Positions 1 through 64,000 of a stretch of DNA of 64,000 nt are shown in pieces. This DNA is from Patiria pectinifera (taxonomy: Eukaryota > Echinodermata > Asteroidea > Valvatida > Asterinidae). The notes beneath the pieces were generated by a model that was not told the DNA's origin, did not search any database, and worked only from the letters and a program-made list of their open reading frames with translations. Positions within the stretch are counted from its first letter, which is position 1. Each line of letters starts with the position of its first letter. A program made the position numbers and the translations under genes. The DNA lies in assembly GCA_029964075.1 (NCBI GenBank), contig CM057150.1, positions 4,689,717 through 4,753,716 of the forward strand. The letters run 5' to 3'.

Positions 1-858
1 TACCCATTCCTATTGGTGGAGAGCCCGTCACTTGTCCGGTCTTAAACAGATAATAAAGACATGGCTGGCTGGTATTCAACACTTTTCCAGTGTCACATGA
101 AATTTGGACTCCCACGAAATCTGGTGCCATTTAACGTTTAATTGGTTTGAACGCTCACATTCCTCACATATGCATGCGCAATACTACCAGTGAATCGGTA
201 TTTCATCGTTTCAAATTCAACACTAAATCAGCCCAGCTGCGTTTTGCGCGACATCGCGCAATACGCGCGAGGCCCACGCCAATCTCCTTATAAGGTACTG
301 AGTTGTGGAGGGACATTCTAATTATAGTCGGAGGGGTGTTTAAAAAACATGAAGTAAAATTATTAAACAACATGATTGGCAACGTCTAGTTTTTGACTTG
401 TTTTGATTTTTGGACCGAAAAGATTTTTTTTTTGACCGAAAAGGTATTTATGAATGGGAATAAATATGTGTTCGGTCGGTATTAAACACTCTGTTTAAGA
501 CCAGTGGGAGTCTGGATGGGTGATAATTCGCCTCGGGTAATTATCACCCATCCAGACTCCCACCTGTCTTAAACAGAGTGTTATAATACCTCCCGAACAC
601 ACATTTATTCCATCATTCATTTTGATGTTTGCTCCTGCAAATCCTTGCCGTCGATTTTAATTACAGTAAAACTGACATTACCCAACTGTTGGTGTCCTGG
701 ACTTGGAGAAATGTTTTGTCAGTAACTGTTTTAAATGGCACCTTGGTCACTATGACAGTTAGAAGAACCTTGCGAAAACAGTTTTCAGTCAGCCCATATT
801 CCCAAGATATAATGTCATTGACATCGATCATATTTTCCTGACTCCGTTTTCGATGTAG
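1..858. other. Upstream intron of the aGPCR gene: dispersed repeat and foldback
   Basis: No coding exon could be supported here. 220-450 is a dispersed repeat with GCGCGAGGC, GAGCCAATCTCC-like and GGGGTGT..AACATGAAGTAAAATT blocks, found again at about 21,105-21,345. 450-620 is a foldback listed separately. Confidence 0.6.
450..620. mobile_element. Foldback (MITE-like) element
   Basis: Two arms of about 80 bp face each other around CGCCTCGGG, with the core TCTGGATGGGTGATAATT against AATTATCACCCATCCAGA. Outer parts also pair (ATGTGTTCGG against CCGAACACACAT). There is no coding frame. Confidence 0.75.
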
Positions 859-1033
859 GGGGCCGACAAGAACGCCCTCCAGTGGGGAGATGGCACTTTG
901 GTTGACGCCCAGTTCTGGGCTGAATTCAGCCCAGACGGCACGCACATGTGCACGGCGCTACGTGAGACGGACGGGATGTTCGAGCTAGCGGACTGTGTGG
1001 AGATGTACTGTGGCATATGCGAGGCTAACCCGG
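859..1033 (+). CDS. aGPCR exon: C-terminal half of C-type lectin domain
   Basis: The reading frame starts after a TAG acceptor and ends in phase 1 before a GT donor. It contains WGDGT, the FW pair and three cysteines, ending in CGICEANPG. This is the usual close of a C-type lectin fold, with the W-x-D-G strand and the final cysteines. The domain normally has about 120 residues; only about 58 are here, so the first half is upstream of the window. The canonical WND calcium/sugar motif is not evident, so sugar binding is uncertain. Confidence 0.8.
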
Positions 1034-4000
1034 GTACGGCGTTTTTTATTTATTCCATTTAGGGACCATTACAAATGGTTCACTTACGAAAACGTTGCTT
1101 GTTACATCGGTATTTAAATTTGCTTGGTTATGTCATCTGGCACACCATGGCCAAGGTGAATTTTACATAAAAATGTTAAGACATACACCTGACGGTTTGG
1201 TGGAATAAGCACAGAGCATGTAGCCTAGATGCAGACTGGGACCGTGAGTGCATAAAAACGTGCAAAATTACAACTGACGTTTTTTTACTCACCATTTGGC
1301 TAATTAATGCCCACACAACACATACATCAAAATGCTATAGTTGCAAGCATGTCACCTGTGAAATTTGAGACCTTAAATCCAATTTTAAGGCAAGTTTTTG
1401 GCAGTTCAAAAACCATCCACGTCATTCTCCATGCTCTAGAAATGTATGTCTGATTCCCAAGGTATTCTGGGTAGGTGCAGGAAGAGCCTTGCAGCTTACT
1501 TGTTTTTTAATCGATGGCCAAATGAACATAGCGCCCTCTATTAAAACATGAAACATTTTGCATTCACTCAGATCAACAAGAGGGCGCTGTTTTATCTACA
1601 CGATGAAAATGTTATAGCTGAGGAGTATTTTTGCACAATGCATTGCAGTACACATCAACGTGATGTCTCACGTTTGGATTTCGATATCTCTCTGCAAAAT
1701 TAGAATTAAAAGCTGAATTTTTGGTGATGCAATGCTCACAACAGCAACTTTGCGAGGCAAAAGTTTCGGGGATTATTGAAGAAACTGTAGTGAGTAAGAA
1801 GCTTGCAAATTTGATTCACACTGGTTTTGTTATGCAGCACAAACTTTTGCACGATATGGATACCTTAAGTTTTGGGACTCTCATACACAGTATTGAGAGT
1901 CCCAAATTTTCGGACTAGCCTAGATGTAACCTGCGAGTTTTGTTTCCGAACCGTATACAGGGTGTCCCCCCAAAAATGCTCCACTCTCCTTTTTTTTACA
2001 AATTCAAGCAAAAACCTGAATGCATAAATTTTCTTATTATGCATGGTAAGAATGCTATGTGTCTTGGTTGTTATCTACCAAAAAACATGGATCATACTAT
2101 CAATCCACTAGGGACAGAAATGCTTAAATATGAACTCGCCTCCATTTGCCAACTGCGCTGGGGACTCAAATCACCAATTTTAAAATGTCGATTTTTGTCA
2201 AGTGTGCTTTTCAAAAATTCAACTTGGTATCTATCATGAAAGACCAGTTATCAGTTGTTGTCAAGCAAACAAGAGAAAACCAAGAAGAACCCAATGTCCC
2301 TTTTTAAAATAATTTTGTTTTGAAATTGCATATGTTTTAACGTGTTAAATGGGAGTATATTTAATATTTAATGTTAAAAAATTAGTGTTTAATTCTTAAT
2401 CCGTCGTAAATTTATAGCGAGCAATCAAGTGAATTAATACTATATTGTATTTGTATACATATGTAGCAATAAATCAATTCAATCAGTCAAATCGGGATCT
2501 TTCACTTATGTCGTTTGCAGATCAAGACTTCACTGCATCAACGGAAACCATGACGACAAAGGATGAGACAACGGTAGATAACGCTACTCCGAAGACGTCT
2601 ACTTTGGATACTACTACATCAAATGTTGGGAGACTGTATCAAACTACTGCTTCAGATATCAGTACCATGGTACAAACCACTGCATCAGACTTTGGGATGA
2701 TGACACAACCCACCACTTCTGATATCGAGACCATGCTACAAACTACCTCTTCGGATAAAACCATGGCACCGACCACAGCCTCGGATATCGGGACCACGGC
2801 ACAAACCACCACGTCAGATATTACAATGACAGAAATCTTCACTTCAGATAGCGGGAGAAAGGTACCAACCACCACTTTAAATATTGGGACAGCAGCACGA
2901 ACCACCACTGTGGATATTGGGACCACGAAACAGACCACAACTTTAGATACAGGGACCACTATGCAAATCCCCACGTTACATATCGGGACCATGGTACAGA
3001 CAACCACCTCAGATATTTTGACCATGGTACAAACCCCCGCTTCAGATATTACGATGACGACAGGCATCGTCATGGAGAATATAAAACAAACCATCACTTC
3101 AGATATTGCTATCATGATTCATGCAACTTCTTCCGTGTTTAAACCATGGGACATTCTGCAACATCAAATATTTAAACCACGACACCAACCACCAAAATAA
3201 ACTAACCAATTCAAATGTCCATGCCTCAAATACGAAGGAGTAACTGTTTAGACAACAAAGAAATTGCCGGTCAACTCTTACAATGAAAACGAGACAAACT
3301 GTCTTTATGATTATTTCCCTTCTTTTCAGACGGAAATTGGAAACTCAACTGCACAAGAGGAAGCTCCCACGCAGTGTATCACCCTTGACTGCTTAAAGGA
3401 GCTGATAGAAGCAGACCCAACTGACGAAGAACAACTCGAGGTAAATATACGTTAAGTCAGACAAAGTCATCCTCTTAAGAAAAAAAACCCATTTAATTAA
3501 CCACATCACCAGTTCTTGAAGTACACCCTTGTTAAACATAAGTTCACATACGTTCTTGACTCAATGACACTTACTGCGTCATGTTAGGTTGTGCTAAAAT
3601 AGGATAATTGGATATCAAGAACAATTGTCCTTTTTTTGTTAAAAAATATATATCTAATATGTTATTATACCACAATAATTATGTAGCCACGCGCATTTAA
3701 GTGCATTTACCAGCTGAACAGAGGTGAACTACAAAACCAACGATACTTGATGTTTGACAATTTTCCTAAACCTATACATGTAAGAAGGGAAGGTTATTTG
3801 AATGCGCAGGTGCCAATATCATAATGCATCTGACCTCTCTTTATTGAAGGCCATTAGCAGCTAGGTCAGTGCTCATAAGGCCGGTTCATGCTTCACGCGA
3901 AAGCGAAGGCTAAGCAAATTTCATTAATCTATTTGAGATATGGCGGACACAATAGGAGGCCGCTATTTGGTTTGGTTAAATACAAAAGAGTTTACCCACA

Positions 4001-7000
4001 TCAGACAGCGCCCTCCTATTGTATGTGTGCCATATCTCAAATAGGCCAATGGCGTCAACAATTGATATTTCATTATGACGTTCTCCGTTACCTTCGAATT
4101 CCTTTCGCACCGACATTCGCATGACGTATGAACTGGTCTGAATCTTGCGAACATTTAAAATGGGATTCACTTACACTTAAAGCTGAAGGCTGGATTATCA
4201 TTGGCGTGGAATGAGTTTAAAGACCCGGTTCGTTTTTCTTTATTCCCCAGACCCTTGTCGAGATCAGCACCGACTTACTTGAAGGGCACATGCAGTCTCC
4301 AACTGGAACACCAGAGGTGCATATACATGTACATTTCACGTGATTTCTTTGCATTGATCTCATCACAAACGTCAAACACCAGTATTAACAGTGGCGTTTA
4401 CATGTGCAAGCTAGTGGCAGAAATTTACAATAAGGGAATCGTTCATAGGCTAGATCATAAATGGGGGGGGGGGGGGGGGAAAACACGCACTGGGCAAGGA
4501 GTTCCAATGAGATACAGGACGTGGAAAAACCAAGGCTATTACTGTAGCTCTTTGTTCTACATCGCGGCACAGCTAGAGTGTATGGGTGAGAGGAAGCAGA
4601 GAGCCCGGTTGCACGCTCAAACACCCTGACATGCAGGAAGAATCAAGTCAAACAAACTGGTGGAACAATATCCATGGAAATATCTGTAGAACGGACTGAG
4701 GGTGGCTACAGACCTACGGTGGGAAAGGGTTTTAATGATGAGCCCAACTCTTCACCAACTAAATGAAGGATTGGCTTCTGCACCCGATCTAATAGAGGTA
4801 TTATGGCGGGGGAAAGCTCCGACCCATGTGGGAACAGTATTCCATCAGGGGACGGATAGTTGTCTTATATCTAATGTGATCACAAGGCCCCCTTCAATGG
4901 AGAAATCATTGTGCCCGTTATTGTTCAAAGCTACAGCCCGCGTGACGGATTGTCTGAACAGTAGCTAAGTAAGATTTGAGGCTTTGCATGGTGGAGATAC
5001 TAAATAATGAAAGGTTTGCGGAAACACCATGTGCGAATAATTTCTCAACTAAGAGAATGGTTCTTTTCAGAACCATTCTCTTAGTTGAGAAATTATTCGC
5101 ACATGGTGTTTCCGCAAACCTTTCATTATTTGAACAGTAGCTAGCGCAATGTTTTCACCATTGAAGGGGGCCTTTGTGATGACAATACTAGCATGCCCGG
5201 ACTGGTCTACAGGCCTAGTGTTTTCATGTAGTTTAAGTTATGAATATTCAATATTTTACGTCATCTTTGTGCAGGACGATACTGATCGGGTGACAGAAAT
5301 CATCGAATTCCTGGATGAAACATTCTCTCTGGTCCTGAGCAGTTTAAGCAAGAACAGGACCACCGTGTCTATTATGTCCAGAAATATAGGTGCGTCTTCT
5401 CCTTTCTGTTTCAATTTAAACACCTGATTTATGCACATTTAGGGCATCATGATATTATCACAATATCCTTTTCCGATTTATGAAAGTTGTTCAAAAACTA
5501 AAACTAAGAGCCATCAGATGCTAACTTTCGAGGCATTTTGAAAATTCCTAGATATTTGCCGGTTTGGTATAATAAGGTTGATCAAATAAAGAAATAGACT
5601 GCACCCGTATATTAACCTGCGACCTTCCGAACATCACACCAGTACTCTACCAACTCAGCCTTCAAGCCTTACGATTTTTTTCTTGGAACGGTCAAATTCC
5701 ACGCTTGTAAATTTCTTTTCCCGAACTTGTACAGGGCGAGTAAAAAAACCGAAACCCAAATGTGGGGACTATTGTTTTTTTGAAGCTCTGCATGTAACTC
5801 TTTCAAAATCTAGGATATAAAAGCCCAACTCATAAGCTTTCTTTTAGTACCAAAATCATTCAAATCACTTACGTACTTTTTAAGTTACGGAATTTTAAAC
5901 ACAACCAAGTTCTGTCCACGGATCACAAAAAAGTGCGTTCTTTCAGCAAAACGAAAACCATTCACACAAATCCCTTTGTGATTTGTTTTGGTTTTGCTGC
6001 AAGAACACTTCCCATTTTGTGATCCGCGGACAGACTTTTGTAATTTTGTGTAATTGCTTTTAAAATTCCGTAACTTGAAAAGTACATGAGTGATTCGAAT
6101 GACTCATGTACTGAAAGAAAGCTTATGAATTGGGCTCTCATATCAAAGATTTTGAAAGTGCTACATGCAGAACTGCACTAAAATAATTGTCCCGACATAT
6201 GGGTTTCATGAGTTTTTACCTACCCTGTATTGTATTTCTGCGTAAAAACAAATCCTTTCTCATGGGCTTCTATTATGTATTCTCAGCGTTCGAAGCCCAT
6301 TCGTTCAGCGGCCAGTGTGGCTGTGTAACCACAGGCGTAGAAACCGGCGCCGAAAACGACATCACCCTTTGTACGGCAACTGGACAAGGTTTGTTAACGT
6401 CAATGATCTCTTCTTTTGAAGCTCCGATATGAGCTTCTACATGTCACTTGGTGGTCGGTCGGTCCGTCTGTCTGTCTGTTCCCGGGAAATTAACCAGAAT
6501 AAGACCCCATAAGTTTCCCGTAAAAGATAAAAACCATATTTAAATTTTAAAAACAAAAGCAAGCAAACTTCTTTTCGAGGATTCCTTTGAAAAGTCTGTC
6601 GAATACTCGAAGTGTCTTAACAGTTTTCAACCTTCAACCCTCAGTGTTTCGTATGCAGCGAAAACGAAATACCGTACTCTTCACTGTGAGGATAAGATGT
6701 CCCATTTTGGCATCCAACAAATCCAAATAATTTCTCCGTCTTGTAGTGTTTAGTCGAGTCATATATGCGTTTGTTTATGGTGTAAATCGAGGGCACACAC
6801 GTGCAACATCATTGGTGAATCGAGAACAGGAACCAAATCGAGGACTCCTCGGTTGGAAAACATGTACAAAACCAATGAGAGCTGTTCCGAAAAAAAGTTA
6901 ATAAGTACAAACAAAGGAAAAGGGAAGAGTAACAAAAGAAAATCCTCGATTTACACCATAAACAAACGTGTCTGTACTTGTGTATGTACTTAGGCTTTAG

Positions 7001-10000
7001 ACGATGTGACATTTGTTTGCAAACATTGATGTTGTGGTCACGTGATGCCAACATTCAGCAATCACTTCTCTTCTGCACTGCATGTATATCTCTTGAAATT
7101 CTGAATGGTTTAAACGTGTTGCCATAACAGTGTTTAATGTGGGCCAAATAACATGTAAACGATGCTTAAATGTTTGGGCTGCCCAGCAGTTACATGTCGG
7201 CATGACGTCACAGGGAACATGGCCGATAGACAATCCAGTCACGATCAATTCTATCACGAAGGCCCCCTTCAACGGCGAAAGCCTTGTGCTAGCTATTGTC
7301 CAGATAATCCGTCACGGAGCAGTTGCTATGTGCAGAAGTGTGCACAATGCATTCTCCATTGAAGGGGGCCTCGGAAGTGTAAAGTGATCCCGTTCTCGGA
7401 TTCGTCTATAGGGAAAACAAAAACGCCGCAGAGACTTTTAAATTCATCGCCATGTTCGAATTTGTGTGGTGTATCTAGGAGGGTACATCGGTGTTGGTAT
7501 TGCCTGCGTTCCGGACGACACCATCATGTTCCCCCTCGGTGCTGGTGAGCTGGACGGACCGGAGTCTCAGCTGACCAGTTGTGTGGTCACTCTGAACGCC
7601 GTGGAGGGAGAGAACCACACAGTGGTCGAAGAGGGGATCAATGCAACCATGATCATTGCAAGGACGGAGGTGAGTGTAGTTCGCTCATACCTAACTCTCT
7701 CTCCAATGGCGCTCTCGGGGGACGGCATTAGTTCCAAGAGATCTGATCGAATGGTGCCTGCATCACGATTAATTATGTGACTCGGAGTCGAATTACTTCA
7801 GTTTGATTTTGTGATTTATAGGACGTTTCCCCATGCATATTTCTTTGCTTTAACCGTTAAAAGGCAAATGGGAAGAGAGCGCCCTGGCCTTGGCGTCAAA
7901 TGAAGTTTAAAGAATTTTCAAAGGCCCCCTAGAAATTGTAGTTCGGGGTCCGCCTAAATGGTCCCCTTTGTTTCTACCATTTACATTCACAGACAGCTGT
8001 TAAAGACGGTCAGCGGCCTGTTTGTGCATTTTGGAGGAAATCCACGAAGTAAGTTCATTAAAGCTAAATTTCGGATACTCTTTCTATTTGATGAGACAAT
8101 TTCTTGTTGACAGAGAAAATAATCAAAACTTAATTTAAGAAAAAAATAGAATACAATGTTTGTTTGAATACTATTTTAAAGTTTATTCCGATAATGTTTA
8201 GGCGTGACACGCTATGGCAGTTGGACGTCTGGTCACGAGTAGGTCTTGGTAGTAGGTCGATTTTCCTCGGACTATTCACATAGCCACTAGAAAAGATGTT
8301 TCAGTATTCTACTCAAGAAAACGCTGGTTCAAAATAAACTTTGCAGATTTGGTTCGAAACTTAAACTTTCTTGAAGGAGTTTAGGGTTGTTTTGTGGGTT
8401 TTCATTTTACATGTTTTGGGAGACCTGATGTTTTGCCTCACTTTTGCAAATACGGGTGGGAAAGTCAATAACGATTCATCTGACTACAATGATTTTTCTC
8501 TCACTTCGTCGTCACAACAATAGCGTATCCATGGGTTCGTGGTCCGACGACGGATGTCACTTGGTCGGCAGTAACGAGAGTCACGTGATCTGTTCCTGTA
8601 ACCACCTGACCAATTTTGCCGTACTAGTGCGGGTCGTGCCTGGTGTGCAGGTAAAAATCACAAAATCATATCACTCCTTACCACTTTCTGTTCAAAATCA
8701 CTCTTGCCCCGAGCCGAGGTAGCATTATTACAAATGTACTCGTGTTTTAAAAGATGATCCTTAATTGGGTTTTATTCAGAATCGGTTAAGTATTTTTTTT
8801 TAATGTATTTCGCAGATTTAGGTTGAGAGAGATATTGAAAATCACTCTAACCCCAAACCGAGACAACATTATTACAAAATGTACACATGTTTTTATGGAT
8901 GATTCTTAATTGGGTTTTATTGCGAATCAGTAAAATAACACCATGGCGTATTTTGCAGATTTAGGCTGAGAAAGACATTGAAAATCACTCTAGCCCCAAA
9001 CTGAGGCAACATTATTACTCCTATTTTTAAGGATGACTCTTAATTGGGTTTTATTGCGAATCTGTCAAATACTACCTTCTATGGCGTATTTCGCGGATTC
9101 AGGTTTGAGCGAACCATTGAAGATGCCACCAGACTTGACTAGAATTAAATTCCCCATGTGAAAAGAGACGGAATTTGAAACGAGCAAATTTATTTCTTTA
9201 GCAATTGCCCGATGTCCACGCCAAGATCCTGAAAATCCTGAGCATTGTGGGCGGAGTTACGTCGGTCACGTGCCTCAGCATCACGCTAATCGTGTACATC
9301 TGGTTAAAGTAAGTGACGGTGTAGCATGAATTTAGGTTTTATGAAATACGGACTCATTGGTGGTATTGCGCATGCTCATGCATATATAATTAGAAGAGGG
9401 CCCGGTCACGTGAGGGGGTTTAACCAATAAAAGGGAAAAAGAGTTCGATTTTCATACGAGTCCGATTTTCATATAACAACGTCTTTGATCTAAAGATCAA
9501 CCATGGGACCAATTTCATGACGCTGCTCAGCGCACGATTTTCTGATAACAGAGCCTCCGTCTATTTCATGGAGACTGCAAGCATGCAGTTAGCACAGCAA
9601 AAGGCATGCTTACCTATGCTTACCTAAGAGAAAAAGGTTTCCTGACTCCGTTACGTAACAATATAAATCGCCATGCGCGTGCAACCGTCAGCACATCCAC
9701 ACCACGAAATAGGGCTTAAGGTTAGCACAATTTTCTGCTCTAGTAAACACTTCTTTTCTGCTAACTGATAATCAGCGCAATGAAAATGGGCCCAGGTCGT
9801 TATGCATAGAATCAAAATGTATTATTTTAATTCACTCCTCTTGTTACCTCTGTTGTTACGATAGACATGCAACGTTATAATATTTTCCGCGTTTGTCACA
9901 TATGCATATTCCAATTTTTAATCGATGTACTGCAGCTCAGGTTATTTTTGCATGATCCCCCCCCCCAAAAATATGAAAAATTACAAAAAAATAAAATAAT

Positions 10001-13000
10001 AATACAAACACGAGCCAGGCTATCAGACGAATCATAAACAGGTGTAATTCATTTTGTGTTTTTTTTTACTTCAAAGAGTCTACCGAAGTCAGACGCTCGT
10101 CATCCATGCCAATCTAGCAGTCAGTATCCTGATTTCACAGATCATCTTTCTCGTGGGGATCGATGCTACAAGTAGCAAGGTACCAGACTCACGCAGGGTA
10201 TTATATGCATGTCCTGCCAATGGTCACGGAGGGCTGAAATGTAAGGCAAATCTCCAAATTGGCCAAATTCAATATGTCACGTCAACACAACATGGTGATA
10301 GGACGTTGATTCCAACTTAAATTCTGTGGCCATTTTATTATTTTATTTTTTTATCGAATTATCGAAATGACGTATTTTTTGGCAGGCAAACATAATTATA
10401 TACCTTCAAAATACCTTTAAAAATACAACATTGACGATTTTCCCCGTTTTTCTTGTTTCCCAAAATGCACTGTTCGTCTGATTTTTGCACAGATCCCGTC
10501 CATTCACGTGTCTGTTAGTCCATTTTGCGCATGCGTTATGCCGATCGACACATCCTGCTCTCCGTCCATTGCTGTCATCTGCTTGAGGTCTTTTTTCTTT
10601 TATTTCACAGGCTGTATGCAAAGTCGTGGCGGCGCTGTTGCACTATTCCCTGCTGGCTTCCTTTTCCTGGATGATGGTGGAGGGCGCCAATCTGTACCTC
10701 AAATCAACGAACATTTTCCGGACCACCATCCACGTGGGGCTCCTATTTGCATTAGGATGGGGTAAGATGGCAGTAATTAATTTTACAAATATTCTTCTAA
10801 CTGTTACACAAGTTAATTAAATTCTATGAAATGCTAATGCAATAGTACACATTGATACATATTCGTGGTTTGTCAGCTGAGAAAACCAATAAAACTATTC
10901 AGTTAACAGTTAACTCTTTTCTCCATTATGTAATTCCAGTGACTCCATTGCCCATTGTTGGACTTTCTCTTGGAGTGACATTCAACACCTACGTGTCTGA
11001 ATCCTAGTAAGTCTTTGGTAAATTGAGATAGGCATCTGCTTTGACCAACACCACGGAATGTAGGCATGCACACAGGCAAAAGAGACGAGAAACACGACTC
11101 AACCGCAGAGTCCATTTAAATAGTACATGTAATGCAAATCTGCGCCTCACCATCACTTTTAACACCCACAGTACACAGCAGCGTAGCCAGGGTTCTTATC
11201 CTAAGGAGGGGGGGGGGGGGGGGGGGGGGGTGGGGGGCAGCTGGATGTTACAGTGGAGGGGCTCCCAATTTCATCCGTTCTGAAGGATAGACAGGTTTTT
11301 CACCGGACACCTGGCCTCTGTAAAATGCAAAAAAAAGGGAGGAGGAGGTGGGGGAGGAGGGGCTAGACACCATCTTACCATGGGGGAACTTTTCAAAACC
11401 GACAACATCGCTTCTCACGGAATGTTAAAATAAAAAGCCCCACCCCCCGCGAAAAACACGTTTTTTTCGTGAAAAATAAACAGAAAACGTGGCCAAAACA
11501 GACACTTTATGTTAAACCCGCTAATCATGGTAACTTATAGGACGCTACTTTTCTCCGGTTGCCACATTTCCGTAGGGGGGGGGGGCGACGATTATCTTTT
11601 TATGGGGGCGTGTCCCCCTTCCTCCCCCTCTAATCTAACAAATCTAATAGTGGACCAGTCAGTCCTCTTAAGACAGCTTGGGTAACGACTAACCAACAGA
11701 CCAACTAACACGAATCTAGCCGATCCAAAGACCGACACATTTACTACCTAGCGGACGGAAAACGGACCGACAGACGTTCGAACACCGTTTGTTCATCAAG
11801 ATGAACATTGGAAACAGCAATCATTGTTTCTAATAATTATGTTAGTGTCGTTGTTTCTTTACCCTAACAGTTGTTGGTTGTCAAACGAGAACGGCTTGAT
11901 TTGGGCGTTTTTGGCTCCCGTCATAATCGTGATATTGGTAAGTTTGCCTCACAAATGGTGTTGACATCAAACCTAGGCTCGGAGACTCCGAAGAAAACCG
12001 ATTTAGGGAAAGTGGTGCGAAAGTGCTTTTCCTGAGGTGTGTATTTGACTACCTCCCGATGCGGAGAGAAAGAGGGCGAAGTTGAAGTATTTCAACACCG
12101 CAGGACCAGTGATTTCGTAAAAACCTTTCCGAAATAAGCCCAAGGGCGGATCCGGCTGGGGGCAATGGCCCCCCCCCAAACAGAAATTTTTTTTTTTTTT
12201 TTTGTTTTTATGTGACAAAGGCAAGCAGGCAGAGTACACCACCTTTTCACCAAAAAACAAAAAAAACATTGGGTCAGAAATGCCTCAGATCAGATCCACA
12301 GAGGCATCTAGAACAAAATTTTCGGGGCAGGGCCTTAAGCGGAACCCCACGCCGTAATTTTTTTTGACCCACTTTTTTGGGGACCACATTTAGCCATGTT
12401 GTATTTGTTTTATAATACCTCATCCATATTAAGCTCCATTACCAATATTCGACAACATTCCGTTGATAATCTCTTTACGGAATGGGCAAAACTCATCTAT
12501 AGTAAGTTTAAGTGATAAAACTACTAGATGCAGTCAATATTGTTGCATAGTTGGGAGTCGAGGAGTCACTCTTGCGGTACTATTATTGTCCTAGTACCTG
12601 GTTCCTGATACGTGTACATGTACTAGATTCCCAGTGCCTCACCCGCACGGATCTATTGATAACTATGCTCGAACTTATTTAATTGATAGCTTTTTGCACG
12701 AATCGACATTTTGAGGGGAAACAAAATGAGGTTCCACTAGCAAGACGAGGGCATGTATTTGCTTCCTATGAAGCCTGATAAGCAATTACACACAAAAACA
12801 TTGACATATGGGGACTATGGCCTCACGTTCAACTCAATCGGGCAGCAAAGTGTTCTACTGCTGGCAAGTAAAGTCATTTACCTTAAAACGGATGCGTGAA
12901 ACTTAAAGTAATTGAATAAATATGTTATGCGATTTGAAATAACTTCCTACAGTTTAGATTTCACGGCGGATAGCGTGGCATCACGTGGGCTGCTACGCTA

Positions 13001-16000
13001 TGTCGGAATCTAATTCGGGCGATTCACAATGCAGGGCGCCACCGAGATTTTGCCACGGAGAGCCTCTTTTCCCCAGTGCATTGTGGGAGATGGCCAACAA
13101 AAAGGCAGTGCGGGACATTTGAAATTGTTAGTTTTTTCCAGTCAGTAGTTTCGTTCGTGCGCGTATGAAGTATGTGTGTTCCTTCTTTTTTTTCTTCTAT
13201 CAGCATGGTTTTTTTTGTAGGTGACATAAACTTATGCCCCAATCTATTCCTACTGATCAATGAAATAAATGTCACCTGTTTTACTCATGGCTCTGGAGGA
13301 TTTCTTGAAAGGGAAGTTACGTTCTAAAACGTCCCGTTAACAACTGACGCATGCGCATTATTGTAACTGACTAAACCTGGTGGTAGAAACATTATTGCAA
13401 CCGGGCATGGGCCCATACTGATCTTACATGTAATTACTGTCAGTCGTATGACGTCAGGGAATGCGACATTGAATTCTGCCTCTTGGTCTAATTGGAAGGT
13501 GACTTCGTTTGTGTTTTCTCGAGCAGTTGAATTCCTGTGTTCTTCTCAACGTTATCCGCGTGTTTCTGTCACTGGAGGCAATGGCGGACAAGCCAAAGTT
13601 GAAAAGAATCAAGTACGTCATCAATAAACTTACTATGTAAAACAAACCTAAAGCACTATAAATTGCCAAAATAACATGAATGACATAATTTATTTGAGCT
13701 TGTTCAGTTTTATCATTATGTAAACTGCTGCCAAGTTCAGCCATATTCTGTTCATACAGGATAGTACATGTTTCCAATGTGTTTCTAAAAACACAATTCG
13801 ATATTCGAATTTTAACCAGTTTTGAATGAGTCCAGTTTGAAGATGAAACGTTTGATTATATTGCAAGAGGTTTCTATTGTTTGACTTAAATTTTCATTGT
13901 CAATGGTGTGGCTCTTTTCTCATGTTGCACTACCAAGGGCCGGCGCACGCGCAGTTCTGTTGCTGACGCCCCTGCTTGGGATCACGTGGCTGATTGGTCT
14001 GTTCGTTAACGTGGATGAAGCGGACGTAGTGGTGTCTTACATCTTTGTCATACTGAACTCCTCACAGGTATGTCCACTGTTAAAACTCAGGCCGCCGCCA
14101 TCTTTGAGTAGAGGTTTTTTTAACGATTGGTGGCATGCATATTTTCCCCCGATTCAATACGTTATCTCATTCATGTAAATTACTCATTTCTCGTGATAAA
14201 TTCAGTACAATGCTTTGTCGGATTCTTGAAAGCAGCTGAAGGGACTTGCTAATACAAAATGTACACACCTTTTTTAATGATGTTAATCGCTGTGGTCCCT
14301 ACGTTATAGTAATGCACACCAACTACATCTAATCCCAATCAGGCTATTATCACCAACCTTTATTTCTGTGTCACCTTGATTTCTGTGACCTCATAGTACA
14401 TTGAAATCGAATGATACTTATGCGTTAATACTGTTTTTTTCTCATGTCTGCTCCACCATAGGGCGTGTTTATCTTCGTTCTGCATTGCGCTCTCAACGAA
14501 GAGGTGAGATAAACTCAACCAAGTAGTCTAGATATTAACGCAATCCTTAGTTTACCGAATAAAGTCAAAGAAGAGGTCACACTTGTCACACACAGCTTCC
14601 ACAACATGGTTCAGCACAATATATCAAGCATAGGGATCACTCTTAGAAATGTCTGGTCAGATTTGGCAGGAGAACATTCCAACTTGCACCAAGCCCTTAT
14701 AATCTGGTGCAGTCGGCTGGGTAGAAGGTTGATTTTTCTCTAGAGAATCCTGACGACTGCTTTATGAGTTTGCTAATGAAGTTATAAACAGGATGGTCTT
14801 TCACTCAAGAGTGTACGTAACTGCTCATCTGCGTCCATTTCATTTCTTTCCTTAATGGAAATTCAATGTTTGAATATCAATGTTGAAGGGCTAGTTTACG
14901 TCGCTGTTATACCGTAGCTACAGTACAGCCTTCCTCTTAAGCCAACCGTACAAACGATCCATAATGAGTCTGCCTTTATGGGCAAGGCTTTCAAGTTCCT
15001 CTTGTAATTTTGTCAGGTCGGGAAGGCGTTCAAACTGAAACGCGACAAACTGCGCAAACTCCACTCGTCCAAGATCCACCCCAACACGGCCGGCCGGACT
15101 AGCAAAACAAGCACAGACTCCGGGCAGAGCAAACCGGGGAAGAAAGGTAAAATTTAACACCCTTTTAAGAAAACGCCAGTAATGACCTCCGTGATGCGCA
15201 AGTACGCGCCCTCAATCGTATACGCATAGTGTCGTCCTTCGTGAGGCGTTTAGTCCTACGTGCTTCGTCCATGTGCCGCACAGGGATCTCTCATGTGGCG
15301 TAACTACGTGGGAAAGGTGTGGTGATCGTGCGTCCTCCAGCGGATGTATGTACCCCGGATAGCCCCCATTTGATATCTTGAATTGAAAAAAAATAAATCA
15401 AGATTTAAAATGTAGCCAACAACTTCAATGGAGACGCCAGTGTTATGACATGCTATGACATGCTAAACAAAAACCCGGAGTGGCCAAAGTGGAAGAACGT
15501 AGGGCTATAAGCAGACTCGCTTTTTGTACGAAGCTACCAACAATCTGAGTGCATTCATAGACAAGTTATACCGAATCCAACATTAACACCAGATTCTTCA
15601 AACCAGAAAGGATTGTTATAAGCATTCTTCTGTCATCAATTAAGGAAACAGCAACTGTCGCCGGCTTCAAATCTGGATTACGAATCTTGCACATGTATCG
15701 GATCTTCTCAACCGCGCTATAACCCTCTTTTTGTTGTTTGGTGCCAACACTGCACCTGTTTGTTGATAACCCTTTATAGGATGTTTGCATACTATGAGAC
15801 CAGAGCCAGAACCTGATCATACTGCACCGTTGAAATGATTTTATTTGCCTTTTAGTGCCCCTTAAAAAAATGATGCGCCCTCCAGTGATCAGGAAGCGTC
15901 ATCTGCTGTTCATGAACAGAATCAATAGCACAAAAACCCCGTCAGATACTAGTTCGTTATTAGCATAATTGCTTCTGTAATGCTTAGCAATATTTCAGTT

Positions 16001-16384
16001 AAAATGCAATTATGGACCTTTTGAAAGTGCAGGGACAGTCGAGAGTGCTGTGTGCGCAAGTTACGATGACAACCATTTTTTTTCTCCTGAAATATGACTT
16101 TTATGTATCATGAAATGACAAATTATTAAGCTAATAGTTTCATTTGATGGTATCAATCCGCCACCGTTTTCACAAGCGAAGGCACGGGTATCTCAAAAAT
16201 GACATTTTTTTAAGTTCCGTGTTTTGGTTTTTTTTTTGTTGCTTTAAAACATCGTACCCAACAGCTCAGGCATATCTTGTTTAATTTAAACTTCAATTTC
16301 GCTGTTTTTTTTCCCCCAGAGGTTGCGTGGGGACCCAGTCTGTCAACCGACAAGACTGGAGTTAATTCCGATGCGACTAAGTGA
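859..16384 (+). CDS. Adhesion GPCR with C-type lectin and mucin-like ectodomain (3' part of gene)
   Basis: This entry covers the whole gene as seen; the exons are listed separately. The product is a cell-surface receptor of the adhesion GPCR family. A GAIN domain self-cleaves at the GPS, and the freed N-terminus of the membrane part (the tethered agonist) can activate the seven-helix domain. Exons in order: 859-1033 lectin end, 2521 to about 3134 mucin-like, 3330-3440, 4251-4316, 5275-5389, 6287-6388, 7479-7669 and 7993-8048 (GAIN), 8524-8650 (GPS), then nine exons from 9202 to 15146 and the last at 16320-16384. Codon phases match across every junction except the 3' edge of the mucin exon, which I could not fix. 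Key motifs are [40 protein letters not shown] and [11 protein letters not shown]. The start codon and the first half of the lectin domain lie before position 1. The subfamily cannot be assigned without a tree. Confidence 0.9.
1034..2520. other. aGPCR intron after the lectin exon
   Basis: No exon is visible. It holds a small hairpin at about 1867-1907 (TTTTGGGACTCTCA facing TGAGAGTCCCAAA). At about 1956 there is a TACAGGGTGTCCC-type terminus of the sort seen on mariner-like elements, with no matching second end found. Confidence 0.5.
2521..3134 (+). CDS. aGPCR exon: Ser/Thr-rich mucin-like stalk of 11-residue repeats
   Basis: The acceptor (TTTGCAG) gives a codon split that joins in phase with the lectin exon. 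About twelve units fit the pattern T-T-x-S-D-I-G-T-M-x-Q, most of them exactly 11 residues (33 bp) long. The many Ser and Thr suggest a heavily O-glycosylated stalk that would hold the lectin domain away from the membrane. The frame stays open to a stop at 3198-3200, so the donor must lie earlier. The end given here is only the end of the recognisable repeats at a weak phase-0 GT; a better donor consensus at 2862 would halve the array. Confidence 0.6.
3330..3440 (+). CDS. aGPCR exon: start of GAIN-type region
   Basis: The exon runs from a TTTTCAG acceptor to a GAG|GTAAAT donor, phase 0 at both ends, 37 codons. It contains [20 protein letters not shown]. Short helices of this kind, with spaced Leu and a conserved Cys, begin the helical half of GAIN domains and related stalk modules. 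The call rests on position and phase more than on strong motifs. Confidence 0.7.
3879..4138. mobile_element. Foldback element
   Basis: The inner arms CTATTTGAGATATGG and CCATATCTCAAATAG enclose an ACAATAGGAGG/CCTCCTATTGT pair. Outer arms GGTTCATGCTTCACGCGAA and the reverse of TTCGCATGACGTATGAAC pair less well. It lies in an aGPCR intron. Confidence 0.65.
4251..4316 (+). CDS. aGPCR exon: GAIN helical segment
   Basis: A 22-codon exon between a strong polypyrimidine-CAG acceptor and a GAG|GTGCAT donor, phase 0 at both ends. It reads [19 protein letters not shown], an amphipathic helix typical of the GAIN subdomain A. Confidence 0.7.
4876..5184. mobile_element. MITE family 1, copy 1, with a nested palindrome
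   Basis: The ends TCACAAGGCCCCCTTCAATGG and CCATTGAAGGGGGCCTTTGTGA (given as each strand reads, trimmed to the core GGCCCCCTTCAATGG) are inverted repeats. A second element (4968-5130) sits inside. Copies 2 and 3 of this family are near 7,254 and 62,698. Confidence 0.75.
4968..5130. mobile_element. Near-perfect palindromic element with 13-bp target duplication
   Basis: The arms, from TGAAAGGTTTGCGG to GAATGGTTC and back, pair almost perfectly over about 60 bp. TGAACAGTAGCTA stands directly on both sides (4955-4967, 5131-5143). The other MITE copy near 62,780 shows the uninterrupted form (CTGAACAATAGCTAACATC). Relatives are at 46,715-46,985 and 48,418-48,648. Confidence 0.8.
5275..5389 (+). 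CDS. aGPCR exon: GAIN helical segment
   Basis: The exon enters in phase 0 and leaves in phase 1 at ATAG|GTGCGT. It contains a Leu/Val-rich helix ([18 protein letters not shown]) followed by basic residues. This is typical of the last helices of subdomain A. Confidence 0.75.
5590..5680 (-). mobile_element. tRNA-like SINE fragment
   Basis: On the minus strand there is an A-box-like TTGGTAGAGTACTGG followed by a weak B-box-like GTCGCAGGTTAATA at tRNA spacing. It is probably the head of a decayed SINE. The body was not recognised. Confidence 0.35.
5729..6240. mobile_element. MITE family 2, copy 1 (TACAGGG ends)
   Basis: A long foldback. It opens TACAGGGCGAGTAAAAAA and closes TTTTTACCTACCCTGTA. 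Inside, TCTGTCCACGGATCACAAAA faces a matching arm. The TA at each edge fits a Tc1/mariner-like target. A second copy is at 23,898-24,426. Confidence 0.75.
6287..6388 (+). CDS. aGPCR exon: GAIN beta-sheet entry
   Basis: Phase 1 at both ends, 34 codons. It contains [15 protein letters not shown] with two close cysteines, then an ITLCTATGQ strand. This fits the switch from helical to beta part of a GAIN domain, although the cysteine-rich start is unusual. Confidence 0.7.
6768..6968. mobile_element. MITE family 3, copy 1
   Basis: Terminal inverted repeats CGTTTGTTTATGGTGTAAAT and its reverse complement enclose about 150 bases with no coding frame. A copy with the same ends lies at 35,714-35,829. 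Confidence 0.75.
7254..7377. mobile_element. MITE family 1, copy 2
   Basis: The core ends GGCCCCCTTCAACGG and CCATTGAAGGGGGCC are inverted, in the intron before the 7479 exon. Weaker pairing continues outside to about 7215 and 7415. Confidence 0.7.
7479..7669 (+). CDS. aGPCR exon: GAIN subdomain B strands
   Basis: The exon enters in phase 1 and ends at GAG|GTGAGT in phase 0. It has short beta-type stretches ([30 protein letters not shown]) and two N-glycosylation sequons. It lies just upstream of the GPS exons, as expected for GAIN subdomain B. Confidence 0.75.
7993..8048 (+). CDS. aGPCR exon: GPS, first half
   Basis: A short exon, phase 0 in and phase 2 out, reading [18 protein letters not shown]. 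The C-x-F/Y-W pattern is the conserved first cysteine and tryptophan of the GPS motif. It joins directly to the next exon to give the paired second W and C. Confidence 0.85.
8524..8650 (+). CDS. aGPCR exon: GPS cleavage site and tethered agonist
   Basis: The exon contains [20 protein letters not shown] and then [12 protein letters not shown]. By family rule, self-cleavage falls between Leu and Thr of HL|TNF. All catalytic positions (His-Leu-Thr) are kept, so this receptor should cleave. The tethered agonist would begin TNFAVLV. It ends in phase 0 at CAG|GTAAAA. Confidence 0.92.
8693..9115 (+). repeat. Three tandem copies of a ~140-bp intronic repeat
   Basis: Three diverged units follow each other in the intron between the GPS exon and the TM1 exon. 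Each has the order AATCACTC..CCCC, AACATTATTAC, CTTAATTGGGTTTTATT, and a GCAGATTTAGG-like end. The last part resembles a 3' splice site, so each unit carries a pseudo-acceptor. No coding frame is shared. Confidence 0.8.
9202..9308 (+). CDS. aGPCR exon: TM1
   Basis: Phase 0 in, phase 2 out at GTAAGT. It encodes a short linker and a hydrophobic helix ([18 protein letters not shown]). In this family TM1 follows the tethered agonist after a short linker, as here. Confidence 0.9.
9333..9479. mobile_element. Small foldback after the TM1 exon
   Basis: GGTTTTATGAAATACGGACTC faces a reverse copy that ends GAGTCCGATTTTCATATAAC (each about 20 bases). There is no coding frame. The rest of this intron (to 10,076) shows nothing else that I recognise. 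Confidence 0.55.
10077..10179 (+). CDS. aGPCR exon: TM2
   Basis: It restores the split codon and reads [20 protein letters not shown], then a hydrophobic stretch to GID. The IHxNLA motif is the adhesion GPCR signature at the start of TM2. It ends at AAG|GTACCA in phase 0. Confidence 0.9.
10611..10761 (+). CDS. aGPCR exon: TM3 and start of TM4
   Basis: It starts [20 protein letters not shown] and runs through [11 protein letters not shown], the most conserved TM3 signature of adhesion and secretin receptors. The Cys near its start would form the usual disulfide to extracellular loop 2. It ends in phase 1 inside TM4 (GLLFALGWG). Confidence 0.93.
10940..11006 (+). CDS. aGPCR exon: TM4 and loop 2
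   Basis: It completes TM4 ([16 protein letters not shown]) and enters extracellular loop 2 with NTYVSESY. Phase 1 in, phase 2 out at GTAAGT. The next exon supplies the Cys-Trp of the loop. Confidence 0.9.
11007..11870. repeat. aGPCR intron with GCGTAGC-type repeat and long G run
   Basis: From about 11,171 there is a repeat that starts GCGTAGCCAGG, then a G run of about 30 bases, then CACCTGGCCTCTGTAAAAT. Related copies lie at 33,711 and 52,457. The part 11,512-11,605 matches 16,640-16,745 in reverse. Confidence 0.6.
11871..11937 (+). CDS. aGPCR exon: loop 2 cysteine and TM5 start
   Basis: It reads [20 protein letters not shown]. The C-W-L-S and GLIWAF-x-x-P motifs are the standard loop 2/TM5 signature; the Cys pairs with the TM3 Cys. 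It ends in phase 0 at GTAAGT. Confidence 0.92.
11938..13526. other. aGPCR intron between TM5 exons
   Basis: It holds a truncated copy of MITE family 4 (12,141-12,392; it starts CAAGGGCGGATCC but lacks the far end). The rest has no exon that I could support. Confidence 0.55.
13527..13612 (+). CDS. aGPCR exon: TM5 end and intracellular loop 3
   Basis: It enters after GAGCAG in phase 0 and ends in phase 2 at GTACGT. It reads [20 protein letters not shown] then DKPKLKRIK. The hydrophobic end of TM5 is followed by a basic loop, as expected. A 1.6-kb intron precedes it. Confidence 0.85.
13938..14067 (+). CDS. aGPCR exon: TM6 and TM7 start
   Basis: It restores the split Lys codon and reads [20 protein letters not shown], then a loop (NVDEADVV) and the TM7 start [18 protein letters not shown] is the TM6 signature. 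It ends in phase 0 at CAG|GTATGT. Confidence 0.93.
14462..14503 (+). CDS. aGPCR exon: TM7 end
   Basis: A 14-codon exon, phase 0 at both ends, reading [14 protein letters not shown]. The G-x-F-I-F-x-x-x-C-x-x-N-x-E pattern is the conserved TM7 end. A separate micro-exon here is common in this family. Confidence 0.92.
14504..15016. other. aGPCR intron
   Basis: I see no exon, repeat or RNA gene here. Confidence 0.4.
15017..15146 (+). CDS. aGPCR exon: cytoplasmic tail
   Basis: It starts [15 protein letters not shown] and continues with Lys, Ser and Thr ([17 protein letters not shown]). It ends in phase 1. The basic juxtamembrane helix and many Ser/Thr are consistent with G-protein coupling and phosphorylation, but no specific motif is visible. 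Confidence 0.88.
15147..16319. other. Last aGPCR intron
   Basis: No exon is visible. The 3' end has the long pyrimidine tract of the last acceptor. Some short open frames exist but lack family motifs. Confidence 0.4.
16320..16384 (+). CDS. aGPCR last coding exon and stop
   Basis: After a long pyrimidine tract and CAG, it restores the phase-1 codon and reads [20 protein letters not shown], then Lys and TGA at 16382-16384. A 35- to 40-bp tandem duplication (GAGCGCC.CCACGAGACA) lies just after the stop. Confidence 0.85.
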
Positions 16385-16595
16385 AGTCAAGAGCGCCACC
16401 ACGAGACAGAGGGGTCGGAGTGAAGAGCGCCGCCACGAGACATAGGGGACGGATAGAAAGTTTGGTTACTTTTTAAATATCTTTATATTTCTCTTACAAA
16501 TTAAAGTTACATTTCTAGCAAATACTTTCCCATTGCTATAACGTTAGTTGAAGTCCACGTAGCTAAACGATGAAAATGTTTAATGACGGTATTGA

Positions 16596-16601
16596 AATAA
16601 A
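16596..16601 (+). promoter_or_regulatory. Candidate poly(A) signal of the aGPCR gene
   Basis: An AATAAA lies 212 bases after the aGPCR stop codon. It is the first one in the 3' UTR and a fair candidate for the cleavage signal. Confidence 0.45.
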
Positions 16602-17099
16602 GGCAGTTTTCATTTTTCCTTGGTAAGCAGTTGCGTCTGTCCGCCCCCCCCCCCCAAAAAAAGAATCGTCGCCCCCAGTCTCCCCCTACTGGAACTTTGT
16701 AAGTCCTATAAGTGACCATGGTTAACGAGTTTAACATAACGGGTTTAACATTGCCTCCCCCTTCCCAACTTTAACATCTTTGTAAGAGCGAGTATCCATT
16801 TCTAATGCTTCAAATTAGAAGTTTTTATGATAAAAGAAATACGTTTAGTAAAAAAAAGGGCTAATTAGGTGAACTGTATATTAAACGTTTTGTAAAGCTT
16901 GATTTGACTTGAAATTATATTGCTGCGCATTGTACTAGTGGATATGCGAAACACAGAAATTATTTATTATCATTATTATAAATAAAGTAACAAGTAGCGA
17001 GGTTTGTCCTAAGCATGCATTGTTCTAGTTGGTGATTATTTAAACATTTCAAAGTAAGTTCATTAACAATTTTAGGATCACTTTTACTCCATATTATAC

Positions 17100-17185
17100 T
17101 AGGATGCACAAACCAACTGAATTTAGCGGGATTTGAATCTGGAACCACCGATAATCCGTATTTGCGCTCCGAGCACTAAGCTACC
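17100..17185 (-). mobile_element. tRNA-like SINE fragment
   Basis: On the minus strand TTGGTAGCTTAGTGCTCGG resembles an A box, and GGTTCCAGATTCAAATCCC a B box, at tRNA spacing. The cloverleaf does not close well, so it is read as the head of a SINE. Confidence 0.4.
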
Positions 17186-17272
17186 AATAAGTGGTCTCTC
17201 TGATGGCTGTCTGCAGTGACTTGTATCCAACAATACCATTAAATTCATAAGCCGCCAACTAAGCTCAGTTAA

Positions 17273-17825
17273 GCCCGCCGCACATGAAAACTACGTTGCT
17301 GAGCAAAAAGTCATTCGAGGCCGTTTGCTCAGCACGTAGCTCATTGTGCGGTGAGTTATCTGCCTCGCGAGGCCGTGATGTAAATATCTCGCCTGTTTGG
17401 TATAGTTTGCCACGCGAGGAGAAAAACTCACTGTGTGCTCAACCTGAGATACGTGCTGAGCTAAAAAGATTAACCAGCCAAAGAAAGCACATAAATCGTG
17501 TTTGTCAGTCGCGTGTTTAAAAAAAAAATGGGGACAAACGCCTTTGCACAAACATATCTTAAAATCAAGCGTGCAGAGTACGTGATTTCATCGGCTAGTA
17601 TTGCTCAGCACGTAGCTCACATTGCCCGCACACGGTGAGTTTTTAGTCTCGGGAGGCGAAAAAAAGTCAAACAGGATAGACATTTGCCTAACGGCCTTGC
17701 GAGGTAGAAAACTCGGAAAAAAAATAACCGCACACGATACGGTGATATTTTGTGTGCTACGTGCTGAGCAGACAGCCTCGAATGACGTTTTGCTCAGCAC
17801 GTAGCTCTCGACGTGTGCGGCGGGC
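17273..17825. mobile_element. Foldback element flanked by TTAA
   Basis: The ends GCCCGCCGCAC and GTGCGGCGGGC are inverted and stand next to TTAA on both sides (17,269-17,272; 17,826-17,829). Inside, GCTCAGCACGTAGCTC recurs in several places and in both directions. There is no coding frame of a transposase. Confidence 0.7.
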
Positions 17826-18080
17826 TTAAGTCTCTCTTCGGGGCGGACGGGTGTTCGAATGTCGCAGGTTCCAGTCCCGCTTCAGTCGGTTCATTGCTCA
17901 AAATGGCCGTGTCAGAAACGAGTTCCAGAGCGACGGCTCCGCCTATCATATGCATTTCACTGCGTAGTTGTAATGGAAGAGGACCTAGACAGCACGGACG
18001 TCAATCGCTTCTCAAGAGTGGGGTGGGGGGACATACCTTGATCAGAACTAATGCGACAAGAGATTTGGATGCGGTCCAAG

Positions 18081-18523
18081 AATTCGTCATCGGCACCACG
18101 AACTGACACTCAGTTGCACGTGAGTGCGCTGCCCGCGCGCAAATTTTACAGAACCGGGATACTTAAGGTTTCACGAACACACATCCTCCACAGTGTGGTG
18201 CTTTTAGAGCGAACCCCGTACATTTTCGGTTTCACCAACTGCCACTGACCTTAATTACATCAATTAAAAACGGTATTCAATTAAATTCTTGTGTAGGATT
18301 AAATTCGTGTAAAACCGTTCAAACTGGTTTTCTTCGTTCTGTATTGCCGCATCATTAGTGGGTGTCAGTTCGTGAAAACGAAAACTTCCTGTTTCGCGTC
18401 AGAGTGTCTGGTGAGTGCGCATGCACTGCCGGGTGTCAGTTCGTCACCAAAATGATGACGTGGTTTTCACGAACTGACAGCCACTTGCGCGTGAGTGTCA
18501 GTTCGTGGTGCCGATGACGAATT
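18081..18523. mobile_element. Foldback family 5, copy 1
   Basis: AATTCGTCATCGGCACCACG at the left faces its exact reverse complement at the right, followed inward by AACTGACACTC. The block TTTTCACGAACTGACAG is repeated inside. A related element is at about 34,235-34,725. Confidence 0.75.
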
Positions 18524-18920
18524 GTTGGCTGCTTTGGTAGAATTCACTCCACTCTTTGCTCAGCAGTTCAAAGGCGCCCTGGCTGTTTGATTTTGCAATA
18601 GCCCCATTTTGATTATCGCCGACATGCCCAATTGCTTCAGTGTTGCAGTTGTTTTGTATATTTGTACAAAAAATCTTGGGAACAAAGCCCATCGTAGTAG
18701 CCCGATTCCGTTGAATTTAAGACTCTTTCTCCAAGGTGAAATTACTTATGAGAAATTAGTTATTGCTGTATTATACCATGTAGATTTAAGTAGACTACAA
18801 TAAAGGATCCACTGATTTTGAAAAGTAGGCATGTGTCGTGTTATGTAACCTTTATTATGCGAACGCGGATATGACCCCTGGTCACTGTCCCGTAAATCGG
18901 TCCGAAATTGCAAATTATGA

Positions 18921-19336
18921 TTTGCATGCCCTCAAAATCTTCAGTATTTGAGCATGCTGTGGGCCATGAACTTGAGGGTTTGTAAAAAAATATGGGTGGA
19001 AGCCGTGCACAGGACTGGGAGCTTGCAGTTCTGTGTAATTTGGATGTAATTTGGTCCCTAAAAGCGCTCTATTTTGCAATGGAGTGTAGGCATCGTTTTT
19101 CAAAATGGCGATGGGCTTCAGGACTATTTTCAGGGGTGATCATCTTCAGATGGAAATTTCTCCTAAAGTCATCAGTTGACCCCCCGAAAATTGAAAAGAA
19201 AATGAAAGATGATGAAATAAGCTTTAATTTTGATGTGTGTCTCGAACACCTTGGAGAGTTGTAAGTATTTTTCCCGAATTTTTGAAGTGGGAGCATTTAC
19301 CATTGGGGTCTATGGAAGTTTATTTACTGGTCTGCT
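18921..19336 (+). repeat. Dispersed repeat, copy 1
   Basis: It contains TTTGCATGCCCTCAAAATCT, TTCAGGGGTGATCATCTTC and CATTGGGGTCTATGGAAGTT. A shorter, reversed copy is at 30,126-30,343. No coding potential is shared. Confidence 0.65.
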
Positions 19337-20259
19337 ACCTATAATGCCCATCTAATCAGAGATCAGTGAAGCTAGACAGGAGGCCACCAGCGCCGTTGGA
19401 TGGCGCGATGAACAATCAGCATGTATACGCAGTGGCCATACAGTGACGAATACTGATATCCAAAGTGCGCCACCACTCAGTGGCGTAGCCACGGGGGGGG
19501 GGGGGGGGCTGTCGAGAACGTTGAGAAATGTTTAGTGTAGGAATAATGATGGATGCCCAATATGGTTACCAGCGGTGACTCAACCTCGTTTCCATGAAGT
19601 CGAGCAGTACCCTACCACCATTACCTGCTCTCTCACCCTGGTATTGGATCATTTGCATGTTTACAAATCGTGCACATGTATGCAAATTAGGAATCGTCTG
19701 GTGCCTGGCTGTGCATTAAATCGGCGTTTGTTTGTGTGCGGTGTCTGGGGTAAAAACACAATCAATTCGTCGCGGCGTAAGATCCGAAAATACAATTTTT
19801 TTTTCAAAGTTAAAACGTTACCTTCTTCAAGTTATCCCACCAATATGCCGTATCCCATTACATTATTATTGTAGGAAAAATAAAAAAAATGTTTTTGAGA
19901 GTGGAGTGGACGTAATCATTCACATTGAACGTTTAAATAGTAATGAATTTAAAGTTAGAAATAACCAAACCAAGCACACGATATTAATCCATTAGGCCTA
20001 ATTGCAACTTCTGTATCGAATCAGGATACAGGAAGCAAGTTTCCCAGGGGTTACTATTAAAACCGAGGTTGAAAATAACACCCGGGGACAAGGTTGGCGT
20101 TGTCTAGAACTGTTTTGCCTGTTCACGAATGCACCAGGAATAGAACGGTGCAGCGCCATCTATGGTTTCTACACGGTCTCAAATATTAGCAATGCACCTG
20201 CATTTTCGACAGTTCAAACCAAATCACCGAGAATGGCCAAAGGTAACACATATCCTCAA

Positions 20260-20674
20260 CCCTAAAAGGGCCGAAGGCGGAATCCGCCCCCCTCCTCAAC
20301 TTTTTCCTCGATAGCGGTTATGACCCGAGCTGTTATGACTTTTTAGCCTCGAGCCTTGCGCATCTTTTGATACCAAAAACATAAAAATTGGACCACGGGT
20401 TGCCGCGTAGCGTGTACACAGAGCAGCTAGAATTACCATTCGTACATATTAATAATTAATAAGTCATAATTCCAAAACCCTTTGACCTTTAGTCATAAAA
20501 TTTCTTGGGTATGTTTATGATGAATTGTTCTATGCATGTACCGACTTTCAAATTTTTTCGTAACTCGATGGCCGAGATATCGGGGGGGGGGGGAGGTCGG
20601 AATTCGCCCCGCCCCCACCCCATTCCCTCCACCCCCGGATGCGAGATGGTCAAAATAACCCGGCCCTTTCAGGG
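20260..20674. mobile_element. TTAA-targeting MITE (piggyBac-like), copy 1
   Basis: It starts CCCTAAAAGGGCCG and ends CGGCCCTTTCAGGG. TTAA follows on the right (20,675-20,678) and TCAA, a likely mutated TTAA, precedes it. The host repeat also occurs without the element at 23,282, where one TTAA stands. TTAA targets and CCCT-type ends point to piggyBac-like relatives. Confidence 0.75.
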
Positions 20675-21022
20675 TTAAACAACTTCCCCCATTTACACAA
20701 CCACTGAAAAATACAAAACTATCTTCAAAATAGTTCAGTTAATGACTAACGAAATAGGTGGGCTCGGCATGGCGCGCGGTCATCCGCTTCCGTCTGGGTT
20801 TTTTTCTTCAAAATTGCGTCATTATAGGGCCCTGTATTCATGAGACACGTGACGTCATTAACATTTCATCAATGCACTTTTTAAATCTTCTTTGCCTTGC
20901 CTTTTTGTCATCCATGTTATGAACAGCGGGTGCTGGGGGCTAAGCGGAGGGGCAATCGCGGGGATCGTCATGGGTTCCGTTGGGGTGATACTGGTTGTTC
21001 TATACTGGTGGTGTTCCTTCTC

Positions 21023-21345
21023 AAGCCGGTTCATACTTCACTTGTATAAACCTAGAGTCTATAGCATTCCCTAAACATACACAAGTCCAAGTCCGACCCC
21101 TCCGCCCCGGCTGGTTCTGCGCCACATCGCTCAGCACGCGCCGAGCTCGAGCCAATCTCCAAATAAGGAGATTGTTTAGGACTACGCGCGAGGCACATAA
21201 ATAGACATGGCCAGAGGGGTGTCATTAAACATGAAGTAAAATTGTGGCGAAAAATCGTTGTCTTTCTGTTAATGTTTGACTTCTTTTTGACTTTTTTACT
21301 GAAAAGGTGTTGATGAATAGGTGGTCGGTCTCAAACAAGTACGTT
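21023..21345. repeat. Dispersed repeat inserted in the relic anchor exon
   Basis: From about 21,105 it matches 220-450 (GAGCCAATCTCC, CGCGCGAGGC, GGGGTGTCATTAAACATGAA). It separates the relic anchor exon from the relic tail exon. Confidence 0.55.
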
Positions 21346-21829
21346 TAACACCTGCTAGGGACGTGTTCGCGGATATTGGCCCTCGCTTTGGATCGGGCCA
21401 TAATTAAGACCGGCCAAGCACATTTGTATTCCCTTATTATTTGCATACTAACGGTCGTTAAATGAGTTGGTTTTCCCGTATTCTTCTTGCAGGACGAATG
21501 GGAAAGTACCGGCTGAAAATTGGGGTTTGGACGAGGAGGCGACGACCGCGGAACCTGACATTCCATTATCTTCCATCAATTGAAAATAAATCAAATCAAA
21601 AAGTTAAAATTCTCAGTACTCAGGAAAAAACCGACAACCGGTAATGTGCAGTCCAAATTTGACAAAGCAATGATTTGTTTGTCTTTGAATTGGTTCATTT
21701 GTGGAAGTTAACGCTTTTGCCCTGTATTGATGATGCCTGGCGATTGTATCTAAAAGCTGATAATCCCGGTTCGTTTAGTTGTTTAAAAATTAGCAAGGGG
21801 AAACATTCATGCAACTGCAAAATGTTTAA

Positions 21830-22301
21830 ACAGCCTGTCTAAAAAAAATGGTACAATCAGAAAAAAATGTTAAATATGAAATTTCAAAATAAGTCATTTT
21901 TAATTGGCATAATATTAAAGAACAAAGACTAGGCTTTCGAATAGTGTTTGTTTGATCTTATTTGCTTTTGTCAATTCAGAGATATAATCAATTTAGTGCG
22001 ATACACCAAAATTGATTTTGTGCCACTTTTATGCATGGGCAGAGTTGTTTCGAGTACTGTGCCATGCTGTCTTGAAGCTCACAAAATATTGCAACCAGAA
22101 AGTGGCACAAACTCGATTTGTGTGTTCCGCAGTAAACTGGAGTTATCTCTGGATTGACAAAAGCAAATGAGATGAAACAAAAAGTATTGGAAAGCCTGGT
22201 CTTTTTTCTTTAATGTGATGCTCAAAACGACTTACTTATGTTGGGATTTAATATTGAAAAAAATCGTTGTCGATTGTACCATTTGTTTTAGACAGGCTGT
22301 A
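21830..22301. mobile_element. Foldback element inside the relic duplicate
   Basis: ACAGCCTGTCTAAAA and ATGGTACAATC at the left face reverse copies at the right. Further in, TTTGCTTTTGTCAATTCAGAG faces a matching arm (each block quoted under 21 bases). It is absent from the other copy of the duplication, so it inserted afterwards. Confidence 0.7.
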
Positions 22302-23149
22302 TAGGCCCATATCTCGAAATTGCAGTTCATTTCAACCTTATTTTCGTTAGGTAAATATAGACTACTTCTTAACGTATAAAGGTAATACGTTACCTACAGA
22401 AACCAAATTAAGTACATAGTATTTGCCCGTTTGGTAGGACACTTTTGTACCTTTTACAGTTACAATTATTGTAATTTTAATTGAGTTATCTTTCTTACAG
22501 CTCTGAAGGCCTCTAGTTATAGAATATAGCCTGTGTGATATCAATCAAAAATAGTGCTGAAATTCAGGTTGAATAACGTGAAAAAGAGTATTATCCACTC
22601 TTTTATGCAGGGGGTGCATTCGCTGAAAACGTATTGAGGGAGGTGCCTAACATTTTGGAAATCGTGTTTGTAATGATGTAAAGGATAAATCCCGAGGTAC
22701 GCGTAATTCGTGGGTAAGAATGGCCTGAGGGCAAAGCCTAGGACAATATTGTGACGTCATGGGTGGAGTTTAAGTATTTCAGCGTGCTAAAGATAGATAG
22801 TCGGATTTTTAAATTTAGGCACTTTTTGAGTAGGCCTAGGCCTACACTTTTTTCTCGGCACCGTTTTAGGATTCACTTTGAAAGAAATCGGTGCTTATTT
22901 GCAATTCTCTATCGGGCGCATGGTTAAATATTGTTCCCACGTGATGTTACCTTACACTACATTGTTGCAGTTTAGGAAATAAATGAATGAATATAGTGGG
23001 AACCATTTCTTTTTATTGAAGTGTTATTCACTTTGTCTGATGAACACTTTCCAATCTTTCACAATATTGCATTTTGACCTTTTTTGCGATTATTTCGCCC
23101 ATGCACGGAATAACACGGTGTATGATACACATAATGGCTTACATAATAA

Positions 23150-23390
23150 GCAGCACAGCGCCATCTACAGTTTATGTGGATCTCAAATACTGCAGCTGAA
23201 TTTTCGCGACCAACAAAATCACCGAGTCCACACTGCTTATCTCGATGTGTGTGCGTAATGGCCAAAGGTAAACAGATATCCTTAAACAACTTCATCCTTT
23301 ACACACCCCCTGAAAAATACGACACTACCTTCAAAATAGTTCAGTTAATGATTAATAAAATAGGCGGGCTTGGCATCGCGCGCCAAATTC
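23150..23390. repeat. Dispersed repeat, empty-site copy
   Basis: It matches 20,130-20,259 plus 20,675-20,790 (CAGCGCCATCTA, AAATCACCGAG, GGCCAAAGGTAA, TTCAAAATAGTTCAGTTAATG). It keeps a single TTAA (23,282-23,285) where the other copy carries the 415-bp element. Confidence 0.7.
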
Positions 23391-23897
23391 CTGGCCACCG
23401 ATTCATCTGGAGGCGATAGTGCACCCTGGTACACACTATGCATATATAATTATGCAAACATCCCGTAGAGTGCTGTTGTCCCTGTGAATGATTAACCAGC
23501 TTAGTTCCTATTCACTCTGGTGGTACTGAGATATAGTGGTTATGGTTTCGGGTCTGTGAACAGTCAATGCTTAGTTCCAGGAACAGCTAAATCACCATGT
23601 TTCTTTGTTTTTCCTTGTAGGACCTTAACTGATGACAATGCAGCCGTGACTAATTTACTAGTAAATTGTGACCGATATTCTTTTTATTGGATTGCTAAAG
23701 TTCCAAACATTTATATTGAAATTACCTTACAATAAAGGAGAAAGCATCGTTGAGTTCAAAAGTTTCCGGGGGCATGCTCCTGGATCCCCAAGCAGAACGT
23801 GCCTTCGTTCTACACCCCGGCCTTCGTATCCCCCTCCCGTGTCCCGAGGCTAGCTCCGCCCACGGATAAGATATTGTAAATAAAGTGATCAAGCCAA

Positions 23898-24426
23898 CAC
23901 AGGGTGAATAAACAAAAAGCGAAACCCAAATTTTGGGACTATTGTTCAGTGAAGTTCTCCATGTAGCACTTTCGAAATCTAGGATATGAAAGCCCAATCC
24001 ATAAGCTTTCTTTTAGTACAAGAATCATTCAAATCACTTATGAACTTTCCAAGTTGCGGAATTTTAAACACAACCATCGTTTTAACGTTTTGTCCACGGA
24101 TCACAAAAAGTGTGCGTTCTTTTAGCAAATGGGAAACAATTCACACACATAATTATCCGTATGTGAATTGATTTCGTTTTTGCTGAAAGAGTACTTACCT
24201 TCTTGCGATCCATGGACAAAATCTTAAAACGGTGCTTGTGTTTAAAATTCCTTAACTTGAAAAGTACATAAGTGGTTTGAATTATACTTGTACTAAAAGA
24301 AAGCTTATGAATTCGGCTTTCATATTCTAGATTTTGAAAGTGCTACATGCAAAATTTCACTAAAACAATGGTCTCCACATTTGGGTCTCTTTTTTTTTTT
24401 TTTTTTTTTTTTAACTCACCTTGTAT
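23898..24426. mobile_element. MITE family 2, copy 2
   Basis: It starts ACAGGGTGAATAAAC and ends AACTCACCTTGTA, with the same inner arms as the copy at 5,729 (GTCCACGGATCACAAAAAG). A long T run lies near its right end. Confidence 0.7.
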
Positions 24427-25413
24427 GTCACTGCCCTTGGTATTCGGATAATGCGAACTGTGCACCTGTTCGGATTAAGAAAGCTCAAAACTACATTATT
24501 TTGATTTATGTTGTTTTGGGTCTTTGCCCTTTTTTTTAAAAAGGCTCTTTGGAGCTATGGAAAGCAAGCTTAACTTTGATTGCAATGTCGGTACTTGGTC
24601 CAGCGCCTTAACGTTTCCGGGAAATCGGAGGGGAGGGGGGACTTTGTAAAAGTTAATTGAAATAATGCGCAGTAACAGAGAGCAACCACGGTCGTAAATA
24701 AATTTCCCAGTGGAAATGGATTTCAGTTCCCAATGGGATGCTTTGGAATGTTTACTCCTTGTACTGTTTTTAATGTCTGGAAATAAAGTAAATTTGGAAC
24801 GGACGAAGGGAAATCGAGTTGTTATATTTAAGGGAAGTTAATCGGTAGATTGGATAAAACTTGGTTTCTACGTTACTCAGATGAAGTTTAAGGGGGCATC
24901 AGAAGTTGTTGGCTAACCCCTCCCATGCTGTGTAACTCAACAAAAATTCAGATATGAAGAGGTGACGCGTAACAGTCTAAACATGTGCGGGCCCGACTGT
25001 GGCATTATTCATAATGAAACTAATTCTTTTCTAATGACACGTTTGTGCGCGGGGTTATAATTGAACGACCACACAACACAGATAGTTAATAAGTTGCAAC
25101 AGAGGCCTTTGTCACTATTCCCTTTTTATAAAATGGTACAGACCACCCACCTGCTTCGTGCGCCTTGCCAGCCACATACGTCGGGTGACCCCATTACGTG
25201 GGGAAAGGTGAGGCAGTTGATATCTTTTACGATGTTTGCACTTCTCCGATAAAATAACTGTGGCGAACCTTTGGACTCTCCGCAACCGTCCATATTGAAA
25301 TGTGACCGATTTGAAATGCACATTTTTTTGGATAGTGATTTTACGCGCGTCTTTTTTTAGTAATTTTGTCTGAAGATGGTCGCTTGCTGATTTCAGAGGG
25401 AAACCGAAAATTC
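24427..25413. other. Upstream region of the MUC4/SUSD2-like gene
   Basis: No exon is visible. It should hold the promoter of the gene. Apart from the TATA-like site at 25,127 I see no clear element. Confidence 0.4.
25127..25133 (+). promoter_or_regulatory. Candidate TATA box of the MUC4/SUSD2-like gene
   Basis: TATAAAA stands about 285 bases before the likely start codon. The region also has a short upstream ATG (25375) that stops quickly, and two possible acceptors (near 25353 and 25397), so a 5' UTR intron is possible. There is no transcript evidence, so this is only a position-based guess. Confidence 0.22.
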
Positions 25414-25495
25414 ATGGATTATTGTAAGATGTCTGTCAGATGGATTTATGCTGTTTTGGCGTGGTTGCTGATAGCGACCAGGGAAGGAGCCGCAT
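25414..25495 (+). CDS. MUC4/SUSD2-like exon 1: signal peptide
   Basis: The frame from ATG 25414 reads MDYCKMSVRWIYAVLAWLLI followed by ATREGAA and ends in phase 1 at a GTGAGT donor. A second in-frame ATG at 25429 would give a more compact signal peptide. Positive residues, a hydrophobic core and a small-residue end (Gly-Ala-Ala) make a good secretion signal. It fits the next good exon 6 kb away in phase, but the long gap makes this join the least certain in the gene. Confidence 0.7.
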
Positions 25496-28400
25496 GTGAG
25501 TACACTCTTATGGATGTCTTCACTACTCGTGGGGTGTTGTTTAACCAAAATATTATGAATAGATATAATGGCGGTTGCAATCCACGTTTGAATTTGGGGG
25601 TGTATAAGATAATTCATCATATTTCAGTGATTGTGGAACCTTTTTGCCGTTTCCAGTGATGACTAGATTTCAGGAAGCATTGCATGATACCGCTGGCATT
25701 TGCTGTCTGTTTCTGTGAATGCGTGACCCAATTTGTGACGCCACCATTGCCGTCTGTAGGGGTGTGGCGGTTTTCGTAGGAACAAATGTACGTGCCGCTC
25801 AGTGTATGCAACTCAACATTTAAACGGATACTCTGAAATATGCAGATATACTGAATGTCTTGTCAATCTTTGTATCTTTAAACTCGTGTATTTAGATTAT
25901 TTAAAAAAAAAAATGAAACCTTACAAGTGACTTTGGATACATTAAAAAGAGGGACAGTCTTACTAATTGCAATATGCATTGCCCTCCACCATGAGGAAAT
26001 AAAAATATTTAATTGAAGGATTGTGTTTTTGATATCTATTTGGGTTGATGACTTCAACTCATTCCATGATTCCAATATCGTACACATTTTAATAAAAAAA
26101 ATGTTTTTACTAAGCCACGTCTCAATAAGTTTCAGCTTATATTCAAAATTAGTGTTTGTGAATGACAGAATGATCTTAATGTTTACAAACAACATTCACG
26201 GAAAATGCACATGTACAAATTTGTAATGCCTCTGAAAATATTGCTGAACTAAAATCCGCCTCAATATTTATTATAGTAGGAAGCGTTATATACCAATTGG
26301 AGTCGGATAGGCATATATGTTAAAAAAAATCTCCTGTCAATGAAAATGAAATAGTATTGCTCGGTAAAAGCTTTCCGATTAAAACAACAACTACGTATGT
26401 TTTGATTTGTGACGCATCCGAAACGAATGTTAAAGGCTAATAAAAATAAAACTAGTTTTTCGCCTCTACCTGCTTCCATTTTTCCACCCGCCTCCTTTTT
26501 AAAGATGTGTTTCAGTGCTATTTTCGAGTTTCACCTCTAAAAAAACAACCCGATTTTTTGTCAATTGCCTAGTTAGGCTTATATAGGGTTTTTCGGCTAT
26601 GTCAAAATGTTTATCTTTCGAATTCACTGTTTCTAAATATTCAAATTCGTCCATCAGCATCGATGAAGTGCATTTCCAATGTTTAATATCGTCTTTTGTC
26701 AGACAATTTCAAATTCACTTCAAGCAAATTCAAACGATGAGCACACGTTTTCGTCCCGGAGTATTCGATTTCGTCTTGTCTATCCCAAACCTGGTTATTC
26801 AGAAATCAAATTTGTCTATTTTTTTGTATTGTTGTCTTTAACAAGGGTAGTCCATTTCAGTTTAAGAAAACTGCTTTCCAAAAGGAGCTATCACAAAATT
26901 GATGCATTCGTATAAGACGATCTCTGAATGCATGCTGCCATTCAGCAACAGTTTCGACGAATTTGATCTGTAATGACGAATATTCTCGACCCTGTGACTA
27001 AAGATTATGAGGGTGACCAAACTTTAAATTGAATGGTAAATGACTAAGATGTTTTTTTTTTAAAGCGTGTGACATTTTACTCGGACGAAATTGAATGCTA
27101 CAGTTGGTGAATTTGAATGAAAAGTGTTTTAAAATAACCGGGAAAAGCTATATATTATTTAAAAATACTGAAATATTTCCTAGTAATAAAAAACGTAAAT
27201 TCACTTTTGAATGAGACATCGAGCAAAGAAAAAATACACCTGCGTTTAGTTATTGAAATTGTTTCTTTATAAATTTCAATTTTTTGGCTGGTAGACAATA
27301 TTTCGGCTCTCGCAGGGCGGGGTCATTTGTACGCAAAATGAAAGCCGGTTTTCAAAGGGTTGCAGATGCCCAAAATTGGAATTAAGTAGTTTTTGTTAAA
27401 ACAAAACATACACATTGAAAATGTGTAAACCAGAGGAATTGCATACCCCATTTATTCAGTAGCGAGTTGTTTATATATTTGTTTTACCCTGCTGCCCATG
27501 CTTTTCAATCAGTTGTCGATTTTCATATTTTTTGTAATAAGATAGAAGCAAATAAATGTCCTTCTTATGCGTTTTTCTGTCGTTTCGTGAGCTTGTTATA
27601 TACTGCAGCATATTTTGAGTTTTTCCCCGACGCTATCTTCGACCTTTGAACGATTCCGTCCGCCATATTTGTTTTCAACATGTCTGTGTTCACCACCGTG
27701 TTTTCTGCATGGCATTTGAAACAAAAAAGAATAAAAGATAGTGCTAAGAATTTTAAGGAATGTGAGCTTAGTACGGTATGATAACTCTACCCCTGTTTTG
27801 TTCAGACCCTTCTCAAAGCTGGGGTAATGATGTGGCTGGTTTTTTTTTACAACGTATTGTTTAAAGGCGTGTCAATGGTATTGCATGGTAGAGTTCCATT
27901 AGCATCTGGGTGCAAAGTCTAAACTGTTTTATATCAACGACATCGTCAACTGCCGCACTATAATAGTAGGTTGTTAATGGCCAACGAAAATCCTCCATTG
28001 ACTAGGTCAAGGTATTGGGTCGCTCTGTTATCATGTTTTATTAAAAGAAGAAAACAAGTACTGCAGCGTCGAGTTTCACCCCGAAAAATATGTTTTGTTT
28101 TCAAATAGCTATTTTCTAGTACAGTACAAAAGTAACTCACCGGGGAATGAGACAACGACTGAAAAAAGTCTGCCTTTACGTTAAGTTGTGAAATGACAAC
28201 ATTAGAAATATCCACTTATTTGCGGCCCTGCCCACAATAATTAAGTTTTCACGGTATATAATGGATGCAGAGCGTATCGGTTTGTGCAAAAAAGAAACCC
28301 AAAATACTTCCTTTCCGAAAAATAGAACGAGCATGAAGAAAAATCAAATCAGAGCCCAGACAGTATATTTTTTTTTTGGTAAAATATTTCACACGAAGAC

Positions 28401-31400
28401 AAAAGCCAGTCTCTTTTCTTGCACAGAGAAGAAAAGTTGCCCCGGGCCGACGACATTTTTTTTTAAACATGATTTACATTCGCCGATATTTTGCTCAACA
28501 CTCTCGGCTGCCTACAAGCAATAAAGATAGCCGGCATAGAATTCCAGGGAACGCAGATATTTTCGGGTAAAAGCCTGGTGAGTCTGTCTGTATGCTTAGG
28601 GTCGAGATGGCAATGTATCTCAGAAGTTTAGCTTTTTTTGTGCAACCAATCATCGTCACCGTAATATGCATGTCTGAAAGATATCACATGATTGAAATTA
28701 TCATGTAATTTGAGATTTAGATTTCGAGTAAATAACAACTCGACACCATGGCCTAGTAGTTATTTTTCCCAACTTATGGATGTCTTTCTCAAGATTTTAG
28801 TGAAATAAATTTCAATTCTGTTGACAACGGACACATGCGCAGTATGCTCAGTGACTATACTTGGTTGGAGAAAAACAACTTATCTCAACCCACGCACTGT
28901 GTCCTCAATTTCATGGGTCACCTCACACATTGATATCCATCAGAGTGTGTGTATTCGGGTGGTTTTTTTTTTGTCAGTGTGTTATTTAGTATTTTTTTTC
29001 AGTTTGTGTCCTAAACGTCAGGAAATCAGCTGTTTGTCTCGGACACTGAAGACTATTATCTGCGTCACTTTGACGCGCAGATTGCCGGTGTGTAGTGTAA
29101 TGTCCTCACGTTATCACCTCGTAAACGACGGACTCGTTGTCTTAACCCTAAAGGGGCCGGGGCGGAATCCGCCCCCCCCCCCCAACATTTTCCGTGATAG
29201 CCTCTAGAAAAAAAATTCGCGACCCGAGCTGTTGTGACTTTTTAGCCCCGAGCTTTGCGCATCTTTTGATACCAAAAACATAAAAATCGGACCACGGGTT
29301 GCCGCGTAGCAAAAAATTTCCGGCGCTTCGCGCTGTGAAAACTGAATTTTCGCATATACGTCGTGTACACAGAGCAGAATTGCCATGCGTACATATGAAT
29401 AATTAATTCGCCATAATTCCAACACCCTTTGACCTATAGTCATGACATTTCTTGGGTATGTTTAGGAAGAGTTGCTCTAGAGTTGCATGTGCCGAGTTTC
29501 AAAATTTTTCGTCACTCGATGGCCGAGATCTTGGGGGGGGGGGGGCCGGGGGGCGGAATCCGCCCCCCTCCCGGCTGAGATATGGTCAAAATAACCCGGC
29601 CCCTTTAGGGTTAAGTTTGAGACTGTGAGTTAGTGTTGTTCTGTGCACTGAGACACATACACTTTACGGTTAGTAAGTTGGTATAATTTGCAACCTCAGA
29701 TACCACTGGGATTTTTTTTATTACTAAATATTTATTGACATTCTGCACTGGGGTATACGACGCATAACCGAAGACTGTGTCTCGCTCTGCTATATACCTT
29801 TTTGGAACGCTCTCTTGTGATCTTAAACTGAAGTATTTCTTTAAGCCCCTCAGGGGCCGATACAAATTATCACTTTTGTTTTGAAACTCCCATATTTTTT
29901 TTTTTTTAAATATGGGCGCGTGGTCGAGATAAATAATTAATAATCGGAGTTCACTTTTCAATTAACAAACAAACAAAACACCCGGCAAAACTAACTATAT
30001 CGACTCGCCAGTATCGCGCGAACGCGATTCGATTCGTCCCCCACCCCCACCCTTCCCTAAAATATATAGAGACAGGGTAGAGTTTGCGACACTTAGAGCA
30101 TTATGGAGACGAGGTTGTATATGGTTGCAGACCAGTAAATAAACTTCCATAGACCCCAATGGTAAATGTTCACACAAGCTTATTTCATCATCTTTCATTT
30201 AAGAGAAATTTCCGTTCGAAGAAGATCACCCCTGAAAATAGTACTATAGCCCATCGCCATGTTGAAAAACGATTCCTACACTCCAGTTCATGGCCCACAG
30301 CATGCTCAAATACTGAAGATTTTGAGGGCATGCAAGATATCAAGCTAGGCGATATGATGTAAATTGTTGGAAACGATTGTAACCAGTCATTTCCACCATC
30401 TTACCAACTGCATGGTGAAACGCGAACTGTCTTGGAATGTATTGAATAGCAACTCATTTCTTAAGATCGAACATTTTGGGCTGGTGGATGGGTCAAAACA
30501 ATTTTGAAAATAAAATGAAATTTAAAAACATTGGTCATCTTGAAATGCCCCAAGAGTTCAGCTGGGCTCGAAACATTTGTACGTAAAGAGGCCTACTGTA
30601 ATACGAAATATTCTTTCCTCCATTTCTTGGGGAAGTAAAGATGTATAGCTCAGATAAGGAACACGCTAAAACAATACAGTATTTAACAGTCAATATGTAG
30701 GTTGTAAGGATAAGGCCAAACAAAAATGTAAAAAATAAGTCGGTCTCTGGTCCGCGCGCGTGTCGATTTTTTTTCCTTCAAATTGTCCGCGGTTGCTACA
30801 GCAGCATCCTCTATTGCCGCACCTCCTCAAATTGTTGTACCAAGGAATGGGGAAAATGCACCAAGGCAAATGATGGAGGGCACCAAGTCAAATTATGGAG
30901 GTCCCCAATGTATATGAGGACACAACAAAAGCAAAATAGTACCCACCTTGTCTGTAAAATCCAAGCTTCCAAAAAAAAAAAAAAAAGGCCAAAAAAAAAA
31001 AAAAAACCCGCATCGCCGCATCAACCCCAGAACTTTGGTCTGACCGGAGGCCGAATTATTTTTTTGGGGCCTAAGCTGCGTGCAAACGAAAAAAATGAAC
31101 CTGCCAAAAACAGATATTTTTTTGGAAAATTTGCTTTTAATGGAGGGCGCTGTTTCAAAGAATAGAGTGCGCTGTTGCTCTTTAATGCAACATGTATTTC
31201 TGTCGTCATATTAAATGAGCTGTTGTGAAACTGCTGTAATAATGCACCACGAACACCGAACATTAATATGATTTGCTGAACTTAAATCATTCACTAAATT
31301 TGTTGAGACGTGACAAGGAAAGTTAATTTGAAGAAAATTATTTCGAGAGGGAAAAAAATATGGAGGCCTTTACAGGGGCTGAACAATCCAATCCAGTTCG

Positions 31401-34400
31401 AGCCCGAGTCACAAGGAGTAGAAAATGCCAGCAAAATTGTGCAATATATTTTTTTTTCCATAAATAAACAAAATCTAACCTTTCGACAATTATTATCATT
31501 TTCCAGATATGCCAGGTTTCGACCCCGTTGCCGATTTATCGTCTTCGGCACTGGCGGCAACTGACGAAGTCAGTTTGCAGGTCCAACTGACAGAACCTTT
31601 TCCATTTTACAATAGGAAATATGACAGCATTTTCGTAAGTATACAGTGTGGGGTTGAGTAACAAAGTATCAGGTTGAGTCCCCGGGAAAGAGACTTGATT
31701 GTAACTCATTCATTCTTTCATATTTAATTTCCACTTAATCATTTTGAAAAAAAAAGTTCAGACAATAATTTAGATAAAGTGGTGGGCTTCTCGTCAAGTG
31801 GAGAAGTTCATTATGTGTAGGAAACAAAATATTATGATCAATACTAATTACAATTGTTCCGTTTACTTAGCTACACAATGAAATACGTTTTAAGTTGCTC
31901 ATTGCTTCTCCCCGCCTAGAATCAGATGCGTATAAGTACCCGTTGGCAGAGATTGTTGTGTTGTAGCTGGAGGATCCCACGACAAAATAATGGGATTCTC
32001 CACAGGGAGTTGAGATGATCATCGAAACATTTCAATGGGCTCAATTGGTAATGCCAAATAATATACCGTGTCAGTATGACCTATTTGATGTCGGGATTCA
32101 GAGAGGGGTGGGCGGTTTGGGGTCGAACCCTGCCCTCGCTCTGACTAGAAAAAAATAATAATAATACTGAAAAGAAGACATTCTGCTTGTCCGCAACAAT
32201 CAGACATTAAACATGGCGGGCCTGAACCCCCCACCCCTCCTCCTGCAAAATGTCCTGGATCCGCCCCTGACTCTTATTATGCAAAACCCAAACCGCTGTA
32301 GCTTTTGTAGTCTGTTATTCTTCCGGACTTCATGTGTCCAAAAGTCTCCTCTGTCGGTCTTTCAAATTGTTCTCTTTTCCACTGTTGAGGCGATACTTTT
32401 GCACGGATGCCCAAGTAAAACCACACACGCGTATATGCAAGTTTTACACATCCCCCTATTTTTTTCTTTACCATAGGTAAACGATGATGGTATCCTAACA
32501 TTAGGAGCACCGCTACCCGCTTCATTGCCTGGCCCCGTTGCGCTCCCCATGGGAGACGTGGTGAGTCAAATCAGTGCCAATTAAAATACTTCATGTTGTA
32601 GATCGATTGATGGCGTTGCAAGGTAAAATGGCCCGATTTGTTATACCTGATACGTATTATGCTTCATTATCACTTTTGACACAATTCCATGACATCCCAC
32701 TCACTCAGTGCGAATAGTGAATCATCTACCGTGAAAGATTTAGGGTGGTATTACCAGCACACTGGGCTGCGGTCACTGCTGTTGCACAGTTAAGTTAGGA
32801 GCTAGGACTGAGTTAAACTTGGGTTGCTACTTTTACTTTCTTGGCGCGGTAGTACGAAAGCCCACCAGTGCCAAGAAGTTTACATTTGATAAAAGTGAAG
32901 AATATTTGTTCTACTTTTGTTTCGGGTTATATCTTTCCAAGTTGGTTTTTACGAGATACATCTTTTCAAGCTCGTTTTTACGAGTTTACGAGTCGCGTCT
33001 GATAAGTTTGAACGGTCATGTTCCATGCAAGAACTGTTGAGCGACAAAGCCCAATATTTCGACAATACGTTGTGATAAAAACATGAAAAGTCGCGTGCAT
33101 AGAAACCTTTTTTACAGATGTTCGGTAATCTTTAAGAGGTCTATAACCCTATTTGTAACATTTGTTCTTCAAAACTTCACTTTAATTTAGTCTACGTTCA
33201 CCACAAAAAAGTACACAAACTCACCAGTGCGCTTGAAAATCTTGCGTGCACGCTTGATAAAAAGCAAACGTTTACAGGAAGTTTCAGTAGGCCTATGCGG
33301 TGAAAGCCTCAAAGGAACAGTGAAAACGCGGTTCTCGATCACGACTATATGTATCATGCTGATCTGCAGGACTTCTCAGGAGACGCCAACTTGGACAGGG
33401 AGAAGGCAGTGGTGATTGCACCCCTGTGGAGCGAGGTCAACACGGCAGACCCAGCCAGCACGGGGACCGTCTACTACCGAGTCGGCTTGACCAGGAACAG
33501 CCAGGCAGTGCTGAGCGCCGAAACCATGGTCAAGTCATGCTACATCAACCAGGAGGGCTTCACAGCGACAGCTGGTGCCGTGTTCACATGGGATAAGGTC
33601 TCAGACATACCGGATGGGAATGAGCAGGTATACGGCCTTGGATGTATCATGGCAGTTATCATACACTTGTTAAAAAGGGACACTTCTATTGTGTTTACCC
33701 CTTAAGCAGTGGCGTAGCAAGGTCATTTTTATTGGGAGGTAACGGCAAGGGCGGATCCAGGGGGGGGGGGCAAAGAGGGCCACCCCCCCCCCAAAAAAAA
33801 CCGAAACCAATCTTCTTCTTTTTTATGTGACATCGCAATAAAGGCAGGCAATGAGTACACCACCATCTTTTCCTCAAAAAAAAACATTGGTTAAAGTGGT
33901 CAGAAATTGCCTCAGATCGCACCACCGAGCATCTAGAATCCAAAACAATTTTGGGGCCCTTAAGCGGGCCCCGAACCCCACGCCGTAATTTTTTTGACCC
34001 ACTTTTTTGGGGGACCAAAATTGTTTTTGGCCCCCCAAAAATTGTGTTCTGGATCCGCCCTTGGGTAATGGGTTAGTACCATCTGTCGATGGGGGCGCTG
34101 TTCAAAACCGCACAGTAATGCAATAATATTGTTCGTTAGTATGCCTACTACATATTATAGTATATCATAGGTTTGTGTTAAGAATACGAAAACAAGGGAA
34201 TGTCCACACAACGTATGTAACGTAAACATGACGTCACCGACACCACGGAGTAACACTGCACGAAGTTTCAAAGCTTCAAGAGCTTTACTTTAATAATTAT
34301 GCTAATTATCCACAGCAACTTTTGCGCAAAAGTGACAATTTTCGTTTTCACGAAGTAACACTGAAGTCCCGTTTACCATTGCAATGCATGGCGCGCACTT

Positions 34401-37400
34401 TGCTCAAAATGTGGGCAAAAATGTTTTCACGAAGTAACACTCTCCTTGTAATTAGTTGCATGAGCGCGTAACTAAGAGTGTAACTTCGTGAAAACGAAAA
34501 TTTACAGTTTCGCTGCTTTTTCGGTTTCACGAACTGAAAAACAGCAGATTTAATAAATTCAATTCATCAAGTGTCCACATCGAGAAACCCAACTGAAAAA
34601 TACTCTGCCTTTCGACGCAAAGTGTTGTTTTAGAAGGCGTTCAACTTTAGGTGCCGTTTTCTCCGATTGCTAGTTTTTACTGGTAGGGCCTATGTACATG
34701 AGTGTTACTTCGTCGTGTTGCTGACGGTGTGTGATATTATGTAGGTGCAGGGAACGTATACGGTACCCGAGTCGGTGGTAGTTTCTGTGGGGACGTTGTA
34801 GATGGCAAGGCGACAATAATGAATGTATTTTCCCGTGTCGTTCTCTGTCCACAGCCAAATAGCTTTCAGGCTATACTCGTCTACGACTCGCTGCGTTCCT
34901 TTGTCATATTCTACTACAGTGAGCTGAACTACCTCTCTACGGTGACTGGCGGAACTCAAGTAAGATCAGTAATTTTCAAGACAAGTAATGTAATACAAGG
35001 AATGATCCTTTCCCAGTGTGCTGATTGCTACGGACTTTTTGCACAGTACGCCCCGAGTGGCCAATGTGAAGAAAAAACCCGATGACTGTAATTAGAGGAG
35101 AACATAGACCCCTCTTATAGACAGCCATCTTCGCAGGAAAATTACAACTGCGTATTCAACGCCATCAGGTACGTGTGCGCGCAGTTTGCATATGATGTTC
35201 TAAACACGCACGCATGTTGCTCGAAATGTCTTACTCGAAATCATGCTCGAAATGTGGCACAGCCGATGCGCGTCACGAACATTTGACGCCTAAAATGCCA
35301 ATGCACGTGACAATCTGTAGAAAGTGACGTCACTTTGAGAGACTTTTATCGATTTGTGCATAACGAATCAGGTACCCGTCTCACGTGTCCTTCGTTCATT
35401 CACGCTCGCGATAAGACCACACCAGGTGGATTGCAGTTCTCGTATGAGGTAAATGCGCACTGTTGAACGTTTGTTTATCATCCAGCATCAAGGGTGCCAA
35501 TTGGCGCCGTTGAGTCCCACTGTCTGCTTTAATCACCACTTGTAGCAAAACAAATGAACTCGTACACAGCTTCATTGGGTGATACCAATAACCCATTATC
35601 TGTAGATGTTGATCTGTCATTCTTTGAACCCTCATTGAATGCAATTTGTTCAGCATGCGAGGACCGACATGACCAAGAAGAAAATGTGTTGGACAAGCTG
35701 GGTCGTTCTAGCACGTTTGTTTATGGTGAAAATCGAGATTTTTCTTTGTTCTCCTTCCCTTTTTCTTTGTACTTTAACTTGTTAGCAATGTTGCACGTGT
35801 GTGTCCTCGATATACACCATAAACAAACGCATACATTCACACTGGTGTTCCGGTGTTGCGCCAAACCAATGTGAGTGAGCCAGTCGACTCCAACAAAATC
35901 TTGCGTCAGACAAGCGAGCTTAATACACTTTGTTCCCATCGCGACTGTACTACCGAGTCTTCGAATAACTGAAACGCTTGGTCTGTCACATTGTAGTCGC
36001 TCCTAATGGTTTCAGACGTCGCACGTAATTATAATTATTCCAACGGAATTATTTCGTTCTTAGTTTTACGCCAAGTTTAAGCCGATCGCACTTCGGCATT
36101 GATACTGATGCAAAGAGTCCGTGCAGCGTCCGCATTTCTCGCGAAGCCGTTAGACTAATTCAGCGACCTAGGTGGAAGGTTATTTTTTGAGGTGGAATCA
36201 CGCTCTCTCCCTCAGGTGGCACGCAACCACTAAGTGCCCCTTCCACCCGTAGGTTTGCCAAAATTCGCGCGAGCCTCAACTTGGAGCACGCGTTCGACAT
36301 CCACGAGAGTGTTGTTGTACCTCGAATAACCCAAAACGTACGCATGATTCTACAGCAGTATTCCTTTCTTGTTGCGTTAGGTGGGTTTCAATGCTGGTGA
36401 TATCTGGGGAGGGTTTTCATATCCGTTTCCAAACAACGACTGGCAGAAGCTAGTGGATAACACCAACTGTGAAGCTGCCAATGTGAACGGTGCCTACGTG
36501 TTCCGAGTGGATACGGAGATCATGACCAGTCCTGGCTGCAGTGTCAATCAAGGTGAGTTATTACCCTATCCCTAACCTTAACTCTAACTATTAAACCAAC
36601 CTGACTCTTAACCCTCACATGGGAAGGAAATGGGCTACAATAACTATGCCAATAAACTTCTAAAAATGAACCTACATAATGTGGTATCCTGGGAACAACT
36701 TTGTTGTACACACATAATACTTACGGAGGAAGAAGTTGCCGCATGGAACGAAATAACCTTCTAAAAAGATGTTATCTTTTTAAAAGATGGGTTTAAGACC
36801 GTGAAGAGAGTGACACTTCATATTGGAGAATGCAACGTCCCGAATAAGTAAATTAAATGCCATTTAAAAGTTAATCCTCACATTATGTGGAAACTTTTCA
36901 AGATAAGCACAATTGGAAACAGTAATTTAGTTGAGTAAGATACAGCCACACTGTAGTCACTTAAAACCCAACTAAATGTCAAACCTCATAAAGAATTTCG
37001 ACCAACAGTGAAGGGAAGACTTTAACCTCAAGATAACCTCCAGAAAAGAAACAATCCGGACTTTAAAAAATGGCTCAGAGCTACGATTTTGTGCGCAAGC
37101 TTCAGAATTAGGAAACTGGTTGGAGCTGTAATGGTAATTTCCCCATTTTCCGTCAAAACTTCTGGTTGTCTACCTTCCAGGATTTTATGCTTCGCAAGTG
37201 TGGCCCATCTCGGGCCCCATGATGGGCGGCAACAAAATCAGCCTCGCCCCAACCTGCGACCTGGGCGTCACCACGGCTACCTGCGTCTTCAAGCAAGGAG
37301 ACGCCGTGCTTCAGGTCGCGACGGACCAGCAGGTCGTCGGGCCCGTGCTGGTTTGCATCCCCGGCCCGTTCTTCGTGACTGGGGACGTGTCCATTTTGGT

Positions 37401-40400
37401 TTATAGGATCGGTGACGATACCGATGTTCCCGACGATGCCCTCTATACGCACAAGTACACAGTCGGTAAGCCACGGCCAATGATCTGCTTAGCACAGACT
37501 TTTTTTTGTAGTTAGCAGCATGTATACTGATATTGGATTCCACCACGTTGATAAGAAATGTTTAGATACCTTTCTTGTAGTTATTTGTTATTTGTAACAC
37601 AGTACCCCTTCAACCCTACCATTAAGATTTTTCTTTCAAATATCACCGCCAGCTAACGCCTGTAGAGGTCATTAAACTTCAGAGACCGCGAGACCACTTC
37701 AATTAGCCGACTAGCGTAGCGCATTCGACCCTGCTTTCACACTGTTCCGTATCTTACCCACAGAACACCCGGACGACAGCCTAGTCACCGTCAGCCGCGT
37801 CTCCCCGACATCCTCTTCCTGGACAACAGCTGGCTCACCGCTGACCATCACCTGGGTCCCGAGTCTCTTCAATAAGCCGTCAACGCTACCAACCACAGCC
37901 ATTCCAGGTGCCGAAAACCTGCGAATCTCGATCATGCAGTACGACGAGTCCGTTGCCAACCAGGAGCCGACCTGGAAGGATGTCTACGATCTCAGGACGA
38001 ACGTCCCGAACACGGGGACCTTCTCCTTTACCCCGGGACCCCTGGAGAACATCACGCAGGAGAACCCGTGGGGAGTGATCCGTGTGCAGCGAATGGACGG
38101 GTGAGTTTCTATAGGTCCTTTTTTGTCTGAATAGGACTAAGTTGTTCACGACTAAGCCTTCGTCCTTTGTGGCGGAAATGACTAGGTAATACGACAGTCC
38201 GACCTGATCGCAGGATGGAATTGGACCTGGCCTTAACCCACAAAAATATTTATTAACCTCGCACAAGGATGAGCGGTTACCCAGACGCAAGGGGGATATA
38301 GTTAACGAACGGCGGACTAAGCTATAGGGGCTGTTCGTTTGGCGGACATATACCACCGATCTGCGATTAAGTATTAAACTGACTTATTTCACGAGAGAGC
38401 GATATAATTAACTCCAATATACCTCACAGTGAGCCTCAATAAACCTCACGGTGACAAGTGATTCCAAGACGTTAATCAACTTGTTTATTCCTTTAGTATA
38501 CTTCAATTATAATGTCGATACGTCGACATTCAATAATTTATACAATACTAAACCTCACCGTTCGGATAACTATGGTAAACCTCACGGTTATAATAAACCT
38601 CGCTGTTATAATAAACACTAGTAAACCTCGCTGTTAGAACAAGCACTAGTAAACCTCGCTGCAATTGCACACTAGTAAACCTCGCTGTTGGAATAACTAC
38701 AAGTAAATCTCGTTGTGATAATAAGTACATGTACTCGTAAACCTCGCTGTGACTGAGGGGTCAATTGCACCCCTTATCATACAATTATAATCTTCGTACG
38801 GCTCATGGGTCAACTGCACTCTTTAAAATTATCTTATAAAATTACGATCTTATGGCTCTGAGGTCAACAGCACTCCTTTATGATTAATTTGTGCAATTAT
38901 AAACTCACAGCTCAGCGGGGTAACTCACTTAAGGTAAACCTCGCTTGGGTATACCTCACCTATACTTCTCGGGCTTTGTAGTTTATCAAAACGTGGTCGT
39001 CTGCACCACCGACTTAAGTAACGGGCTAGTGTTCTTCCACTTGGCACAAAGTAATGAGGTCTACAATAACAAAATAGCTTTTTACAAAACTGTCCTTGCT
39101 ACTTGCTTGACCAGCGAATTACACCCTCTGCGAAACGGGGTAGTTGTAACGTTTATATAACCCACCCGATGATAAAAAATAGTCCTCTGAACGTTAACGA
39201 AAGCCTTCGGGAAACTCAGTCTTCGCAGACTTTACAGGGCCGCAATCAACCGCATCTACGTCAAAGTTGCACAGGACAACGGCATGCAAATCCCTCTACA
39301 AAATCACAATTAAGCGGGTTCCGCGGCAGGAAAAGCCAGCGGTCGGACGTCCAAGGCGGCATCAACCGCACAAGCTTACGGACTCACAGGGCAGCTTTAC
39401 CACCGCTACGCTAAATGGCACAGACAAGGGAAGACAATCCTTAAGTCTGAACGAAGTCTAACTGTTCCCCAACCTTCTGATTTACCTCGGGTCCGACTAT
39501 TATCCTAATCAGGCCCTATCGTTAATAATTCCAACTTCTTAACAACAATCCACCCCAAATCTTATTAGCTAAGACCTTGAAATGCACAGGGGGATGTAAT
39601 CAACTAAGTCCAGCTTTACTGACCGATCACACCAGGCACGCTGGGGCTTTCTCCCGCTCCGATCCGACCACGGTAACTCAGTCAACGCTGACAGCTCACG
39701 AGATTGCACGATAATACTCCATGGTTACACAACGCAGTCTCTCTCATCAGTTTACTCGCCGGAATCTCACGAAGGAGTACCGAACCCACGCCCGGCCACG
39801 AGACAATCGCCCAAGACCACACCGGATGAATGCCGCTGATTGGTCGCTGTGTGCTATCATGCACTAGATCACGCGGTACACGCCTGCATAATTTATAACC
39901 AGAAATGCCGATCAGCCTAGCGTACATGCAGGGCGCGCCTGCTGATTGGTTGCCCAACATTATCAAGCGCTTAAACAGGCGGTCAGACGTGATGGCTAGA
40001 CTTGATACGTCTACATATACCCCTGTTTCGTTACAGTATTATCGGCGGCATATGCTCGCCGTGCGCTGACTAATCGCTTCGCCTTGCGTGCAAAAAAACA
40101 AAAACAATACAGTGCGAACAGCGACATCATGCGGCCACTATTTATGTGCAAATTATTTTGATGCAGACTAAGGTTTTGGTCCAACCGTCAGCGAAAGTTT
40201 ATATCTTTCTTTATTTCTTTATTTTGCGCTAGTCTATGATATGAGAGCAGATTCGCTGATTAATTAAGCAAGACAACCGCCTCTATATCGGGTCCTCTAT
40301 CATTCACCCGTCACGTGTCATAGAGGATAAAGAAAAACGCTGTGTCACGCGCTCTGTATCATGTTATGCGATTATGCGCCCGGCTGTTGTTGTATTACAA

Positions 40401-43400
40401 AACACTGCATGTCTTTCACAATAGTATGCGCAATGATATCGAATAGTGTTTACGTGCCCAGATTCTTGAACATTAACAGAACGGTATTTTTCTCTGCGTT
40501 TTAGATACCCAGTGGCACTGTACAGTGATGCCCATATGCTAGGATACCTGCTTGACCAGGATTATCAGGACGACCCGACACAGTGGGCTGACGCCGAGTG
40601 TATAAGGTATAAGTGCTCCCCACCCAAGGGGGAACATTCACGAGCACCCTCGCATCCCCACCCACCCGACCCTTAATCCCACCTACCCCACCCAACCCCA
40701 TCCCCACTGCCCATCCCCACCCACCCCCACGTTTATTACTAACCACAACCACCCTAAAAGTAGTATAGGTCCGACGGATCTCTTTATTCTTAGACTAGAC
40801 CGTCAAAAATGTTTAAAAACGTGTTAGAGGCAATATTTCCACACATTAAATCACGTAGGGCGCAGCTCCCGCTACTGCTGCAATCGAATGAAATCTTGAC
40901 GAGATAATTTTTTTAAAACGGGTAGAACGGGATAGAAAGATGATAAACATGACTTCCTATCAGGTTTGTGGAACCCTATCAGGTCTGTATTAGTTCATCC
41001 TTTTCAAGGGTAATTCTGTGTGTGACTTATTTGATTTTCACCTGTGAGACAAGCAAAAATGAAACTGCGTGATACGTGTAATACTGGGTTCCAAGCCGAG
41101 TTATGACTTTAACCAACCCTTTCCGTGTCGGTCCCGTATGGACTCAGTTTTTGACTGTTCGAGTTCATTAATGTAATCAACCTTTCTGAAGTTGCACTTT
41201 AAAGACTAATCACAACCTACAAGTGAAAGCAAACGCGAGTATTCGCGCTGCGAATTAGCAAAAGTAATCCACGTTTTAACTTTGTTGTCAGTTTCCAATA
41301 CCAATGTAATGTGACGTCAATTTCACTTCACAATCGTATCAGTGATTCGCATTGGCACCGACTATGAATCGGCGGTATTCAGTCGCACGTGTGCGCACTC
41401 AAGTTCTCTGTAACCAATGAAGCATGTACAACTTGCCAAAAAGGCACGTCTTTCTCAATTTTGAAAACATACATGGGACATGCGTTTGGACGTGGTTACA
41501 CGTGTTTTGTCCGGAGAAACGGTCAGAAACAATCTCCGGTCATTGATGTCAACTTGTTTTCTATTGCTTCTCTCGAAGATGGGACGTTGAGGAGGACGCG
41601 TCCAACGGCAACGACGATCTACCGTCCTATCTAGCCAACGTGCCGCCGTGTCCGTGCACGTTGGAGCAGGCGCAGATCGACACCAGCCACTTCATGCAGC
41701 AGCAAGGCGGCTGTGCGCTCAGCGCCGACGACCAGTCCTGCACAAGGCAAGGCGACAGCAAAAGGAGATGCTTCATGAGCGTAGGTTCAGCGTAAGTATC
41801 TATAATTTTCCCTCAGTAAGGATCACTTGCAGTTACCCAGAAAGGTAGCTCCCAATTGAACGTTAATAACAGATAAGCTTGCTCAATATTTAAAGTATCA
41901 AAAGAGGGTTGAAACTTCAACAGGTTATGATTTTCAGCCAGTTTGTTACTTCGAGCGAAAACAATGCACAAAAGCATATGATTCTATGTTCCTTTAATTG
42001 TATCCATCCGCCACCCACGGTCGGTTATGACCTCAAGTTTTTGTATAACCACATAACCACAGTATCGATAACCACATGATTTTATTAGTACATTTTTTTT
42101 TTATTAAAAAATACGAAATAAAAAGAAATCTGAATTGGGCTAAAATGGACTTGGGGAAAATTTTGAAATAATAATGAAGAGTATACAATGTTCTGAAATT
42201 CTACTCAAAAGTTGTCATATCATTTTTGATAATAATGATGTGAATAAGAGTATCGTTTTTTGTGTGAAACAGTTCCGGTGCCGAATGTTGTTACGACGTT
42301 GACAACAGTAATCTAGTCCTCTCTCTGGACGACCGAACGGGCGGCTCCTCGGACAAAGCGGCCATGTTGGGAGTTCCCCCTTACGGCCTACCGGGCCGGA
42401 CCCCGTACTTTTCCCACTGGACGGTGGATGTCATGCCGTACCAGGTGTGCTGCCGTTGGGGCGACGACGACGCTTGCCGAATGTACCTGGAGAACCGACG
42501 GCCCAAGGGCTGCGCCGATTACGGCGAGCGACAGTCCGGTAAGTCGAAAAAGGCTATGTTTCTGCTGCTGCTGCTGCTGCTGCTACTTCTACATGTAGTC
42601 GGCCGCGCAGCAGCTAGTCAAAAAGTTTCTCCAAATGGCTCGATCTTAGGCAGCCTCATGGTGACGGATCTCCGTAGGTGTAAGAGTTACATCTCTAGAA
42701 AGTAGTCTGGCAACGTATTGTGGGTGCATCAAAGTAGGTTTGCCTTTCCTACGGTTCCCGTGGACAGGTTGGTAGAGGGCGTAGAGGTTGACCAGGTAGT
42801 CTTTTTGGTTTTCTCAGCGCATGTCCAAGCCATTTAAGCTGCCGCTGCTAAATGGTGATGGAGAGGGGCTGTTGTCATGTCATGTCATCTCATAGATTTC
42901 ATCATTACTAAAATGGTATCTCTGGCTGATCTTCAAAACGATTCGATAGCAGTTTGCATCAAAGCTATTGATGTAAGTCTCAAAGTGTTTGGTCACAACC
43001 AACGATTCACAGGCATACATGAGAAGGCAGAGGCGTGAAGTTTGGCAGACCTTGAGCTTGAGGTCAAGATGAATTTTGAGGTATTTAGGAGTATTTACAA
43101 ATACTGAATGATATTGACATAAGATTTCTTGATTTCATCGTTCAAAAATTACAGTTTTACAACTTACAAGTACAACTTACAAGTTCTTGACTGACTATAT
43201 CCGAGTTATGGAATGTCTTAAATAAAAGCGATATTTTTATGGTTTGTACACAGAAATTGGTTTCGTTATAGCGCCCCATTCGCTCAAAAACATTGACATA
43301 CTACATTCTAATTTTTTTGTGTTCTTATATCTCACAGGTTTTATCTTTGGCGATCCCCATTTTATCACCTTTGATCAAAGGCGCTACACCTTCAACGGCA

Positions 43401-46400
43401 TTGGAGAGTACCGGATGATGGAGGTCAGCGGCCCGGAATTCAAGTTGTTTGGCCGCACCACGGTGGCCACCGACGTTTTAAAGGAAGATGCCCCAGGTAT
43501 GCGCCCCCTTAACGGTGACAAAATAGCAAGGCGAGGGGCGGGTCTGTGCGAGCGATGCTGCGTGATTAGGTACATAGAAACTGACACGACGGGTACTGTT
43601 GGCAAGTGTGTATTTTCCTGCAATCGAGGACCAACAATTGTCCCTCTTTTTAGGCCATCAGCGTCGGTCCAAAATCTTGGCCACCGGTATCAAATGAGGG
43701 GAATAATCGTCATAGCGACTTTGGGCAAGGTACAGCTCCAGAGATGGACAATACGTGATGGCATCGCTGCAGTGGCAGCTTTTTGGGTGTTATTACCCTT
43801 TTTCAAAATGTCCATCAAAACGCTTGTTACCACTCTATGGGCGGTATACCTTGCGCATGCACACTATAATCATTTATACCCCGATTCGATACTGACCAAA
43901 TCCCCAGGCTGATGGCCTATTTCTGTGTACTTAATTTTTTTAGAAAGACCTCCCATATGTCCATGTACATGTGTGATACCTTCGACCGTCCCGAGTAATT
44001 CCGAAGCGGCCTAATCGGCTCTTAAACCACCACTCTGGACAGGTTCTCGCCTTCACAGTCGTTTCCAAGTCAGAACCATAATTAATGGAGCGGGAACCAG
44101 ACTAACCGACCAAATTGGTAAACATGGATTTGATATATGCGACAGCGTTGAAAAGCGTGCGAATGCCAGCGAATGAAGTGGAAGTGTCCTTCCCACAGCG
44201 TATCAATGCGTGGGCTATTTTTCTTCGAATTAAACATACTGAAGGAATAAAACACTTTTTCATATGTAATGAGCAAAATGTTAAGGGCCTGATAATTCCG
44301 TGGGCTTTCAGTATGACTTTTGATGTAAATATATTTTTTTGAATTTAGCAGCCATTAATTTCAATCCAGTAACAATCACTATGTACAAAATCAACACATG
44401 CAGATGGCTGTAGAATAAAAAATAGTTCAAATCCTCACAAAAATGAAACTATGGCCAATTTCATCAGTGACCTTTGACCTCAGTTCAAGATTTTGCCTCT
44501 CTACAGTTGCGAGCTTCCTGAACGCCGTCGTGATGCAAGAGACCGGAAGTGACATCGTCCACGTCGAGCTGGGTAATCTGCGATCGCTGAACCTCTACGT
44601 CCACCAGGGAAATGCCTTCACACAGCCTGACCTGTTCTTGAATACGGACAGCGCATATGACCCGCTGTATCTAAAAGGTATCCAGCTTTGATGAGCCGAT
44701 CTCCAGACATAACCGAAGCCCGAATCAACATCAAAATCTGAACCCAGATAAATCTTCAGTTCAAACCCAAATTCCATGTAAGATCAAGCATAATCTCCCA
44801 GGTCTGGAACCCAAACTCAAGCCCAGCAAAATCCATACATCTGTTCGAGAACCTGAAACAGAATGCCAAATTAAGAAGCCAATTCTCAACCTCAATCTCA
44901 ATCTCAATTAAATCGCCAAACACAAACTAACAGACACGCCTAGACAAACTAACAGACAAGGTCAAAGCGGTCTATGTAGCCATCTGAATCAATATTTCAG
45001 TGCCAAGGTGAGGCTAAGCAAGTCCAGTTCACAACCGACAGTCAGTAAGTGATTCCGGGAGATACAGAGAGGATTGTAATTTGGTCCTTAACCCTAAACA
45101 CGGACATAAATCCGTATCAAAACAGAACCTTAAAACGAAACCAAGCCCTGAACACAACTTTCTGTAATACCCACAACCTAAACTAATACTCCATCCTAAA
45201 GTCCAAATATAATCGCAAAGAATTCATAAGCAAAACTCAAGACCCACACTGTACTCATTGCAAACGAAACTCCATATGCGATGGGTCTCTAAAGTTGAAA
45301 ACTTCGTCCCACGGTCAATTTGACCTCTCTTTTGAAATTACTCATAACTCTGTTATAAAGTATGATATTTGGACGTTTGACGTCTCATATTAAAGTGGAA
45401 AGGCGTATCGTTCAAACCATACCTACACAGGGCCTATCTCACTTAGTTACTCATTCTCAGTCTGGCATTCCGTTGTAATTTGTTTGCATTTTTGTTGATA
45501 CACACTGTACAATTCTCGTTGTTATACTCAGGGGTCACCGTGTTTGTCAATTCGCAATTCAGCCGGATCATGGTTGCCTTTCAAACATCCAAGATACTCG
45601 TCGACGTGGCCGCGTGGACTCAGGGCATATCGGCCGAGGTCATTGCGCTCAAGACGGTAAGCTTCGGCATGAAATCCTCGGTCGCATCCAAGACACTGAC
45701 CGCTGAGCGAAAGTGATACTGTCAGCCAAGTATTTATTTAATAAGAAATGTCATATAAAGTCCGGACATAGGCGCATCAGCAGGATCAAGACTAGCCAGC
45801 AGTGCTATAGTCAAGTCCATGACAAAAGGTCCTCGCAAGTCCACACGATTCCATCGTGAGTGCTTCGGTCTCATTATATAAATGGACTTTCCTTGTTACT
45901 GTTCATCCCAAGGTGGAAAAAAATCATGAAAGTACTTCAGATTTACTTCTGGCTGCCCAAATTGTTATGGACTCGTGATAGACGGGACTTTAAGTCAGCT
46001 TCTGATCTGCATAGAGAGTTACTAAAACCAAAACTCCCATTTCGCCACACTTTTTCAAACAATGGGTCATAACAGTCATTTTCCGCCATGAAGAGTCTGC
46101 AATAGTCCGATGTGTACAGACCGGCCGTTGACACTGACTGAAAAGCAAACAGGAATATTTTCACTGCATTAGGGGAAATTCTTCTCAGACAAAGAATGCC
46201 TTGGTTGGCCGGATGTGTGGTAAATAATGTAAACGTTGGCCGCTCCCTAAGGAGCGCCAGAAGCATAAGAGTGCCGTGGTCTAATGGCTACGACCGGTGT
46301 TTTGTGGTCTATTCTCGGGAACGGTAAGACATATTAGGTTGGGTTCCTTTCAACCACATGTTTGAACAATCAAAAACATAATTTCCGGTTATTTCAGAAA

Positions 46401-49400
46401 TTAGTACCCCTTTAACCAATAAATTAAACAACAAAAATAGGCATTTTACTCGCGAAGTTTGATAAAGCTGAGAAGACACTTTTTGTTTCAGACGATTTTT
46501 TGCTTGTTTCATATCCAGGACTTTCCCACCTCTGCAGTAGTGACTGGCCTGCTGGGTGACATGGACAATGATCCGGATAATGATATCAGACAGGTCAATA
46601 ATGCCGTCTATACCGGGGACGATCCACAGCAAATATTCGATGTCGTGAAAGAATGTAAGCATGACTATCGTTTCACTTGACTGTTAGCCTGTCTCCAAAA
46701 AAAAGTTGAATGAGCAACAGTGAATGATAAATTATAAAGTTTGCGGGTAACACCATATGGACTGAAATCTCTTCTTGTAAGAAGTGTGGTTCTGAAAAGA
46801 ATCGGTTGATTAAGTGTAGAACTCGACGTGTCGGAAAGTGTGCTCTGTCCGAAGCGTCCAGTTATATACACTCAACCAACCGGTTCTTTTCAGAACCACA
46901 CTTCTTACAAGAAGAGCTTTTTTTCACACATGGTGTTACCCACAAACTTTAAATTTTATCTCATCCGCCATGCAAAACTTCAAGTCATATATAACCGTGA
47001 ATGACATCAGTGCATGATGTAATCAAGGGCGGATCCAGGGGCGGGGGGGGGGGGCCAAAGGGGGCCATGCCCCCCCCCCAAAAAAAAAAAAAAAACCATT
47101 TTTTTGTGTGTGACATCGCAATAAAGGCAGGCAATGAGTACACCACCATCTTTTCCTCATAAAAATTAGAGCTAGCATCTAAAAAAAAAATGGGGCCCTT
47201 AAGGGGGCCCCGACCCCCACGTAATTCTTTTTTTACCCACCTTTGTGGATATGAAATCACGGCTTGATTCTGACCTGATTATGAGGAAGCCATAAAATCA
47301 GCAAACATCGGTGACCTCAGTTACAAAATTGTCTGCCATTTTCTTTTAAAAACAATCCCCGATCCTTCTAAATCTAACAAGAGACGTGCGAGGACGTCGA
47401 ATGATCACGAGAGGAGATTCCAGCCACAGTTACATGCACATGTATTTTACACACATTTCATAAAGTGGAAAATCAAATAAATGTGCATGAACCCGGAAGG
47501 TTAAAGCAAACACCCCAGGACTGACGCTATTTTTTTGTTTGGAGTTTTGGTGGAAACAAATACACTGTAAACAAAGTTGGGTAAACTACTATTAAGCATT
47601 ATTTACCCGACTTAGAAGTTACATCAATTGTTAGTCAATTTGGGTAAAATTTACCAACTGTGGACGTTTCCCGAAAAGTGTACGCAGTTTGGTGCATAAT
47701 TATGTTGACCAGCTTGGGCAAAATGCAATCCATTTACCCAATTCTTTTACAGTTAAGGAGCGTGCTAATTTGGAGTGGAAACTCCTTTGTAGTTGCCAAA
47801 GTTTACCAAATCCGAAATGGGCCCTCTTGTTGTGGCCGCGATATCTAAAAAAAAAAAAAAAAAAAATAAACAAATGGCTAATTATTTTTCTTGGTTTTTT
47901 TATATTATTTTTGTAGGGGTCACCACTAGCGGAAGTGAGCCCCCTTTCCACTATGACGGGTTAACGAAGCACAAGGACTACCAGAACGCAACATTTGTGC
48001 CCGTCTTCGTGACACCTGACTCTAGCACCCTGGACCCAGCGATAGCACCACTGCTCGAGACCACGTGTAAGGGTCTGGAGGAGTGCATCTTCGATATGTC
48101 TGTCACCCAGACCGTGGTGGCCGGGCAGAACTGCTACACGGAAAATCTGGAGTATGAGGAACGGCGTGACCAAGTCCTGGCAAAAAGTAGGTGGAGTGAG
48201 CAACCTCGTTCCAATGTCGTTCGGCTGGTACGCTTCCCTCTCACCTTAGTTTGCATCAATCGCACATCCAAAACTTGGGATGTAGGCCTAGTGCGGACTA
48301 AAATAATATTTTAGTCCGCCTACGGGTACTGCATTGACTTAAGGTACTGCACATATCTTGGTCAATTCCGCACCAACTTATAAACTGCAAGTTTTTGATG
48401 CAACAGACAACAGTACGTAAGACTTGAGGCTTTGCAAGGTAGAGATACTAACGGATGCAACTTCATTCTTCATTGATTTTGCTTCTGCTATTTAAGTGTT
48501 TACTTTCTTAGAGTTTAGGCACTCTCCTGAAGACGGTCAGAGCATATTGACCGGAACGTCGAGTTTATACCTCTGGTTCTTTTCAGAACCATACTGTTAG
48601 TCGAGAAATTATTCCCACATGGTGTTTCCGCAAACCTTTCATTCATTAGACAAAGTACACCAAAACAAATCTCATTTTGGTCTTCGTCAACTGGCCAGTG
48701 ACTCCCTTTGACACAATATCGCCTGAGGGATAACAATCCTGCCCGAATCGGCCTGCCTTGTAAATTGAGGTCATAGGTCCTACGCAATGAGAGGCTTCGT
48801 AACCACGTCACGTTTGTTTTCCAAAAGCTTGCCGTCAAAATTTAAGCTAGAGAAAATGAAATGAACCACTCCAGTTTTCTTGACGCACAACTAAAGAAAT
48901 TAGAGAAGGTTTTCGTTTTCACCGCGCACCAGAAAACTGCTCAAGCGGAGCCATGATAACTAGAGGTTGAACACTTTACTGATGTACTTGGTTCCTGTAA
49001 GTATGATGTGACTCCTTCCAGTTCGGAGCAGCAAACTATCTGGGAAATGTGAAACAGGTGTTTAATTTAATGTATGAGAACACCTATAGGACCCAAGATT
49101 TTCCATGTTTCGTATGTACATGTGTGGACGAAAGTCTCAAGATTTTGGGATGGGGATTTTTTCCATGTCGTGCTAGGTGAAAAAAAAACCACCGGTTTTC
49201 TGATGTGCGGATTTGGGCACTTCCTTAACGCGCAAGGGCTTCACCCATATTGGCCAAAGTTTTGGTCTCACGTATTCAATTTTTTTCTCTGGACAAACCG
49301 AGGATTTTATCTTGTTCCCCGTTTTAGTCATTGCATTCGTGTATTTTGTTGTTTAGTCGAGACCTGTGCGTACATACCGAGTCCTGCGAACGGGGAGGTC

Positions 49401-52400
49401 GATTACTCAAATCCGAGCGAGAAATACGCCGTGGGAACCTCCATCACTTTCTCCTGTGTCGACACCAAATCCATCCTGATTGGACCTTCAACCCGTACCT
49501 GCGAGACAATCGAGAGCAGTCCTACCTGGTCGGACGCAACCATGCCCGAGTGCTCAGGTAAAAACCAGAAATATCTAGATTATTTTTATTACATGCCACG
49601 TCCAAGCACGGAATTTTCTCAGGCCCAGCACCCGAAATCTATTTGTTATGGTCCAGTGGTTACGGTTTTGACTAATGTACGATGGTGCATGGGTTCGAAC
49701 CTTACCAGGAACTTGGTGTTTGTGCCTTTGTGCCCTTGAGCAAGACACTTTACTACAATTGCCTCTCTCCATCCAGGAGTATAAATGGGTACCTGTGAGA
49801 GTCGAGGACCAATTGAGCGCTGATATCGGCTGCCGCGTGGTCCCATGGCCCGATGAACGGGGGAATAATTGTAAAGCGCTTTGAGATCGTTGATACGATG
49901 GATGGAAAGCGCTATGGAGGCACAATTACTAACTTATTATTATTATGCTTCTTAGGTATTCACTTCGAATCAATAATGTTCAGGATATACGAAGTGCATG
50001 AGATTTTATGCCCATATTACCAGTCGCCGTGCACTCTCTTTTGGGCAACTACTTTCCCGACATTGGGGTAAATATGAACTCCCTTAATTATGTTTCGAAA
50101 GAGGCGCTGGGTGTTTGATATAGCCTATTATGACCAAAAAAACTGTGGCAAATCAGTATTAACCAACTTTCTCTTACCAACCACAAGCGCATTTCTCCTC
50201 TCAAAAAAAAAAAGAAATCTCAGAGAAATCACTCTTCGTAAGCTATGTTTCACATCATCCCTGCCAAAAATCTTCCATTCAAAATGTTTTTTTTTCATCA
50301 ATTCGGGGTTTACTCCACTCTCAGCAACAAACTGCAACACTGACGAAGTGGGTGGAGCCGACGTCATAAGCACGAGCTACGTGAATGGCAATCTGCAGGT
50401 CGTCTTCGGCTGTCCGGGCACATCGGTGCGTTACACGCTGACCTGCATAGGGGGCAGCTGGGAAGGCGCCAGGGTCGACTGCTTGGGTAAGACGACCGTC
50501 TTTTTCTTCCTTATAAAGGGCTCGTTCACTGACGGCCATTTCTGTAGGAAAAGTGCAACTGCGTATTTTACGCAATCGAGCAAGCATTGCACAGTGTTGA
50601 AAATGTTTCAAACACGCGCGCTTGTTGCTCGAAATGTGTTCGAAATACGACGCAGCTGACATGGGCGTCGCCAGGATTTTTTCTAGAAGGGGGCAACATT
50701 TTTTTTGTTGCCAAAAAATGCTTGTATTTCTCAACACATTCTCGATTTATCAGTTTAAGAGGGGGGCAGGGACATTTTGCCCCCCCCCCCTCAACTCATT
50801 AAATGTACACCACTTTGTCTTCGCGCCTCTATTTCTTTTCTTTTTTTTCTTTTTTGTTCTTCCTTTTTTAAATAAAATCCAATTAAACTTTTTTTTTGTG
50901 TATTGTCTTGCCCCTAATTTCCACTTTTTTTTTAATCAATGCGTTCGCCACCATAACAAATTGATTATTTCAATGTTTACATTGGCCTTGGTATGTGTAA
51001 TTTGAAGGTGAAAAGTGAATACCAATAACTGTCAGCAGGCTTGTAACAAATAAGAATCAAGTTTGGTCCTTCGAACGCAAGGGTTTAAATCCCGGTGAAA
51101 TAGGAGATTAAATAAAACCATTTTTTTATACTGAGTTGGGGGATTGTATGGTTCTCCTCTCCAATATTAAGGTTGAACAAAAAATGTCGATCGCGACAAC
51201 CTTGTCAACATGAGCACACGAAATGTTCAGGTATTTTTTTGGAAATATGAAAACTAACAATTGAAAACCCAGGACACCAAAAAATGTCGATCGCGACAAC
51301 CTTGTCAACATGAGCACACGAAATGTTCAGGTATTTTTTTTTTAAATATGGAACTAACATTTGAAAACCCAGAACACCAATAAATTAAAGTTTAACTGAC
51401 ATGCAAATCGCCGGTAATGGACGTAATTTGATAATATGAACACAACCGTCTTGTGCCTGACGATTTTTTTAAAAAGAGCCTCCGTGCCGCCACTGTCGTC
51501 GAAGATGAAAAGTGTTCATCGATTCGCGAAAGCTTGCCTGTACAAAACACGTTGGCGTGATAGTAAAAACAAGTTATGTATGTTTGCATTTATTTTTCAT
51601 GATTAGTATACAGGCAAAATGCCTAATTGGGTTTTCTTTCTTTTTTTGAGAACAATTTTGGAGGAGTATAAATTGTTCTTATCTCTACAGTTATCGTTTT
51701 GTTTGCAAGGCCCGTGTGTTCTTACTTTGATCCAGTTTCAAACTTTAAGGTATACATGAAACGTGGTAAACCGATAATGGTTAACAAAAAGGCAAAGGCA
51801 TCGGCAGATTAAAGGGAATGATACGCGATACAGTCCATCACAAGTCCCCACAAGTCCACACAAGTCCTAACAAATCCTCTCCAATCCTCACAAGTCCTCA
51901 CAAGTCCTCCCAAGTCCCACAAGTCCCACACGTCCATTCCGAGTTATTCAACTATAAGTCAATTCAATAACTATTCAAGATGTAATAAATCCTTCGTTAT
52001 TGCACATCGTTTGTGTTTGTGGCCGAGCTAGAGACCGGCTTGTGAATGGACTTGTGATTTACTTGTGACATGACTTGTGATGTCCTCAGCCACAACACTA
52101 GGTTGACGATAATTGAACATGAGTCCAGGCATAGCTTCATGCTATATTGAATACAAGACAAATTCCATAGCTATAGACACTGTGATTTGTTTTTTGTGCA
52201 ATATGATCAACACCCGATCAGTAGGGTGCAGCAGCCGTAGGGTGAATTCCAACACTGCCCAGTCGCTTCGCATTATGTGAATGTAAGATGAGGCTCACCA
52301 GACGACTGTTTTCTCGTTCAAACCGGAGTGTTTATGAAGAAAAGTAGAACACTGGCAGTCTGCACTCTCAAATCGCAAAAATTATGTGGAAATCATGTAG

Positions 52401-55400
52401 CGAGAACTGAACGATCAATTTGACACTGAACACTTTGTGCCTTGTTCGCCATTTATCAGAGGCGTAGCAAGGTCATTTTCATTGGGGGATAAAAAGTTTG
52501 TGAAAAGGGCACTCGAACATCCGTGCTGAAAAGAAGACCCCAGTGTTTTTCTCTCCGGACACTTGGCCTCCGTAAAATCAAATGGGGGGTAGCTTCTTCC
52601 TATGGGGCGCTGTTCAAACCGGACAATTATGCACACTATCGGACAATAAATGGCGCTTTTCAGGGCGGCACAATTGCAGTCGGTCGCGCGTAATTCCGAA
52701 AAAGGGCACTCCAATAAAGGCGGCTGGTAAAAACTGGCACTTTTTTTTCCAAGGGCACTTGTTTACAAGAAAAGGGCACTTGTTAAAAAATTGGGCACTT
52801 TTGACCAAAAAATGGGGGGGGGGTAGTAAATGCTTGAGAAAAAAGGGTAATTGAATGGAATAGTGCAGTCCTTACAAAATATTGGGTTTTTTAATCCACT
52901 TCCCCCCCCCCCGCCTCTGTTTATTAATTAAACATGGGCAATGAATATCTTTCGATAAATATGAAGTTGAAATATAATGGTTTCAACCGAGAATAACTCA
53001 TAACTCGTGTTCTCAACCGATTCGGGGCGCTTTTCAAAAAATCGCGTACTCACGTACAAAAATTCATTATATGTTTCAGTGCAAAAGCCGCAAAAACAAG
53101 ATTATCTTAGCACGAGGACACCCCCTTGCCCCTTCTGTTTGTACTTCCAAAATGGCGTCCTTACAGCGCCCTTTGTCGATGAGGCACGTGACCTCAGCAG
53201 CATTTTAGTTCAATAAAAGGGTTTTATTGTAATCTGCTTTGCCTTGCCTTTTTGTCGTCCATGTTATGAACAGCGGAAGCTGGGGGGCTTAGCGGAGGGG
53301 CGATCGCCGGGATCGTCATCGGTTCCCTGGTCGGGGTGGCTCTGATCGTTCTCGTCGTGGTGTTCTTTCTGAGACGGGGAGGTTTTGGCGAAAAGGACTT
53401 GGAGCAAAGCGGGTAGGTCACTTTTTTGATGATAAATGTCACAAAATTTCACCGCGAGAAAATCAAATAAATTAAATTAATACAAACTTCTTTACTGAAT
53501 GGATTGACTAGGGTTAAGAACCGAACAGCGAGGAGACACAGACATGCATGGGTGAAACGAACGAACAAACAAACAAACAAACAAACAAACATTACATTGC
53601 TGTTGGATCACCCAGTTTGTTCCAAACTTGATTGCTGCTTCTAGCGCTATACTATAATTTAAACAGAACAAACAAATGAAGAGCCACAACATAGTAAAGC
53701 AGCCTAATTTGCATGAGCAACTGATGAATGCACACACCCTACAAAATCCGCTTTTTTTGATTGTAGCACACCGCGGTGATATCACACTTGTTGACACAGT
53801 TGCACGTTGTCAAATGATGATGATTATAGAGAAAAGGCATTTCGTTCTATTCTATGGTTTGTGTTTTAATTGCTTAAATCCGAATGTTGGTGGAATTGGA
53901 CATTATGACTGGAACTGTTCAATTTATGTACAATCTGAGAAAGACGCTTTAGCGTTTATTTTTTGTCTTCGGCTGCATAGTTGGCATTGTCTGTAGTCTT
54001 GGTAATTTTGCCCCATTATATTTTGATTAATTTGTAACCACGCCCATGAACAGTCAATGATTTTCTAAGACAGATTTCTCAAACTGTAATTTCTGTAGAA
54101 TTCCAACCATAATGTTATCAAGATCCCCACTAATGAAACGTCCACGAACATGAATGCCATGCTGACGGCTGTTTCATGAATTGCATATTTTTCATTTTTT
54201 TTTCAGGACGAAAGTGAACGCGCCGGCCGAAAATTGGGGAATGGAAGAGGAGGGGAAGAACGCCTCGGCCTCCTTAGGAGGCGTAGCGGGTCATGCCTCG
54301 GAGGTCTAACGGCTCGGAGATTATTGACAAATGAAATAGTCGTCGAGGTTTGGACAACAACCCTTTACTTTAATATCTTTGGGAAGCTACGTTTCTGTGC
54401 TTCAAAAATTACAGTGGGCATTGTGGTGTTGACTTTATAAAGAAATAAACTCAGTTTCAGTTTAGCTACACTATAATTTTATGAATACAGTAAGCGGAAG
54501 GGAAATACAGACTCATTACTTACTCTCTAAATTCCAAAGAGTGAAATTAGGGACTAGACGTTTTAAAGTGAAAATCACTCTCATTTTTGATTAACATTCG
54601 ATCTGAAAAATGAACCACTTCAGTCGAAGCTCGAGTGAAACCTCGATCTTTACGATTGAAGAAATTTCACTCTAAAACGTCTAGTCCCTAGTTTCCGACT
54701 GTGGGAGTGAATCTTCACTCGAATGGAGTGAATTTTCACTCTTTAGAATTTAGATATATATATATACTGACAATCAGAATTTGGGATAAACAACCCCCCA
54801 TAAATGGGGTTTAGATTACCGACAGCAAACATACCACTGTCCTCCATCCACTGAAAGTAAAACGTGAAGTCAAAATGTGAAGTCAAAATGTACACATAAA
54901 TACAGGATTTGTTTGTTTTCCAATTACTTAATTCATAGACATGCCGCTTTTGCTTTGTATTCATGATGTCTAGAGATTATTTTTCCATAAAGATATTCCC
55001 GCCTCATTTAATTGTTTAGGATGAAGTACAATATAGTTCAGATTAAAAACGTGTACCCAACAGCAAAGCATTTTTACATATCTGATAACCATAGTGCACT
55101 TGAATATACTTTTCTTTATGTAAATGTAGACTCACTTCTTTATGTATATAAGGTAATAATTTACCTACCGAAACCAAATTGAGAGCACTGTGTTTGCCCA
55201 TTTGGTGCAAAGTTTTATACGTTTTAAAGTCATTATACTTTAGTTTTGTTTCTTAATCTGAAACTCCTAGTGTTATGAAATGTAGCCTGTGTGATAGAGT
55301 CTGTCCTATAAGCCATCTAATAACGTGCAAAATAATCCCTGCTCTTATATGCAGACGATCATGTACGTACCAAGGGGTCACTCGCTGAAAATGTATTGAG

Positions 55401-58400
55401 TGGTTTACCCAAAAAAGTCAATGTTTGTAAGTGCAATGGTAAGAATAATTTTAATGAGGTGACAGATGGAATGTTCCATTCAATGAGGCGAAGACGAGTG
55501 GAATGGAACATTCCATCTGTCACCGAATTAAATTATTCCTTCCATTGCACGAATGTTAAACATTCATTATTTGTTTGATACAACGCCTGAATAGTACGAC
55601 CGTGGAATGGAACGTTTATTTTTGCGGTGCGACCGGACCATGGTTTGGGACAGTTCTTTGAATGCCACGTGATCAACGAATCACCAATCAGATGACGGTG
55701 ATTTATTTTGGTATTTTACATGAATGAATTAACATTTTGAAAAAAAAAATCTTATTTGTTATTGTTGGTAATTGTATTGTATACGTTAAGAGAATACTCT
55801 GTATGCGTTCTGAAGATAGATAGTCGGATTTTTTTTTAAATTATGCAATTCTGAGTACATTCTCATTCTCTAAAATTCACTTCAAAAACGTCGGTGCTAA
55901 TTTGCATGTTTTTATTGGGGGAGTTGTTCCATATTGTTCATGTGAATTCATGACTATATGAAATTATTTAACTAAAAAGATGCAGTCGGAATAATTTCAT
56001 TTAATGTTTGGAAAACAGAGATATGCAATGAAGTATTTTTTTTCCTTATGAACCTGTTCCAGTGTTTTTCCCAATATAGCATTTGGACTTTTTGATAGAA
56101 ATTCGAATTTAAATTCGCAACATCCAGTTATTTTCCTCATAATTCATGTTAACGTCATCACAAGCACCATTGCAAGCTCATTTTATTCACGATCGATCTG
56201 CTAAGCCGGCTAAGCATGTAAATACGCTTTTTTTTTTATTATCCCTCCTCGTGTTCATTGAGAATGATATTTCAATAAATAAATTTGAGAACCACATATT
56301 AATTTTGTAATAAAGAAAAGTGAACTCTCTAATGTATCGAAACTGAGATTCCACTTGTCTCCTTTTCTTCTGTACTTTGTTTCTTAGAATACTTGCAAAA
56401 TGTGCCAACAAATATGGGACCTCGCTTTTTTAATCATGGGACGGAAATGAAACCTGTATATATTAAAATCATTTTTTATGAACTATGAATTATTTTATTA
56501 TTTTCAATTTTAGGAAATAAATGAAAAAAATTCGCATCTCCCTTGCACGCCATTTGCTACACATACCTTTAAGTGTTGATATTACAATGTGGAAATAGCA
56601 CATGCATATATGCTTACTCTCCCTCACCTGTTTGCGAAAAAAAGAAATCGACCCATATTGCCCTGCCCCCCCCCCCGAAAAATTGGTTATGGACCCGCCC
56701 TTGAATGTAGTGCAGCTGTTAGTAGTTAATTAATTCAAATGAGTCTTAATAACACTTCATTATGTCTTTGAAGTGTAAATTAATATTGTTACAATATTAC
56801 TTTGGATGGTTCGACATTATGAGTTGTCTAGTTTTCATGCATTTCTACAGGATATTTTGATTCGTTATCAAAAATCTTTTAAAAATTACATGGAATCTAC
56901 ACGAATTTCTAACTCAACATGTTAGTTTAAGAAGCATATAAAGTGCTTCAAAACCAAATATGAAGTAGTAAAACAGTCAAGAGTTCGACCGGCACTCAAC
57001 CAAAAAAAAAGTTAAGTTTTAGTCTTTTCCCAACTTGTGCCAGTTGGTCCTAAGATACAGAGGTGTTCCGGTATCTTAACCCTATTTATGAGGCGTGCTT
57101 ACCCGTACCTTTAAAAAATGTTAAATACAAACTTTTTTTGTTTTTGGCAGATGACGGTAGCCGCGGTAGGACCATTGGAATCAGCATCGGTCTAGTCCTG
57201 GCGGTTCTCGTCTGTCTCGGCGCCATATTGTGCGGCATCATGTGCTACAAGAGAAAACCGGTAAGGCTATGCTCATAGTTATCAGTTGCGGCGCCAGACT
57301 CTAAAATTGGGGAGGGGCGACGGGTAGGGGGAGGGGGAAGCTAATTCCCCATGCCCTCCCGTAGCGCCGCAACTGAATATGTCTGAAACTGTCCAAGTTG
57401 GCTGCAGAGATTGGCCGCGGCCTCGAGCGAAAGCAAATCGATTTCTATTGGCCATTATTTTGACGAGCGAGAGCGCTATTGGTGGGTTCAAACCGGCACG
57501 AATCCCGGGTTAATGACGTTATTTTACATGCTGCAGTGGCGGAGGGGGGGGGGTATAACACCCTCGAGCCGCAAACAAGGAAAATCATGCATCAAAAACT
57601 AGCACCTGTTATCTTCTCCCCCCTCAGCTATCTTCTTCTCCCCCACGCCAACCCCCTCCAGCGGTAACAGCCTACGTGCCACTGTAATCCATAAAAAATA
57701 ATTGTTCCTATCTTTGATTTTAAGATTTCAATCAAGTGAGAGCTTCCCCATTAATTTTGCTGTGTGACCCATATCTGGAAACAACATTCTGTTATATAAA
57801 AAATATTGTGTTTATGGGCAAGAAAAGTATAGCTAAGCATATTTAATCATCCGTCGTTCAACTGTCATTGCGAGCTCTGACCTCTTATTCTGAACTATAA
57901 ATTTTCAAATACTGAGAATGTCAAATTCCGTTCGAGTCATTTTTTTTTCAGTTGAATACTTTTCTTAAGGATGACATGTGTGCTATGGATAAAGAAAGAC
58001 TAACCGAAAAAGCTCACATTTATCAGCTTTTACTAAATTACTGTTTCGGGAAGGGTAACTACCGCGTAGTCGTGGCCGAGCGGTTAAGGCGACAGACTAG
58101 AAATCTGTTGGGGTCTCCCCGCGCAGGTTCGAATCCTGCCGACTACGAATTTCTTTTATCAATTACTGGATTAACTTCAAATATTACCTAAATTAGAATT
58201 TCATCTACAAACCTTTGAAATTGAAGACCGCGCAGTAGTCGTGGCCGAGCGGTTAAGGCGACAGACTAGAAATCTGTTGGGGTCTCCCCGCGCAGGTTCG
58301 AATCCTGCCGACTACGAATTTCTTTTACCAATTACTTGATTTGCTTAAAATATTACCTAAACTAGAGTTTCAACTATAAAACATTGAAAACATAGAACGC

Positions 58401-59620
58401 CAGTAGTCGTGGCCGAGCGGTTAAGGCGACAGACTAGAAATCTGTTGGGATCTCCCCGCGCAGGTTCAAATCCTGCCGAATACGAAATTCTTTTATCAAT
58501 TTCCCGATTACGTCACAATACATAAACTAGAGTTTCAACTATAAAACAGTTAAAAAACATAGGACGCCAGTAGTCGTGGCCGAGCGGTTAAGGCGACAGA
58601 CTAGAAATCTGTTGGGGTATCCCCGCGCAGGTTCGAATCCTGCCGACTACGAATTTATTTTTTATTAATTGCTGGACGCACCTAAAAGATTCCATAAGCT
58701 AGAGTTTCGTCTACAAAACTTCAACAATTTGGCCCGCGCAGTAGTCGTGGCCGAGCGGTTGAGGCGACAGACTAGAAATATGTTGAAGTCTCTCCACGCT
58801 GGTTCGAATCTTGCCGACTACGAAATTATTATCTGGATCATTTTTTATTCAAAATATATGTACTTGTATTCACTTCAAAATATCATCTTGGACACAATGT
58901 TGTTTTGATATCTACAGGTCCTATGTGCTTTGTTAATTGTCATGATGTTATTTGTGGATATCATTTAGCCCTGCAATCGCTGTCTGATTGGGTCATTTCA
59001 GGTTCGGTTTTACTTTGTAAGGTGACTTTTTGATTCCAATACTTTTTATTGCTCTTTGATTCTTGCAGCGAGGGTGGTCACCCTGGTCGAGACAATCGTA
59101 TGACGTCGTGGCAATGACCGAGAATCTGGGCATCGAGAAGGCAGAGGTCGGGGAAACAACTAACGCCGACCCCGAAGCTGCGCATCGGTCGAAATCCGCC
59201 TCAGGTGCACCGGCCGACGGCCCGGAGGCCCCCATGCCGGACGTGGTGGCGCGCGGTGCTGAAGGTGACGCCGGCACTGATGACAATCCGGCCGGGATCT
59301 GGCAGGGGCCGGACGTCAATTCAGCGCAAGGATATGACGAGCCCGATGACCTGGCCAATGACTCCGCTGATGACAAACCAACAATGTCAGATGGCCAGAA
59401 GGTACCGGCGGAGGGCGCCAGTGCCAAGCCTACCCCTCCCACCAAACCGTCCAGAAAGGACCGGCCGGCCTCCCGGATCGGTGTCGGTGACACACAACAG
59501 GGAATGAGCACGGGAGCCAGACCTGGCCAGAAGGCGGGCGAAATGTCTTCTTGGAACGATGGCGGAGATATTGCGGACCTTGGAGACGACAAACCTCCCG
59601 TGAGGGAATTATTCATTTGA
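25414..59620 (+). CDS. MUC4/SUSD2-like membrane protein (NIDO-IPT-AMOP-VWD-sushi), two alternative ends
   Basis: This entry covers the whole gene; the exons are listed separately. It is a type I membrane glycoprotein for the cell surface. NIDO, AMOP and VWD together are known in MUC4, SUSD2 and related adhesion proteins. Eighteen common exons encode the following, by residue: signal peptide 1-27, NIDO about 60-270, IPT/TIG-like 277-371, a beta-type linker domain 372-483, AMOP 518-677, VWD 678-875, a Cys-bearing segment 875-964, and sushi-type modules 965-1031 and 1032-1085. Every junction keeps the frame. Two 3' ends follow: A (53274-53412 plus 54207-54309, 1,165 aa) and B (57151-57260 plus 59069-59620, 1,305 aa). 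No EGF modules or long mucin array were seen, unlike vertebrate MUC4. Sushi modules after the VWD recall SUSD2, but NIDO and IPT do not. True orthology is open. Confidence 0.88.
29146..29610. mobile_element. TTAA-targeting MITE (piggyBac-like), copy 2
   Basis: It starts CCCTAAAGGGGCCGG and ends CCGGCCCCTTTAGGG, with TTAA on both sides (29,142-29,145; 29,611-29,614). The body matches the copy at 20,260. Its ends are less changed than in copy 1, so it may be younger. Confidence 0.8.
30126..30343 (-). repeat. Dispersed repeat, copy 2 (reversed)
   Basis: It reads as the reverse complement of 18,921-19,336, but with the middle shortened. Shared blocks are ACTTCCATAGACCCCAATGG and TTGAGGGCATGCAA. 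Confidence 0.65.
31507..31634 (+). CDS. MUC4/SUSD2-like exon 2: NIDO start
   Basis: Phase 1 in, phase 0 out at GTAAGT. After a linker it reads LTEPFPFYNRKYDSIF. The F-x-F-Y-x-x-x-Y-x-x-I-F pattern is the opening strand pair of NIDO domains. Confidence 0.85.
32477..32560 (+). CDS. MUC4/SUSD2-like exon 3: NIDO
   Basis: A 28-codon, phase-0 exon starting VNDDGILTLGAPLP, which matches the V-N-x-x-G-x-L-x-F strand of NIDO. It ends with MGDV before GTGAGT. Confidence 0.88.
33370..33627 (+). CDS. MUC4/SUSD2-like exon 4: NIDO core
   Basis: An 86-codon, phase-0 exon. It contains VVIAPLWSEVNTADPASTGT then VYYRVG, the I-A-P-x-W-x-x-V-N signature of NIDO followed by its next strand. It ends at CAG|GTATAC. 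Confidence 0.92.
33746..34063. mobile_element. MITE family 4 (hAT-like), copy with target duplication
   Basis: The ends CAAGGGCGGATCCAG and CTGGATCCGCCCTTG are inverted repeats. GGTAACGG on the left and GGTAATGG on the right are an 8-bp target duplication with one change, the size used by hAT elements. It lies within a GCGTAGC-type repeat (33,711 to about 34,125). Confidence 0.75.
34235..34725. mobile_element. Foldback family 5, copy 2
   Basis: CACGAAGTAACACT recurs in both directions, and the outer arms (CACCGACACCACGGAGTAAC and a reversed partner near 34,705-34,728) pair with some changes. The inner TTTTCACGAACTGA is shared with the element at 18,081. Confidence 0.6.
34855..34959 (+). CDS. 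MUC4/SUSD2-like exon 5: NIDO core
   Basis: A 35-codon, phase-0 exon reading PNSFQAILVYDSLRSFVIFY then YSELNYL. The N-x-F-Q-A-x-L and S-F-V-I-F-x-Y motifs are the most typical stretch of NIDO. Confidence 0.93.
35115..35270 (+). repeat. Dispersed repeat pair, copy 1
   Basis: It shares AACTGCGTATT, AACACGC and GTTGCTCGAAATGT blocks in order with 50,518-50,660. Both lie in introns of the same gene. Confidence 0.55.
35714..35829. mobile_element. MITE family 3, copy 2
   Basis: CGTTTGTTTATGGTGAAAAT at the left and ACACCATAAACAAACG at the right, the same termini as at 6,768. The middle is shorter. It lies in the intron before NIDO exon 6. Confidence 0.7.
36381..36552 (+). CDS. MUC4/SUSD2-like exon 6: NIDO end
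   Basis: Phase 0 in, phase 1 out. It begins VGFNAGDIWGGFSYPFP and later has GAYVFRVD. The G-F-N-A-G-D and W/Y-x-F-R-V-D motifs close the NIDO domain. Confidence 0.92.
36553..37180. other. Intron between NIDO and IPT exons
   Basis: A strand with few G and many C and A (CCTAACCTTAACTCTAAC and similar). I recognise no repeat family or exon. Confidence 0.4.
37181..37465 (+). CDS. MUC4/SUSD2-like exon 7: IPT/TIG-like domain
   Basis: A 95-codon exon, phase 1 at both ends, so it is a self-contained module. It starts with VWPISGPMMGGNKISLAP, close to the P-x-x-G-P-x-x-G-G-x-x-I/V-x-I pattern of IPT/TIG immunoglobulin-like folds, and has paired cysteines (TCDL, TCVF, VCIP). The GC content is well above that of the introns. 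Confidence 0.75.
37764..38100 (+). CDS. MUC4/SUSD2-like exon 8: beta-type linker domain before AMOP
   Basis: Phase 1 in, phase 2 out at GG|GTGAGT. It contains SPLTITWVPSLF, LRISIMQYDE, and TFSFTPGPLENI. The alternating hydrophobic strands resemble the region between NIDO and AMOP in SUSD2/MUC4 relatives. I do not know a named domain for it. Confidence 0.8.
38101..40504. other. Unclassified intron block with minisatellite
   Basis: 38,425-38,755 is a degenerate tandem array of about seven or more units like AGTAAACCTCGCTGTT with spacers of about 25-30 bases. 38,760 to about 40,080 has a different texture from other introns: balanced bases, few homopolymers and many CG pairs. No conserved protein was recognised in any frame, so I give it no family. 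Confidence 0.5.
40505..40606 (+). CDS. MUC4/SUSD2-like exon 9: pre-AMOP segment
   Basis: Phase 2 at both ends. It reads YPVALYSDAHMLGYLLDQDY then WADAEC. The L-x-x-L/M-G-Y-L-L and W-A-x-x-x-C patterns precede AMOP in SUSD2 and MUC4. Confidence 0.87.
41579..41791 (+). CDS. MUC4/SUSD2-like exon 10: AMOP domain, first part
   Basis: Phase 2 at both ends. It contains LPSYLANVPPCPCTLEQAQI, the hallmark L-P-x-x-L-x-x-x-P-P-C-P-C of AMOP, then spaced cysteines (GGC, SC, RRC). Confidence 0.94.
42273..42538 (+). CDS. MUC4/SUSD2-like exon 11: AMOP domain, second part
   Basis: Phase 2 in, phase 1 out. It has AECCYDVDNSNLVL, then VDVMPYQVCCRWGDDDAC, and RRPKGCADY. The two C-C pairs and R-P-x-x-x-C-x-x-Y finish the AMOP pattern. 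Confidence 0.94.
42560..43085 (-). mobile_element. LINE 3' fragment with (AGC)n tail
   Basis: Read on the minus strand, the sequence starts like the C-terminal part of a non-LTR retrotransposon ORF2: LLYACESLVVTKHFETYI, then CYRIVLKISQRYHF, then a KWLGHALRKP-like stretch. The order C-E-S ... C-Y-R-x-x-L ... W-x-G-H is common in RTE/CR1-like LINEs. The later part has stops and is decayed. The minus-strand 3' end is a run of AGC triplets (42,560-42,590), typical of the simple tails of such elements. It lies in the intron between AMOP and VWD exons. Confidence 0.7.
43338..43496 (+). CDS. MUC4/SUSD2-like exon 12: VWD start
   Basis: Phase 1 at both ends. It reads FIFGDPHFITFDQRRYTFNG then GEYRMM. 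GDPH-x-x-T-F-D and Y-x-F-N-G-x-G-E-Y are the VWD opening signature. In MUC4 the GDPH motif is a known cleavage site (between Asp and Pro), and it is intact here. Confidence 0.96.
43497..44506. other. Intron between VWD exons
   Basis: An open frame runs on from the VWD exon into this intron, but the good donor at 43,497 and loss of VWD motifs show it is intronic. I see nothing else here. Confidence 0.45.
44507..44677 (+). CDS. MUC4/SUSD2-like exon 13: VWD
   Basis: Phase 1 at both ends. It reads VASFLNAVVMQETGSDIVHV and then VELGNLRSLNLYVHQG. This matches the A-T-x-F-x-A-V-A-x-Q strand found in MUC4/SUSD2-type VWD. Confidence 0.93.
44678..45531. other. Intron with strand-asymmetric A/C-rich tract
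   Basis: 44,695-45,270 is rich in A and C and poor in G on the + strand, with loose AACCCAAA and CTCAATCTCAAT repeats. No family was recognised. Confidence 0.45.
45532..45656 (+). CDS. MUC4/SUSD2-like exon 14: VWD
   Basis: Phase 1 in, phase 0 out at GTAAGC. It reads GVTVFVNSQFSRIMVAFQTS and continues with hydrophobic strands (KILVDVAAW). This is the middle of the VWD sheet. Confidence 0.88.
46519..46654 (+). CDS. MUC4/SUSD2-like exon 15: VWD end
   Basis: Phase 0 in, phase 1 out. It reads TSAVVTGLLGDMDNDPDNDI. The G-L-L-G-x-x-x-x-D-x-x-x-D acidic loop is the conserved end of VWD and probably binds calcium. Confidence 0.93.
46715..46985. mobile_element. Palindromic element, relative of 4,968
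   Basis: AAAGTTTGCGGGTAACACC at the left and GGTGTTACCCACAAACTTT at the right, then inner arms TTCTTGTAAGAAGTGTGGTT and reverse. The right flank also has CCGCCATGCAAAACTTCAAG, matching the GGCTTTGCATGG edge of the first copy in reverse. Confidence 0.7.
47024..47245. mobile_element. MITE family 4, right-truncated copy
   Basis: It starts CAAGGGCGGATCCAGGGG and shares GACATCGCAATAAAGGCAGG with the copy at 33,746. The right inverted end is missing. Confidence 0.65.
47246..47916. other. Intron before exon 16
   Basis: No exon. 47,560-47,760 repeats TTTGGGTAAA- and TTTACCCA-like blocks in both directions, possibly a further foldback. A run of about 20 A lies near 47,850. Confidence 0.4.
47917..48186 (+). 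CDS. MUC4/SUSD2-like exon 16: post-VWD cysteine segment
   Basis: Phase 1 at both ends. The first codon is a split Trp. It contains FHYDGLTKHKDY, TTCKGLEECIFDMSVTQT and GQNC. A C-x-x-x-x-x-C-x-x-D segment follows VWD in MUC4 and SUSD2 relatives. The donor at 48187 (GTAGGT) gives the right phase; a second GT at 48191 would not. Confidence 0.9.
48418..48648. mobile_element. Palindromic element, relative of 4,968
   Basis: It opens GACTTGAGGCTTTGCAAGGT and ends ATGGTGTTTCCGCAAACCTT. Between them is GGCACTCTCCTGAAGACGG and GACCGGAACGTCGAG, a block absent from the first copy. Confidence 0.65.
49357..49557 (+). CDS. MUC4/SUSD2-like exon 17: sushi (CCP) domain 1
   Basis: A 67-codon, phase 1-1 exon, the usual one-exon form of a sushi module. 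It has four cysteines (ETCAYIPSPANG; FSCVD; RTCE; PECSG) and the conserved W before the last one (SPTWSD). Confidence 0.94.
49632..49948 (+). mobile_element. tRNA-derived SINE
   Basis: The head has an A box (TGGTCCAGTGGTTACGG) and a B box (GGGTTCGAACC). The body has CCTTGAGCAAGACACTTTAC and ATAAATGGGTACCTGTGAG. The end has AAAGCGCTTTGAGATC, AAAGCGCTATGGAGG and a TTATTATTATTAT tail. This order is typical of tRNA SINEs in marine animals. It lies in the intron between the two sushi exons. Confidence 0.8.
50325..50486 (+). CDS. MUC4/SUSD2-like exon 18: sushi-type module 2 and branch point
   Basis: A phase 1-1 exon with four cysteines (TNCNTD; FGCPG; LTCIGGSW; VDCLG) and the typical G-x-W before the last. 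It is short for a sushi domain. This is the last exon common to both forms; its phase-1 end fits the start of both anchor exons. Confidence 0.88.
51180..51379 (+). repeat. Two tandem ~98-bp copies
   Basis: AAAAATGTCGATCGCGACAA through AGCACACGAAATGTTCAGG occurs twice, head to tail, with very few changes. The core TCGATCGCGA is itself palindromic. The close match suggests a recent duplication. Confidence 0.85.
51838..51937 (+). repeat. CACAAGTCC tandem array
   Basis: About ten irregular units of CACAAGTCC and CCAAGTCC. About 110 bases further on, GGACTTGTGATT, ACTTGTGAC and GACTTGTGATGTCC (52,045-52,083) are complementary to them. Confidence 0.75.
53274..53412 (+). CDS. MUC4/SUSD2-like cassette A: membrane anchor exon
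   Basis: It enters in phase 1 after GAACAG and leaves in phase 2 at GG|GTAGGT. It reads AEAGGLSGGAIAGIVIGSLV and continues GVALIVLVVVFF with a LRR stop-transfer, then GGFGEKDLEQSG. This is a clear single transmembrane segment. A decayed duplicate lies at 20,927. Confidence 0.9.
53557..53590 (+). repeat. (AAAC)n microsatellite
   Basis: About eight units of AAAC, partly AACG, in the intron within cassette A. Confidence 0.8.
54207..54309 (+). CDS. MUC4/SUSD2-like cassette A: tail exon and stop
   Basis: It restores the phase-2 codon and reads TKVNAPAENWGMEEEGKN, then a small-residue stretch ending HASEV and TAA at 54307-54309. The tail is short and acidic. The PAENWG core is also kept in the duplicate at 21,493, which supports its being real coding sequence. 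Confidence 0.85.
54444..54449 (+). promoter_or_regulatory. Candidate poly(A) signal of form A
   Basis: An AATAAA 135 bases after the form A stop. It is placed where a short terminal-exon 3' UTR would end, so form A could be made by ending transcription here. Confidence 0.45.
54527..54751. mobile_element. Foldback downstream of cassette A
   Basis: TAAATTCCAAAGAGTGAAAT faces a reversed AAAGAGTGAAAATTC arm; the inner GGGACTAGACGTTTTAAAGT also pairs. It is absent from the relic duplicate at 21.6-22 kb. Confidence 0.7.
55420..55564. mobile_element. Palindromic element downstream of cassette A
   Basis: GTGACAGATGGAATGTTCCA faces its reverse copy around a short GAGGCGAAGACGA loop, with outer arms GTGCAATGG and CCATTGCAC. 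It is also absent from the relic duplicate. Confidence 0.75.
55565..57150. other. Region between cassettes A and B
   Basis: The first 400 bases match the end of the relic duplicate. The rest is AT-rich. A GGACCCGCCCTTG remnant of MITE family 4 stands near 56,690. No exon was seen. Confidence 0.5.
57151..57260 (+). CDS. MUC4/SUSD2-like cassette B: membrane anchor exon
   Basis: It enters in phase 1 after TTGGCAG and leaves in phase 0 at CCG|GTAAGG. It reads DDGSRGRTIGISIGLVLAVL then VCLGAILCGIMCYKRKP. This is a second, unrelated single transmembrane segment with a basic stop-transfer and membrane-side cysteines that could be palmitoylated. Confidence 0.88.
57261..58065. other. Cassette B intron before the tRNA array
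   Basis: It holds a GC-rich repeat-like stretch (57,290-57,380, with facing GGCGCCAGACT and AGCGCCGCAACTG parts) and G and C runs. No exon is supported. Confidence 0.4.
58066..58147 (+). tRNA. tRNA-Ser-AGA: tRNA-Ser(AGA), copy 1
   Basis: 82 nt. The acceptor stem GTAGTCG/CGACTAC pairs fully. The anticodon arm ACAGA-CTAGAAA-TCTGT gives AGA, and the long class II variable arm is GGGGTCTCCCC. A box (TGGCCGAGCGG) and B box (GGTTCGAATCC) are intact. A TTTT terminator follows within 10 bases. It closely matches the animal tRNA-Ser(AGA) as I know it. Confidence 0.96.
58235..58316 (+). tRNA. tRNA-Ser-AGA: tRNA-Ser(AGA), copy 2
   Basis: Same sequence as copy 1 over all arms, with all stems paired and both promoter boxes intact, and TTTT shortly after. 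It starts 169 bases after copy 1. The flanks are also similar, so the repeat unit includes more than the gene. Confidence 0.96.
58403..58484 (+). tRNA. tRNA-Ser-AGA: tRNA-Ser(AGA), copy 3, slightly degraded
   Basis: The 3' acceptor strand is CGAATAC instead of CGACTAC, which breaks one acceptor pair. The variable arm has one change (GGGATCTCCCC), and the T loop has A for G. It may still be transcribed, but it is probably losing function. Confidence 0.8.
58570..58651 (+). tRNA. tRNA-Ser-AGA: tRNA-Ser(AGA), copy 4
   Basis: All stems pair. The only visible change is one base in the variable-arm loop (GGGGTATCCCC). The T run follows about 4 bases after the gene. It is likely functional. Confidence 0.93.
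58741..58822 (+). pseudogene. tRNA-Ser(AGA)-like copy 5, decayed
   Basis: The anticodon is still AGA, but the anticodon stem has a mismatch (TATGT for TCTGT). The variable arm is lost (TGAAGTCTCTCCACGC) and the T stem is broken (CTGG against CTTG). It is probably a dead copy at the 3' end of the array. Confidence 0.8.
59069..59620 (+). CDS. MUC4/SUSD2-like cassette B: long tail exon and stop
   Basis: 183 codons in phase 0, ending at TGA 59618-59620. It starts RGWSPWSRQSYDVVAMTENL and becomes rich in Ala, Asp, Glu, Gly and Pro (for example PTPPTKPSRKDRPASRIG), ending PPVRELFI. It looks disordered and acidic with one Pro/Lys/Arg stretch that could bind SH3-type domains, and a hydrophobic C-terminus that could be a PDZ ligand. 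Both are guesses. The GC content is much higher than that of its surroundings. Confidence 0.87.
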   Translation, partial: RGWSPWSRQSYDVVAMTENLGIEKAEVGETTNADPEAAHRSKSASGAPADGPEAPMPDVVARGAEGDAGTDDNPAGIWQGPDVNSAQGYDEPDDLANDSADDKPTMSDGQKVPAEGASAKPTPPTKPSRKDRPASRIGVGDTQQGMSTGARPGQKAGEMSSWNDGGDIADLGDDKPPVRELFI

Positions 59621-60010
59621 GTCAAGATGAATTTCAGGTCCAAACTATATAAGTCCTAACTTGCAGCTTCAACGGTAAGCAAATCCGAAACACACAAACA
59701 TGCAAACACACCCAATACTCACATCAACTAAGAACAAACAGCCTTCACCTTAAAAAAAACCAACCCATATTATTCGCTATTTCTTATCTATGTCTGAGGG
59801 AACTTCGCTTGAAAACATTTGACAAGAACAAGTACTGGACGAGTCTATAATAACCGTACTATATAACTATCTATCGAACTTTTCTTTGGTTTTATAAGGT
59901 TTTTAAGGTTTTTGTCATATCAAACTTAAAGTGTTCGCATAAAAAGGACAAAAATAAATACTGATGTGACTGAACTGTTTGAAAAGGCAGTCACATTAGT
60001 ACGCGGTTTC

Positions 60011-60016
60011 AATAAA
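60011..60016 (+). promoter_or_regulatory. Candidate poly(A) signal of form B
   Basis: An AATAAA about 390 bases after the form B stop, followed some 25 bases later by a GT-rich stretch (TAGTGTGTGTT), the usual downstream element. Confidence 0.55.
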
Positions 60017-62697
60017 CTTGGGGCCGAGGTAGAGTCTTTTTAGTGTGTGTTCTTTGCTAGCGCTTTTCTTCAATAGTACAATGGATATACATGAAACTTT
60101 CACCAAATATGTCCAAAATACCAGCCTATAACATATCTCATTTGCACTTGTTTTGATAATTGCTACATATTTTGAATATTTTCTTTAATTTGGGTCCAGA
60201 TCATTCTGATTCACCCTGAAGATATGTTCAATCAAAATGTAAGATCAATGAAAACAAGTTTGATAGAAAGAAAATGTTGAAGAAATTTAGTCTGCTGACT
60301 CAACAAGTGCACTCTTTATCAATGGAACTAGCCTGAACATCGAGATGGTTTCTTAGTTGTGTTGTCTTAATGTAAAATGTTTGTATAACGAGAACAAGGA
60401 AATATATTGTAATAAATAGACTTGTATGAAAAATCAGTTTGTTAATTTAGTTTGCTTTTGAATATTTGTGCCCCTTTTTTTTCAATTCTGCTTAGTAAAT
60501 TGTTCTTGTCTCATAGGAAACGTATACTTACCTTATACATTTTGTTTATGTTCAGGCTACTACTTAAAATCGCCGAATACTCAGTTTTCACATTATTCTT
60601 TAGAAGCAGGTTCTTTATTTTACATATTTATCAGCATTATCGTCAACAGATTCTGAATTATTGTACATTTGTTTGATTCACATCAAGTAAAGCAACGCTT
60701 ATTAATATGTCGTTAATATATTTGTTCCGATAGTTTTAAGTATCGTAGCTTTTCATAATTTTGAATTTGTTTTGAAGGTTTTTTTTGTGCTTTCGATTCT
60801 TTGGATGATATTCAGTGTTCAATCCTGATTATGCAAGTAAACCAATCAATGCAACGTTTGTTAATAAACCTTACAGTAATTTATATTTAATTTTGTAAAT
60901 GAATGCTGAAATGATTATAAAATGCATAAATGTCATAAAGATTAGGGTGTTTTTTTAAGGGTTTTGCTTTCCTTTTTTCAATCTAATGATTGATGTTTGT
61001 GCCGTAATGATGAAAGAACGTAATATCTATCAATTCGCTAATCAATTGCAGTTACAAGTGAAGCTCTGTAATGTATGTTGAAGAAAACCAATGAGGACAG
61101 TCAATAATATTAATTTACGGGGGTTTTGGGTTCAATTTGGATGTTGTAACCGAGAGGTATATTTTGTTATAGACTACGTTACTTTACATTGTGCTTTATA
61201 CTCCGTCATCAATAGACTACAACTTGCCCTTGCTCTCCCTTTATACTGCTGTATTTAAAAAAAAAAAGTAATAAAACAGATATCAAGTCTTCCTGAAGAA
61301 ATTTGCACTCTTCGTATTCATAATGAAATCTCATTTTGTGTAAATCAGTGGCTGTCATATGTAATTATATCAACAACGTCGAATGCGGTATGTTGCTTGA
61401 GTTGCAACAAAACAAAAGATAACCCTGCCCGGGCCTGACGCCGCGCCATGATGTATCAAATCCAAAGCGGAGCAGATACTCGGTGTTCCCCTTATATTTT
61501 TATTGGAACCCCGAGCTTCGCTTGAATGAGGCCCTCTGTCCTGTTATCAATTAGTCAGCTTCTAGAAAAAAAATCGTTCGGTACAAAATGCAAAGGTTAA
61601 AGGGTAAAGTTAGGAGATATTGTTTGATCACGGGCTGAGGGTGTGCCTTCGCGGTAATAGCGCCATCACTCGCTTTGCGGCCAATCACGATGCAGCAATC
61701 AATCAAGTCCCGGAAGTTAAGAAATTCTGTCCGATGCGGGCGCTCTAAAGACCAGCCGGCCATGATGGCGTTTGTGAAGTTGCGATTGCGCAGTACATTG
61801 AACCCTTCACCCAATGCAAGTCATACATTTGGCATTTCTCAAAACCCGATTTGTCTCCAGATGCGTCTTCAACTCGACACCGAAACAATGCGTGGCCAAT
61901 AATATATGCAAATACTGGAAGACCCAAAACAGTGGCTGCTTTCGTGGGACTCAAGTCGGGTTGCCACAAATCACGAATCTGCAGAATGTAGCCTCGGTCT
62001 GAGGTGAGGTCGGGGTTTCAAACAATGGCCCATAATTGTGCTCTGCGCCTCTGCGGCAATGCAATGAACTTTGCCCGGTTGGGCGCGTGGGTAGCTTGCA
62101 TCAACATCGTACCATAAGTCAATCATTAACTCCGAAACAATAACTGATCGGACATGGACGCTTAGATGACAAAACAAGCATTAATGCTAATCGCCGCTCC
62201 GCCTACAACGATCAGCTCTGTTCTCTTTCGCTTTGTAATTCCGGTGTAATCAACAGAAAAATAATTGATTGGAATATTTTGAATGCCAGAGGGATAGTGC
62301 GTTAATTGAATTCCTATTAGATTATGTCACAACTTCGGGGATTTGCCCATGACTCACCGCTTACTCCACTCGACATATCTTCATTTATTCAAAAATAATT
62401 AAAAAACATGGGCAAGTACACACTTTGTACTTGCAATGAGAAATAAACAAAATTCCAGTGGTTATTACTCATGCCACGTTTTATATTTGTTTTTCAAAAA
62501 AACAAGAATATGAGTCAGAAAATTACCAGAAATTAAAAACTGGTTAAAACAATATAGTTCAGTTAAAGCAAGATGATGAGTCAAACTTTAATGAAAGTCG
62601 ACCTTTAGCGTCAAGGCGGATTCGAGGGGCCATAGTTTTGCATCGCTTGTATATATGCATGTGTGAATATCCGGACGCGTGGTCGCTGCACACACAA

Positions 62698-62830
62698 ACG
62701 GGGCCCCTTTCAATGGACAAACCATTGTGCATGATATATGATTATACAAAGCAACTGGCCCTTGACAGATTTATCTGAACAATAGCTAACATCACAATAC
62801 TTTCGCCATCGAAGGGGGCCTTCGTGATAG
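62698..62830. mobile_element. MITE family 1, copy 3
   Basis: GGGGCCCCTTTCAATGG at the left faces CGAAGGGGGCCTTCGTGA at the right. Its middle (TCTGAACAATAGCTAAC) matches the interrupted site in copy 1 without the insert. Confidence 0.7.
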
Positions 62831-64000
62831 CATTGATACCGTGCCACGATTGGTCCATATTAAGCCTAACCTCGGAGAAACCTGAAATGCATTATGCGGT
62901 CCATTCAGACGTAAACCTCACGCATCACATGCCACATTCAAGAATTGGGGCAGGGGAGGTGGGGGGGGGGGGTTAAACGTTGTTAAAAAGGGCACTTGCA
63001 TAGAAAAGTGCAGTCTTTACAAAATATTGGGGGGGGGGGACACGTCACAATAAGCAAACCTAAATACCCCCTTAAACCCCCCTCCCGCTTAATACACCCC
63101 TGTGTTGTTCTCAAACCATAAGTGTAATGCATAAATACGTGTATTATATAATTTTAAGTTTTTGTTTTTAATGACTACTGTGACAATTATTAACCTTTTT
63201 TTATAAATTATTTAATTGTACATCGAATCGCAATTCGGCCTTTTGGTCGCGAGAGTTTGATAATAAAAACAATACTAATAAAAAATTACTAATTATACAT
63301 ACTAAATGATTTTTTTCAAGGTGTTTCAGTTCACGGGTATAATGTTTAGCATCAAGAAATCATCGTCATTGTCACCACCTTCACCATTGTTACCACCATG
63401 GCCGCACTATCATCACCACATCACAACACCGACCTTCCCTTCAAGACCAAATATAACGGGATTCAGTGCATCACAACTGCGCATGCTTGGAACGTGTGTT
63501 GCCAAAAGAGATGACAACGAAACTTTATGTCCGTTGATAAACATGTTTATCCACAACCTTGCGATGGAAGGACGATTTTTTTTACTGCATACAAAATAAC
63601 CTTGTCATATTACACATTTGTGTTAAGTTGGGTTTTATTTAAGCAAAGACCCCTATCCCTTGTCGTCTTGAATAAAATTAATCTTGAGAAACACATTAGT
63701 TTTAGTAGTTTTAAAGAACATGCGTCTAAAATGTCTGTAAATTCAATTTCGCGAGTATTTTATCACATAATGCATAAGAGAATACCTTTATACCTGAGAT
63801 ATTTAATAAAAAAAAAATATCAAAAACTTTAAAACAAAATTGTTTCAACAACTTAATGTCTAACACTTAGTCTTATAATATGTCCCCCCTTCCCCATCTC
63901 GAATCTGGCTGAATACTGCAACACACACACCCAATCCTGTATATTGATATTCTAGAAACAAATTGTATTCAGGGTTTTTCCAGATAAGCTGTGTGCACGT

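Follow-up and report, generated by a model that had tools for sequence, protein, structure and literature searches.

The window analysed in this work is a 64,000-nt stretch of the Patiria pectinifera genome (assembly GCA_029964075.1, contig CM057150.1, positions 4,689,717–4,753,716, + strand); the genome searched comprised 613.5 Mb in 1020 contigs. A gene model was assembled on the + strand by linking exons across GT-AG sites, and all of its junctions, including those of the two endings described below, are of this type. The ectodomain is encoded by 18 phase-consistent exons (e1–e18; 25414–50486). The first exon (25414–25495) contains the putative start codon and a signal peptide, judged by eye from its translation, and ends in phase 1. 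The NIDO domain (PF06119), in the N-terminal part of the protein, is matched with 90.2 bits against a Pfam cut-off of 25; e2 (31507–31634) lies upstream of it and runs into it, e3 (32477–32560), e4 (33370–33627) and e5 (34855–34959) continue it, and e6 (36381–36552) contains its end. Exon e7 (37181–37465) occupies the position of the TIG domain in Mesh. No Pfam match to TIG was found between NIDO and AMOP, either with the whole protein at E ≤ 1 or with the e7 piece at E ≤ 10, and since a divergent TIG is indistinguishable from an absent one, the gene is called only Mesh-like. Two further ectodomain exons follow, e8 (37764–38100) and e9 (40505–40606), the latter preceding an AMOP domain (residues 515–660; 88.4 bits, cut-off 25) that is built from e10 (41579–41791) and e11 (42273–42538). 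After AMOP comes a VWD domain (residues 680–856; 30.3 bits, cut-off 22.9) spread over e12 (43338–43496), e13 (44507–44677), e14 (45532–45656) and e15 (46519–46654), where it ends. The remaining shared exons are assigned more loosely: e16 (47917–48186) resembles the MUC4 C8-3 region with a match of 15.9 bits, under the Pfam cut-off, e17 (49357–49557) resembles a sushi domain with 15.5 bits, under the cut-off of 20.7, and e18 (50325–50486), the last shared exon, which ends in phase 1, is sushi-like through a Cys/Trp pattern judged by eye, with no Pfam match for this exon alone. Upstream of the gene, at 8429–14175, there are open frames that by eye resemble pieces of an adhesion-type GPCR, membrane segments included.

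Downstream of e18 there are two pairs of exons, each encoding a membrane anchor and a tail. In pair A, the anchor exon A1 (53274–53412, phase 1 to 2) is followed by the tail exon A2 (54207–54309, phase 2 to a TAA stop) and by a candidate polyadenylation signal, AATAAA, at 54444–54449. In pair B, the 110-nt anchor exon B1 (57151–57260, phase 1 to 0) is followed by the tail exon B2 (59069–59620, phase 0 to a TGA stop), with a candidate AATAAA at 60011–60016 and others at 59953 and 60411. The rebuilt gene model agrees with the initial annotation in the coordinates, phases and stops of e18 and of both pairs. Either pair provides one membrane span near the C-terminus, with a best 21-residue mean hydropathy of 3.02 in A1 and 2.77 in B1; anchor A is Gly-rich, and anchor B carries Cys and Lys/Arg on the cytoplasmic side of the membrane. 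The predicted protein has 1165 residues with ending A and 1305 with ending B.

The tails differ much as first described. Tail A is indeed short and acidic: beyond its two Arg it has 45 residues, of which 8 are acidic, 3 are basic and 1 is Pro, and it ends in -HASEV. Tail B, put at about 185 residues, has 183 in B2 and 187 from KRKP, the latter including 33 acidic, 21 basic and 20 Pro residues and ending in -RELFI. Tail B also holds three PxxP stretches, which are presumably SH3-ligand-like. The terminal -SEV of tail A we take to be a class I PDZ-ligand-like end and the -LFI of tail B a class II-like one, so the PDZ-type end that had been attributed to B does exist but is not peculiar to it. 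In a whole-genome search, tail B matches itself alone. Apart from its own locus, ending A is matched by anchor-type stretches, and one of these, on C15 (E 0.002), extends to residue 68 of 80; neither tail therefore shows conservation. Nine Pfam matches were obtained for ending A, all under cut-off and of a generic anchor likeness, and none for ending B.

The coding character of the four ending exons was assessed with a codon score, in part a measure of G+C content, trained on e1–e18 and compared with non-exonic open stretches of the + strand between 20 and 61 kb. In the predicted frames the values are 0.31 (A1), 0.32 (A2), 0.26 (B1) and 0.41 (B2) bits per codon, within the range of the shared exons when each is left out in turn (−0.16 to 0.60), and the other frames do not exceed 0.07 (0.07 and 0.04 for the wrong frames of B2). 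All four exceed the 99th percentile of the background, which is 0.08 for stretches of 34 codons, 0.07 for 36, −0.01 for 46 and −0.18 for 100, yet A2 and B1 stay below the background maximum (0.44, 0.39, 0.06 and −0.18 for the same lengths). The longest and top-scoring of the four is B2.

Chance occurrence of anchor exons was estimated by scanning for hydrophobic segments that lie between a phase-1 acceptor and a good donor. At the strict first setting B1 was found and A1 was missed, because the acceptor of the latter is pyrimidine-poor; at a relaxed setting, which eases the acceptor and hydropathy limits, the scan of 50487–64000 returned exactly A1 and B1 and no other exon, and none of 60 dinucleotide shuffles gave a match. 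Applied to both strands of 163,084 bases of genuine C22 DNA, the relaxed scan returned seven phase-1 matches, namely A1, B1, the anchors of two neighbouring genes described below (gene2 and gene3) and three others, which corresponds to a background rate of about 0.12 other matches per 13.5 kb on a single strand. For each anchor there is a terminal exon that keeps the frame and ends in a stop; when all phase-2 stretches after 53412 are ranked as the possible second exon of pair A, A2 is third (10.5 bits), below pieces of B2. From 50487 onwards, the only phase-1 exons with a coding score on the + strand are A1, B1 and pieces of B2. Among these candidates no ectodomain exon was found at 50487–57150, where A1 is the sole one, and hence this search shows no other ectodomain to which A or B could belong.

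The splice signals of the two endings are unequal. The e18 donor (50486) scores 7.3 bits; the A1 acceptor is weak (2.1 bits, with 3 of the 17 shared acceptors lower), whereas that of B1, reached across a 6.7 kb intron, is strong (11.3 bits, with a single one of the 17 stronger). A weak near acceptor set against a strong far one is a common layout of regulated alternative last exons. Early polyadenylation had been suggested as the control because pair A has its own AATAAA; this signal is real, but such hexamers are common locally, the 2.8 kb intron between e18 and A1 alone containing six AATAAA and five ATTAAA. Given the weak near and strong far acceptors, competition between splice sites appears at least as plausible. 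The same intron contains, at 51180–51370, a stretch of nearly 60 bases (AAAAATGTCGATCGCGACAACC...) that by eye is present twice in tandem. Five tRNA-Ser(AGA) genes lie in tandem, about 170 bp apart and on the same strand, at 58065–58822 in the intron between B1 and B2; the genome has 11 matches to this tRNA at ≥90% identity, the other six being on C15 (five) and C1 (one).

The initial annotation also held that any mixed order of the four exons breaks the frame. As A2 precedes B1, the only mixed orders that could be spliced are A1-B2 and A1-B1-B2, and both do lose the frame and reach a stop. With random phases, however, A1-B2 would lose the frame in two cases out of three. The A1-B2 product, moreover, has only 16 odd residues before a stop that falls in the final exon, and could still be an anchored protein. 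The phase lock is thus weak evidence for alternative endings.

The genome contains further members of the family, an AMOP search listing 32 matches with exons counted separately. Beyond the window, at C22:4769797–4837917, there is a cluster of at least three further AMOP genes of the same family, on both strands. Endings were compared on the 3' sides of four paralogs that contain introns and in which an anchor exon was recognised: gene2 and gene3 on C22 and one gene each on C7 and C14, the last two covered over 8 kb each. In a further C22 gene, gene4, a scan of 11.5 kb gave no such exon, and it was excluded from this count. Within the stretches covered, two endings were seen in none of the four, which have one anchor exon each. 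On the assumption that the preceding exon ends in phase 1, the anchor exons of gene2 and gene3 run from phase 1 to 0 and measure 110 nt, as does B1, and 104 nt, respectively, and those of the C7 and C14 genes run from phase 1 to 2, like A1. No A-type exon was found in the scanned stretches of gene2 and gene3; a second hydrophobic match near gene3 was not counted, as it overlaps, on the opposite strand, the acidic-basic tail exon that belongs to gene2. The close agreement of B1 with its tandem neighbours, the lack of an A-type exon in their scanned stretches and the gap between the two acceptors are what would be expected if ending B alone were used and pair A were a relic or an unused, cryptic intronic pair. 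An old relic should decay, however, and both A1 and A2 are open, coding-like, in phase and terminated by a stop, and we consider this alternative unlikely.

Apart from these genes, C9 and C19 carry six Mesh-like genes that appear to lack introns (L030 and L055–L059). They have one anchor each, at the end of the open frame, and in four of the six this anchor starts with GLxxGxIAxI, as in A. Their open frames reach up to 1573 residues, with 27–30% identity to the gene described here over the VWD–sushi part, and some of them have repeated, near-identical sushi domains; they are perhaps old retrocopies that multiplied. Anchor A aligns with three of the intronless genes with scores of 52–69, and best, with a score of 92, with a gene of an array on C15. 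The GLSxGAIAGIVxG anchor is therefore not diagnostic, and the GLxxGxIAxI start, which is also present in the C15 array, is no proof of common descent. A genomic copy of e13 on C21 (L043:7679–7933) was considered as a retrocopy that might have frozen one of the endings, and was ruled out since it carries part of the upstream intron.

The origin of the two endings was approached through alignments against shuffled sequences, a comparison in which whole-sequence shuffles inflate the scores of membrane segments. An origin of pair A by copying of pair B was rejected, since the two anchors show weak alignment (score 34, equalled by 8 of 300 shuffles) and the two tails align no better than shuffled sequence (58 of 300 as good). 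The anchors were also compared with those of paralogs to see which ending is typical of the family. Against the gene2 anchor, B scores 35 (4 of 300 shuffles as good) and A 32 (70 of 300); against the C7 anchor, A scores 41 and B 44, with no shuffle of 300 as good in either case. The tails of gene2, gene3 and C7 show no clear likeness to A2 or B2, the best alignments being equalled by 13 and 24 of 300 shuffles, and no tail was found in the C14 gene. Sharing of a phase by chance is expected once in three for each gene, so an ancestral two-ended state is at most possible. A fuller reading takes the gene as a two-way switch of a Mesh-like junction protein: competition between the weak near and the strong far acceptor would decide whether the one ectodomain receives the class I PDZ tail (-SEV) or the class II-like one (-LFI), each with its own anchor, and the paralogs would have kept one type each (1 to 2 in C7 and C14, 1 to 0 on C22) where the present gene preserved the ancestral two-ended state. 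As a whole this is a decidedly speculative proposal. The tandem duplication of the family on C22 allows a further scenario, in which ending A alone is used and B is the remnant of a tandem duplicate that lacks its ectodomain exons, or the end of another transcript. That B resembles the anchor exons of the neighbouring genes, both in phase and in length, would fit such an origin, as would the 6.7 kb that separate B1 from e18 and the five tRNA genes inside the intron between B1 and B2. The search for phase-1 exons at 54.5–57.15 kb, though, gave no ectodomain exon that could belong to B, B2 is the best-scoring ending exon, and a duplication may have created a second ending without leaving it unused; we regard an unused pair B as very improbable.

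Considered as a whole, the sequence makes it probable that the locus encodes a Mesh-like cell-surface protein that crosses the membrane once, and that its last exons come as two alternative pairs. That one ectodomain is connected to two cytoplasmic outputs, as originally proposed, agrees with the presence of two phase-consistent, coding-like anchor–tail pairs, from which we infer the use of both. The e18 donor at 50486 would be joined either to the near A1 acceptor at 53274 or to the far B1 acceptor at 57151. The near join, followed by splicing to A2 and cleavage after the AATAAA at 54444, would remove B and yield the 1165-residue protein, with about 45 cytoplasmic residues of net acidic character ending in -SEV; otherwise B would be made, the far join, followed by B2 and cleavage near 60.03 kb, yielding the 1305-residue protein with about 187 low-complexity cytoplasmic residues, PxxP stretches and an -LFI end. 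Competition between the weak near acceptor and the strong far one, with or without polyadenylation control, may set the choice, the two tails may bind different PDZ or SH3 partners, and the protein may, by analogy with Mesh, which is placed in septate junctions in a complex with Ssk, act at cell junctions. That a third ending matters more, either an unspliced A1 (an in-frame TAG overlaps its donor at 53412–53416, so that the product would end in ...DLEQSG, anchored and almost tailless) or a retained e18 intron (57 added residues before a stop, giving a secreted form), is the least probable of the alternatives, as stops are met by chance in most introns.

If both forms are made from the two last-exon pairs, one epithelial adhesion or junction receptor could connect to two intracellular scaffolds, and the anchor would change along with the tail. 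The locus would thereby offer a clean two-junction RNA readout in the Mesh group, whose tails reportedly vary in flies.

The domain content is closest to that of Mesh of Drosophila and DVSSJ2 of the corn rootworm, smooth septate junction proteins that are single-pass and have the same NIDO-AMOP-VWD order, continued by sushi where the present gene is sushi-like, in the account given by a passage of PMC4964579. According to that passage DVSSJ2 has a TIG domain, unlike the present gene, which lacks a Pfam match to it, and Drosophila mesh has three isoforms with differing cytoplasmic regions; the passage is silent on a swap of the anchor among them. The vertebrate proteins MUC4 and SUSD2 also combine AMOP with VWD, MUC4 having NIDO as well (PMC4902942, in its part on these proteins), and SUSD2 differs from the gene described here in its reported somatomedin B domain. 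Intron retention among the last exons of SUSD2 is mentioned for lung tumours in a portion of PMC2889901, and splicing at the 3' end of MUC4 is the subject, by title, of papers cited in PMC4902942. With the fly mesh isoforms (PMC4964579) and these MUC4 titles (PMC4902942), as far as the excerpts go, the initial claim that nothing similar had been described in the MUC4/SUSD2 group is not supported. No statement that Mesh, MUC4 or SUSD2 has a choice of two anchors was found in the literature searched, which was mostly open-access, in part as excerpts, and had the original Mesh paper outside it. Mesh of the sea urchin is reportedly the topic of a study by Jonusaite in 2023, to judge from its title. 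Copies of Ssk, and not mesh endings, are dealt with in the relevant part of PMC8277862.

The general device of one ectodomain with a swapped ending is already known from nectin-2 and others, as indicated by excerpts on these systems. In exon 17 of Drosophila Dscam1, one of two transmembrane exons is chosen, apparently affecting subcellular localisation (PMC8787164, in its passage on this exon); there the choice is between mutually exclusive exons in an Ig/FN3 receptor, as opposed to the two last-exon pairs found here. The mammalian nectin-2 alpha and delta forms, as summarised in a section of PMC8779676, have a common ectodomain and different transmembrane and cytoplasmic regions. With its V-set and C2-set domains, the nectin-2 ectodomain is unlike that of the present gene, so that it represents a system that works alike and not a family member. 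The delta form of nectin-2, and not alpha, is tyrosine phosphorylated upon cell adhesion according to the same section (PMC8779676), and such swaps can therefore change signalling.
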